Shown here one piece after another: positions 1 to 64,000 of a DNA stretch of 64,000 nt. The stretch covers positions 25,546,524 to 25,610,523 of the forward strand of contig NC_134845.1 of NCBI RefSeq assembly GCF_965363235.1. The letters are read 5' to 3'. Every line of letters starts with the position of its first letter. Within the stretch, counting starts at the first letter, position 1. The notes under the pieces were generated by a model that did no database searches, was not told the DNA's origin, and saw only the letters and a list, made by a program, of their open reading frames with translations. This DNA comes from Mytilus galloprovincialis. Taxonomy: Eukaryota; Mollusca; Bivalvia; Mytilida; Mytilidae. The position numbers and the translations under genes are program-made.

Positions 1-1600
1 GTCCAGATTTATGTCTTACAAGGATAGTTGGTACCATTTACTAGAAGAATTTTTGCATTTTTTTGTTTTTTTGAAACATGTTCAGAACCGGCAACATAAT
101 TTCGATAAGATATAAACTGCAGTTTAAATAAAAATGTGCAAATTAAGAGACCCATATTATTTAATTTGAGCTCATTTTATCCTCATACTGAAAAAGCAAG
201 TTTCCTTCTAAAGACCTGCTATAAATGCAATTTTCAGCAATAGTGCTTTATAAATGTTCATTTTCCCCCACCATACCTTAATATGAAATAATTCAAACTA
301 CTCTTCTAATCTTTCCATGAGTGATTTCCATCACTTTGATTAATCTACACCATTGTCCTATATTAGTTCTATATAGAGTTAAATTCTTTGATTTGTCGTT
401 TTTACCCGATGACGGCTGACAAATTGGACCTCGTAATTTTAGTATTATAGATGAATGTTTAATGACCTTTTTGGACGAGCACACTATGTAACTAATAATA
501 AATATTAAGGTAGTTCATTGGTTTAAAAAAAAATAATTACAGAATTTTCTTATACTTTGCCAAAATTAAGATTTTTCTATGTTAAAAAGTATGGATCACA
601 GCGCTATTTTGCAAGGTACGAGTCGGTTTAAAATTGCCAAAATTTGTTTAGATTGTTCATGGAAAAACACATTTTTGTGCATTCAAAGAAATCTATGAAA
701 CAGAATTTTGAAAAAAAATATAAGAAGATAGGTTTTATAATATATTTAAAGAAAATAAAAAGAAAAAATAGTGTCACCGTCCGAACTTGTTTTCTAGCTA
801 CAAGTAAAAAATGAAAATGTCAGTATAAAGTTGTACTTAAAGAGTTATTTCCCCTTAAATGGCTTATTTGAAAAAATAACTCTATAAGCACAAATATTTG
901 GTATTTGTTAATTTTCTTTTCGATATTGCAATAAATATCTGAGTTTTCTTTATATAAATAAACAGTGTATCCAATACATTGCAAATCTGTCTCCAAATTT
1001 GCAGATTTGGGCAAAGATCTAGACCGATTATTTACTGTGCAATTAAAGATGGCGGTATACCCCTACACTACCTTAAAATATATGTGTGGGCTTTATGCAA
1101 TTGCATGCAGCATATTTCTAAGCAAATGGATATCAAAACTTTTACTTCTTATTAAAGTGTGGGATGAAGAGTTTTTACAATTTGTAAAATAAAGATACGA
1201 GTTCCTATCATGGGATAAAAAATAAGGCGACGTGATATGATTTTCGATGAGACAGGGGTTATCATATTTGAATCAAAGAAGAAAAGTCTATTAGATTTGG
1301 AGCTATTTACTTCTCTTTTCAGAATTGATTTTGTTAATTGACACCATTTAAAAAAAAACACATGTAATTTTGCAATGTTGTTTCAAAATTTCTTAGTATT
1401 CACAGAAATTATAATAGAACATGCAGAAGAACATTTTTATTTAATGGAATAATAAAAAAAAAATAAGTATAGATATGTTTTTTAAGTTCATCATGTAAAA
1501 ATTTAAACGTTTCAAAACTTTTCGAATTTTGACCCTCTCAGTAAAATGAATTCAATGAATTAATTTATTGTTTGGTGTTTGCTTTACGTCGTGAATTCAA
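1..1600. other. intron sequence of the minus-strand HSPA12-like gene
   Basis: AT-rich sequence without a coding exon or recognisable repeat. The expected last HSPA12 exon (about 1 kb in the paralogue at 40,534-41,576) is absent here, so this is read as part of a long intron. Confidence 0.5.
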
Positions 1601-1645
1601 CGAAAACAAGCCCAACCTCCCTCTAAATGATGTTAATTGTTGTAC

Positions 1646-4600
1646 CTCCTAAGTCAAGCACCATGTATCTTGTCCCTGGGTCATATGGTGACAGGGTAGG
1701 ACCTTCATCTTGGGCTCGTTGAACATTTACATTCATATGTTTAATGAACACTGAAGCAGCCTCTGGTTCTAAAGCTAAAGTTAGCTGTTCGGTTGGTATT
1801 CCTGCCTGAAATGAAATTTTCAATAACAGTCAATTGTACATTCTAAATATATTGTGACAGTTTTTTAGCTCACCTGGCCCATAGGGCTAAGTGAGCTTTT
1901 CTCATCACTCGGCGTCCGTCGTCGTCCTGTGTCGTCGTCCGTCGTCGTTAACTTTTACAAAAATCTTCTCCTCTGAAACTACTGGGCAAAATTTTACTAA
2001 ACTTGGCCACAATCATCATTAGGGTATGTAGTTTAAAAAATGTGTCCGGTGACCCGTCCAACAAACCAAGATCGCCGCCATGGCTAAAAATAGAACAAAT
2101 GTAGTTTTTGGCTTATAACTCAAAAACCAAAGCATTTAGAGCAAATCGGACATGGGGGTAAAATTGTTTATCAGGTCAAGATCTATCAGCCCTGAAATTT
2201 TCAGATGAATCGGACAACCTGTTGTTGGGTTGCTGCCCCTGAATTGGTAATTTTAAGGAAATTTTGCCGTTTTCTGTTATTATCTTGAATATTATTTTAG
2301 ATAGAGATAAACTGTAAACAGCAATAATGTACAGCAAAATAAGACCTAAAAATAAGTCAACATGACCAAAATGGTCAATTGACCCCCTAAGGAGTTATTG
2401 TCCTTTATAGTCAATTTTTAACAATTTTCATAAAATTTGTAAATTTTTACTAACATTTTTTTACTGAAACTACTGGGCCAAGTTTATTATAGGTAGAGAT
2501 AATTGTAAGCAGTAAGAATGTTCAGTAAAGTAAGATGTACAAACACATCATCATCACCAAAACACAATTTTGTCATGAATCCATCTTCTTCCTTTGTTTA
2601 ATATTCACATAGACCAAGGTGAGCGACACAGGCTCTTTAGAGCCTCTAGTTTAAAGATGAATTTTGTCCTTAATCAGGACATTTATGTAAGCATGTATAC
2701 TAATCTTAGATTCATGATGTTTTATATTAGTTGTTATTGGCTTTGAACTAGCTGTCAGTAACTGCGACTATTCTAAGATCTGCACTTAGTGTCTTTTTGT
2801 TGTTGGGATTTACAAGTACCCGGCCACGTCCACATGTTTTTGTGATATGTATTTCTATTTGTAACCCTCTGATGAGTTAGACTTTTCAACTGCTTTTTAT
2901 AGTTCGTTCTTATGTCTTACTGTTAAACCACTGTCCTAGGTTATGGATAAGGTTGGGATTCCGCTTACATGTTTAATCCCTACACATTCTATATGTATGT
3001 TTCTGTCCCAAGTTAGGAACTTGTAATTCAGTGGTTGTCGTTTGATGCTGTGTTACAAATCTGTTTTTAATAATTTTTTATACATTTATTAGGCCGTTAG
3101 TTTTCTCGTTTGAATGTTAAACAAGTATGATTTTGGGTACTTTTATAGCTGACTATGCTAAAGGTTGAAGACCGTACGGTGTATCGTTAATTTCTATGTC
3201 ATTTGGTCTCTTGTTGAGAGTTGTCTCATTTGCAATCATACCACATCTTCTTTTTTTTTTATAAGTATCTGCTATGATTTGCAGTTTTTTAGGTATTGAC
3301 GACACTGGAGAGAATACATTGCAGACATATCAGACTGGAAAGCACAAATAATTCAATTCAAGCAACAAACTAACCATCTGATAACTTTATGTTATCAAAA
3401 ACAATGTTTTATACGTCGCTATAATCATTTGAAAACTATTATCAATATCCTTAGTTTTCACACATTGATCAATATGTATGATATGTGATGTTCAGTTGTT
3501 GTCGTTTGTTGGTGTGGTTCATAATTGTTTCTCATTTCTCTCTTTTTTTTAATATAGATTAGACCGTTGGTTTTCCTGTTTGAGTGCTTTTTACACAAGT
3601 CATATGGAGCCCATTATAGCTTGCTTTTCGGTGCTAGCCTTGGTAACGTGTTGAAGGCCGTATTTTGACCTATACTGTTTTACTTTTTTACAAATTGCGA
3701 CTCGGATGAGGGTGTCCCATTTGCACACTCATACCACATCTTCTTATATCTATATAGCTATAATTTGAAATTTCCAATATACAAAATAGGAAGTATTCTG
3801 TAGTATATCCAGAGATCGTCCGTGACTTATGTATTCTATCAACTTACAAGTTTAGCTGCTTCCCTCATAAATTGTTTGGCAGTGAAATCCCATATTGCTG
3901 GTACAGTCAATACCCAACCAAGTTCCTTTTCCATGACCGCTGTTTCCAATACTCCTCTATTCCGAAGTTCATCAAGTACTAGTCCTTTGATGTACGATAT
4001 CGAGTGCTTGAAAACTTCCAGTGCTGGGAGCTCAAGTCCCTGGTCGGTTCGTAATGGTATGGTGCGATTAATTTTCTGTAAAATAAGATGTTTTGGTAGT
4101 ATCATAATATTTCGTTCGTGTCGGTGTCAGGGAAAAAAGTCGCACATATCTGTGGAAAATGTGACATTGATTGAAATTCAAAGTTGCTTATATTTTTGAA
4201 TCCATGATGATGTTTGAAACACACAGTGGCGGATCCAGGGGGGGGGGGGGGGTTCCGGGGGTGCGCACCCCCCCTTTATTTTTGCCGATCAATGCATTTG
4301 TATCGGGACATATGTTTTGCACCCCCTGCACCCCCCCTTTGCCCTGGGTTAGCACCCCCCTTTCGAAAATTCCTGCATCCGCCCCTGGAAACACATCATG
4401 TTTACCTTAATAATTTGATTTGTTCGTATTTGTGTTTCTGTTCTTTTATATTTAAAACAATTAAAAAAATTATTGAGCTATTTAGGTTCCAACTCCCTCT
4501 GGAAGAACTGACCTTATGGATTTTGGCATAATCTTTTTCTTTTTTTAATCCATTTTGTCGTGTAGTTTTTAAAGCATTTTTCTATTAACGTATTCATACA

Positions 4601-5776
4601 AATTTGACCTTCACATTTGTGGGTTTGAGCACTCCTAATAAAGTTTACTCCAGAAAAGAGGTTCTAAACTATATAAACTAACGTGCACGAACATTCTTGA
4701 TAGATCTACACTTTTAACCTAGCTCTTATGGTTTTCGAGATAAGTAAACCTAGCCATGCTAACCTTATCTTTTTATTATCAATTCTAAGTTTCAGCCTTG
4801 CTCCTAAAGTTTTCGACCTTAGAACTGCCAAAAGAATATAATATCAGTATTCAGGGACAATCAGTCGACAAAGATTTGTAAGATTTGTCTGTTTTGTTTT
4901 AAGGTAGTTCTTGTTATGTTGACTATTTCAATCATTTGGCAAGTTTTTCTTTCATTGCTATAGTTTAAGAGATACTACCCCAAAACTGCAGTTCTACCCC
5001 ATGTTCTATTTTTAATCATGATAGTTGGTATTACTTTTTAGTAATCTAGTTGATCTAAACAAAAATTACAGACTCAGTTTCAAGTACTCATATATATATA
5101 CAGAAGCAGTACAGAAGCAGTCTGTGAGACACAATTTGATTACGCGTTCAAAATATCAAAATAGATGATTTGTAAAGAAAAGAACGATATTAACGGACGA
5201 CATACCGTATGCAGTGATACCAATAGCTCACTTTCCCCCAAAAAAATATCTTACGAGTAAAAAGGAGGAAAGTTAAAAAGTCGCCAAGTACATAAAAGGA
5301 GAAATGTGACGAAATGATTATTGATTTAATTAAAAATAGAAGGTTGCTAGAATAATTTGGCTAAATCTAAGGTCAATCTGGTTTTAAAATGTAATTATAA
5401 ATAATATAGCTGATGTGAAAATGATTTCAAATTGTTATTATTTTTATACCTCATGATAGAGTGTCATCTTGAAATGTTTGAAGTAATACCATCCAATATG
5501 TTTATCTTCTTGAGCAAGGTCACTGTATTTATCCTCGGCATCATAACCAAAACTGTGAAATGTTTTATCTGGATTCAGCAGGAGGACGGTTGGGGTCTTC
5601 TCCGAAACTAAAGCTGGACCCCCACCAGAAGAAGCCCAATGTTTAGTCCATATTCTCAACGGCTCTGACTGATAAGTATCTCGCATAGAATACCCAAATC
5701 CTGTGTATGTTGTACCGAAATCAATGGCCGCTACCATCAACTTACTAGGAATCTGTTTGTCTAGGGCAGCTGCCAT
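1646..5776 (-). CDS. HSPA12-like: HSPA12-like HSP70 ATPase, 5' part (3 exons, runs off left edge)
   Basis: Three minus-strand exons join in frame: 5776-5450 (start ATG, 109 codons), 4075-3848 (76 codons) and 1805-1646 (53 codons plus one base). Donors are GT and acceptors AG, with intron phases 0, 0 and then 1. Exon 1 carries the phosphate-1 loop of actin/HSP70 ATPases (VAAIDFGTTYTG), exon 2 the GWVLTVPAIWD segment, and exon 3 LALEPEAAS followed by the start of the phosphate-2 loop (MVLDLGG). These are the HSPA12 versions of HSP70 motifs; family members are atypical HSP70s lacking the usual substrate-binding domain. About 238 residues are visible. The large last exon, which should hold the rest of the ATPase, is not found in bases 1-1600, so it must lie beyond the window. 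No death-fold exon is seen upstream, so this looks like a solo HSPA12. A possible 5' UTR acceptor lies just before the ATG. Family assignment is sure; the exact start is less so. Confidence 0.88.
1862..2649 (+). repeat. dispersed repeat family A, copy 1 (Helentron-like end)
   Basis: A 788-bp element inside the last visible intron of the HSPA12-like gene. Its left end reads TTTTTAGCTCACCTGG. Its right end has AGGTGAGC, an inverted match to GCTCACCT near the left end, then a hairpin (GGCTCTTTAGAGCC) and a terminal CTAG followed by T. A second copy lies on the minus strand at 16,879-17,891, and the two stop matching just past CTAG. No protein-coding capacity. Subterminal inverted repeats plus a 3' hairpin and CTRR end are features of non-autonomous Helitron/Helentron elements; that class call is inference. 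Confidence 0.7.
2700..3262 (+). repeat. dispersed repeat family B, long copy
   Basis: About 560 bp ending in a motif like CAATCATACCACATCTTC and a T-rich run. Pieces of the same family recur many times here, including 3480-3750 and 59,530-59,745 in plus orientation and 17,895-18,260, 31,175-31,400 and 34,325-34,690 in minus. Shared words include the segment around GACCGTTAGTTTTC and the segment around GTTGTCTCATT. Non-coding; probably a SINE-like or truncated LINE-tail family. Confidence 0.6.
3480..3750 (+). repeat. dispersed repeat family B, 3' part
   Basis: Carries the family B 3' words: GACCGTTGGTTTTCC, then GAAGGCCGTATTTTGACC, then the terminal CTCATACCACATCTTC. More diverged than the copy ending at 3262. 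Confidence 0.55.
4224..4387. mobile_element. hAT-like MITE with perfect 8-bp target duplication
   Basis: A 164-bp GC-rich element with ends CAGTGGCGGAT and ATCCGCCCCTG in inverted orientation, flanked on both sides by GAAACACA (4216-4223 and 4388-4395). An 8-bp duplication with CAG-type ends fits hAT transposons. The middle has long G and C runs. A related copy lies at 21,764-21,923. Confidence 0.8.
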
Positions 5777-6370
5777 CACCCCTAGTTTTTCCTAAAATTT
5801 AGTGTCCGTTACTTCACTGCTCCGGCCATTCTGAAACATTTCAAGAACATCGATTCAGTCTTAAGATTTATATAAGGTGATTTGTTGATGTTTTTTCGTA
5901 TTTTTTTTCTCGCATTAGCGTTGTCAGTTTATCTTCGATTTATTAGTTTTGACTGCACGTTGTCATAAATTGTGTTCTGAGAGATTCGTGCATTTTCAAC
6001 ATTTTTCATAATTAAACAAACACTGCAACTGTATATAATATGATGCATGTGACATTCGGACTGTTTTAATATAATGTTTAAAGTATAACAATCAATAAAG
6101 GATGCAGATCATTTTACTGAACACTGCTTTCCAAAAACAAACTGGAAACGTCAAGTATACACTTATAATTACATTAGATGTATGTTTCATTATAATACGT
6201 TATTATGATTGGCTAACTGCACATCACGTGTTATTCCTTAAGCAGTTGCATCACACAATAAAACTTATCATTCATGATGCCACGAGGTCCCATAATAAAG
6301 TGCACAGGTAAATTAAATAAAAACTTAATGTGAATCGTGTTTTCATGATCCTAGCTAAAAAATGTAATTA
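5777..6370. other. upstream region of the minus-strand HSPA12-like gene
   Basis: AT-rich sequence that should contain the 5' UTR and promoter of the minus-strand HSPA12-like gene. No heat-shock element array or clear TATA box could be singled out by eye. Confidence 0.3.
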
Positions 6371-6499
6371 TAAGTATTGAATGCTTCTTTTTGTAACTTC
6401 ATAGGGTTGGAAAAGCGTTGACCGCGCTTCATACAAAATGTACTTCGGTCAACGCTTTTACACCCCAATAAAGTTACAAAAAGAAGCATTCAATTCTTA
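6371..6499. mobile_element. fold-back MITE (129-bp palindrome)
   Basis: The arms are near-perfect inverted repeats: the left arm reads TTGAATGCTTCTTTTTGTAA and the right arm is its reverse complement, with a second inner stem AAAGCGTTGACCG/CGGTCAACGCTTT. The whole element can fold into one hairpin. No coding capacity. Confidence 0.75.
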
Positions 6500-7469
6500 A
6501 ATGAATAACATTTTTCAGTCTATAACCATGAACGCTTACTCCTTTATTTAAAATTAGATTGTTTCCCATATTAACACAAACGAAAACAGGGATCTCAGGA
6601 TATTCACAAAAAATATATCCAATCTTTAAATATGGCTTAATTATTATACCTTCTGACAACAACATCTGTTACTTATAATATGTAAAATATGCGTTTTTCT
6701 TTCTGTAATTTTTATGCAGGTTTCACAAAACACAAATAACAATCGCCGAATTTGTTCATGAATGCGTTATATGGTATTCCAATGAAATAATGTGTTTAAA
6801 GGGGTAAGATTATAGGCTAAACCAGATTCTTTGATTAAGCTCATCATACTCATGGATGTCTAATATAAAATTTACTTACTTCTCTAATCATATAAAATTT
6901 TACTTATTTTTCTAATCATTATTTAACTGCTATATTTGTGTTTGGGAGGCTTAAATAATGTAGTTTCTGTTGCAATTGCCCTACCGTTGTCAAATTTGAA
7001 ATATTATACCAACTTGGATCAGTTAGGGCAATTTTTTTTGGGGGGGGGGGACTGCTATCCACGCAGTTGTTGTAACATCTTTACTGTCATCACCTTTGGA
7101 GTTTTAGAGTTGTACCAGTTCATATCACAAATAACTATTTTTATTTTGGCATATCTTGGCAGTCTATGCGCCGTGTTTGGAATTTTTTACCAGCGTCTCT
7201 GATGTTCGTTTTATCTGTTTGTATACATTTCAAGATTGTGATAGTGTGATAATTAGAATAGATTGACATGATTCATTCTACATCGTGGTATTACTTTGTA
7301 GAAGGATATATGTTATCCGAAATATCCGTAACATTTGTTCATTTTATTGTTATTTTATGGTGATGTACCCTTTTTGAATTGTTATATATATACAAGTATA
7401 TAGCTATATATTCCGATTCACTGACATGGTTCGACAGCAACTTGATTATTATTAGGTGGATTTAATCAT

Positions 7470-7790
7470 TTTTATGCCCCACCTACGATAGTAGAGGGGC
7501 ATTATGTTTTCTGGTCTGTGCGTCCGTTCGTCCGTCCGTCCGTTCGTCTGTCTGTCCGTTCGTCCGTCTGTCCCGCTCCAGGTTAAAGTTTTTGGTCACG
7601 GTAGTTTTTGATGAAGTTGAAGTCCAATCGACTTCAAACTTAGTACACATGTTCCCTATGATATGATCTTTCTAATTTTAATGCCAAATTAGAGTTTTTA
7701 CCCCAATTTCACGGTCCACTGAACATGGAAAATGATAGTGCGAGTGGGGCATTCGTGTACTGAGGACACATTCTTGTTTTTTATAAATTG
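7470..7790 (+). repeat. dispersed repeat family C, copy 1
   Basis: Starts near GTAGAGGGGCATTATG, contains a CGTCCGTC-rich stretch, then AACTTAGTACACATGTTCCC and ACCCCAATTTCACGGTCCAC, and ends near GAGGACACATTCTTG. Two other copies occur here (8265-8870, interrupted, and 38,230-38,440). Non-coding. Confidence 0.65.
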
Positions 7791-8264
7791 ATAGATATCG
7801 GATTGATTCATTGGATTCCAACGGAAAATATCAAAGTATACACATTAGCAGTAGGAATGATATTATATCAATCTTTTTGCATGTCAAATTGATTTCACAA
7901 ATTGCACGGCATTCGTAGCGTATATATATTATAGTCGATTTTTTTCTTCATATACTGGTTTCTGATGGCACACTTCCTTTTTATTCGTGTAATTATGGCT
8001 TAGCCTATCTTGTAATTATAGGAATGGTAATAAAATATATAATTGTAAATGACTGATACTTACAACTTCGCCATCGTTACAATTACCTTCCTTATTGTGA
8101 ACTAGGGGAGATAACCAAAACAGTGTTTACTGATTAAACTATCAGTTTATAATAAACATTAATCCTCAGAGCATTGATCAATATGTTTTTTTTATAGTTA
8201 GGTATAGTTTTATTCATTTTAGACAATCCAAATGGGTGAAAAGATATTTTAGTACTACAAGTGG

Positions 8265-8870
8265 AGTCAGAAGTGTGCCCTTTTTATGCCTCATTTATCT
8301 GGACTGTACGTCCGTTCGTCCGTCCGTTCTTCCGTCTGTTTCGCTTCAGGTTTTTAAAAGGAGCAGGGCTGGTATACGTAAGGATCGATTTTGACCTCAA
8401 ATTTCAGGTTCATCTGACGAAAGATTTTGACCACTTTTTAAACACGTCAGTGTCTATTTCATTTGATTCAATTAGTTAACGTGAAAGATTTTATCTGATG
8501 AAGTCATTAAAAACGATCCGATTCAAGCTCAAATATGAAAAATCTACCAAATATGCCGAAAAATGTCACTTTTCAGATGGTTTTTGTCAAAAATGAAAGT
8601 GGCCGCATCCGTGTTCATCATCAACCTTTATATATGTAATGTATTATCATAAAATACAACTTGCATTTCAATATTAAGGATGAACACGAATGCGGCCAAT
8701 TCCGTTTTAAACTTAGTACACATGATCCCTATGATATGATCCGTCTAATTATAATGCCAAATTAGAGTTTTTACCCCAATTTCCCAGTCCACTGAACATA
8801 AAAAATGATAGCCTACGGTGTTTGTGGAGCATCCTATGGACACATTTTGTTATATTTTTATATAATTTTT
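8265..8870 (+). repeat. family C copy split by a family D insertion
   Basis: Family C sequence (CGTCCGTTCGTCCGTCC, then GCTTCAGG) stops near 8355 and resumes near 8700 with AACTTAGTACACATGATCCC. The roughly 345 bp between is a different repeat, D, which begins AAAGGAGCAGGGCTGG and ends in a fold-back built on GTGGCCGCATCCGTGTTCAT. The same D repeat occurs in minus orientation at 45,237-46,410. Confidence 0.6.
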
Positions 8871-9339
8871 TAATCTTAATTTATTCCGTTATATATTTAC
8901 TAACCCCCCTCCCCCCATAAAAAAAAAGCTTAAAGAAAGAAAGAAAAACAAAACATAAAACAAATCAAATAACAATATGAGATACTCGATGATATAATTT
9001 TATTTTATCATTGGATGAACAAAATCATATTTATTTTGTTCAGTACAATGGACTGCTACATATCTGATTAGAGTAATTTATCATGTTTTATTTATGTATA
9101 GTAGTCATTGCCTGATAACTATATACACTTTTTTTATAACATTACACCAACCTTTGCCTATTTAATAGGCTCATCTTATCCAGTAAATGTATGAATACAT
9201 GTAAACGTGTCCCCTAAATCGTCCAAACAAGGAGTCGAAATATATTGTATTGCTCAAAAATAAGAATTTGTAACCATACCAAACGGTAAATATTTTGAGT
9301 GAGGACATAATAAGTTCAAACTGAGGGTAACTTACTTGA

Positions 9340-10720
9340 CTGTCTAGTAACTAATTTTTGTGACAGTACGCGTGTTCAGTAAAGTTGGTAATTTGTGTGA
9401 CAGTACTTTTGTTCTTTCTATGGAGTAATTTGTGTGGAGTAACTTGTGGTCTATGTAGTGAGTAATTTGTGTAACTGTACTTGTGTTCTGTATCGTCAGT
9501 AATATTAGTGACAGTCTTTGTGTTCTGTTTAGTGAGTAATTTGTGTTACTTTACTTGTGTTATGTTTAGTGAGTAATTGGTGTTACACTGTATTTGTGTT
9601 ATGTCTAGTCAGTAATTTGTGTAACTGTATTTGTGTTAGGTTTAGTGAGTAATTTGTGTTACTTTACTTGTGTTATGTTTAGTGAGTAATTTGTGTTACT
9701 GTATTTGTGTTCTGTCTCGTGAGTAATTTGTGTGACAGTGTTTGTGTTCTGTCTCGTGAGTAATTTGTGTGACAGTGTTTGTATTCTGTCTATCGGGTAA
9801 TTTGTCTGACAATTATTGTGTTAGGTCTAGGGAGTAATTTGTGTAACTGTATTTGTGTTAGGTCTAGTGAGTAATTTGTGTTACTTTACTTGTGTTATGT
9901 TTAGTGAGTAATTGGTGTTACACTGTATTTGTGTTATGTCTAGTCAGTAATTTGTGTAACTGTATTTGTGTTAGGTTTAGTGAGTAATTTGTGTTACTTT
10001 GCTTGTGTTATGTTTAGTGAGTAATTTGTGTAACTGCATTTGTGTTAGGTCTAGTGAGTAATTTGTGTTACTTTACTTGTGTTATGTTTAGTGAGTAATT
10101 TGTGTTACTGTATTTGTGTTCTGTCTCGTGAGTAATTTGTGTGACAGTAATTGTGTTCTGTCTCGTGAGTAATTTGTGTGACAGTGTTTGTGTTCTGTCT
10201 AGTGAGTAATTTGTCTGACAATTATTGTGGTCTGTCTAGTAAGTAATATGTGTGACAGTAATTGTGTTCTGTCTCGTGAGTAATTTGTGTGACAGTGTTT
10301 GTGTTCTGTCTATCGGGTAATTTGTCTGACAATTATTGTGTTAGGTCTAGGGAGTAATTTGTGTAACTGTATTTGTGTTAGGTTTAGTGAGTAATTTGTG
10401 TTACTTTACTTGTGTTATGTTTAGTGAGTAATTTGTGTTACTGTATTTGTGTTCTGTCTCGTGAGTAATTTGTGTGACAGTGTTTGTGTTCTGTCTATCG
10501 GGTAATTTGTCTGACAATTATTGTGGTCTGTCTAGTAAGTAATATGTGTGACAGTCTTCGTGTTCCGGTAGTGAGTAATTTGTGTTACAGTTATTGTGTT
10601 ATGTCTAGTCAAGAAATTTGTGTTACTGTATTTGTGTTAGGTCTAGTGAGTAATTTTTGTGTTACTATATTTGTGTTATGTCCAGTGAGTAATTTGTGTT
10701 ACAGTACATGTGTTATGTAT
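9340..10720 (+). repeat. 37-bp minisatellite array
   Basis: About 1.4 kb of imperfect tandem units of roughly 37 bp, built on GAGTAATTTGTGTGACAGTG followed by TTTGTGTTCTGTCTCGT. Variant units (GTTACTTTACTTGTGTTATG, TCTGACAATTATTGTG) recur in blocks, for example 9830-10,010 resembling 10,350-10,480, which shows a higher-order structure. The plus strand is very poor in C. Reading frames across the array are by-products of the repeat. Confidence 0.85.
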
Positions 10721-11139
10721 TCAGTAAATTCTTTCAGTGAACACACGTTTTTGAGAAGTTATACACTATGCACAGGTCATGTAGTTGAATTGCTTCACAA
10801 ATATATTTTCTGTTTGAAAACAGAAATTGTCACGTTTATAATTTAGCTTTGTGGTTAAAAATTCTTATTGATAGATATAATTCTCTGATACGAACTCTGT
10901 TACGTAGGTGACATTTTACAAGACAAAACATCTGCCCTTATCCAACATACAACTGTTTACCAATGGCAGTCCGAACTTCCTGCCCTTTACCGCCGTTGTC
11001 CCATCGATCAGTTAGTTAAAACTTCCAAAAATAATTGCAATTTTTTTTTCTTAAATAACCAATAAGAGTAAAATTAAAGAAAGTAATTGCTAAAAAATTC
11101 AAAAACATTACAATGATATAGAAATATTTTAAGAACTAT
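10721..11139. other. non-coding stretch, nothing recognised
   Basis: Between the minisatellite and a LINE remnant. No exon, hairpin or known repeat could be supported. Confidence 0.4.
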
Positions 11140-11300
11140 GAAAAGCATATCTGAATAAATGAGTTTTCAGGTTTTTCTTAAAATCATTCACACAGTGGAT
11201 TTTCCGTCAATAACTTGGTAAATCCTTCCTCAGAACGGCTGCTGCTTTGTCGAATCTTCTTTCTCCATGTTTTAGTTCTTACACGCGGCGTTGTTAAAAT
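11140..11300 (-). mobile_element. LINE reverse-transcriptase C-terminal remnant
   Basis: On the minus strand a short stretch translates as HGERRFDKAAAVL and, further on, VNDFKKNLKTHLFR. This resembles the extreme C-terminus of jockey/CR1-type LINE proteins (an Asp/Ala-rich segment, then an FK..LKTHLF motif). It is interrupted by a stop after DLPSY and is only about 45 codons long, so it is a truncated 3' fossil. Confidence 0.5.
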
Positions 11301-11599
11301 CATGGAATATATTTTACATAACAATTTAAATTTAAACACGTGATTTATACCATGGAATTTTATTCTTAATATGTATACACTGTATTCAAAAGAATGTATA
11401 TGTCGTATATGTTATATAATTAACACTTTAATAATTTAGTATACTTTACTGAGTTTTTCCCTGGAATTCAGTAACTAATAACAGGGATACTCGGGCTAAC
11501 GCTGTAATCCGAGTAAATTGTTAAAACAGCAGATATGTAATAAAAGATATTTACTAAAAAGAAAAAAAAAAAAAAAACAGTTTAAATTTTATTTGAAGT

Positions 11600-12389
11600 G
11601 CATTTATTGAAAAGTGTTGACTATGTCTCCAAGTTTCGACCTACGGGATGATACGGTTGCCATTAACTTGACTAAGGAACTTTTCAGGGAGGATATTTGT
11701 ATACATACAAACATCAGATTATGTCATGATATTCTCTTCATCTTTAAAAAAACTTTTCGTTCTAAAGGTTATACATATGATTATAATTTGACAGGATATC
11801 GCCCGAGCGAGTTAGGGGTTGGACAGGTATATTGATAATGAACATTGGAAATGAGGGTGCAGGGAGTGGTGGTCAGGGTGGGTATAACAGGAAGAGGGGA
11901 CCGGGAGAAGATGAGAATTGAAAAATAGAGATATACTGGATAAAACAGAAAGTCCAGAAGTAAGGAGGGGGTAATCCCTCATTGACTAGAATTGTCGGTT
12001 TTAAATTATACGAATAAATAGTACATGATGGTATGGAAGTATATATTTAACTAGGTAATGACGTTGTTTATCAACTTAATTACTAAGTATGTGTTAAAGT
12101 GTATTTGTAAACTTTTTTACATTTACTGCTAATTCATTCTTAGCGCTTCAAGAATGAACAATAGTTGTGTACTTTTTTTACTTCAGTCTAGTCAAAGGAA
12201 AGTTAGAGTTACTTCCCTATAATCACTATTATTATATTTTGTTAGAATCTTTATTTCATTTTATTTTGCTAAGAACTAAAAGGTTTATATTAGATATTGT
12301 ATATGTAGATTATAACTCGTTTATATTTTTTTTCATTTGTGTGATTAAGGATCCAATAGATAATTTTAAAAGAAAATCAAATATTATGA
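11600..12389 (+). other. AT-rich stretch with one unassigned short reading frame
   Basis: A 73-codon frame at 11,614-11,835 (start MLTMSPSFDLRDD) shows no family resemblance that I can name. It could be part of the LINE remnant that follows or chance. No splice structure was found. Confidence 0.2.
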
Positions 12390-12527
12390 CAATTGAAGTA
12401 CCCAAAAGTGTTTCTGTAATTTCATGGAATGTACATGGACTTTATAGAAATATTTTAATGGTTATAAAATGAGCAAGTTAGATATTGTATTTCTATCAGA
12501 AACTCATCATCTTTTTCTAATGATGTA
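12390..12527 (+). mobile_element. LINE endonuclease fragment
   Basis: The frame reads SVSVISWNVHGLYRN and shortly after, in another frame, DIVFLSETHH. This is the N-terminus of the APE-type endonuclease of non-LTR retrotransposons (WNVxGL, then DIVxLxET). It is frameshifted and cut off where a TIR element begins at 12,528. Confidence 0.6.
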
Positions 12528-13830
12528 TTAGGGGACGACCATTTGATATTCTGGGGGGGGGGGGGGGGGGGGCAGGAGGATTTGTTTTTGATCGGTTATA
12601 TATTTTTGTAAACTAAGAGGACAGATTATTCATTTTCTGCACTGTTGAAGCAAGATTTTTCATTTTCATTAAAGCAAGGGACTGATTATTCATTTTCACA
12701 ACTATATTTATGATATTCGAAAACATATATACAATTTTTAGATGATACATGTATAGTCAAGTCATTATGTACCATTTAATCAGAATTAATCATCATCCTT
12801 TGTAGAAATGAATCTTTTATATTCCCAACTGAATATACATGTATTGCATACATACACAATATTAAAGTTTGGTTGTAACTAGCCTCTATTAAAAATATTG
12901 GCAAATAAATTTCGCCGAGCGGAGCGAGGCAAAATTTTTTTTGGAAGGGTTTTGGAGCCACTGAAGGCACAAGAAGATATAGAACAAATGATGCAAAATC
13001 ATGCTTTCTGGGTGTTCCGAAGACCCTTTCATAATCTGAAAATGCAAGTTTTGTTTTAGTAATTTTTTGACAATATTTTGGTCTCAAAGCAAAATGTATA
13101 AATTCAGTGCAAGACTTAAGTTTCTAGGAACATCAAAAGACCAATGTGCATGATAAAGCAAAATTGGAATTCACATAGTTAAGTCTGTGGCTGCTGTTTT
13201 TTTTTAAACTCATGATCAAGTTCATAACAAAATTACTAGATTACAAAAGGAATGCAACACTAACAAAATACAGAAGGGCAATCAATGAACAACAGACAAA
13301 TAAATAAGAAATATTGATCCCGAAAAATCAGGGCTACGTCTGAGGGAAAACAGAACTTGCTTCTTGCAAGGCACTCGCCTTGAACACGGAATTTGATATG
13401 GAGAAAAGCGTTTGGTTTTGAAATTTCCTACATGAGGCATTTGCCTCAATGTAGTTACGGCCCTGTTCAAATAAAAGTGATGTAAGGTTTCCTGAGACAA
13501 TATACCTCAAGTTAAATGAAACCAATTTTCAGACATTTCAAGTATATTCAAATAATATTTATGCTTTTATTATTAAAAAATTGGGAAGTGTTTCCCGATT
13601 TTTTTTGGGGAAAAGATGAACTTATGAAGAATCTGGTGCCATCTCATACTTTCGATTAGACCGGCTGAGTTATTTATTTTCAATACATTGCAAGTCAGGT
13701 AATTTATTTTCAAACTACCACAGAACAAACCATTTATTTTTTTATTTTTGTGATTATCAAGGCTGAGTTATTTATTTTTAAAATCCACATGCACCCCCCC
13801 CCCCCGAAATATCAAATGGTCGTCCCGTAA
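12528..13830. mobile_element. 1.3-kb non-autonomous TIR element in a LINE remnant
   Basis: The ends are inverted: GGGGACGACCATTTGATAT near 12,531 and ATATCAAATGGTCGTCCC near 13,809, each with a homopolymer inside (G run at ~12,552, C run at ~13,794), and outer TTA/TAA. The body has AT-rich words such as ATTATTCATTTTC and TTATTTATTTTCAA, and a GAGCGGAGCGAGGC patch near 12,916. No transposase reading frame. It interrupts the endonuclease fragment on its left. Confidence 0.65.
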
Positions 13831-14929
13831 TATTTTTTTGGTGCGGCTTGATTCTTATGCATCCAGCCAATGTGTTGTTGTACTATGGTCATTTTTTTGT
13901 TCTTGTCTTTGATTTGTGCTTGGTTCACTTGTCTATATGCAATTTTTGTATCTTCTTTGTTGACCTTTTTTTTATATACTGTTTACGATTATAACAGTGT
14001 TGATTGCAGTGAGTGTAGTACTATGATTTCCACTATTTGTGGTATTGTTAAATGTTTCCCAATTATGTCTATTTGTTTTGTTCAAACATTGTTGCCAATA
14101 TAATTGAATTTTATGCGACTGGCATACAGGTTAGAGGTTTAGCTAGCTTTAATTCCATGTTCAATCAACATTTTCTACAGAAGAAAATGGTTGAACCATG
14201 TCAGTATAAATATGACAAATATGACAGTCGTTTTTCATTCATTTGACGGTTTGAGCTTTTGATTTTGCCATTTGATTTAAGGCACTTTCCGATTTGAATT
14301 CTCCCTAGCGATCGGTATCTTTGTTCTATGACTTATAACACCAAATTTTCAACTAAAACTTGCAAAACATTGACTTGTTTATTATTGTTTTGATAACCAT
14401 ATGACACGTTCTTATCATATTGAACTGAAGTTATCTCCCTTTATACATTTAACAAGGAAGTTCTTTACGTATTTTGAAAACTGAAACTGTAAATTCATAT
14501 TTACTCATTACTTAACAGGAAAATGAGTGAGTAGATTTTAACGACGTTATTTTATTTAAATGCTTCAATGAATCAAATACACGAAATTTCATGTTTTTGC
14601 CAGTTTAACCCTCACAGAAATGTATGTTTTATATCTTAACCTGTAGGTAAGGGTGTAATCGCATTAAAGTAAATAATCTTTTAACAGTTACAAAATTTCA
14701 AATTACTGGAGGACAAACCGAAAGTTTTTTTTACATTTACTATGCAATTACAAAGTGATGAATTTAATTCCGATCCCAATATTGAAGTACATTGTATATT
14801 CATGTTTATAAACATGATAAATATACATATACAATAGCTGGAACAACATACAAATGTATGAGGGTCTGGTTGGGGATTCTTCATTTCATTTTCATTTTCT
14901 TTTTAATTGTTTAGGTTATTTTTCTCTAT
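13831..14929. other. intergenic, nothing recognised
   Basis: AT-rich DNA with only short chance reading frames. No exon or repeat could be supported. Confidence 0.35.
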
Positions 14930-15330
14930 TCTTGATTTGTTTTCCCATTATTCTCTTTTTTTTTTTTTATATTATTACACCCCTTTGTACTCTATTCTTT
15001 ATATTTTTAAATCCCATTATTCATTCTCTATTCTCTACATTATTGCAGCCTATTGTTCTACATCAAATTATTATTGCAACCCCTTTGTACTTTTAAAAAC
15101 TTTTTAAATTATTGAATCTCATTATTTATTATGTTTAATATTATTGCATCCAACTGATTATTCTCTGTTCTCTAAATTATTGCAGCCCATTATTCTCTAG
15201 CTTAATATTATTGCACCCCTTTATTCTCTATTCTTAATGTTATTGCACATCTTTATTTTCTATTCTTTTATATTATAGGACCCCCATTCTTTTCCATTCC
15301 CAATATTATTGGACCCCTTTATTCTCCATG
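14930..15330 (+). repeat. degenerate tandem repeat, ~30-bp unit
   Basis: Loose repeats of a unit like CCCATTATTCTCTATTC followed by TTAATATTATTGCA, pyrimidine-rich on the plus strand. A stray unit recurs near 15,580-15,630. Non-coding. Confidence 0.6.
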
Positions 15331-16238
15331 CCAAGAAATTGCCTCCGTTGAAATTCAGCAAATATCCCATAGAGCAAATTACATGAATGATTAATATTGA
15401 CCATTTGGTATATGGCCGTGTTCTAAGCGACACGTACATAAAGGTTATAAATTAATTTGTTGAATGACATCAAATCTTTAACTACTTTATTGAGTGCCGT
15501 ACGTAGGAGGTCTACCGGAATTTTTAGCCAGGATGTTCTTGGCATGTTATTCTTTATATTAAATGGCCTCATTATTATCTTTTCTTAATATTATTGGACC
15601 CCATTATTCCTTATTCTTGTATCATATTGCACTATCATGACTATTATATATTATTTGTTTATTTTTTTGGCCTATTTTTCTCCGTGACATATTTGTGTGT
15701 TTTTTTGTTGTTGTTGTTGCTTGTTTATAATTTTATATTTAATGTTATAGTTACTGGCTGGACCCACTACGTCATTATAGGTGTGAAGGGCGTGGTTTTC
15801 TCTTCTCACTATCTCTTTCCTTACTTCCTCAACGTTATAATTTGTTATACACTAGCCACACACTTTTTATTTAATTATGCAAGCATTCATCTTTATCTCC
15901 TTTCAGATTCACGCTCACTCTCTCCAAGTTTAAAGGGTTTATCATATGATACCCTGCATTTTAAGCTAAAATACTGTTTATAGCATAATGAAAAGTCAGT
16001 CATAACTGAGTTAGAAATTCATCAATTAAAATTTCGATGAGTGAAGGATCAGCAGTGCCGTAAATGCAATCTTAATTATAAGTTAAGGATAATGTTCATG
16101 CTACCTAAAGCTAAATGGATATTCACAGAGGTTGACCCATAATAACACAAGAAACATAAACTTTATGACGAAACACGCGTAATACATTTCACACTTTGGT
16201 CTTTTTCAAAAAGACTTGGAATTTAGAGTAAAACTTCC

Positions 16239-16418
16239 AGATTTGTGTGTGTACGTTGATGTTGCTTCAGATTTGTGTGTGTACGTTGATGTTGCTTCAG
16301 ATTTATGTGTGTACGTTGATGTTGCTTCAGATTTGTGTGTGTACGTTGATGTTGCTTCAGATTTATGTGTGTACGTTGATGTTGCTTCAGATTTGTGTGT
16401 GTACGTTGATGTTGCTTC
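16239..16418 (+). repeat. 30-bp tandem repeat, six copies
   Basis: Six contiguous, almost identical units beginning AGATTTGTGTGTGTACGTTG. Units 3 and 5 carry ATTTATG instead of ATTTGTG, so a two-unit periodicity is visible. Because 30 is a multiple of three, both strands stay open, but no exon signals support coding. Confidence 0.9.
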
Positions 16419-16878
16419 AATCCTTTGTCGTATTTCCGAGCATTAGACAAAGTCATACATGCATGGCTTAAAAAAGGATCAACTGCATTTCGGAAATATG
16501 GACATTCTTAATTCAAATAATTGTACGTAAAATTCAGCCGGAAAATAATTTTTTACGCTTAGAAACTTTTTTGTTGTTGTTGGTATGTCAATGCAAAACT
16601 TTACCAAAAAATGTAATATTTGCAATATTTTATTAGAATTGTCTGCAACAGCAACTTATGTGGAGAATAATAATATGAGTAAATTTTGATTTGTCAAATT
16701 TCTTTAAAATCTTTAAGGTATATCAATTAGGTTTTTTGATTCCCTTGATATTCAATTTCCAAGAAATTTCAGCATTTTTCAAATTTTGACTACGTGATTA
16801 AAACACATTGCTCAAACATTTGTTGTCAAATTAGTTGTGCATGTTAATAAACTACATACGTTCATTAATTCAAGTTAA

Positions 16879-17891
16879 CTAGAGGCTCTAAAGAGCCTGT
16901 GTCGCTCACCTTGGTCTATGCGAATATTAAACAAAGGAAGCAGATGGATTCATGACAAAATTGTGTTTTGGTGATGGTGTTGTGTTTGTACATCTTACTT
17001 TTAGGGGCAGCAACCTAACAACCGGTTATCCGATTCATCTTTAAATTGCAGGGCAGATAGATCTTGATATGATCAACAATTTCACTACCTGTCAGATTTG
17101 CTCTAAATGCTTTGGTTTTTGAGTTATAAGCCAAGAACTGCATTTTACCCCTATGTTCTATTTTAGCCGTGGCGGCCATCTTGATTATATGGCCGAGTCA
17201 CTGGGCACATTTTTAAAACTAAATAACCCAAAGATGATTGTGGCCAAGTTTTGATTAATTTGGCCCAGTTGTCTCAGAAGAGAAGAATTTTGTAAAAGAT
17301 AACTAAGATTTACGAAAAATGGTTAAAAATTAACTATAAAGATTAAAGAGCAATAACTCCTAAAGGGGTCAACTGACCATTTCGGTCATGTGGACTTATT
17401 TGTAAATCTTACTTTGCTGAACATTATTGCTCTTTACAGTTTATCTCTATCTATAATAATATTCAAGATAATAACCCAAAACAGCAAAATTTCTTTAAAG
17501 TTACCAATTCAAAGGCAGCAACCGAACAACGGGTTGTCCGATTCATCTGAAAATCTTAGGGCAGATAGATCTTGACCTGATAAACAATTTTACCCCAGTC
17601 AGATTTGCTCTAAATGCTTTGGTTTTGGAGTTATAAGCCAAAAACTGAATTATACCCCATTGTTCTATTTATAGCCATAGCGGCCATCTTGGTTGGTTAG
17701 CCGGGTCACCGAACACATTTTTTTAACTATATAATGATTGTGGCCAAGTTTGGTTTAATTTGGCTCAGTAGTTTCAAAGGAGAAGGTTTTTGTAAAAGTT
17801 AACGACGACGGACGACAACGACGACGGACGACGCCGGACGCAAAGTGATGAGAAATGGTCACTTGGCCCCTCTGGCCAGGTGAGCTAAAAA
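16879..17891 (-). repeat. dispersed repeat family A, copy 2, internally duplicated
   Basis: Reverse-orientation copy of the family at 1862-2649, with the same hairpin-plus-CTAG end at its left (plus) side and the same GCTCACCT end at its right. It is longer (1013 bp) because an inner segment is present twice, around 16,998-17,280 and 17,511-17,780 (both contain CCGATTCATCT and GGGCAGATAGATCTTGA). GTCGTCGT-rich DNA lies near the right end, as in copy 1. Confidence 0.7.
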
Positions 17892-17894
17892 TTA

Positions 17895-18260
17895 GAACAT
17901 GTGGAAGGAATGCCAATCAGACAACTATCCAAAAGGGTTAGATTGAAGTGGATGTTAGCAGTTATTATATAGACGGTCAGTTATAGGCGACGTACATACA
18001 CAGTCAACAATGAGAATAACCCATACCGTATAGTCGACTAAAAAGGAAACCGACATGAAAGTTGTGAAACAATCCAAACAAGAGAACTTACGAGCTAATA
18101 TATAATAAAAAAAATGAACGGAAAACAAATATTACGTATATAAACTAACGACAACCACTGAACTACAGGCTCTTAACTTGGCAAAGGCACATCAATAATA
18201 TGGCATGTGTAAACAGGTATATAAGCGTTCAACACAACACAAGAAAACAAAATGGGTAAA
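17895..18260 (-). repeat. dispersed repeat family B, minus copy
   Basis: Begins with the reverse complement of the family end (GCCAATCAGACAACTATCC) and continues with AACCCATACCGTATAGTCG, as in the other minus-strand copies. It abuts the family A copy and precedes the first coding exon of the CARD-HSPA12 gene. Confidence 0.5.
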
Positions 18261-18554
18261 AAAGGAGTATATATCTCAACTCAAAAGACCTGTATGTGGA
18301 ACATAAGCAAAAAATATATAAAAAATAGACACGAAATATCGAAATAGTATACTTGGAACTCGCAGTTTCTGAAAGCATGTCCAAAGCCAAAAACAACTAA
18401 TAAATAATTCATTTTATCACAGACTAAACTCTATTTTAAAATACAATCTAGCGTTTTAAATTGATATGTTAGGTGTCCTGTTTTAAATGTAAATTCCCAA
18501 AGAATAATTATGAAACAGAAGTATCTTTTTTTCCATAGAAATGTAGAAATATCG

Positions 18555-20201
18555 ATGTCAGATGAGAACCCAAAGGCAACACCAACCAGAGGTGTATCAC
18601 AAATATCTGATGGTAAGTAGACTTACATGTGATACAAAAACGAATTGTAGTGTTGTTGTTTTTTTGTTTTGTTCAATACGTTTTAAGTAGAGTTGATGTT
18701 GAAAACTGAAAATATTCTGTTTTTATATTTTCTTCGATATTACAGAACAGTTTTTTTTTTACATTTCAATCTTTAAAAGAAATCTGATATACTACAAAAA
18801 CAAATTGACCTTTCCATTCACGTTCAAGTACCCATGACATTAATTCTTTCACTTTAAATATGGTTTAAATTACAAATGTGTTTAATACACTTGGTCAACG
18901 TAGCCATTTACGTTAATCGTTTTATTTCTAAAATGAACTTTTATGCCAACTTCCCCTATAGCATTGCACAACCGCCTTATCCCTTCCTTCAACTATAGCT
19001 TATCAAAATCAGCTTAATTTTGGTTAAAGTGTACCTTCACGTTGGTATTAAGCAAGTACGACTTATCACAATACACAAGTTTTTTTTAATGTACAAAAAT
19101 GATAATGTACTATCGAACTTTTATGTAAAACATGCCCTCTCTTAGTCCTCTGTCTTGTTGTAAATGTACACATCATTTACATACATATATGCTTGATGAG
19201 TGTAGAAATGAGATGAGGGATGTAATACATAATGAGACAACAACAACGTATTTATAAGTATATATATAAGTTTTAAATTTAAAAAGTTAACCAATCGATT
19301 AAGATCATAATTGTTAAGTCGTTTACCATTACCGTTCTCAATTGTGTTCTAATAACATTGGGAAAGGAGGCAAACTTGTATCTGGAGTAACTCTTAGCTT
19401 CTCATTTCTCATTTGGTTAATTTAGAGAGACAACAATTATATAAAAGATTGGAAGACGATACCATCATTTGAACTACATATTCAGCTTCTGGTGCACAGG
19501 CACTTGTCTCAGAATTTTTTTTCCTATATACCTTATTATAAGGTATATAGGGAACTTTTTTCTGAGACAAGTGCCTGTGTTCTGGTGATATGAAAATATG
19601 TCCAGTGGACGATCTTTCAGTTATATATATTGTAAAAAAGTGGGAGAATACATCTTGCATTTCGCTGATACGCTTCTCTCTGTTTCTAATTTGTCCTCCT
19701 CAGGTTTCCTTGTCCTACCTTCCCGACATAATATCTTAACCCTGAGCCACCAGTCTTTATAAAAAAGATGCCAAAGAATCAAGGAAGCAATAATTACACG
19801 TTTAGTAAAGCCAATCAACAATGAACAAAACCTTCACCGTATAGTAATCATTAAATAGCTGCTGGATACTAGAATGTGAAACAACTGAAAAAAAAACAAG
19901 AAAAAAACCCAAATGACTTTACCAAATGTTTAATGTAGGCTAACCTATATATATTAAACAAAATGTTTTTTACATCAATATTTAAACAAACAAACAACAA
20001 TCAGAAAAAAAACATAGCAAACAAATACATCGTCTTTATATGTCTATGATCTCTTAATCTGTTAATAGAGATCTTTTATGGTTGGAAGATTTTATGAATT
20101 TAAATCTTGCATAAGTAATTTATTTTTTGAAGATTCCGGTATTTTCAGTCTGCCGAATACACCTGGTACTATTATGCTTCACGTGTCTGTGATATTCAAA
20201 G
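18555..20201 (+). CDS. exons 1-2 of the fusion gene: N-terminal leader
   Basis: Exon 1 starts at ATG 18,555 (MSDENPKATPTRGVSQISD) and follows a good acceptor at 18,538, so an upstream exon probably exists; the frame before the ATG is open to the acceptor. Exon 2 (20,133-20,201) encodes a short beta-like stretch (TIMLHVSVIFK). Both end in phase 1. Exon 2 is the least secure of the series because it is small and has no recognisable domain. Confidence 0.55.
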
Positions 20202-23200
20202 GTATGTATATATATTTGTGTACGCAATCATATCTCTATATTAGTTGTAGCTATTTATGGTTGAAGTCATTATTCTGAAAATTTTTAATATATGAATAAT
20301 CATGTTTATTTTTTTAGTTTTCCGGAGATAATTTCTTGCACTAAGTAAGAGTGTCGATTAGTCAAAATATAAAAATACTCAGGAAACTTAAAGTAACCAC
20401 ACCTTACAAGTCAGTGCTATTATACATCTCTCACTTCGCATAGTCACTTATTGTTATGCTTAAATAAGTTAACATGAACACAACAAACCAATTTACTTCT
20501 GATAGTTAATAAATAAATTGGATGCCATAACTACCTCTTGATATATTATACATTTTATACTTTTGTTGCTTAAATACATCTTTAAACTAAACAACAAACA
20601 AAAATTATTTCGGAATGCAGCAATTAAGTTCAGTATGTTAGATATTGATTTACGTTCACCGTGTCAAAAACAGCTTGTGAAATGCTTTTTCTTGGATAAA
20701 TTGTGAAATGTGTTTGTCATTTCCAGGACTTACATATTCTTATGTAGTGATCATTTCGATATAAATGTCTCATACTTCTAATAACTATATGAATTTTATG
20801 GAGGATTGTGTGCTAACGATTTTTGTTTTGTTTTGAGAATTAAAATAAATTTCTGGTTTAATGGTTTTCAATACGAAATGCTCATCGTATAATCATGTTG
20901 ATGATTTACCTAAATTAATTATATCAAAGTAAACTTTTATTACCTTTAACGCAGGTGTATGTAGTAAAAAAATCCAACAAAATTTTGGTTATACAAAACT
21001 ACATATAAATCCAGACCTAGTTCTCGAGGAAATACAGGCCATTGCGGAGGGTATTTTCTCCGACAGCAAGTTAGCAGAGTTAAGCGATACACGAGAAAAA
21101 CACAGAAAAACAGACCGCCTCCTAAAACATATACTACGAAAGGGGGAAGGTGTTTGTAAGTGTTTCCTGAAGTGCTTGCAGAGTGAGAGTATCCAAGCAG
21201 CATTCATTCTTGAAGATCTGCGAGCTTTCAAAGGTAATTCTATCTCAAAAAGTTTAGTATTTTTGTGATTTTCATTTTTAATTAGTAATAATTACAAAAT
21301 GAATCTTTTTTTAATGTTTTACTAATATATCTATGTTGTATTGTTTTTTTATTGTTCTATGTTATTATCATCATTTTACAAAAAATAGATGTTTTCAGCC
21401 AAAGGGTATCACCGAAAAATCTCTGACTGATTTCACACTATGTAAAAATTGTCTTCTGTGAACTGTGCCTTCGCGTTCTCGGTGTACGCTAACGCTCAGG
21501 GTAATATAATCGAATATAAATGCCCAACCCATGGTTAAAGGAAAACAAATCTATGGCTGCCATGAATTATTTCTTAAATAAAATAAACAATGTTAGTACG
21601 TTAATAGTTTGTCAACATCGTAGTAAACATCTAAAATGGCTAGATCCATGAATTCATCGGGGATGCAAACAATATCAAAGGTACGTGTAATTTACTGGTT
21701 GCATCGATCGTATTTGGTTTACTCTGGTAATTTCATTAGTAGCAGGAGTCAACGCCCTGGTAGCAGAGGCGGATTTAGGGGGTAGGGGGGAAGGGGCCCG
21801 GGCCCCTCCTTTTTCAGAAAAATTTTGGTTGGTTATATAAGGAATCACTGAAGCGTGACGGAATCGGCCCCCCTTAGGCAGTCAGTGGGCCCCCTCTTAT
21901 GAAAATTTCTAGATCCGCCACTGGGTGGCGTGCCACAGTCTCCTTGAAGACTGTTATGCACGCGTTTTTATACTTCAGGCTCACCAAAGTCCATCTTCGC
22001 TAGCCAAGGTTTACGATCCACTTCCCTCCTCTCCACACTTTGCAGATAAAGCCAACATTTGTGATAGCTATGTTGCGCCATCTATCGGAAGATGAAAGTC
22101 AAGCCCATTCCGAATACATCATTCTTGACCAATGGTAGCACTTAAACTCTTAAATTTGGAGATAAAACACGGTAACGTCTAGATTCTGTACAAATGGTAA
22201 AGCATGAAACGAAAATATACGTTGACATTCATGCATTTGTGCAAGAAACATACATGAATGACCAAAGTCTCGATGGTCGGCAAATTACGTAAAACTGATT
22301 GGATGCTGATTTCATGTCATTAGGACACTGACGGTAATAAACCTTGTGATGTAAATGGCGTTGATTGCAAATGTTGACATTCTGTCAATTCGGAAATTAG
22401 ACAAACGGTACTTTACCGGATAGCTCGAACGGACGCCTAACGGATAACTTTTTTTTTCAATCCGTTCATGTCCGTTAGACGTCCGTTCTTATCCGTTGCA
22501 TGTCCGTTTAGCGTACGTTTTATTCGTCGACGTCTGTTCTGTCAGGTGGAAAATTTTGAGCATGTTCAAAACTTTGATCGGACGTCCAACGGATAAAATG
22601 TTCGTTAGGCGTCCGTTTTGTACGGTAATCGTCCATTTCGTTTCCGTTTTGTATCCGCTACGTGTCCGTTATACATCCGTTGGAGGTCTGGAAGATAAAT
22701 TCACTAACGGAATTCTACCGGACGTTTAACGGATAAAACGGACGTTGAACGGATGAGAAACGGACTTCTACCGGACGTATAACGGATAAAACGGATGATG
22801 AACGGATCTGAAACGGATAAATGCCAATTGAAAATTTTGCGTCAGAAATGCCAATTGTTGGTATGTCAGATTTTTTAAGGTTCGTGAATTATTATTATTT
22901 ATAATCGATCTTAGAGTATAGGCACGTCTTCACAATCAAGCAGTTCTTATTCAGGCCAGACACTGCCCTTTGGCGGAATTTTGAAAAACAAACCAAAACC
23001 AGCATGCAGTTACACAGAAACATTTTGAATATTTATGCGATTTACATGTATTATTATTGTCGCCTTTGATTTTTATATCTTGTTCATCCGTTTTATCCGG
23101 TACGCTTCCGTTATGTGTCCGTTTTATGCGGTATTCGCCCGTTGGATGTACGTTCGACATCCGTTCTGTCCGGTACGTGTCCGTTTCTCGTACGTTGCAT

Positions 23201-26200
23201 ATCCGGTGTGTGTCCGTTATGCATCCGTTACGCGTCCGTTTTTTTTGTCAGTACATCAACAGACTCCCAACGGATAACAATTTTGTCAACGGACAACTTT
23301 TATTTTCATCCGTTAGTCGTCCGTTCGTGCTATCCGGTAAGGTGTGACCGAGGCTTTACGCTTATCATGTATGAGCCCCGGTTAATATATTCTTCAAGAA
23401 AATAAGGGTGTACAATATGCCAATTTCCATCTTTTTTCTGGTCTTAAAACTTTAATCAGGTAATAAGATAGAAGATACTAAAACATGCCATAATCATCAA
23501 TAAATAATACTTTTTTTTAATTCATTCAGATAAATTTGTCCCGCCTTTAACTACACACAATATTGACATAAAAGACATCCATGAGCATTACGAAGATATT
23601 GTGAAAGAATTAGAGAACACTGATATAATAGACCCTCTGTTGGAATACTACGTCCTTGATTTGGATGAGCACGACACAGTTGTGTATACAGACAAACCAA
23701 ACAGAGAGAGGAATTCTGATTTGGTTAACATTCTTTGCAAGAAAGAATCCGCCGACTGGATTCCAGGATTTATTTTGGTACTGAAAGATAAAAAATACGT
23801 ATTGCTTTTATCTTTAATTGAGCACAAAGGAAAAAGAGCCCCACAAGGTAGGTTCATATTATAGGAGGCTAACTATGAGAACATATCATTTTCATACTGT
23901 CCAGGTTTTCAAATATTTATTCAAAGGAAATATAAAACTGTTGTACAATAAGTAGAAATCTCAACAAGTCACATTCCAACAAAAAGGGAACAGAGACTTG
24001 ATTTAGCATGGAGGTTTAAAAAACAGTACAGTGAGCACTTGAAATAAAATAGATACGTGACGAAGAAGATAAATATGCATCGTCTTTCTCACATTGAATT
24101 TCATACAACATGATCGTTAACTGTTATGGTATAAAAAATCATAAATATTAACTTTAAGAAGACTTAACATTTTAAGCATGAAATATGACAATAAAATGTC
24201 GTGAATAGTCAAAAGTGAACTGAAAGGTTATGTTCAGACACTTTGTCATTTTAAAGTCTTCACAGCTACTTTTGCATAGGTACTATTTCTGTACTAAAAA
24301 TGTGTAGTACTGGACATTTACTTTTAAAATTCAGTACTATTTTGTTACTTTAAAATTATTTGTAATATTGAGGTACCTTTATTTTAAAGTACTTAATTTG
24401 TACTTGAAATTTAGGTACTACAGATTTTTCGGTTACTAACGTTACATTTTCAGCATTTTGAAAGTTTTTCTATTTCAAATCTTTTAAAATTTTATTTTCA
24501 AACATGGAATATTGTATTATTTCTGTACCAAAATATTTAGTACAAATCAAGTACTGTAAAATACAAGTACCTAAATATTACAATAATTTTAAAGTAAAGA
24601 AATAGTACTAAATATTAAAAGTAAATTTCCAGTACTATATATTTTTAGTACAGAAATAGTACCTATGCAAAAGTAGCTGAGTAGGTAGATTATTGATCCA
24701 AAAAATTTAAGTATGCTGTATCAAAATTTTCCTTTGCAAATAACCGTATACAAATTGTTATCCATTGAGATTTCCAAGCGATCATCACTGTAAATTTAGA
24801 GGAGAAAGTAAAATTAAAAAAATACTGAACTTCGAGGAAAAGTCCCTTATCAAAATCAAAAGCTCAAATTCATTAAAAGAATTGATAACATTGAACTGTC
24901 ATATTCCTGGCTTGGTACATGCATTTTCTTGGGTAGAAAATGATGGATTGCACCTGGTTTTATAGTTAGCAAAACCTCTCACTTGTATGACAGTTGTACG
25001 ATTGATTCTTGAAAGGAGAAAAATAATGAAAAATCTCCTACAAAAAAAGATAAATTGGTGTACCAGACAATGAAGGAATACTTTACAGTAAGTTTTTTAG
25101 AGATTAAAAACAAGCAAACCGACTTTAAAAAATATTTTACTAGCTTGAATTATATCCTTATGCGTCTTAATGGCATCATTTCTTCTTTGATAATGCGTTG
25201 TGTATACCATAATTTTAATGTACTGATTTCAAAATTAGTCAGTTTTGACAGATGAACGAGTTGCCTTTCCTTTATCTAAGACTCATTTCAGCTAAAAATA
25301 ATTTTTTTTGATAATTTCATATCGGGCATCTGAATTAGAAATGCAAACTTTTCACTTGGCAACGAAAACAAAAACCAGAACGTATCTTAAACCAGCAAAT
25401 AAAATTTATCTAAAACAAGTACATATACTATACTTTAAATACAAATATTTTATATTAGTATTTCCAGATCGAGTCCTGTATGACACCACCTATAAAATGA
25501 GCATAAAATTCCAAGGTATAAATGCAAGTAAGATAGAGGTAAAACTTGCCAGACTCGCCGACATTGATAATTTGTGTCGCCAATTTGCCAAATTATCAGT
25601 TAGTAATATCAAACAAGGCTCGGTGCTATTATTGGTCCATCCGATATCTCCAGATATCTGGCGGAAGTCATCAGAGGAAGAGAAGCAGAAACTTTTAGAG
25701 GAATTTATATATCAGCTGATTTATCAATCAGATGTAAAAAACCTGATACAGAAAGAGATTGATGTTTCCATTGAAGTTAATGAAATCAAGAATGTATTTG
25801 GAGATCCCGCATGGAGAGGTTAGTGTTACTTAAGACTTGGACATAAAGATATGCCTTAGTGTCATTAAAATAAAATACAGACTAAAATGAAAATTGTCGT
25901 GTATAAGAATTTTGTTGACATTGATTGACAACGAAGTAAAGATGTACAGTTTGGAAATGTTTTCAAAGTCAAGTGTGAATTAAAAAAACCCCTAAAGCTT
26001 TAGTTTCTTGATTAATATACCCTTATTTCTGCAATCACAAATAAAACTACGTCACAAGATGATTATTTCGACTTGAAACAATACAAAAACAAGAGATATA
26101 GTTTAGATATGTCTAAATCATTACTCTCCATTACTCTATGACAGATAATGCAGATGAGTTTATTTTGTTTCAGTAAAGAAATCATCACAGCTTACAAAAG

Positions 26201-29200
26201 AACAACAAAAACTTGAAGATAACTGGACATATTTGGTTGAAGAAATGGAAGTGAAAAAGATAATCGAATATTTCATAGAGCGTGACGTAATGACTGTCAT
26301 GGAAAGACAAAAAATAATGGATTTACCTGGAAGACGAGAGCAAGCTAAAATATTTCTTACTATCCTTAAGCATAAGTTGGGGGAAATAACAATTGAAGAT
26401 TTGATTGATGGATTAGTGACCACTGGACAGACATATATCGGCGATAGATTGAAAAAGGAGATACTCTGTATAGGTACGATTTATATAAAATAAATGAATA
26501 TCTTATTATCCTATTATGATAATATGTATAAGTTGTTCTGTTTTCCCTTTAGACTTTTGCTATATCTGTCTTCGACGAAACAGGTTTGAAAGTTGCAGTT
26601 GAAGTGACCTTGACATCATTTTGTTTACTGCAGTTATCAGAACGTTAATCATTGCACGTTCACAAACCGTATATTAGTGGTAGTCAAGTTAATTTTTCAT
26701 GTAACGATTTTTTCTTTAAAGTAGTTGAATTAGACTAATTCACCTATTTGTTTTATCAACTCTTTTTTGATTTTCAATTTATCGAACAACAAATAAGGGC
26801 CTTATCAGTGTGGTTTTCCTTCTGTAAATATTATATTGTTTTGACGATTTTCTGTATTCTTAACTGATGGCCCCATCATACCATCGTATTTATATTTTAT
26901 CATGATGTTTATTATTTATTGATTTGCCTACTATTCTCTGTTCTGTTAATCATATGCAGACTATCATATTATGAAAATAATCGAGTGAAACACGATAATA
27001 TATTGCAAAAAGACATGTAGGAAATGATAAATCATAACTTCAAAGCAACTGATTGGATAGTTTGTGATGTTTAGGTCAATGAAACATCAACCAAACAACA
27101 AACGAAAAAAAACACAAAAAAACCTCCATCAAAATCTAGAATACTAGAATGCATGTACAATAAATATTATTCATAAATAAAGGCAACAGTAGTATACCGC
27201 TGTTCAAAACTCATAAATCCATGGACAAAAAACAAAATCGGGATAACAAACTAAAACCGAGGGAAACGCATTAAATATAAGAGGAGAACAACGACATAAC
27301 ACTAAAATGTAACACATATAGACAAAATCCCACGAGAATAACAAATATAACATATATATATAACATCAAAACCAAATACATGAATTTGGGATAGACAAGT
27401 ACCGTGACACGTCTTATCGCAATGTGAATTTACACTCAAAAATATGAGAATCTGGTAGTTGAAACATAAATATATTCTCAGAGTTCAGAGAATTTGCATT
27501 CCACTGATATATTTATGTTATACATTTAGAAGTTGAAACAATTTGTCTGCATGGAAACTGTTACAAGCAAAAAAGAATTGTAGCAATCAACCTTATGTCT
27601 AATATTAACAGATTACATATCAATGCATCAGTTTTAGAGAATATGTTTCTTTAGATTAGTTCATAAAAGCAGAACCAATAAAATGCCATGCTAAACATTA
27701 TTTATACCCTATTACAATATTTATTCTAATACTTTTAATCATTTACCTGGATCTACTGTCTTACTTGAGAAATTGGCATTTGTACATTATTTCATGAACA
27801 GAACCAATTCAGTTTCTTGTTGAAAACGAGGAAACTTTAATATAAATAGAAATTCGATGAGTACTAAATTAAATGTATTGTCTTTGAACAAACTTGACTA
27901 TTAAAAGTTATCACATTACATTTCATGATACAGATTGTTTGAGAGAAACATACAAAGATCCTCAAAACTACGAAATGATCCTGGATGAGATGGTTAGTTC
28001 GACAATGCTTCAAACAGTGGCAAAATTTGAAGACAAGATGATCCCTCATCACATCCTGAACATATTAACACCCGAATGTGGCAAATCAAGGAGAGATAGA
28101 GCGCATCTATTTATGCAGTATGTTTTGTTGAATGATGTAGTCCTTCGATCATTCGAAAATGTTTTAGCAACCACAAATCATGTTGTTTTCAAGGTCAAGA
28201 AAAAATGTGATGATTGCAAACCAAGATCATCGAAAGGTGAGAAATTAAAAAAAATGTCATATTTTTAACAAATTGTCAATTAAAATTGCCAGACAAAATT
28301 ATTTCAACTAAATTCAGAAGTGTATCAGAGATTCTTAAGACTATTTATAAGTACGCCTTACTAAACAGACGATTTGATAATGGAACCTTTCAGAAACATT
28401 TGACTATTCAATCGGTTTTTATTTATAAAACAATTATATCACATTTTAAGTACCAGTGAAAAATGTAAATTTCTTATGTTTTGCAGCAGTTGGTACAATT
28501 GTCTGGATATTGAATCGAATGAAGTAGTATAAGTTTCGAATGTTTAAACTTGGTATTATTTGATACGAAAATTAAGGAATGTGGACACGGTCTTTAATTT
28601 GATTGAACGAGCGGAAGTGATTGATAAAGTATTGGGTGTTTAATGTAATGATATGGATATCTAAAGACAGAAGCAACCCTGTCTTTGGTATAGAAATAAT
28701 TGGAACAGAGATCTGGATGTTGGATTTTGTAATTGAAAGGATAAGGGAGCAATTGATGATAAATTGTAGGATAAAAATGTGATGGATTGAAGTTTCAGGT
28801 CTAAGGTTATGATTAATGCAATTGGTGAAGGAGCAGTTGCTAGAAATTCCTAGGTTATTGAAAACTTGGTTGCAATTTCTGGTCTCAGATAACGATTGTT
28901 GCGGAGGTATCTGATGTGGGAACGATTGGTATAAATGTAACTGATAACTTCAAATGATCTCAGGTGTAATTGGTATTGCTTTATTTGGTGCAGAGAGAGG
29001 TTTGTGTAAGAATAGGAAGGACACATTTGATTGGGATTGATGTACGTCAAAGTTGGCATTGTTCGAATTATGATTTGTACATCAATGTGACGGTCATAGT
29101 TGTGATGTATTTCTTATGTAATTAAGTGATGTTGTTATTTGGGGTCTTGTGAATATATGTCGTGATGTGAATATTCGTTCCCGAGAGTGACAGTTGCTAG

Positions 29201-32200
29201 TGCCTCGGTATTTATATGATTAAAAGGATACAATATGGTGGCTGCAAAGATTTGGGATGTTAGAAAGTTAATGATATAAAAATAAGTATAGGAGTGATTC
29301 TCAAATCCAGTTTGGTGTGCAGATGAGACATAGCCTTGTATACCAAAACCCCAAAAGACCACCTTCAAGGAAATTTCTGTTAAACATTTTCATTTGAAAA
29401 AAACAGAATAACTTCATTACTATTTATTTTCAGTACATTAAAAGCAACTGATGTATACCTTAATAGAGCATGCTAAATACCATTTCAGAAATACCTGGGA
29501 TGTTTTTGTTTCAGTATGGCCAATATGACAGGATTAATAACTTTAATATGATTGTCAATCAGACAACTATCCACCAAAGACAAAATGACAAAGATATAAC
29601 CAACTAAAGGTTACCATGCGGCTTTCACTAATGAGGACAATACATTTCTAATAGTTAGCTATGAAATGCTTTCATATGACAAAGGCCCAACATGACAAAA
29701 TAATATAGAGTTTGATTAACAAAAAAACGTAGAGGGAATTAATATGCGTAAGGGCGCTAAACCCTCACTCCTAACATAGGGCAGTGGTGTAACAGCGAAT
29801 TATAAGAAGCTTTGAAAAGGGGTTACCTCTTAGATTAAAACAAAGCCTAACATACAACAAACAAAAAGATTGCCGACAAAAAAAACACGATCTAAGAGTA
29901 CTTGGTTATTGAAAGCCAGTAACAAATAACAAATAAATCTGAGGAAAATATATGTACATGTGAAATGCCAAATACTAATATCTGCTGAATGTAAGATCTT
30001 TATTGTTCATTTCTCGTATTTTCTTTTTCGATAACCCTGCTTTCCTTTAGTAAACATATGTTTAGCATACATTTCGGTTGATTCAAATTGTTATATTTTT
30101 TAAAAGCTTCAAAATAATATGAAATGAAATATACAGATAAAGACATGAGAGAAGGTTTTTTTGTATATGTTTTTTTTTTATTGCAGATGCATCGTATTTT
30201 GAAACCAGTCTGGTTGAGGAAAAAGACAGAGTTTTTTGTTCATTCACAGTTAGAATGGAAACTGATAGTAAGATATATGTTATATAAAATTAAGAATGGA
30301 AATTGGGAATGTGTAAAAGAGACAACAACCCGACCAAAGAGCAAACAACAGTCGAAGGCCACCAATGGGTCTTCCATGCAGCGAGAAACTCCAGCACTCG
30401 TAGGCATGCTTCAGCTTGCCCCTAAACAAAAATATATACTAGTTCAGTGATAATGGACGTGATACTAAACTCCGAAATATACCAAGAAACTAAAATTAAA
30501 AGTCTTAAGCCCCAGTCCCACTAGACCACGATCGCACCACGCTCACCGCGATCTAAATTAAATTCAGATCGTGGTGAGGTCGCGGCATTAGCGGCATGAA
30601 ACTGTAAATTTTAGTTGCTTTCACGATGCTACTTCGTCCTCATTACGCTTCTACAATGATCCCGCTACGATTATAACACGTTCTCACCGCGCTTATTCTG
30701 CGATCTTACTACGCTTATCAAGATCTTTCTACGCTCATCACGTTCTTACTACGACCATACCACGAGTTATCCGATTGCAACACGATCTTTCCACGCTTCT
30801 ACTGCGATTATAGCACGTTCTTACCACGATTACACTACGTTCAAACCGCGATCTTACTACGCTCTCAGCAATAACATCAACATCGTGTTCCATATCAATA
30901 CAGAATCATTCCTTCAGTTCTATTTCTAATTAATACGTAGATTTCTCGGAAAAAAAAATACAATCAAGCCACCAAAATCTACTAGAACAGGTGGGCGTGG
31001 TGTTAGGGTTGATGTAGAGGCAGATGGAGCTCTGATAGTAACGAATCTTGATCAAGTAGAGATGTCGGACCGACCAATCCGGCCTAAATGACAACCTATT
31101 GCTGTTCCATAAAGCTGAAATGACGATATTTCAGTGAACGATAGCAGATATGAAATAGATGTGTCAATAGATATAGGAAGATGTGGTATGAGTGCCAATG
31201 AGACAACTCTCAATCCAAGTAACAATTTTTAAAAGTAACAATAATGATAGGCCAAGATACGGCCTTCAACACGGAGCCTTGGCTTACACCGAACAGCAAG
31301 ATATAAAAGGCCCCAAAAATTACTAGTGTAAACCATTCAAACGGGAAAACCAACGGTCTAATCTATATGAAAACAATAAGAGTGGTTGAGCCGTTAGAGA
31401 ACATGGACAAGAAGTCCCAATTACATACAGACAAACAAAACCTGGAGAGAATTAATATATTTTATGGGAAAATGACAATGAGAATAATGGTCGTAGTATG
31501 AACGTAGTCAGGTCGTTAGAAGAGCGTGATGAGGACGGCAAGGGCGTGCTAGAATCGTACTATGGTCGTGAACAGCGTGGTATATTCGCAGGTGAAGCGT
31601 AGTTTGGTCGCTGTGAGAACGTGATGATCGTAGTGAGGTCGTAATAACGTCGCAATGAGATCGTTGCATAGTTTCTCCGAATAGAATCACGCTTTCGCTA
31701 CGCTCTCACTACGATGGTACAGCGACCTTTGCGATCTTACTACGATCGTAGTGCGCGCTCACTACGCTTCTACTACGACCTGATTTGGCCACGACCGCAC
31801 CACGATTGTTTTGAACATGTTCAAAGTTGGCCACGATCATCACGAAGACCTCACCACGACCGTGATACGACCTTACTGCGATCTACACGATCGTACTACG
31901 ATCATCAAAATTTGCATTTTTTTCACAGATCGTAGTGCGATCGTGGCCTAGTGGGACTGGGGTATTACAAGACTAACAAAGGCCAATATAGTTCATTTAT
32001 TTAGTTTTTGTCATTTTGTTAAAATTCCTTTAAGTGGTAGTTTGGATATTACCATGTTTGCACAATTACTTTGAAATTGAGAATGGAATTAGATTATGTT
32101 TCAAAGGGACAAAATCCAAACAAAGGACAGAAAACAGCCGAAGGCCACAAATGGGTCTTCAACACATATATTTCTTTTATATAAAGATAAAACCCTTCGA

Positions 32201-35200
32201 AAAATATGGAATAAAAGATAATAAAAAATAATGATATTCATTTATCAAAAATGAATCAGTCTTGAACTGTTAAGAGTTTTCCTCTGTGAACAGTACCTAA
32301 AAGTATATACGTTGAAAATAAAATATAATTACAAAAATACCGCACTCCATGGAAATTCAAAACGTCTCAAGTATCATATGAAAAAAATTAAAAGCTCAAA
32401 TACATCAAACGAAACAGATGTCATATTCCTACTTGGTACAGATATAACCTTATATAAAAAATGTTGGATTAAACCTGATTGTATAGCTAGCGTAACCTCT
32501 CACTTGTATGATGGTCATATGAAATTCCATTTATATATATTGACAACATTGTGTGAACAGAATAAACAGACATGACAGATACATATGTCACAAATTGGGC
32601 TACAGCAGTCACATTGTGTAATAATCTTAATCACTTTAAAAACAAATATATTACCAAAAAATGAACTAAACAGTCAAGGTTAATAATTTACAAAGACAAA
32701 TAAAAGAACACTATAACACGTTATTAAGATGATTAACAACGCCAGTACCAAAAAATTATACTTTAATCAATACCATTATGAATGATTTGTGAAGTTTGCA
32801 CGGAATTTTTATCAATAATAAAGGCATACATTTAAAATAATTGATACATTGTAGCAGAATTAGTATTTTTTTATAGACTAGTTTTTAATGAGATATTATT
32901 TATAAAATTAAGTGACGTTACATAACTTCCAGCATATGTATATCTGTATATAATTAAAAGTAGGCAAACATTGAAATTAGAGATTTTCGCTCTCTTTAAA
33001 GTATACACCAATTACAGGGCTATAGCAAATATGACATACTCATAAGTTATATATTGATAGGCTTAACCCTCTTGTCATAGGCGGATCGAAAAATTTACTG
33101 TAATTATCGGTTAATAGAGAAACTCGATATCAATTATTCAAATAGTACATATTTAAAACTTTCTAACGATTATTTACGTAACTTAGAAACGTATAAAATA
33201 TAACCACAAACGAACGAAAATATTTGTTTGTGAATTGTTGAGTTTTTTTTTTATAAAACCTTTATTGTCATCAAACCACGGGACTCTGTCTTCCTTCGTT
33301 GAACCCCAAAATGTCTTTTTACCTTTTCCACCAATCTATTCTTTTCCTTAAAAAAATGTATAATTTAAACAACCTTTGTACGTTTTATTCTGAATATTTG
33401 AAGCATAATGTTGTTCGAACATTAAAATATAAAACGTTCATACTTAACTATGCATATAAAGGATCATTTAGAATTATTTCGTCATTAGAAGGAAACAATT
33501 TGGGCCTGACGAGTCTATCCCTTTCCGACTAATATTGACTTTTGCTTTTGGTGTTCAGTTTAGGTACCTGGTTATGTTAGTGCTTTTCATTCACAAATAT
33601 AATTACCACGGTCATATCTTTTATGTGACTTTCATAAGCCTGTAGCCCACTGCTGTCTGTCATAATTGTTTTCCTTTTTTCATTGTTTTGCATAAATTAT
33701 GCTGTTTCACAATTTGTTATGTCGGGTGATTTTATATCTTACTATAGAGTATGCTGCAGGCAGTACGATGACCTGTAGCTGTTTACGTCCTCGTCCTTTG
33801 GGGTCTAATTTATATGTATCTTGTTGATAATCTAACCACTTCTCCTTATTGGTATAGCTAGTAAATCTTTTGTGAGTCTACCCCAGTTTGATACGTAATA
33901 GTTATATACTTGTAAAAAAACAAGCCAGGCCAACATTCATGTGATTTACCTTAATTGGATCTTTTATTAAGACACTGTATATAAACCAAGGCAACAGTTG
34001 TTTACCAATGTTCAAACATGATAAATTGATTAAGAAGACAAAGCAAAGTAATAAAAAAAAGAGAATCAAATTAACCGGTTACTTCGACTGGGTAATATAT
34101 CCTGCATTAAGGTATGTAATCAGTAAATGTGATTATGCAGATAAATATTTCAACTTTTTATTTTAGAATCACTAAGAATTATTTCTTTAAAAAGAAAGAA
34201 GGAAGTTATTGAGAAAAAATATGTGAAAACAGACAGACCATTATATAGTCGACTTCCAAGTGAACCATACATGCGGGAGCTGAAAGGTAACTTGTTTTAT
34301 ACATTCCGTCAAAGTTATACGTTAAATATAAAAAAGAAGATGCGGTATGATTGCCAATGAGACAACTCTCCACAAGAAATCAAACTGACACAGACATTAG
34401 CAATTATAGGTCACCGTACGGCCTTCAACAATGAGTAAACCCATACCGCATAGTCAGCTATAAAAGGCCCGAAATGAAAATGTAAGACAATTCAAACGAG
34501 AAAACTAACGGCCTTATTTCATGGTTAGCCACTGAATTACAGGCTCCTGACCTGGAACAGGCACATACATACATAATGTGGCGGGGTTAAACATGTTAGA
34601 GGGATCCCAACCCTCACCTAACATGGGACAGTGGTATAACAGTACATCATAAGAACGAACTATACAAATTAGTTGAAAAAGGCTGAACTCATCATATGAA
34701 TAAAATATTCAGTTTTTAGTTATTGATAGTTTTTTTTATTAAGTATATTTGATATTGTCATGTTTACATTATACCTTAATAAAACAGTTAATTAAAGAAA
34801 ATCATCTTTTATTGAGTGTAATAAAAACAATCAACTTGAAGTAATTTAGGTGAAATGAGGCAGATGATTTTTATTTAGCTACCAATACAAAAACATGATT
34901 CACATTTTGATTCATCCTTTTAGTCAAACAGGAAAAACGGATTTTGATGTATACATATAAGTCTGAAAATTACACACAACAGTGTTAGAGGATAAGATTT
35001 TTCTGATGATAGATATTTCATGTTTCGTGCCCTCTGTTCAGACTTTCTTCCGGCAATATAAATTTTCGAAAAGCATGAATTTCAAATCTTGTTAAAATGG
35101 GATTATTCAGGAATAAAGTATCATTTTCCTTTCTTTGATATTCAGTTGATGGCTAACTAACTACACACATTATGTATTATAATTTGTTCGAAATTTGACA

Positions 35201-37104
35201 ATCCTACTATGGCTTATCTTTTCTGATAGAATAAAAAGTATAAGTAGTGAATTTGCAACGTTAACTCTGGAGTATCAAAGTGCCAGTGAGATAATTCTCA
35301 TTCCTTGCATGAATAAAATATTGATATCAAATTGATGTTACCCTATTAGTCTGTTAAATTTGCACTTTTCAAAAAATTGTGCATAAATCATCTTTGTTTA
35401 AAAAATAGAATACTTGACATGAGTGAAGTTTTATCCTGTCCAGAACTATATATATAAAAATTTCACATAATTTTTCATTACATATAAGAAAATAATCATC
35501 TCTGTAAAATCAGCCAATCAAATTTTCACCCTTTTTTTTTCCTGTGAACTAGCTTAAGTAAGCATGTAACTTCAAGTTTCCAAAATATTCTGTAGAACAC
35601 CAAATAAAACATATTATGATGATTTGAGGCACCAAAGATACATGTCTATGACACAGATATTGTTTTACTGCAGTAAATTTCCTACAACTGTCAAATGAGT
35701 CTTTTGTAGACAAAACGCGCGTTAAATACAAAAAATGATCCTGGTATCTATGATGAGTTTATTCAAATTCAAGGGAATATTTTTTCAACCTTTTTCGTAT
35801 GCAACCGGATGTGACACACTTGGTTTGGTGGTTTTACACCTATAATATAAAAAATACTCCATGTCGCGATGGAACATACTTTGGTTATACTTGTATGTTT
35901 TGTTAGTTTTGGTTGATATATAGCTCTTCATCTTTTTAATATGCTATGAATTTCAAATATTTTGGCCTCCAACATCACTGAAGAGACATTGATTGTCGAA
36001 ATAATCATCTGGTGCAGTTCTTTCTATTAAAGTTTACAATTTTATACTTTTTAGACCCAACACCTATTATTGCTGCAATAGATTTTGGAACTACATATTC
36101 TGGGTTTGCCTTCTCTCAAAAGAAGAAACACGCCAAGATAATAACAAAACAATGGCACAATTCTAGTGGTAGTGCCTTGCAGTCGTTTAAGACACCAACA
36201 AGTATACTTTTACTACCTGACGGCAATTTCCACTCATTTGGATATGAAGCAGAAGAAAAATACGATGTGTTAAGCAATGGAGGTGATCATAGAAGTTGGT
36301 ATTTCTGCAGACATTTTAAAATGGAATTGCACTCCTCAGAGGTATGTAGCTATGCAGTATTGTTGACTATAGTTTTAATAAATATCACAAGTTTTTATCG
36401 AATTTTGTAATTTTGTTATTTACCATCATGGATATATTTTTCTAAATTTGGAGTAGAAATAACCCCAGGATTTAAAAAAAAAAATATCTGGTTGAGAATG
36501 ATAGGTTTTCAAAATTGGTAAAAATGTACCAAAAGTCAATTTGTTACAATCTTTATGCGTTTCTAGTATAGGAACATGTTCGGAAATTGATTATTCTAAT
36601 GTGGTTAGATACTTAAAGTACCCATTTTTCAAAAACTGTCTATTAAGTGATGATCCGGGCTTAACTATTTGTAAATCTTAAACTTACTTATATATTGAAC
36701 AGCTGTTAAATCCAAAAAGGATGAGAAATAATATATATATAAAAATATTGGCTCTACGTCTTTTTTTCAAATTGCAAATAATGGGCCAAAATTACCAAAC
36801 CAATATATATATTTATATAAAATTTAAATTAAGATCAATTTTGTTACATCTTGTGATAAATTTTATTTGGCAATCGCCAATGGCAGTCAGCAGGGTTAAA
36901 GAACATCAGTTGTTCGACCTGTTAGTCAAATGCGTTTTGATTAAATATACTTTTTCATTTTTTTGGTCTTTTGGAAAATGTTGTTTGTGCTGTATTTAGA
37001 CCATTCTACAGCGAAATTTGTTTTACATGCACACGTATAAAAATTGCGGTTTTTATCCAACGCAATCATAGGTTTGAACATAGTTTTCAATTTAGACTCG
37101 TATA

Positions 37105-37145
<41 letters not shown>

Positions 37146-40100
37146 TATATTTTACTAATCATTCTGCCACTATGCAAAAAGTAAAATCACAAAAATACTG
37201 AACTCAGAGGAAAATCAATTTGAAAAGTCCATAATCACATGGCAAAATCAAAAAACAAAAAACAAAACGCATCAAAAACGAATGGACAAGAACTGTCATA
37301 TTCCTGACTTGGTACAGGCATTTTCAAATGTAGAAAATTTTGAACGTATACATAGTTATGATTAATTATTATTATCAACAAATGGAGGGTCTTCAAAAAT
37401 AAATATATACAGAGTGTTCTTGTTGGCCCACACTGGTTTTGTTTTTATATTTTTATCTTTGCAGTCTCACAGTTTCGAAGCTCGAATAATTGTGCTTTAG
37501 ACAAACTTTGTTAATGAAAATTCAATAGATTGACAGTTTCGGTTTTAGTAGAATAAATACTTTATATTAAAATTCGTTTTGTCAATCAGTCTTTGGGAAA
37601 TTTCTCGTTTGTGGTATCAAGTTCATTATATTTTTAATATTTACAATAGGTAAAACAGTCTGTCTTCTCTTATTCAAGTTATTGTACTTCCATGATATTA
37701 ACAAAACCAATGAATTATTGTAGATTTTAAAACGAGATACGATGATAGAAGACGTACTTGGCAAGAAAAAGACCGCTTTTGACATATTTTCCATGTCAAT
37801 CAAATATCTGAAACAAGAAGCAGAAAAGTTAATGCTTGAAAAAGGACAAAAAGTTGTTAAAGAAAACATATCCTGGATTATCACTGTACCTGCTATCTGG
37901 ACCGATGCTGCGAAGCAGTTCATGAGACAGGCTGCTGAAGAGGTAGATGTACTAATTAGAAAAAGTTTCATTTATCACGACTATTTGTTATACATTGTGA
38001 ATTTAAATTTCTCTGTTATCATAATCCTAATTTCTTACCAAACCAATTCAGAAAAATGAACTTGGCATTCTCTGTAAATCTTTAAAGAAAAAGATTGTAC
38101 CCAATTGACTTCCAGTTGTATTCCCTATTGATTCTAAAAAGAATACTGTAATAAACTATATTATCGTATATATACATTATATTTAAAAAATAGAATTTGA
38201 CTTTGCATTATAAGAACAAGTGACGGGATTAAAACGATAGTAGAGGGGCATTATGTTTTTCTGGTATATGCGTCCGTTCGTCCATTCGTTCGTTCTTCTG
38301 TCCCACTTCAGGTTATAGTTTTTGGTCAAAGTAGTTTTTGATGAAGTTGAAGTCTAATCAACTTGAAACTTAGTACACATGTTCTCTTTGATATGATCTG
38401 CCCAATTTAAATGCCAAGTTAGAGTGTTGAGTCCCAATAACATTACAAACATAAGCTTTCGATTACGAAGAATGTTTTTTCAAAATCTTACATATTGAGA
38501 TTTGTTGCCATTTATAAGTTTCATAAATGCCAGATTGATCAAATTATATTTATTTATACTGATTTCTGTAATTTATAAAATTCTTAAATGTCACTTTTAT
38601 ATAGGTCTAATAGGAGATGCATACCTGATTTATCAGAAAAAACATATATCCTTGTATGCATTACTGATCTTACAAAAATTAAAGTTACATCTGACCAACT
38701 CAAGATTATTTAATGACTACTGAGGGGACGCTTTTTCCTCCTCGGTTTTAGTTAGTAACCCGGATTTGTTTCCTCTCAACCGATTTATAACTTTTGAACA
38801 GTGGTATACTACTGCTGCCTTTATTTAACTTGTCGACGCAAGCGGTCCAGCTCCTTTCTATTTACACAAAAAGTAACTTAAGTTTTATCTGAGATTTAAG
38901 ATTTTAGATTTAAGTTTTAAATATTGGTAAGCTACATTTTGTACTGTTGGCTTCATTTGCCTACATTTGCCCATGTCAGTAAGCTACACTTGTGTTGCAT
39001 ATTGCATACTGTAAGTCTGATGCGTTGTCTCTGGTATATCAACTGTAACTAGGTTAGTCTTCAGTTGTATAAATAGATGGAATGAAAACAACACTTTGTA
39101 AGTTTTAAACTGACGAATCGCTTTTCTGGATCTAGTTTTATATGAAAAGATCAAAGTATAATATTTCGAAGCAAAGAATCTATAAGAACCGAAACAATTG
39201 AAGATCTATCTATGACCAAAACAGAAGTAAACTACTAGCCAAATTCATCTTATCAACTTGCCTGAGGAAATCGTTTATTTGGAATATTTATTTGCCAGGA
39301 AAAAAGAACTGCGGCAATCTTATGACTTCGGATAGGAGCTAGAAACTAGTGTGTCAACGTGATTAATGTCTCTGACTTGCAACAAAAGAATGAAGTCTTG
39401 ATAGTTTATAGGGCAGAAACGGTTAATTTCAGATCAAAAGACTTGAACATGGACTTTTTGGTCAATAAAATTACATCAGTTTTGGCAGGAACTGCATACC
39501 TTTTTGAAACATGCATTCTATTTTTTATAGGCTTCGATTCCGTCTGATAGATTGACATTAGCGTTAGAACCAGAAGTAGCTAGTATCTACATAGGAGCAC
39601 TTAATGTTGAGAAGAGTCGGGATGCCTGTAGTTCTGATGTTACACTGGTGAAAAGTGCTCCTGGTGCAAGATTTATGGTTGTTGATATTGGAGGTATCGT
39701 TACACTGATATTTAATGATCCTGTTATTTCTATTGCTACCATAATGTATAAAAACTCATAATAAATATCAGGCTTAAAGTTGTGTAGGACAGTACTACTA
39801 TAAGGCTTTGTTCAGTCCAAAATGAATTAAGGGACCAGAATATTTTTTTCCAACACTTCGCCTGCAATGAAGCTACTAGACGTAACTTCCTTCTGTAGGG
39901 AGGAATATCTGTTTTGACAGTATCTTCCTTTATATTGTAATTTTCCAAACAAAAACGAATACAAATTATTAAAAAAAAAAAAAAAACTACTCATGATGTG
40001 GAACAATACATATTACCATAAGTAAATATAAACTTATACTCTCTAAACAATAATACACTGAAACCCGTATCATGTCTTTTATTGGGATTACGGGTATATG

Positions 40101-41576
40101 CCATCCAATCATAACAAGTATTAGTTTTAACACAAACACGTATATAGCAAACATACATTTGACCGTTACTACAGCTTGTGAACAATAACAATAAGCACAA
40201 TTGAATTTTGATACTGAAGTTGGTACTGATTTACAAAAATATATAGCAGTGATGCGGATAGATATTATCATAATACTAAATAGGTCTAATTGGGGATATC
40301 TGATCCTAGATAGCGCTTATTGTTGTGTCAGATTCCCGTATTCCAATAACGCTTAAAATTACAATTGTCCCGCCCGACTTCATTTCCTGTTTCATTCTTA
40401 ATAATTTGACTTTCACATGTCACGAATACAAAAACACTCGCATCAGCCCCCATCACGGTTAGACCCAAATGAGACCCATACTGAAGCACTCGCGGTAATC
40501 CTAAATAATAAAGGTTTTTTATTAAATTTTAAGGTGGTACTGTGGATATAACAGTAATGGAGACAGCTACAGAACAGCGGTTTAAGCAGATAAGTTTAGC
40601 ATCCGGGGGACCCTGTGGTGGCAAGTATGTCAATGACAATATCCTCAAGTACCTTGCTTCACTTGTAGGGGAAGATGTCATGGAAACATATCGTGTAAAG
40701 AACATGAACGATTACCACGTGTTATCCAATGAAATAGAATTTAAAAAAAGAAGTTGGAAAAGAGGAAGTAAGCTTCAATTGGACTTGCCCGTCTCATTGG
40801 TGGATCATTTCGAAGATACAGCCGATTTAACTTTCTCAGATCATCTGAAAACTGCATCTCAAAAGAAAGTTAACTTGAGAGGAAAACATAAATTGAGGAT
40901 TCCAGAGGACATTGCTGAGCAGTTTACACTATCAGTAGTTTCTGATATCATTTCATATGTACGCGACACTCTTGGAAATGTAAAAGATATTTCGTATATG
41001 GTAATAGTTGGAGGCTTTGCCGATAATAGTTTGTTGAAACAAGAGTTTAAAAGTGCATTTCCAAAGAACAATATAATCATTCCAGACGAAGCTGGTCTTG
41101 CTGTTTTGAAAGGAGCGGTTTTATTCGGGCGAGATCCTTCATGTGTTATTACGAGGAAATGCGATAGAACATACGGAACATTAGTGTATAGAACATTTTT
41201 GAAAGACGATTTACGCGAAAAAAGGGTGAAAGAGAAAGACGGTGACTATTGCAAAGACGCTTTCAATAAACTTGTTGGAATTGGAGAAAGCATTTCAGTT
41301 AACGAAAAAAGATCAACAGAAATGCAGCCAATACGTGACGGCATGTCTAAGATGTCGATAAAGCTATACGGATCAACCGAACCTAATCCCCGATATGTTA
41401 CAGACAGGTCATGTACCTATTTAGGTAAAATAGTGGTGGACATCCCACATCAATGGAGGAACCGCGATGAAAATGTTATTGTGTCTATGACTTTTGGTCA
41501 AACAGAAGTCGTTGTTGAAGGAAAGTCAGAGCATGGTGAACATGTTGTTACTACAAAACTTGATTTCCTTGTTTGA
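18555..41576 (+). CDS. CARD/TRADD-N-like/HSPA12 fusion protein, 13 exons, 1196 aa
   Basis: Exons: 18555-18612, 20133-20201, 20955-21233, 23530-23847, 25468-25818, 26174-26473, 27934-28236, 30187-30267, 34167-34286, 36055-36341, 37724-37942, 39531-39693, 40534-41576. All have AG acceptors and GT donors, phases match, and the sum (3591 nt with stop) stays in one open frame. Predicted layout: residues 43-135 and 136-241 CARD-like, 242-358 alpha/beta module resembling TRADD-N, 359-458 and 459-559 CARD-like, 560-626 linker, 627-1196 HSPA12-type ATPase. CARDs assemble signalling complexes; HSPA12 proteins are ATP-binding, so the product could be an ATP-gated death-fold adaptor in the cytosol. Domain family calls are by eye; the fused transcript is inferred from frame and phase. 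Alternative: two adjacent genes, splitting between 30 and 36 kb. The exon before 18,539 may add a 5' UTR or more N-terminus. Confidence 0.75.
19495..19579. mobile_element. hAT-like fold-back MITE with perfect 8-bp target duplication
   Basis: An 85-bp palindrome with ends CACAGGCACTTGTCTCAGAA, inverted at the right, and a centre TATACCTTATTATAAGGTATA. It is flanked by TTCTGGTG at 19,487-19,494 and 19,580-19,587. Same termini as the copy at 46,758-46,869. It lies in the first intron of the CARD-HSPA12 gene. Confidence 0.9.
20955..21233 (+). CDS. exon 3 of the fusion gene: CARD-like module 1
   Basis: A phase 1-1 exon of 279 nt. The helical pattern LVLEEIQAIAEG, then DRLLKHILRKGEGVCKCFLK and AAFILEDL matches the helix spacing of CARDs, in which a Leu-Leu pair and a Lys-Gly turn precede the Cys-Phe helix. 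Weakest match of the four modules; a different death-fold subfamily is possible. Confidence 0.6.
21764..21923. mobile_element. hAT-like MITE, second copy of the 4224 family
   Basis: 160 bp with ends CAGAGGCGGATTTAG and CTAGATCCGCCACTG and a GGGCCCGGGCCCC core. The target duplication is no longer clear. Intronic. Confidence 0.7.
22411..23342. mobile_element. TIR element with body of iterated end motifs (ACGGAC/ACGGAT words)
   Basis: The left end TTTACCGGATAGCTCGAACG and right end CGTTCGTGCTATCCGGTAA are inverted repeats extending about 35 bp. Between them, 22,420-22,830 and 23,080-23,330 are dense arrays of 10-12 bp words (TCCGTT, CGTCCGTT, ACGGATAAAACGGACG) on both strands, with a unique middle (22,830-23,080). 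No transposase. Apparent reading frames here are repeat by-products. Intronic. Confidence 0.65.
23530..23847 (+). CDS. exon 4 of the fusion gene: CARD-like module 2
   Basis: A 318-nt phase 1-1 exon. Residues YEDIVKELENTDIIDPLLEY, then LVNILCKKESADWIPGFILV and YVLLLSLIEH follow the CARD helix order (H1 with an LL pair, H4 with L..L..K, H5 with F...L). Acidic in H1-H2 and basic in H4, as in CARDs that polymerise through charged faces. Confidence 0.7.
24263..24679. mobile_element. 417-bp near-complete palindrome (MITE)
   Basis: The left end CAGCTACTTTTGCATAGGTA and the right end, its reverse complement, are joined by matching inner segments, so almost the whole element is self-complementary. 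Rich in GTAC-centred words (AGTACT, GGTACT). Flanks AGTCTTCA and AGTAGGTA are only a weak 8-bp match. Intronic. Confidence 0.75.
24780..24990 (+). repeat. dispersed repeat family G, copy 1
   Basis: Shares AAAATACTGAACTTCGAGGA, CTGTCATATTCCTGGCTTGG and CCTCTCACTTGTATGA with copies at 32,310-32,530, 37,185-37,360 and (short) 61,190-61,270. All four lie in the plus orientation. Non-coding, intronic. Confidence 0.55.
25468..25818 (+). CDS. exon 5 of the fusion gene: alpha/beta module (TRADD-N-like)
   Basis: A 351-nt phase 1-1 exon. Predicted strand MSIKFQGI, helix IEVKLARLADIDNLCRQFAK, strand GSVLLLVHPI, long helix EEKQKLLEEFIYQLIYQSDV, strand DVSIEVNEI. This beta-alpha-beta-alpha-beta pattern with GSV at the central strand recalls the N-terminal TRADD domain and its invertebrate relatives, which occur beside death-fold domains. 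It is not a CARD. The family call is tentative. Confidence 0.5.
26174..26473 (+). CDS. exon 6 of the fusion gene: CARD module 3
   Basis: The clearest CARD: YLVEEMEVKKIIEYFIERDV, then ERQKIMDLPGRREQAKIFLT, then DLIDGLVTTGQTYIGDRL. It has the typical kinked first helix, the ERQKIM helix, the Arg-rich turn, the ILKHK helix and the TGQ..I...L last helix. 300 nt, phase 1-1. Confidence 0.8.
27176..27440 (+). repeat. dispersed repeat family F
   Basis: Starts AAAGGCAACAGTAGTATACC and contains TCAAAACTCATAAATCCATG and CCGAGGGAAACGCATTAAA. Short related ends are at 33,968-34,030 (GGCAACAGTTGTTTACCA) and, inverted, 38,770-38,830. Intronic. Confidence 0.5.
27934..28236 (+). CDS. exon 7 of the fusion gene: CARD-like module 4
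   Basis: A 303-nt phase 1-1 exon: YEMILDEMVSSTMLQTVAKF, EDKMIPHHILNIL, then SRRDRAHLFMQYVLLNDVVL and a final SFENVLATTNH. CARD-like helix spacing with an RRDRA..F segment in place of the usual R..Q...L; could also be called a general death-fold domain. Basic C-terminus (VKKKCDDCK). Confidence 0.65.
28570..29260 (+). repeat. G-rich, C-poor degenerate region
   Basis: About 700 bp of the intron after exon 7 has many G but very few C on the plus strand, with recurring GATTG, ATTGGT and GGTAT words. It looks like an old degenerate array rather than coding DNA; frames are short on both strands. Confidence 0.4.
29510..29840 (-). repeat. dispersed repeat family B, diverged minus copy
   Basis: GATTGTCAATCAGACAACTA followed by GGTTACCATGCGGC and CTAACATAGGGCAGTGGTGT, the same order as the minus copy at 34,325-34,690. 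Confidence 0.5.
30187..34286 (+). CDS. exons 8-9 of the fusion gene: linker to the ATPase
   Basis: Exon 8 (30,187-30,267) encodes YFETSLVEEKDRVFCSFTV, beta-like. Exon 9 (34,167-34,286) encodes a basic stretch (LRIISLKRKKEVIEKKYVK) and ends in LPSEPYMRELK. Both are phase 1 at both ends, so together they carry the reading frame from the last CARD-like module to the HSPA12 part. The 3.9-kb intron between them contains a TIR element at 30,510-31,962. These two small exons are what holds the fusion together and should be tested first. Confidence 0.6.
30280..30490 (+). repeat. dispersed repeat family H, copy 1
   Basis: AAGAATGGAAATTGGGAATG, then AGTCGAAGGCCACCAATGGG and CTTGCCCCTAAACAAAAATA. Pieces recur at 32,080-32,170, 43,475-43,670 (minus), 44,580-44,900 (interrupted) and 52,850-52,940 (minus). 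It directly follows exon 8 of the fusion gene and extends an unrelated open frame. Confidence 0.6.
30510..31962. mobile_element. 1.45-kb TIR element, CCACGATC-word body, copy 1
   Basis: The ends CCCCAGTCCCACTAGACCAC and GTGGCCTAGTGGGACTGGGG are inverted. The left arm (30,510-30,870) and right arm (31,490-31,962) are packed with degenerate words such as CCACGATC, ACTACGATC and ACGTTCT in opposite orientations. The core (30,870-31,480) is unique DNA plus a family B piece (31,175-31,400). No transposase. A second, end-truncated copy lies at 58,954-60,256. Intronic in the fusion gene. Confidence 0.75.
32310..32530 (+). repeat. dispersed repeat family G, copy 2
   Basis: AAATTAAAAGCTCAAATACA, GATGTCATATTCCTACTTGG and CCTCTCACTTGTATGATGG match the copy at 24,780-24,990 in order and spacing. 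Confidence 0.5.
34325..34690 (-). repeat. dispersed repeat family B, minus copy
   Basis: GAAGATGCGGTATGATTGCC, AATGAGACAACTCTCCAC, ACCGTACGGCCTTCAACAAT, AACCCATACCGCATAGTCAG: the best preserved minus-strand copy, and intronic, just after exon 9 of the fusion gene. Confidence 0.65.
36055..41576 (+). CDS. HSPA12-like: exons 10-13 of the fusion gene: HSPA12-type ATPase
   Basis: Intron phases 0, 0 and 1 match the paralogue at 1646-5776. Motifs in order: phosphate-1 IAAIDFGTTYSG (start of exon 10), SWIITVPAIW (exon 11), LALEPEVAS (exon 12), phosphate-2 VVDIGGGTVDIT across the exon 12/13 join, GPCGGKYVND, adenosine motif VIVGGFADNSLL, then AGLAVLKGAVLFG, typical of HSPA12. The ATP-contacting residues of HSP70 (Asp and Thr of DFGTT, Glu of EPE, Asp and Gly of DIGGGT) are all present, so the ATPase looks competent. 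It ends at TGA 41,574-41,576 without an HSP70 substrate-binding domain, as in the family. Confidence 0.92.
36935..37095 (+). repeat. dispersed repeat family I, copy 1
   Basis: GGTCTTTTGGAAAATGTTGT through TCCAACGCAATCATAGG, about 85 percent alike by eye to the copy at 63,731-63,890. Intronic. Confidence 0.65.
37105..37142. repeat. (TA)n microsatellite
   Basis: AT dinucleotide run immediately after the family I copy. Confidence 0.8.
37185..37360 (+). repeat. dispersed repeat family G, copy 3
   Basis: AAATACTGAACTCAGAGGAA, ACTGTCATATTCCTGACTTG, GTACAGGCATTTTC; same orientation as the other copies. Confidence 0.55.
38230..38440 (+). repeat. dispersed repeat family C, copy 3 (3'-truncated)
   Basis: AGTAGAGGGGCATTATG, CGTCCGTTCGTCCATTCG, AACTTAGTACACATGTTCTC. 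It stops soon after ATGCCAAGTTAGAG. Intronic. Confidence 0.6.
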
Positions 41577-43239
41577 CTTTATGGACATGATATACATTTA
41601 CGTTTGATGTTTATATTGTCGTCCCACCTGATCTGATCTCACTCAAAAAAAATATTCATAAACTTTTTCTACACTATATTTTTGAAAAAAACTACTTCTA
41701 ATTTGAAAGATACATTTTTCGTTATACTGTGTGCTTTTCACTTCTCCTTCGTTCTAATGTCTTTTGAAATATCATATTATTTGTTTTTAGGTCTGAGCCA
41801 AACTAAACTTGACCACAAAAAAATTATATCATTTTCATTTAAAGAATACATCTGATGTTTATGGAATTTTTTTTATAATTCTTCCTTTACTAAACTAAAA
41901 TCTGATACATTCATGAACCTTGTCTAAAATAGTACTTAATGATGAATTTCAATGTTTCATTGCTAATAGTGTTGTTTAACAATAGGGATTTTATGGTCAT
42001 GTTTAAGAACTTTGTTAAAATAACTAATTTTTTCAAACTAACTGCAAAAACATTTTAGATCTATTAATTTTTAGATTTAATACTAACCATTACAACAAAA
42101 CGTCTAACTGCAGAGCCTTGGTTAAATAAACGATATATCTGATGATAATATGAAATGGACCTAGAAGCTTTCAAATATGACCTCTGCTGGCATTAAGAAT
42201 GACATCCGATCAGTTAATAAAATATCCGGAAATTGCAAACGACATTTTTCTATAAACAAATTATTTTAAACCACTGTGTAAATACAGATTTTTCCCTATC
42301 TGTCAGGTCTGGTATTCATATATTGTTATTGGGTATTAGCGAAATTGTGCAATACATGTAATATTTGTGTACCAAAAGTACAATCTTTATAGATAAAAAT
42401 CGTGAATTTAAGCCTTTCTTAAATATTTCAATCATTCTTGTTTAATATATAGAAATGTTTTGTACAGTTTATTTTGTGATGCAATTATTTACTAGCTATA
42501 GAATTTTATAATAATGTAACATATACATTGTTCATAGATGGAATAATTTCTTATGACCAGAATTATATGTCAATGTGATAATTTTATGTGAAAATATATA
42601 TCTTTTTTTTATTGATAAACCAGTTCCTGGGTACATCGTTCGTTTTGTTAAATGTGTTCTATACTTGTGCTGCATAATTTCAAATACATCACGTATAGAG
42701 ACAAACTATTTTGAATTCAATAGCAATCGTTGTTGGTGTGATCGTACTTTTCATTTGAAGAGCATACACTTTGACTGTCTATTTGGGAGAAACAAACTTG
42801 TTATCTAGATGACCAATTACCTGTGCTAAGAATAGGACTTTATAAAATTGCAAGATCGCTACATTCGGGAAATGCAAGATTCAAGATTGTACAAATAGAA
42901 GCCTTCTGTGTGATAGCTCAACTTAGTTTGGAGCTTACATCTTTTAAGCGGCACATTTTATCTTTTTTTTTTGTGTGTGGCTTTTCACTCTAATGTAAGT
43001 GTGCTGTTTGGAAAGCATCTGTTGGCTATGCAAACTTGTTAACACTTCTTTGGAATCTATGAGGTAATGTCTTTGAATCAAAACTACTTGTATTTAGCAT
43101 GACCCTTGAACAAATTATTTTTTATTAATAACACAACAGAAATTGGAATAAATTGGTAATCAAACTAGACACACAACATAGTTGTGGTCGAGCTTTGTTT
43201 TTATAAAATCTGTCACTTGTCTTTTTCTAAATATTAAAA
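41577..43239. other. 3' flank of the fusion gene
   Basis: AT-rich DNA with no exon and no repeat that I recognise. A candidate poly(A) signal AATAAA lies at 42,125-42,130, about 550 bases after the stop; other AT-rich possibilities exist, so the true 3' end is uncertain. Confidence 0.35.
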
Positions 43240-43345
43240 TTGAGGCGAAAGATACGAAAGGGATATTCAAACTAAGTCGAAATAAACAAGTAACATCATG
43301 GATAAAAATGAAAGACCAACAACAATACACAACATAGAAAACTAT
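43240..43345 (+). mobile_element. solo tail fragment of the Penelope-like element family
   Basis: GGCGAAAGATACGAAAGGGA, ATCATGGATAAAAATGAAA and ACACAACATAGAAAACT match, in order, the sequence at 49,743-49,875 next to the reverse-transcriptase element. No coding part remains. Confidence 0.5.
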
Positions 43346-43474
43346 TCACTGAGCTATAGGCGAACCCAATCAAAATCTTTGGATGATTTCTTTTAGATTC
43401 GAGGCTTGAATATTAAAACAACTTAAAGTAAAAAATAACAAATTTTCAATACAATGAGTAACAATGTACTGTAA

Positions 43475-43670
43475 TGTGGTATAAGATTCAGAATCAACAA
43501 GTAGTTAACTTTAGGGGCCAGCTGATCATGAGGCCAACTTTGGGTGTGGGATTTATTTTTTCTTGCTGCGTTGAAGATCCATTGGTGGCCTTCGGCTGTC
43601 ATCGGCTCTTTGGTCGGGTTGTTGTCTCTAAGACATATTCCCCATTTCTATTCTCAATTTTAATTTAAAG
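43475..43670 (-). repeat. dispersed repeat family H, minus copy
   Basis: Contains GGGGCCAGCTGATCATGAGG, TTGGTGGCCTTCGGCTGTC and TTGTTGTCTCTAAGACAT, the reverse complement of the order in the plus copies. Confidence 0.5.
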
Positions 43671-44610
43671 CTTATTCCAGTCGTAGAAACAAGACAGAAA
43701 CAGGCATGCGATATTGATTTATGCCATGTGAGAAACATGTCAGTCGTAGAAAAGTCTGAATTTTCTGGCTCCTTCAACTCGATAGGGAATGTAGAAGATT
43801 TCTATCATAAAAGTCGCTATTAAGAAAATAAGTTAATGATGGTCGGAATAGATAGACAAAACACACCATAATATTTAAAAGAAAATCGAATTTTAAGACT
43901 ATGTGACATTTTAATGTCATGAATGCTATGAATCATCATTTGGTTAAAAATAATAAGAAAAAAATCTGATATGAAGTTTGCTAGACCATATTTTTTTGAC
44001 AAGAATAAGCTTGAGGTTATAATTTGCAACACATTTTATACTATGTTAAGTTTATCATGGGCGTATTTTTATTTGCGTGTGTGTTTTTCTTCCTTTCTGT
44101 ATGGCTTTAACAAATTAACTTTACGTATAACGAATTTAACAGATGATTCCATATTTAAAATTTTTGGATACGCCTATATACTATTTCATTATAAAATGTA
44201 TCGAGTTAGCTTTTACCTACAACTCATCCCGGGGTTTTACTCTAATGCATGGACTTCCAATACCAGCATCCACAATGAAAGGTTAATCTGCATTTATATG
44301 ATGAAGATGAGAACAACAAAACAAAAGGTATGTCAAAAGTATATATATATATATTTTGCCAGCATTCGAAATGGGTTCAATTTTGAACTTTATAAAGCCC
44401 TATCACCGTAATGTAATTAGAATGAAAATGACATTTCCATTTTTCTGGTATTATCCGCCAACACATTATAAAAATATTCTGCATGCCCGAAATAGCTAGA
44501 AGTAAAAGTTAATTTTATAAAACAACCTACACAAAAAGGAATAATGAAATTATATAGAATTTGTCCAGGAGAATCTGTTATCCATAGAGATGTAATGAAT
44601 CAGCTGGCCC

Positions 44611-44700
44611 CCAATCTATTTAAAATATTGATCTCTGATTACGTTATACTACTCATATGCAGTATAACATAATCAGAGATCAATATTTTAATTAGATTGG
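44611..44700. mobile_element. 90-bp hairpin MITE inserted in a family H repeat
   Basis: The arms are about 40 bp (AATATTGATCTCTGATTACG and its inverted partner) around a loop of about 10 bp. The family H host sequence is split at TTGCCCC: CTGGCCCC stands before and TTGGCCCC after the hairpin, consistent with an 8-bp target duplication. Confidence 0.8.
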
Positions 44701-45458
44701 TTGGCCCCTAAACAATAATGTGTACTAGTTCATCAGCCACGTGAAACTGGATGTAATCTAAATTCCAAAACAAATATTAAATAAACCAAAACAGTAAAAA
44801 AACAACAACATACAAGACAAACAAAGGTCAGAGACTCCTGACTTTGGACAGGCGCAAAAATGCAATAAGGTTTAACATGTTAACTAAGTGATCTTTAGTG
44901 AGATATCAACCCTCCCCTATACCTCTAGCCAATGTAGAAAGTACGCACAGTAAAAATTTGTTTAAAAAAGTCTCGGAATCCGATGTCAGAATAGCGGGTA
45001 AAAAAGTAAACTATCCAAAATGAAAATGATACAAACTTAACAAAAGACTACTAGGCGTTACTTACATATAAGATACAGACCGGCTCATTTGAAAGATTAT
45101 GACTTGTTATCGTCATATGAAATTCAGCAACAAAAGCTTTACAAATTTTTCGAAGAATACGGTACTAGTACCATTAAGTCATGCTAAATTACTGAAATCT
45201 TCACAATTCTATCATTTCAGTTAAATTTTAGACGGTTTTCGTTTAAATCGAAAGTGGCCGCATTCGTGTTCATCCTTAATATTGGAATGAGAGTTGTATT
45301 TTATGATAATACATAACATATATAAAGGTTTCGGATGAACACGGATGCGGCCACTTTCATTTTTGACAAAAACCATCTGAAAAGTGACATTTTTCAACAA
45401 ATTTGGTAGATTTTTCATTTTGAGCATGAATCGGATCGTTTTTAATGACTTAATCATT

Positions 45459-46283
45459 AATAGTTATCCCATAAGGACGCGGTGTGTCAGTGTAAGATCA
45501 TCCCGATGGCCGGAGGCCAGAGGGTGATCTTACACTGACACACCAAGTCTCAATGGGATAACTATTTTACATCCCAGCTGTTTTAGATTAGACGAAAAAC
45601 CATTTACAATTCATAAAAACTAGTTTAGAACGCCACACAACCATTATTATATACTTTATATATTTTACTATATGATGTATACCCTTTATGACCCCCTAAC
45701 ACGATGAGTAGATATCAAACAATATCAACTCGCCCCACTGGCCAATCGGCCCACACTATATCGCCACTTTATGAAAAAATCGCCCCACTCTTGTAACCGA
45801 CTCGCCCAACTTTTAAAAAGTGTAAAATCAAATTGAAGAATCAGTTTGACAACTCATTTATTTAACGAAAAGGGTTTAAACCCCACTGAGTAAAGGTCTG
45901 CCAATTGCCCCCAGTTATAAAAATATCTTGCTTCCTTTAAGTATGTTAAATTTCTGATAGTTCGCCGGTATCCAGTCGTCCTGGTGAAGTGGTATGTGTC
46001 GTGGCTTGATATATGCTAAAGGTCTTGAGTTCGAATCCCAGCATATACACTGGATTTTTCTACGTGAATTTTGATAGATAGTCTTCTCCGTATAATCAGA
46101 GACATATAATATTATATTATATGTCTTTGGTATAATTAATTATAAGTTTTATACTGGATTTGACATTCCCGCCAAAATGTTACAGAACAAAGCATGCATA
46201 ACAAAGAAACTTAAACTGGGGTGATCTGGTAGGGGTGATCCGGCTCAGATCACCCCTGTTAGAACAAAGGCGCTGGGATGTAA
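45459..46283. mobile_element. nested insertion: 108-nt hairpin plus TIR-bounded segment
   Basis: The left part (45,459-45,566) is a hairpin: 14-bp outer arms AATAGTTATCCCAT/ATGGGATAACTATT and perfect 20-bp inner arms starting GGTGTGTCAGTGTAAGATCA. The right part (45,567-46,283) is bounded by TTACATCCCAGC and GCTGGGATGTAA. A tRNA-like stretch sits inside. No protein reading frame. It could be one composite element or two insertions. Confidence 0.6.
45970..46055 (+). tRNA. tRNA-like sequence (probable SINE head or tRNA relic)
   Basis: A-box-like TGGTGAAGTGG at 45,982-45,992 and B-box GAGTTCGAATCC at 46,027-46,038, 45 bases apart, with ATCCAGT/ACTGGAT at the two ends able to form a 7-bp acceptor stem. 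Extra bases between the T arm and the 3' acceptor strand break normal tRNA geometry, so it is not called a functional tRNA. Confidence 0.3.
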
Positions 46284-46757
46284 GTTTTAAAAAATCTTTC
46301 ACAAAAACTAACTGAATCAAATGAAATAGACACTTAAGTGTTTAAAAAGAGGTCAAAATCTTTCGTCAGATGGCCAAAATCGGTCCTTACCGGACCTACT
46401 CCTTTGTACAAAGTAACACAAATTGAAAAAGATCGATATCAATAATTACTGCCAAAGCATATGCAAATTTAAATATTAGTTCGCTTAACTACCGGATCAT
46501 ATGATTTACTCCGGATTGCATTTAAAATTTAAACGGAAATTCCCATTTCTATTTATAGGAACTGTGTAATCAGTTATGGTGGAAACGAAAGGCAGAAAAG
46601 GCTAGACAAATTTTCTTTGTGATTTTGTACAATGAAAGGTGAATATTTTTCAAAGCAGATACGCAACTTGAAACACAAATTCAAACCTTTTATAAAAGCT
46701 TATTAATTTGCAGCAAACTGAAAGTGAAAGTATCCCATTTACATGCAAATGCATTAT

Positions 46758-46869
46758 CACAGGCACTTGTTTCTATCCAAGGGAAGACCCACTACCAACG
46801 TATTGATTGAAAACCCACTATCAACGTATTGATAGTGGGTCTTCTCATGGATATAAACAAGTGCCTGTG
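46758..46869. mobile_element. hAT-like fold-back MITE, second copy of the 19,495 family
   Basis: The ends CACAGGCACTTGTTT and AAACAAGTGCCTGTG are flanked by TGCATTAT and TGCAATAT (8 bp, one mismatch). The centre differs from the first copy and holds its own inverted words (AGACCCACTATCAACG type). Confidence 0.85.
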
Positions 46870-47453
46870 TGCAATATCAAGGTTTGCATAATCATAGTAT
46901 AAACATCAAGCAAGGAGAAAACAACCCAACAAAACAAATTAACTACATGTATCGTTTCAATTTTGCTGGTTTCTTTCATTTTATTCATAATTTGAGTACT
47001 TTTGACACTATATTAGCTTAAGGTTATTGGCACTTTCTGGTCGATCATTAATTTATTCATTTTCAATGATTTTGCAGAGTCCATTGATAACATGTAATAT
47101 TTGCCATAATGGTCTTTAAGTAAAAAACAACAATCAATCAATCAATCAAATTGCATGTGAGATTCCTTAAATAATTTTCATATATTAAAAAAAGTGTTAT
47201 ATAAATCTCCTAAATCTCTGACTTTCTTAATGAAATAAACAACACAGAGAATAACACAGAATTCATATTTACAATAAACGGTCTCTAGGATAACCATGAT
47301 ACTCTCGATATTAACAATCAATGGTAACTATATAAGAACTCAAATGATAAAACATAATTTATAAATATGTGATAGGTTGCTTGTTATTTTTATTTGGTAC
47401 TTGGTGAAAAGAATTAACTATTCAAACATTGAATCTTTTACTTTTTTTTCCAG
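46870..47453. other. upstream region of the cGLR gene
   Basis: AT-rich. A strong splice acceptor (pyrimidine run ending CAG at 47,453) abuts the ATG, so transcription probably starts farther upstream from a non-coding or short coding exon that I could not locate. Confidence 0.35.
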
Positions 47454-49610
47454 ATGGACACTCAAGTTTCGTTCCAAAACGATATAGTCGACCCGAAGTC
47501 TAATCTACCTATGCCACATCTGTCTTTTCTCATCAACTTTTTGTTACCAAAGCGTCTGGTTGGTCGAAAAAGAACTGAGCGCCAACTTGAATATTTCAAA
47601 AATGTTGTTGATGAAGATCCCGATGTTGACAAAGAATTCTTCAAACTTATTTTGGTTGGGAGTGTAGCAGAAGGTTACAATATCCCTGATGTCATGTTAA
47701 GATCAAATCCGTTCAAGGTTGAAACTCACGCTGATGCCGACATTTTACTTGCGATACCTGCTATGTTGATTTCTGTCGACAGATCAGAAGAAATTGAAAA
47801 ACTCCGTTTGGTTGTAAATGACGTTCATCCTGGATATGCCCGTATAGAAGTAACGCAGCCGAAAGAAGACGATGATTCATTCGTATTCTTGAAAAGAGAA
47901 AACAAATTTTACTTGAGTGGAACGAAAATGAGGTCAAAAATATTAGCATCACTTCCGGCAGATCTGGAGCCACATGGTCCTGCGATTTCAACCCCTGTTC
48001 CGACAGCTTCTGCATGGAAGGATATTATGAAACAAATAAAAACAGATAAAATGTCTGAACTACATTCACATGATTATGTTTATGCGTTGCCTTGCAATAA
48101 ATGGCCAGATTGTGCAAAATCTTGGATTGATCGACAGGAAAGAGGGGATTGGTTGGACAATAAAACAATTAACCAAGTGGTGGAGTTGGGCGTTCATGTA
48201 GTAGCAGTTCCACATAGGAAAAGTGAACTTCCAGATTTAGAATGGAGAATATCGTTTGCTGTAACAGAAAGATATTTAGCTCAGAAGATTGTAACCGACG
48301 AACAAAGGCAGTGCTATGTTTTCCTTAAAATAATTCATTTTCAAACATTGAAAAAATTAGACCTGTTGTCGTCTTATCATTTGAAAACAGTGTTTCTGCA
48401 CTCATGTGAGAAACTTCCAATAAATGCCTGGGTTGAGAACTGTGGTGGATGTCTTTTATTTATGATAGACATGCTTGTAGAATGTTTGAATAAGAAATCG
48501 ATACCTAACTTCTTCATTCCAGAAAATAATCTCATTGACCATTTTACCGAGGAACAAGCAAAAGAAGTTCTTGATGTTTTGAAATCCATACGCGAGAACC
48601 CATTGCATCCTGTTTTACAGTTTACGGACAGTAAAGTGATGGGCTTACAAAGTTTGTCTACTCCATTTAGAGAGCTTGTGTCTCCAGTATTGGAAGATGC
48701 CGTAGATTTTCTCGTCCATCGCAACCTCCAACAATCTGTAACAGCCGGGTTTTTATCGGCCTTATTTAAAATGGTGTATGTTTTAGTCATTGAAAGAAAG
48801 CCAGAAGAAGCTGTTCTGTATATTATTGATGTTTATCCTATAATAAACAAATTCAGCCCTGGTGCCATCAGTGTAGCTCAAATTGTCGATTCTATTGGTA
48901 TGAACTTCGTATCTGATATTCAATTGACAGTGAATCTTCTAGAAGAAGTTTTGAAATTTTCCGATGAACATCCAGATGTTTTACTGCTAAGGGGAAATTT
49001 AGCCTGCATGTTCCATGCGTTAGCATACCAGCACCAACCTGACACAGATGAACATATGTTAGCACTTGTACAAGCCGAGACGCTTTTTAATACTGTGGTG
49101 GACGTGGAAGATATATATTCTGCGACAGCTGTAGACTTCAGCTGTCTTTTAATACGACAGGGTCGGTTTGACGAGGCGGCAGAAAAACTTGACCGTTTCA
49201 TCGCTGAAGAATTGAAACACCCTAGAAGTACACATTGCTTTTATAAAAAAGAAATTACCGTGCTTGACCAAACGCTTCAAAAGGAAGCAAACGTCCACGG
49301 CAAGTTGTCAGTTAATTCTCTTTCCATGGCATATTATCTTTTAGTAAAATGTATTATAAAGGATGACCTTTCTTCAGCTGACCCGGAAGTATATCATAAA
49401 ATATTGCAGTACTTCAGCCGGCATTGTCATCTTATCAACGAGTCTTCATCGTTTTCACTTCTTGGTTATACAAATATTCTAGTTGAGGACTGGCAAGCGG
49501 CATGTACAGCTTTTGAGATGGCAATGGAAACGTGTGACGGGTCTGTTCGACTGGTTAAGGATAATATTGCGTTCTGTAAGACAAAACTTCACCAGAGTAA
49601 AGACAATTAA
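47454..49610 (+). CDS. Mab-21/cGAS-like receptor (cGLR) with TPR-like C-terminus, 718 aa
   Basis: Single-exon frame of 718 codons. The N-terminal nucleotidyltransferase shows the GS motif (LVGSVAEGY, G69-S70), the paired metal-binding acids (HADADILL, D94 and D96) and a likely third acid in DYVYAL (D207). Mab-21 hallmarks follow: CNKWPDCAKSW, LEWRISFAVTERYL (about 262-275), SYHLKTVFLHSCEKLP (307-322) and PNFFIPENNLID. Residues ~420-718 are helical and TPR-like (GRFDEAAEKLDRF, VEDWQAACTAFEMAMET). Animal cGLRs sense nucleic acids and make cyclic dinucleotides that activate STING; an intact triad suggests activity, though the ligand is unknown and a Zn-ribbon was not identified. An AG acceptor directly before the ATG implies an upstream exon. 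The downstream flank carries AATAAA at 49,652. Alternative: a Mab-21-domain protein without catalysis. Confidence 0.9.
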   Translation: MDTQVSFQNDIVDPKSNLPMPHLSFLINFLLPKRLVGRKRTERQLEYFKNVVDEDPDVDKEFFKLILVGSVAEGYNIPDVMLRSNPFKVETHADADILLAIPAMLISVDRSEEIEKLRLVVNDVHPGYARIEVTQPKEDDDSFVFLKRENKFYLSGTKMRSKILASLPADLEPHGPAISTPVPTASAWKDIMKQIKTDKMSELHSHDYVYALPCNKWPDCAKSWIDRQERGDWLDNKTINQVVELGVHVVAVPHRKSELPDLEWRISFAVTERYLAQKIVTDEQRQCYVFLKIIHFQTLKKLDLLSSYHLKTVFLHSCEKLPINAWVENCGGCLLFMIDMLVECLNKKSIPNFFIPENNLIDHFTEEQAKEVLDVLKSIRENPLHPVLQFTDSKVMGLQSLSTPFRELVSPVLEDAVDFLVHRNLQQSVTAGFLSALFKMVYVLVIERKPEEAVLYIIDVYPIINKFSPGAISVAQIVDSIGMNFVSDIQLTVNLLEEVLKFSDEHPDVLLLRGNLACMFHALAYQHQPDTDEHMLALVQAETLFNTVVDVEDIYSATAVDFSCLLIRQGRFDEAAEKLDRFIAEELKHPRSTHCFYKKEITVLDQTLQKEANVHGKLSVNSLSMAYYLLVKCIIKDDLSSADPEVYHKILQYFSRHCHLINESSSFSLLGYTNILVEDWQAACTAFEMAMETCDGSVRLVKDNIAFCKTKLHQSKDN

Positions 49611-49633
49611 AACAAAAACATTACAACGTAAAC

Positions 49634-49742
49634 GTTATAATTGATATATTGAATAAAAATCCTACTCAGTCTGACACTTCTTTTTGAAATATTTAATTCA
49701 TGTTTACAATTAAAAAATACATTTACTTTTTACTCCATTAAA
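49634..49742 (+). repeat. direct repeat, left copy (cGLR 3' flank)
   Basis: 109 bp from GTTATAATTGATATATTGAA to TTTTTACTCCATTAAA. The right copy at 51,641-51,743 is the same except for a 6-bp gap (CAGTCT present only here). Confidence 0.9.
49652..49657 (+). promoter_or_regulatory. poly(A) signal of the cGLR gene
   Basis: AATAAA 42 bases after the stop codon. The same signal with its surroundings is present again at about 51,660, because the flanking ~105 bp is duplicated around the inserted reverse-transcriptase element. Confidence 0.6.
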
Positions 49743-51640
49743 AGAGGGACGAAAGATACCAAAGGGACAGTCAAACTCATAAATCTCAAACAAACTGACA
49801 ACGCCATGGCTAAAAATGAAAAAGACAAACAGAAAAACAATAGTACACATGACACAACATAGAAAACTAAAGAATAAACAACACGAACCCCACCAAAAAC
49901 TAGGGATGATAGGGGTGATCTCACGTGCTCCGGAAGGGTAAGCAGATCCTGCTCCACATGTTGCACCCGTCGTGTTGCTTATGTGATTACAAATCCGGTA
50001 AATAGTCTAATTCGGTAGGTCACATTCATGAAAGGGAAGGGGATTGTAGTTACGACGTAAAGAACATATCCGATATCATTTGTGAAACGGTTATTCCATA
50101 ACGGTCAACCAACTCGTGATGGCGTCCGTAAAATTTACGAAGGGATGATTTCAACTTCACCATTTGGAACTCTTGGTTTAATAGCTTCCTTGTGAGCAGT
50201 AACCCTCTATCAAGAAAATCATGATAGGAAATGCAAGCACGGGAATATCGTATCAATTGGGAGATATATACCCCGTATGCAGGTGCTGTTGGAATGTTGC
50301 TACTTAGAAATAGAAAGTTCACAATTGGAAAGCTGAAATCATCTCTTTTGTCGTAAAGTTTTGTTTTCAACCGACCCTCATTGTCAATTTCTAGATGTAA
50401 GTCAAGATATGAAGCCGACTTAACTGTATCTATAGTATCTTTTATCTCCAATTCGATGGGATAGATGCGTTCCACATAGTCACCAAATTTTGAATTGTTT
50501 AGTGAAAGAACGTCATCTATATAGCGGAAAGTAGAGTTAAAGGATATTGCGAACTTCTTATCTTTCTTCCTAAGAAGTTCCTGCATGAAGTCAGCCTCGT
50601 AATAATAAAAAAACAAGTCGGCAAGTTTGTTCCCATTGGGATGCCGACAGTCTGTTGAAAAACACGTCCTCCGAACGTTACAAATATGTTGTCAATCAAG
50701 AAATCAAGCATCTTGATAATATCGGTTTTTAGTTTGAATCAGAGTGATTCTTTACAAAGTATGATTTATCCCTCCCTAAGACAAGATACTTACAAATATC
50801 TACGTTGGCCATTCTTTTTTATGAAGCAAAGTAATACCAACTCTTTCAATTTGTCTTTTAGTTTGGAATGTGGAATACTTGTGTAAAGAGTAGAAAAGTC
50901 AAATGTTTTAATACTGTTACAAGATGAAAGAGAGTAAGATTGTATGTACTCTAAAAGATCTTTGGAATTTTTAAGTATCCACATCTGATTCACGCCACCT
51001 CTAGAATAGGCAGTTTCACAATAACTTTGAAGCCCGTCTTTGATTGCTGATAAAATAGATGTTAATAATTTAGAAAGAGGTTTCGTGGAGCACTTGGAAG
51101 ACCCAGCAATATACCGTTGTTTGTAAGGACACTTATGTAGTTTAGGTATCCAATACAGTGATGGAAGATCCAGTTCTTCATCTTTGGTTGAAATACCAAA
51201 GGAACAAAGAACAGACCTATGATTGTCCAGGATTTCCTCTTTGGTAAGTGTCGTGAGGGTATATGTTGAGTTTCCAAGTGAATTGTTTATACCTACATGT
51301 AATTCGTTTATCAAGCAATTAATGTAGTGACTTTTACAGACAAAAACGATGTTATTTGGGGCTTTGTCTGCGGGGACAACAACATATTTATCATGGAGGT
51401 CGGATAAGTGTTTAGCAACATTTGGGTCTTTAAAGATTGACGTAGCATGGGCATTGATTGACCCATTCAGTTTCTTGATTCTGATTTGTATTAACGACCT
51501 CACTGCCTTAATCCATTCGGATAGAGTGTCTACGTCTTCCTTTTCACGTTTAGTCCATTGCCTGGCATAATCCTCGACTGAGTCCATCAAAATTTTAAAG
51601 TTGTATTTCCAATTGATGGATTTAGGCTCATAATTGATAG
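49743..51640 (-). mobile_element. Penelope-like reverse-transcriptase element, broken
   Basis: On the minus strand, reverse-transcriptase pieces span about 51,590 to 50,050: SLYWIPKLHK, TFDFSTLYTSIPH, TVGIPMGTN, FRYIDDVLSLNN. The PKLHK, DFSTLYTSIP, GIPMGT and YIDD order fits Penelope-like elements better than LINEs or LTR elements. The rest, to 49,743, is a non-coding tail shared with 43,240-43,345. No GIY-YIG endonuclease was seen. The reading frame is broken (at least two breaks), so this is a fossil, though well enough kept to be fairly recent. It sits between ~105-bp direct repeats. Confidence 0.7.
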
Positions 51641-51743
51641 GTTATAATTGATATATTGAATAAAAATCCTACTGACACTTCTTTTTGAAATATTTAATTC
51701 ATGTTTACAATTAAAAAATACATTTACTTTTTACTCCATTAAA
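51641..51743 (+). repeat. direct repeat, right copy
   Basis: 103 bp matching 49,634-49,742, with a second AATAAA near 51,660. The flanking DNA differs outside the match. Confidence 0.9.
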
Positions 51744-51989
51744 TTATTTAATGAATTTCAGAAAAAATAGCTTTATCGGTTGGGTTCGTTCATCAGTATA
51801 ATTATGCATATTCAATATGAAACAAACGACTTAAAGCAATAAGTAGCCATTCTCGGTCAAATTTTTAAAAGAGAAATGAACACATGTACATGTACAAAAT
51901 GTAGGTATACATGAAATTTTAAAAATTTACAATTGAGAACTGCGACAACATAAATATGATTGCAAGAACAACATTAATGGTAGAGGTAT

Positions 51990-52200
51990 TCTTTCTAGTC
52001 TTTCCTGTAGCTCGATGAATGAGAGGAACTTTTACTTAGACAGTCATGGTCATCGTCATTGGACATCACATATTCTCCATGATGTCTCTATAAATGACCT
52101 GCCGGCACTTATACAAACACCGTAAGGTTTTCATCACAGTCTCGCAAAGCTTTATTCAATACTCTTTTCAAAACTTCATTCTCTGTACAACTGATTTTTT
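51990..52200 (-). pseudogene. possible broken coding remnant, unidentified
   Basis: On the minus strand a stretch reads CTENEVLKRVLNKALRDCDE, followed downstream in the same frame by GEYVMSNDDDHDCLSKSSSH and a short tail to a stop. The amino-acid make-up looks protein-like (charged helix, then an acidic/Ser-rich tail), but the frame is interrupted and no family is recognised. It could be the end of a decayed host gene or of an element. Confidence 0.25.
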
Positions 52201-52402
52201 GTTACTTACCCTCATTCAAAACAATATAAACTTGCAGCTATCATTTCGTATATTGAAAGTCACTTAGTGTGTTGCAAATGATTACACTGACCATATATAA
52301 AACTACTTTTCGCTGCGAAAAACGGGGGTATCTAAAAATAAAATCTGAAATTCAGTGATTACGTTTATAGATTTAGAAATAAAAAAAAGATTCATAGATG
52401 AA

Positions 52403-52590
52403 ACACAATGGAACCCCCCCAAGTTTTTACTAAGTTCTAACGAAAAATACTGACGTATTAGAATATTTAATACATTAGAAAAGATGACGTATGGACGACA
52501 AACGATGACAATAGTAACATCCGACCATGTTTACTAGATAAAACTGAGCAGTTATAACTCACTACATATTTTTTTTTATAAAGAAACGTG
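52403..52590 (+). repeat. diverged duplicate pair, left member
   Basis: Matches 53,280-53,462 in order: AACACAATGGAACCCCCCC, then TGACGTATTAGAATATT, then AGTTATAACTCACTACATAT. The two lie about 880 bp apart in the same orientation; many substitutions. Confidence 0.6.
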
Positions 52591-53279
52591 TCTCATTTTA
52601 ACTATATATACAAATAAGTTGAAAAAGTCTGAATTATTCAGATCGTAACAAATTACAAACGCAACTAACAAACAAACAATTATACCCCAAAACAGATCTG
52701 AGAGAACTTGCGATAACTGAAAACTAGTTCAAAATCAATAACAACTAATCGTGTATCTAAGACCATATATTTTGCTTTATTCGACTGACCATTGCGGTCA
52801 TGTTTGAAGGTGGCTGAGCACATCGGATATTGGAGGTCAGCTAAACCCCGCTCCGGGTGCAGAATTTTTCTCGCTGCATTGAAAACCCATTTGTGGTCTT
52901 GGTGACATATTCCACGTTCACATTCCAATTTCCTAATGATATACGATCTACCCAAGGAGATGTGCCATAATTGCCAGTGCAACAACTATTAACTAAAATT
53001 CAAATGAAACTGATGCAAGCACTTATAGGCACCCGCACGGCCTTCAACAATGAAAAAAAAAACAGTCAATTCCGTATAGGTGACTATAAAAGTAGATTTT
53101 TCTAATTATTCTATATTTATTTAGCAAAGTTAATTCGTTGATCAATCACCATCAATAATTATCATTAGCAGTGTGTGAATATCAAAAAGAAGCTTTTCTA
53201 GCTTTTTCAATTGAATTTGTATCCTTGTGCTATCTTTGAGTAACGAAAACCTCTTTGGTTGATATGCAGAAACACCAAG

Positions 53280-53462
53280 AAACACAATGCAAACCCCCCA
53301 AATGTTTACTAAGTTGCAGCCAAGAATGCTTACATATCAGAATATTCAATAGAAAAAATAACGTACGAACGACACACGATGACTAGTAGCAACACCAAAC
53401 CATTTTAACTAGATAACAGAGCAGTTGTAACTCACTACATATTTTTATAACGAAACACGGTA
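53280..53462 (+). repeat. diverged duplicate pair, right member
   Basis: Counterpart of 52,403-52,590, with AACACAATGCAAACCCCCC and AGTTGTAACTCACTACATAT. No coding content. Confidence 0.6.
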
Positions 53463-54240
53463 TGGTTGAAAAAGAAAAAAATGTCGATCAAAGACAAAAT
53501 GAGAAGATACAAATAACAATGAGATAACGTCCAGTCCAGTCCATGAACACATCCTATCATCATCCTATAACTTTATATGACGAAATGTAAAAAAAAATCC
53601 CCCGCCTTGGAAGGAAAATAGATTGTACGCGGTCTACCCCCCCCCCCCCAAAAAAAAAAAAAAAAACAACACAAAAAAACAACACAAAAAACCCACCCAT
53701 TTTACCATAACAGTACTAGTGCAACATTAGACAAATTATAAAAATCTGCTGAAATCTTAAGTTGTAAGTTAGGCACTACATGTATGTATCCAAAAAAAAC
53801 CAACAAAAAAAAACAACAACCAACAAACCCACACGGTACTGACCTAGAAGTACTCGCTGTTACTAAAAGCTATTTCAAAGCCAAGTTTAAAAAAAAATAT
53901 ACCATGTTTCCGAGAATAAAATATCAATTGGTACATATCTAACGGGTTTAGAATATATAAACGTCATTTAGAGAAAGCATAAAGAAACCATAATATAATC
54001 TCCCCCAGTATAAAATGGGACTTTCTAGATAACTGCTCAATCGCGCCCACTTTCCTCATTAGATTAATCATTAGATTGATACGTATTTCAAACAATCAGT
54101 TATCAATTCAATCTGTAACTTTGTCCCTTGTAATATTTAGAAGAAGATAAAGATACAATCATAGGTATACAAACACATATATACACTAAAAATAAATAAA
54201 TATCCGGTATGCTGTATGGACTGTTTGTTAGAAGTTAAAT
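53463..54240. other. upstream region of the SLC5 gene
   Basis: Holds a C run followed by an A run at 53,638-53,665 and AT-rich DNA. A promoter could not be defined. The ATG at 54,241 opens the first coding exon. Confidence 0.35.
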
Positions 54241-57200
54241 ATGAAAGCGGGACTAGATAATTGGATTGATATATTGGTGCTAGTGATTTATTTTATTCTA
54301 GTACTTGCAGTCGGATTGCTTGTGAGTATTAAATATACCATCATTTTGACGATTGATCCCCTTATCAGTGATATTGATTTAAATCAATTATTTTTCCCCG
54401 GCCATATATCTGTTTATGGCTGTGCTTGTGGTCTACTATTCAAATGCCTCTTTATTCATACTGCAACTATTCGCATTTAAATCAGCATATATGATATCAC
54501 CAAGTGTCGTACTATTAAAAATCCATTAAAATAAAGTATTATCTGATGTTTTCTTTCTGTTTTTTTGTATACATATATTTTGTTGTTCTTCAATGTAAAT
54601 GTGATTCACAGTGCATCCCTTTTATTTCAATGTTTTCTTACACACAATGACCTACTGTTTAATTTAACGTCTTTATAGAAGTGTAACACTTTTTAATACT
54701 AACAGTAAAATCAAGAAATTGCACGGACACGAAACAACACTGATCCAATGACCTTATTACATTTTTTTTATTATATATATTAATTCCTGTCGTTGACATG
54801 CTCAGTTATAGACTTACCGATCTGCGTCAGAACAAGAAGTGGAAATTGTTAGTTTGAATATTCATTTATGAATTATTTCCGAAATTCAATGCACTTAAAA
54901 TTATAATTAAAACTTTCCTTTTGTAGTCTGTATGTAGAAAAGGACGAGATTCTGTTAAAGGATATTTCCTGGCGGGAAGATCTATGTTATGGTTTCCTGT
55001 AAGTAAATCGGCTTACTTTTTTAAATGAACCATATCAGTACGAAAGCATAGCACTACTTTTAGAGTGGAGTGTTCGAAAGAGAGTAATAGAGCCGTTGGA
55101 ATGCAACATGTAAATCACAGAAAAAGGGACGCATACACTACTTTTCTTGCAATAATAGTGTTGCCTTTTTTTTTTAAATAGAGCATAAAATAATACAAGT
55201 TTAAATTGTTATTAACGTTAAAAAATTGATTTCGGCAACCCATTCCCTCTTGCTAAATGCATCAAAATCAACCCCGCAAAAGCTACAAACAACTGGTTAT
55301 TTTCTAGAAGTTCAATGCATTGTGACAAAGAGATCTAAGAATAAGTAGTTCTAAAATCTTTCTTTCTGTGAGAGACTGATTTTTACAGAGACATTTTTTT
55401 CTCGTTTACACAAACACCGAATACAATACTTTGTTTTTAAAGTTCTGGTTCAATACAAGATAGTTGATGAAGTTTTAACATTAATAGAAAATATCATCAA
55501 TATAAAAAATTACCGAGGATTACATGTAGTTTTAAGGAAAGCAATCTGATTTATACTTCTCTGCAGATTTTAATAAATAATGAAAAGTATGTATTGTTGT
55601 AGATAGGAGCTTCTTTGTTTGCTAGTAATATAGGAAGTGAACATTTTATTGGCCTTGCTGGAAGTGGAGCAGCCTCAGGAATAGCAGTCGTAGCATTTGA
55701 ATGGGGCGTAAGTTTTGATTATTAAAATAATACCCCTTAGGCTATATACACTTTATATTACCTGAGACATGTTTGATAAATGTTTCTACGATCCGATATT
55801 TCGACCCATGATAGTAAATGATTTTTTTTACTAGTATATAATATCATTATATTGACGAATTTTTTTTCTGTTTCGTTTTTATTTACTTTCAAAAAATATC
55901 ATTACTCTAAACATAAAATTAAAGGGTATTAAAGGCACACGCTAGACTGACAAAGACACCAGAGACAATCATTGAAACCTATAAGTCATAAAAAGTTCAT
56001 ATCTAAAGGCTTGTTCGCATTCATATATTGAAGTTCAGATGAACTAATTTGTAGTATTTTATGCAGACACGTCACAGGGAGGCACAAAGTGCAGAGCAGA
56101 TAATTTCTATTGTATTAGAAATAAAATGTATTTATATATTACGTGTGGGAGCCCTTTGTACCCTTTGAAAATAACCCGAATATAATATCAGTATGGATGA
56201 CATGGATATATTGTTTCCCTTTTGCAGTCAGAACAGTGATTTGTGGTGTATAATGGTAAACGAAAACAGCACTTTGTACATTGCATGCTTCTATAGCTCT
56301 TTTCTGGACTTTTGTTTCATCAAGAATGCTCAGCTTCTTACATAAAAAAGACAAGGCTGAATACATAAAAACGTGATGCGGTACATGTATATTACCAAAT
56401 GGGGCCTAAAGAGTTAGAAACGTGGTTTCTTAATAGTTTCTTTATTTTACTAAGAGAGAACAAACTAATATACCTTTTGTTCTGATGATTTTTGTTGTAA
56501 ATCAAAATAAACATTTGTATTTTCAGGCTGCGCTCTGTCTTCCTTTGCTGGGATGGGTATTTCTACCTATATATCTATCTTCAGGCGTAAGTATACTTTT
56601 CTGTAGTTTTGTTTCAAAGAAAGAATGAAAAATTAAGGATAATGAACAATTAAAATTTAATCAACTTAGTGTAGCTATATATATAGGATGGTGAGGATGA
56701 CGACGATGGTGCGGCTATGATAATGGTAATTATAATTGATAATCATCAATATCAATTGGTCGGTGTGCTTCGTATGTTTTGTTGTTGTTTTTAAAGATCT
56801 TCAATTCCAAATATATCTATCTTAAAAAGCAAACATTGATTGTTAGTGAAAGAGGTAATATATTCGTTTCTGGATATGATGATATTGTATGTTACCACAA
56901 ACTTATAAACTAACAAATTAATTATTCTTAAGTAAGTCTAACCATTTTACAATTGATTTAGGTATTTACAATACCAGAATACTTGTCTAAGAGATTTGGA
57001 GGAACCAGACTTAGAACATATCTCAGTATACTGGCACTGTTTTTGTACATAGCAACAAAAATATCGGTATGTGTATTATTGTTATTTTCTAAACTGTTTG
57101 ATGATCAAGGATGCTAAAAATTACTTTTGAGCTAGAGTTTTCTATATATTAAAGGATAATTTGACGGTTCTATTGTATTGAAAATTTGATCTGGATTTAG

Positions 57201-60200
57201 CATATTAACTAAGATATAAAGCACTTTCATTTCATGTAAAAAAAAGTACTTTTGCATTGAATCTTGTAAACATATTGTGCAGATAATTTCTGTTGTGATA
57301 TTAAGATTTTGCTCTTAACATAAATGCTCTAACTCTGCCTTTAATATAGTTATGTGTTCCTTTCTGATGTTTTTGTTTACCTAACAGTGATATTATTTAT
57401 GACATCGATGCTACCATTGAAACACGATTATTTTTACGATATTCTCCTCAGGTCGATGTATATGCAGGTTCTGTATTTATACAACAAGCTTTAGGATGGA
57501 GCACATACCCATCTATCATCGGCTTACTGGTTATCACAGCAGTCTACACAGTTATAGGTAATAAATTTAAGAAAATAATCTGATCTATTTTTTCGGCGGG
57601 CCTATCTTTGTATAGTAAGTTTTTAAAGAAGATATTTAAAAATAGCAATGGACAACACTAAACATCAAATTTAAGGCAAAGAGAAATTGACTGCCCCCTT
57701 TTTGCTAACCTGCTTTGATTTGGATATAGAAGTATGGTCCATCCCTTGGCCTTCCGTCAGAAAAAGTACGCAGTCACGTCCGGTCGGAATCGAGTTGTTA
57801 ATCCGATGCATTAACTGTTCAGAGATTTTTATTCTTGTTCTTACTGCATTTATTTTATGTTTTGCTAAAGAAGTATTTTTGAACAAATTTTGTCGAGAAA
57901 GCATATACCCATAAGTCTAAAAATGCCAAAAAAGTGAAAAACAAATATGATAAAAAAAAGACCCCACATACAGCCATTCGATTCCTGGGATATATTCCAT
58001 ATTCCATATTCCATAGACAATAGACAATAACCAGTGCTTTATTTTTAAACCTCAGACACTTAGTAGTACAAGAGGACATGATGTATACACATAAACACAG
58101 TTTTAAGACTAATAAATTTTCATTAAACTAGTGGTCACACATTCACGATTTTTTACTGCCGTCCTTGACAGGACCATTCCCGATTACAATTTGTCAAAAG
58201 TCTGATCAAGGTCCTGTGAATCGTGGATTGAAATTCGATTTGTATCTTTCGCCAGGTAAAATTCGACCGAGTCTGTCACGACTGCGTCCCGATTCTACCG
58301 AATGTAATCTGACAGAGATCAGATAGTGACAAGACAGTGTACCGACGCTGACGGAAGTTACCCGTTCGAAAACTGTCGGCATAATCGGGATGATCAGGTA
58401 CTGTCGGAACGTAATCCTATCACGGTCCGCTCTATCGCATTGCAAACGGCTTTGTCTGGTCTCAGTCGTATTGTATTCTGTTATTGTCGGGACTTCTCCA
58501 GATCATTCCCGTTCCACAGGACACCGTCCCGAATACACAGAACATTGTTAGGAATTCGATCCGATACAGCAGAATCTGTCACGACATAGGCACGATTGTA
58601 ATCCGACTAGAAAAAATCGGCTGAGTTTCCCCGAATGTTACGGGACGCACCTAATTGTCGGGGTGCTTTGCCGAACTATTCGGACCCTTCCCGACCAGTA
58701 GGAATCTGTTACGAACTTAAACGGTTGCGTTCAGACAATAATAGGACATTCCAGATAATTGAGGATACTAATCCGACTTTTTCACTTTTCGTGTCGTATC
58801 GCTGTCTGATTCTCAAACGGGAGCAATAATCGGCAATGTGTGAACCCCGCATTAAACATAATAATTAATGCATGGTAAAATACAGCAAAATGTCAATTTA
58901 GAAATAAGCGTAAAATTCCAGTCAAAAAGACATGTTTCAAAAATCATAAACATCAGTCCCACTAGGCCACGATCGCACTACGATCTGAAAAAAATGCATA
59001 TTTTGATGATAGTAGTGCGATCGTGTAGATCGCAATAAGATCGTATCACGGTCGTGGTGAGGTCTTCAAGATCGTGAATTCGAAGAGCCTGGCCAACTTT
59101 GAACATGTTCAAAACAATCGTGGTGCGGTCGTGGCGAAATCAGGTCGTAGTAGAATCGTAGTGAGAGCGCACTACGATCGTAGTATAGTAAGATCGCAAA
59201 GGTCGCTGTACAATCGTAGCGAGAGCGTAGCGAAAGCGTGATTCTATTCGGAGAGACTGTGCTACGATCGCAGAACGACGTTATCACGACCTCACTACGA
59301 CCATCACGTTCTCACTGCCACCCAACTACGCTTCCACTACGACTATACCACGCTATTCACGACCATAGTACGATTCTAGCACGCCCTTGCCGTCCTCATC
59401 ACGCTCTTCTTGCGACCTGACTACGTTCACACTACGACCATCATTCTCATTGTCGTTTTCACATAGAATATATAAAAAAGCTCCCTAGATTTTGTTTGTT
59501 TAAATGTAATTATCCATCTCTAACGGCTCAACCATGCTTCTCGTTTTTATATAGATTAGACCGTTAGTTTTCCCGTTTAAATGGTTTAACACTAGTAATA
59601 TTTTGGGTCCTTTATAGCGTGCTGATTGATGTGAGCCAAGGCTCCGTGTTGAAGGCCGTACCTTGGCCTATAATGGTTTACTTTTATAAATTGTTACTTG
59701 AATGGACAGTTGTCTCATTGGCACTCATACCACATCTTCCTACATATATTGATACATCTATGTCATCTCTGCTATCTTTCACTAAAATATCGTCATTGAC
59801 CTTTATGGACCAGCAATAGGTTGTAATTTAGGTTGGATTGGTCGGTCCGACATCTTTGCTTGATCAGGATTCGTTACTTTGCCCCCTCTGCCTCTACATC
59901 AACTCCTACCACCATGCCCACGTGTTCTGGTAGAGTTTGGTGGCATGACTGTATAGTTTGCGAGAAATCTATTATTTAATCAGAAATAGAAGGAATTGAA
60001 CTGTATTGATATGGAACACGATGTTGACGTTATTGCTGAGAACGTAGTAAGATCGCGCTATGAACGTAGTATAATCGTGGTAAGAACGTGTTATAATCGC
60101 AGTAAGATCGTGTTGCAATCGGATAACTCGTGGTATGGTCGTAGTGAGAACGTGAAGAGCGTAGAAATATCTTGATAAGCGTAGAGAGGTCGCAGAATAA

Positions 60201-63200
60201 TCGCGGTGAGAACGTGGTATAATCGTAGCGGGATCTTTGTAGAAGCGTAGAGAGGACAATATATTAAATTTAAAGCTATTAGTTTGTAATCCGTTAGATT
60301 TGTAGTCACAGCACTGCGGTATATATTTATTTCTGAGGACTTTAATTTCCTGTTTTTTTGGCATATAAAGATATACTGAATTTCGTCTCCTACTCCATCT
60401 CACAGAGATGACTAATTCTTCATTTGATTGTATCACATACTAATATAATGTTATGTCCCCACACCCAACACCAGTACTGATGTTTTTGTATTACTATATT
60501 TTAGGTGGATTAGCAGCTGTTATTTTCACAGATACTCTACAGACAATTATAATGTTAACAGGAGCCATATCTCTTTCTGTTCTAGGTTAGTTATCTGATA
60601 AAAAAACGACATAAATATGTGCCTTAATCAATATCAATATTTGCCTTAATCAAACATTTTGTTTTATATTTGATAACTACCCCCACGCCTGTCCTAAATC
60701 AAAATTTAAAAATTCCATAAATTCACATTTTAGATTAGATGCTGTTTTATAACAGTCGAATAATGTTTTTTTTTAGGAAATTAAAACATCACTTGATAAA
60801 TTTCGTGCCATCATCAAACTGCAATATTTGAAAGCCATGGATATGAAGTTAAGATATGTAAAAAAAAGTTCGGAGCACTAGGACATAAATGACTCCCTAT
60901 AAGAAGAAGAAGAACAATTAAAGTTCTTAAAGTATAACAAAAATAAAAACCAAGTTCATCTTAGGTTAACTTTGACTCAGACGGTTGGAATAACACATAC
61001 ATCACGCTGAAACTGGCAAAAGTGTGATTGAAAATGTAAAACACTTATAGATCTACCTGAGTAAAGAAGTAAAAAAGTAAAACATTTTGCATCGAGCACG
61101 AAAACATTAGACCTATATAATAATAAAGGAACGGTTTAATTGGATAAAATTGCAGCATACAATTTCACAACAAAAGAAAGTTAATTCAAAGAGTAAAATC
61201 ACAAAAATACTAAACTCCGAGAGAAATTCAAAACAGAAAGTCCCAAATCAAATGACAAAATCAAATGATAAACACATCCAATACAGTCTTTCCTATTGGA
61301 ACTGTTTTACACCAGTCATGTTGTGGCCCTTTATTTGTTGCTGTTGTATATGAGTCAATGCTCTGTGTTGAAGGTCGCACCTTCACCTATAATAGCATAC
61401 CTTTTGTACATTGTGACTTGAATAGAGAGTTGTTTCATTAGCACTCATACCACATATTCTTATTTATAGTTAATGTTTTCTTTATACGCTAGGATTTATT
61501 AAAGTTGGAGGAATAAATGGATTAATACCTAAATATATGGATGCAATACCCGACAGTTTACGTTACGCAGATAGTTTTAATACATCATCAAACATTACTT
61601 CAAATTTCACAAGTCACTGTGGATACCCAAGGCTTGACTCTTTTCATATCATCCGTAATCCAGTAGACTCTGATCTGCCATGGCCAGGACTTCTGATCAG
61701 AAGTACTTTTATATCTACATGGTATTGGTGTGCTGACCAGGTAAGGACACATTAAACTTGTTTTCTTTATTAAATAGCTTTCTGCTCTTTGGTCGGGGTT
61801 TTGTCTCTTTAACGACATTTCCAATTTCCATTCACAATTTTATTTTAAATATAATTATGAACTCATTCAAAATTTGAACTGTGTGTTAAAAAGGAAATTA
61901 AAAGACTCGAACTATTTGATGAATGTAAATAATGTATAGTACAATGTAAATAATGTATAGTACAATGTAAATAATATATAGTACAATGTAAATAATATAT
62001 AGTACAATGTAAATAATGTATAGTACAATGTAAATAATATATAGTACAATGTAAATAATATATAGTACAATGTAAATAATGTATAGTACAATGTAAATAA
62101 TGTATAGTACAATGTAAATGAAGAGCTAGGAAGTATTTTCCAAATAAACAGAGTAAATCCGAGCAAACATATTATGAAGAAAATCACATTTTCTTGTAAC
62201 AACCTTCATTCTGTATTAAACTTCACTACATAATACTAGTCTCATGTACATCAACCCATGATAATGTATGCCTTTGAAAAACCTTTACTGTGAAAGTATA
62301 AAGAATACAAAACTCATAATTAAAGTGCAAAGCTACACGACAACGCCGTTGCTATTTTTTTTTTATTAAATATGTTACACATAAACATTCATAAACACAT
62401 ATGCATATATATATATTATACACAACTATATACTTCACTCAATATAATACCAAAAAGAAAAACAACCCTCCAGTCCTATCAATCCTATATATCTTATAAA
62501 TAATTAATAAAGGGGGACTAATTTAAGAAATTAAAATTTACCAAGTGTTTAAAGGAGAACCGATCGCTTTGGCGCTGTCGTGCTGAATGACATAAACCCC
62601 CGTTTCGGGAAACAGACCGCACGATAGGTACGACACCGATATATATACATCATGAAAAGACAAGAGAAAATCATTTCACTCTAATTCACTACGTTCAACC
62701 GTACATGTATGAAATTATATTGATCTTTACAACAGAACGATGAACATAAACTCACCACAGTTTAAATAAATATCAGTTCCTTAGTTATCCGGTGTGGATA
62801 GTTTTCTTCTCAGACTTGTTTAATCATTTGAAATATCCCAGTTGCTTTCAACACCTTCTTTAAGGCGGAATCTAATAACGTTTCGCGTGTGACGATTTTC
62901 ATTAGATAATTTTTTGCATATACTTTTGCTCCTAGTTTGTATTGTGTTTCACAGGTAATTGTACAACGAGCATTAGCTGCCAAAAATATTGGTCATGCCA
63001 GAGGAGCCACCTTAATGGCGGGGTATTTGAAGTTTCTACCACTGTTCCTGATAATAATGCCAGGAATGATAAGCCGTGTGTTGTTTACAGGTAACGGAAA
63101 TGTTTCTGGTATCAGACTTACACGAATCGTTCTGCAGCGTGAATATAAAAAAGAAGATGTGGTTTGAATGCCAATAATACAACTCTCCACGAGAGACAAA

Positions 63201-63700
63201 TTGATACAGAAATTAACACTAGGTTACCGTACGATCCTCAATAATAACCAAAGCCAATATACATTGGTTAATGCTCATTTCTGAGTTTTATTTCATCATT
63301 CCTACTTCTACCAGGTTAAGGGACAAATTCCAATTATAAACGAAATTGGAACTGCCCTAAATATTAGTTCTGTATCTTGCAACACAGAACGTTTCTCGTC
63401 GTTAATTCCATTTTTGAATAAAATAAAATTGATGGTATTGAAGGCAAGAATTATGTACAAGGTTTTTAGTATACATTATACAAAATCTCAGATGTCAAGG
63501 GTTAACTTGAACTACACAAAATTACAAACAAACACAATCAACTGTCGATCTAAAATGAGCATCATTGTTAATATATATTTATGCATTTACAGAGGATGTA
63601 GCCTGTCATGACCCGGAAACGTGTATCCGAGTTTGTGATAACCCAGTTGGATGTTCAAATGTTGCATATCCTAAACTTATTCTAGGACTTGCCCCGACTG
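54241..63700 (+). CDS. SLC5 family sodium/solute (SGLT-type) cotransporter, exons 1-10, 3' end off window
   Basis: Exons: 54241-54321, 54927-54998, 55603-55707, 56527-56586, 56962-57066, 57452-57557, 60505-60585, 61493-61740, 62955-63090, 63593-63700; 1102 nt, about 367 of the usual ~660 residues. All junctions are GT-AG with consistent phases. SGLT signatures: [37 protein letters not shown] (includes the His that contacts sugar in SGLT1), [50 protein letters not shown], and [20 protein letters not shown]. Exon 8 carries a loop with three N-glycosylation sequons (NTS, NIT, NFT). Members move sugars, inositol or related solutes with sodium across the plasma membrane through a LeuT-type fold. 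Substrate cannot be settled because the second half is missing. Starting at ATG 54,241 gives the usual N-terminus before the first membrane helix. Confidence 0.93.
58130..58850. mobile_element. TIR element with degenerate CCGATT-type body, 8-bp target duplication
   Basis: The ends AGTGGTCACACATTCACGAT and ATCGGCAATGTGTGAACCCC are imperfect inverted repeats. Flanks ATTAAACT (58,122-58,129) and ATTAAACA (58,851-58,858) form an 8-bp duplication with one mismatch. The body is full of short words (TCCCGATT, GATTACAAT, GGACC) on both strands. No transposase. Located in intron 6 of the SLC5 gene. Confidence 0.7.
58954..60256. mobile_element. 1.3-kb TIR element, CCACGATC-word body, copy 2 (one end lost)
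   Basis: Inverted orientation relative to 30,510-31,962. It begins CAGTCCCACTAGGCCACGAT and shares the right arm, the core (including CCACCAAACTC/AAGATGTCGGACCGACCAAT-type sequence in reverse) and the embedded family B piece, here at 59,530-59,745. The opposite end lacks about 100 bp, including the TIR. Located in intron 6 of the SLC5 gene. Confidence 0.7.
59530..59745 (+). repeat. dispersed repeat family B, nested plus copy
   Basis: GACCGTTAGTTTTCCCGTTT, GTGTTGAAGGCCGTACC, CATTGGCACTCATACCACAT. It sits at the same place within the TIR element as the minus copy at 31,175-31,400 does in the other element. Confidence 0.65.
61310..61470 (+). repeat. dispersed repeat family B, 3' fragment
   Basis: CTGTGTTGAAGGTCGCACC and GCACTCATACCACATATTCT; preceded at 61,190-61,270 by a short family G piece (CAAAAATACTAAACTCCGAG). 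Intronic in the SLC5 gene. Confidence 0.55.
61922..62120 (+). repeat. 21-bp tandem repeat, 9 full copies
   Basis: Unit AATGTAAATAATRTATAGTA plus C, with G or A at the twelfth base; nine contiguous copies and a partial tenth. Because 21 is a multiple of three, the minus strand stays open, which is not evidence of coding. Intronic. Confidence 0.95.
63145..63260 (-). repeat. dispersed repeat family B, short minus fragment
   Basis: GAAGATGTGGTTTGAATGCC, ACAACTCTCCACGAGAGAC and GGTTACCGTACGATCCTCAA. It lies just after exon 9 of the SLC5 gene. Confidence 0.55.
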
Positions 63701-63730
63701 GTAATATATTGTAGTTAAAATAAGCTTTTT

Positions 63731-63890
63731 CACTTTTTTGGTCTTTTGGAAAATGTTGTTTGTGCTGTATATAGACCCTCTACAACGAAATTTATGTTAC
63801 ATGCACACGAATAAAAATTGCATTTTTTTATCCAACGCAATCATAGTTTGAACATTGTTTTCAATTTAGACTTGTTTATAGTTATAGTAG
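63731..63890 (+). repeat. dispersed repeat family I, copy 2
   Basis: GGTCTTTTGGAAAATGTTGT to TCCAACGCAATCATAG, matching 36,935-37,095. Directly follows exon 10 of the SLC5 gene. Confidence 0.65.
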
Positions 63891-64000
63891 ATAAACCATT
63901 ATATGTCTATCAATATAATCTGACTTTGTTAAAAAAACACAGAGACGAATTTAAATATACAATACACTGTTTTTGGGGAAAGACGGCTTCAAGCCGTCAA

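Follow-up and report, generated by a model that had tools for sequence, protein, structure and literature searches.

In Apaf-1 and the NLR proteins, CARDs are combined with a STAND NTPase, and RIG-I-like receptors couple tandem CARDs to an ATP-dependent part. With regard to bivalves, Kaur et al. (2021; PMC8195603) describe around 50 Crassostrea virginica proteins composed of an ectodomain, a DED, a TRADD-N module and a variable C-terminal part. The latter contains at least one element out of death-like domains, STAND NTPases, HEPN, AIG-GTPases, repeats, B-box and HSP70, and TRADD-N is proposed there to act as a switch which keeps its flanking domains inactive.

The gene analyzed here, predicted on the plus strand at 18,555–41,576 of the window (the whole 64-kb stretch of DNA under analysis, taken to come from a bivalve and probably from a mussel), resembles Apaf-1/NLR proteins in that CARDs lie N-terminal to a nucleotide-binding ATPase, and differs from them in that this ATPase matches HSP70 rather than STAND families. 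It shares with the RIG-I-like receptors the presence of tandem CARDs and an ATP-dependent part, but no helicase match was found in its protein with Pfam. As for the atypical HSP70 proteins HSPA12A and HSPA12B, the whole ATPase body is colinear (with an HSPA12A sequence not drawn from a database record), whereas more than 600 residues, mostly of death-fold type, stand in front of it; these are missing in a neighboring HSPA12 gene. If exon 5 is a TRADD-N module, the protein would also be similar to the bivalve NCOA6-clade TRADD-N proteins of Crassostrea, which, according to PMC8195603, have death-like domains and possibly a C-terminal HSP70. In contrast, the main C. virginica set described there carries a Cys-rich ectodomain, a transmembrane helix and a DED, while in the present gene CARDs flank the putative module. 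None of the 49 plus-strand ORFs of at least 45 aa in the interval 5.8–20.9 kb, a search which misses smaller exons, matched Pfam at E 1 as an upstream receptor part.

A preliminary description of this DNA held that the layout was not known as a described system. That was too strong, because the TRADD-N proteins in the available text of PMC8195603 may carry death-like, STAND and HSP70 domains. The general kind has already been published in oysters and the present arrangement may be new; its domain order was not found in that text. Similarly, no CARD-HSPA12 fusion was found in a literature search covering titles and the beginning of abstracts, with subscription papers and supplements outside its scope. 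HSP70 is mentioned solely within bacterial conflict systems in the part of PMC7159879 that was accessible, and HSPA12 is named in PMC3723955 in the reference list only. No relatives of exons 5, 6 and 13 or of the HSPA12 alignment were found in viral contigs, nor of exon 10 in genome contigs of the viral and prokaryotic collections, nor of exon 13 in phages; since these collections are viral or prokaryotic, the results have no bearing on distribution among animals.

Gene model and domain content

Splice reconstruction yielded 13 exons in a single open frame (Table 1), with 1197 codons of which the sole stop is the terminal one, i.e., 1196 residues, and with GT-AG borders in all 12 introns. The thirteen exons, consensus splice sites and 1196 codons proposed previously were thus recovered, and the phase-compatible junctions claimed for the gene (28,236 to 30,187, 30,267 to 34,167 and 34,286 to 36,055) were reproduced exactly, with phases fitting throughout. 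Exons 2–9 are each of phase 1-1, which is the pattern of exchangeable domain cassettes, and are followed by 1-0 in exon 10, 0-0 in exon 11 and 0-1 in exon 12, so that the change in phase pattern coincides with the HSPA12 domain boundary. Weak splice sites comprised the acceptors of exon 11 (0.5) and exon 13 (2.7) as well as the exon 8 donor (3.4). Codon scores were coding-like in most exons, including exon 1, whose value was reached in 1.1% of the 3000 open intronic segments compared. An exception was exon 2, without coding signal by this score (20% of open intronic segments scored equally high), and whose start at 20,133 was the sole in-phase open AG found.

Table 1. Exons of the predicted CARD-HSPA12 gene and the stand-alone HSPA12 gene used for comparison (window coordinates; splice-site scores where given).
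Feature	Position	Strand	Remarks
Exon 1	18555..18612	+	Proposed start codon and 19 residues; donor 9.5
Exon 2, doubtful	20133..20201	+	Phase 1-1; acceptor 4.8, donor 8.9
Exon 3, CARD 1	20955..21233	+	Pfam CARD, below cut-off alone
Exon 4, CARD 2	23530..23847	+	Pfam CARD and CARD_2, below cut-offs
Exon 5, TRADD-N-like, doubtful	25468..25818	+	Gly-Ser motif judged by eye
Exon 6, CARD 3	26174..26473	+	Pfam CARD, above cut-off
Exon 7, CARD-like 4	27934..28236	+	Weak fold match to Apaf-1 CARD
Exon 8, linker	30187..30267	+	Acceptor 11.2, donor 3.4
Exon 9, linker	34167..34286	+	ATG at 34271; acceptor 4.7, donor 7.7
Exon 10, HSPA12 start	36055..36341	+	AIDFGTTYSG motif in translation
Exon 11, HSPA12	37724..37942	+	Pfam HSP70, below cut-off alone
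Exon 12, HSPA12	39531..39693	+	LEPE and VVDIGG motifs in spliced translation; LEPE and VVDIGGGT aligned to DnaK
Exon 13, remaining HSPA12 and stop codon	40534..41576	+	Colinear with HSPA12A sequence (non-database)
Stand-alone HSPA12, comparison gene outside the fusion	5776..1646	-	Exons 5776-5450, 4075-3848, 1805-1646

Profile searches of the predicted protein, which the preliminary description had recommended, returned both CARD and HSP70 above their cut-offs. Pfam CARD (PF00619) matched the 1196-residue protein in three stretches (9.2e-14; 51.7 bits against a cut-off of 23.9). When exons were searched individually, exon 6 exceeded the cut-off (1.4e-7, 31.9 bits), exon 3 remained slightly under it (1e-4, 22.7 bits) and exon 4 stayed below for both CARD (1e-3, 19.4 bits) and CARD_2 (1.9e-3). 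Exon 7 alone gave no Pfam CARD match. Its single-sequence AlphaFold2 model was helical (pLDDT 72.8), and the top Foldseek match in the PDB was the Apaf-1 CARD (probability 0.87, E 0.8, TM 0.54/0.58), within a set of 28 matches which included the BinCARD and Bcl10 CARDs and in which none reached E ≤0.001. Consequently, the four CARD-like domains reported earlier correspond to three identified by sequence profile and a fourth represented by a weak fold match. No further copies of the CARD exons or of the TRADD-N-like exon were detected in the 64-kb window (tblastn, E 1).

Exon 5 had been designated a TRADD-N-like module. What was retained of this assignment is a Gly-Ser pair at residues 50–51, located by eye at the meeting point of two strands; the TRADD-N signature, as given in PMC8195603, combines a tiny residue with Ser in the β2-β3 turn. 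No TRADD family match was obtained in Pfam or NCBIfam, and single-sequence hhalign produced no alignment with human TRADD. The structural model was poor (pLDDT 54.9) and placed Gly-Ser within a predicted strand (43–58) rather than in a turn; the first helix, which would separate the first strands in the RRM-like fold expected for TRADD-N, was missing. The fold search gave 505 weak matches, and among the best 50 of these none was found at E ≤0.001 and many were PII-, Lrp- or IsdG-like, folds that are ferredoxin-like. A TRADD-N-like nature of exon 5 is therefore possible and doubtful.

Regarding the ATPase part, Pfam HSP70 (PF00012) matched the 1196-residue protein with 2.8e-11 and 42.8 bits (cut-off 20.6). 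Exon 11 on its own reached 8e-4 (18.2 bits, sub-cut-off), exons 10, 12 and 13 each gave no Pfam HSP70 match when searched alone, and exon 13 alone reached the cut-off of TsaD, another actin-fold ATPase family, with 24.8 bits. Exons 10–13 were colinear over their full length with the HSPA12A sequence not drawn from a database record, with 190 identities in 619 columns and 56 gap positions. A partial alignment with DnaK covered the LEPE and VVDIGGGT stretch, and the translation contained IDFGTTYSG and VGGF, which we take to be nucleotide-site motifs. With the HSP70 profile matched and the whole body colinear with that HSPA12A sequence, the proposal of an HSPA12 ATPase stood. No Pfam match to a STAND NTPase (NB-ARC/NACHT) appeared in the 1196-residue protein at E 1.

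The neighboring stand-alone HSPA12 gene has its own ATG and shows DFGTTY from residue 19. It shares 46% identity with the fusion across the first three HSPA12 exons, and its three introns occupy places equivalent to fusion introns 10–12 with identical phases (0, 0, 1). Its last exon was not found within the window, and the gene is therefore probably cut by the left window end.

One gene or two

The CARD and HSPA12 parts are separated by a gap of 7.8 kb between exons 7 and 10, which is bridged by the two small exons 8 and 9. A search for splice sites with an open phase-1 frame gave two non-overlapping candidates in the gap, compared, with thresholds unchanged, to 2.5 (plus strand) and 1.3 (minus strand) per equal length in control DNA comprising 49,966 bases of the plus and 61,526 bases of the minus strand. 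Markov resampling of the gap produced 0.84 pairs on average and 2.05 at the 95th percentile, with three pairs observed. An initial control with seven real stretches (1 to 8 candidates) was set aside because three plus-strand stretches mutually overlapped and one included exons 2–4. Judged on splicing signals and reading frame, candidates such as exons 8 and 9 occur about as often as chance would give, so that the phase argument alone is insufficient.

Codon usage was more discriminating. The score was trained on exons 3–7 and 10–13, the first exon of the neighboring HSPA12 and the Mab-21 ORF described below, against introns. Among 3000 length-matched open intronic segments, 0.9% reached the value of exon 8 (0.222) and 1.3% that of exon 9. 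A score of at least 0.13 was reached by both gap candidates, by one of 16 plus-strand candidates outside the gap, which is a tandem repeat, and by none of 10 on the minus strand; the candidate-exon thresholds, here as in the resampling, were set from exons 8 and 9 themselves, which biases the comparison in their favor. Neither exon had a second copy in the window, in which just short, chance-like matches were found.

We consider it likely that exons 7 and 10 are joined in a single predicted transcript, and the fusion is the likeliest reading of the predicted gene model, because exon 10 has no ATG ahead of the ATPase motif, the exon 7 donor is strong (11.1, the top score of the gene), the phases fit and exons 8 and 9 are coding-like. 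An unlikely alternative is that two adjacent genes are present, i.e., a CARD gene whose last exon is 7 or 8, followed by an ordinary HSPA12 gene with exon 9 as its first coding exon, starting with MRELK at 34,271. Such a start would use the in-frame ATG of exon 9, five codons ahead of the donor, but the bases around it are unfavorable (T at -3, C at +4), and the 34 codons upstream of it are open, lie behind a splice acceptor and are coding-like, with a score matched by 2.6% of 5000 open intronic segments. Read-through of exon 7 into the intron meets a stop after ten codons, and 28 AATAAA/ATTAAA hexamers lie within 28,237–36,054; nevertheless, such hexamers are commonly expected in A+T-rich DNA, as is found in this window (G+C 0.29–0.42 in 2-kb steps), and the strong exon 7 donor would go unused. 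The neighboring HSPA12, being stand-alone with its motif close to its own start, sets a precedent for separate genes. It is highly improbable that the locus is decaying or misassembled and merely resembles one gene: the repeats in introns 8 and 9, and the weakness of exon 2 and several splice sites, would be compatible with this, but 1196 codons run without a stop, most exons other than exon 2 score as coding-like and the window contains no N.

Possible role of the HSPA12 part

Beyond the open, phase-consistent model, the CARD matches and the full-length HSPA12 body, which are established by computation, we tentatively propose an adaptor, encoded by one gene and arranged as CARD-CARD-(TRADD-N-like)-CARD-CARD-linker-HSPA12, in which HSPA12 could act as a nucleotide-driven switch. 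The CARDs would bring in CARD partners or nucleate their assembly, the TRADD-N-like module between them might keep the flanking parts closed, and the HSPA12 ATPase would open and close the protein according to its nucleotide state, in the place held by the STAND NTPase in Apaf-1/NLR proteins. Such a gene probably arose when cassettes of phase 1, each with one domain in one exon, were joined to an HSPA12 gene.

The HSPA12 part of a single gene could instead be a built-in chaperone that keeps its own CARDs unassembled or dismantles CARD oligomers, along the lines of the gating or disassembly suggested in the preliminary description; we judge this rather improbable. A precedent in trans for disassembly is provided by the action of Hsp70 on the Apaf-1 apoptosome, where, according to a review (PMC11989206), it can block Apaf-1 oligomerization or CARD exposure. 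A chaperone role would also be in line with the stress response of these genes, given that 143 HSPA12A and 119 HSPA12B unique transcripts of Mytilus edulis differ under heat or low salinity (PMC8774603). However, the protein follows the HSP70 profile as far as position 377 of 599, so that no substrate-binding domain of the canonical type was found. We favor an ATPase switch acting on a CARD adaptor over a disassembly mechanism.

A further-reaching form of the switch, in which an HSP70-fold ATPase replaces the STAND NTPase and an HSPA12 state set by stress or ligand opens a four-CARD scaffold for a cell-death or immune signal, seems unlikely to us. If it were true, part of the bivalve HSPA12 expansion would consist of immune receptors and not chaperones. 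Both the expansion and the stress response of HSPA12 in mussels are reported in PMC8774603. Mussels have many HSPA12 genes, and if HSPA12 and CARDs are physically linked, this expansion would be connected with cell-death signaling and a direct question would arise, namely, whether nucleotide binding by HSPA12 controls CARD assembly.

Surrounding features

Several repeats were recorded in the window. A 1.3 kb repeat is present in inverted copies at 30636–31959 and 60257–58954 (86% identical), one of them within intron 8, and gave no near match in the plasmid collection. Intron 4 contains an inverted repeat at 24258–24684 with arms of 103 nt that are 91% complementary, perhaps a small transposon. 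Tandem arrays were located at 9340–10718 (37-base unit), 16238–16419 (30-base unit) and 61922–62119 (21-base unit). Two long minus-strand ORFs at 50053–51641, which by eye resembled a reverse transcriptase, gave no corresponding match in Pfam. Finally, a single-exon ORF at 47433–49607 of the plus strand, which lies 5.9 kb beyond the 3' end of the predicted fusion gene, encodes 718 aa from its first ATG and matches Mab-21 (5e-9) and Mab-21_C (1e-18), together with weak TPR matches, which makes it a candidate cGAS-like receptor.
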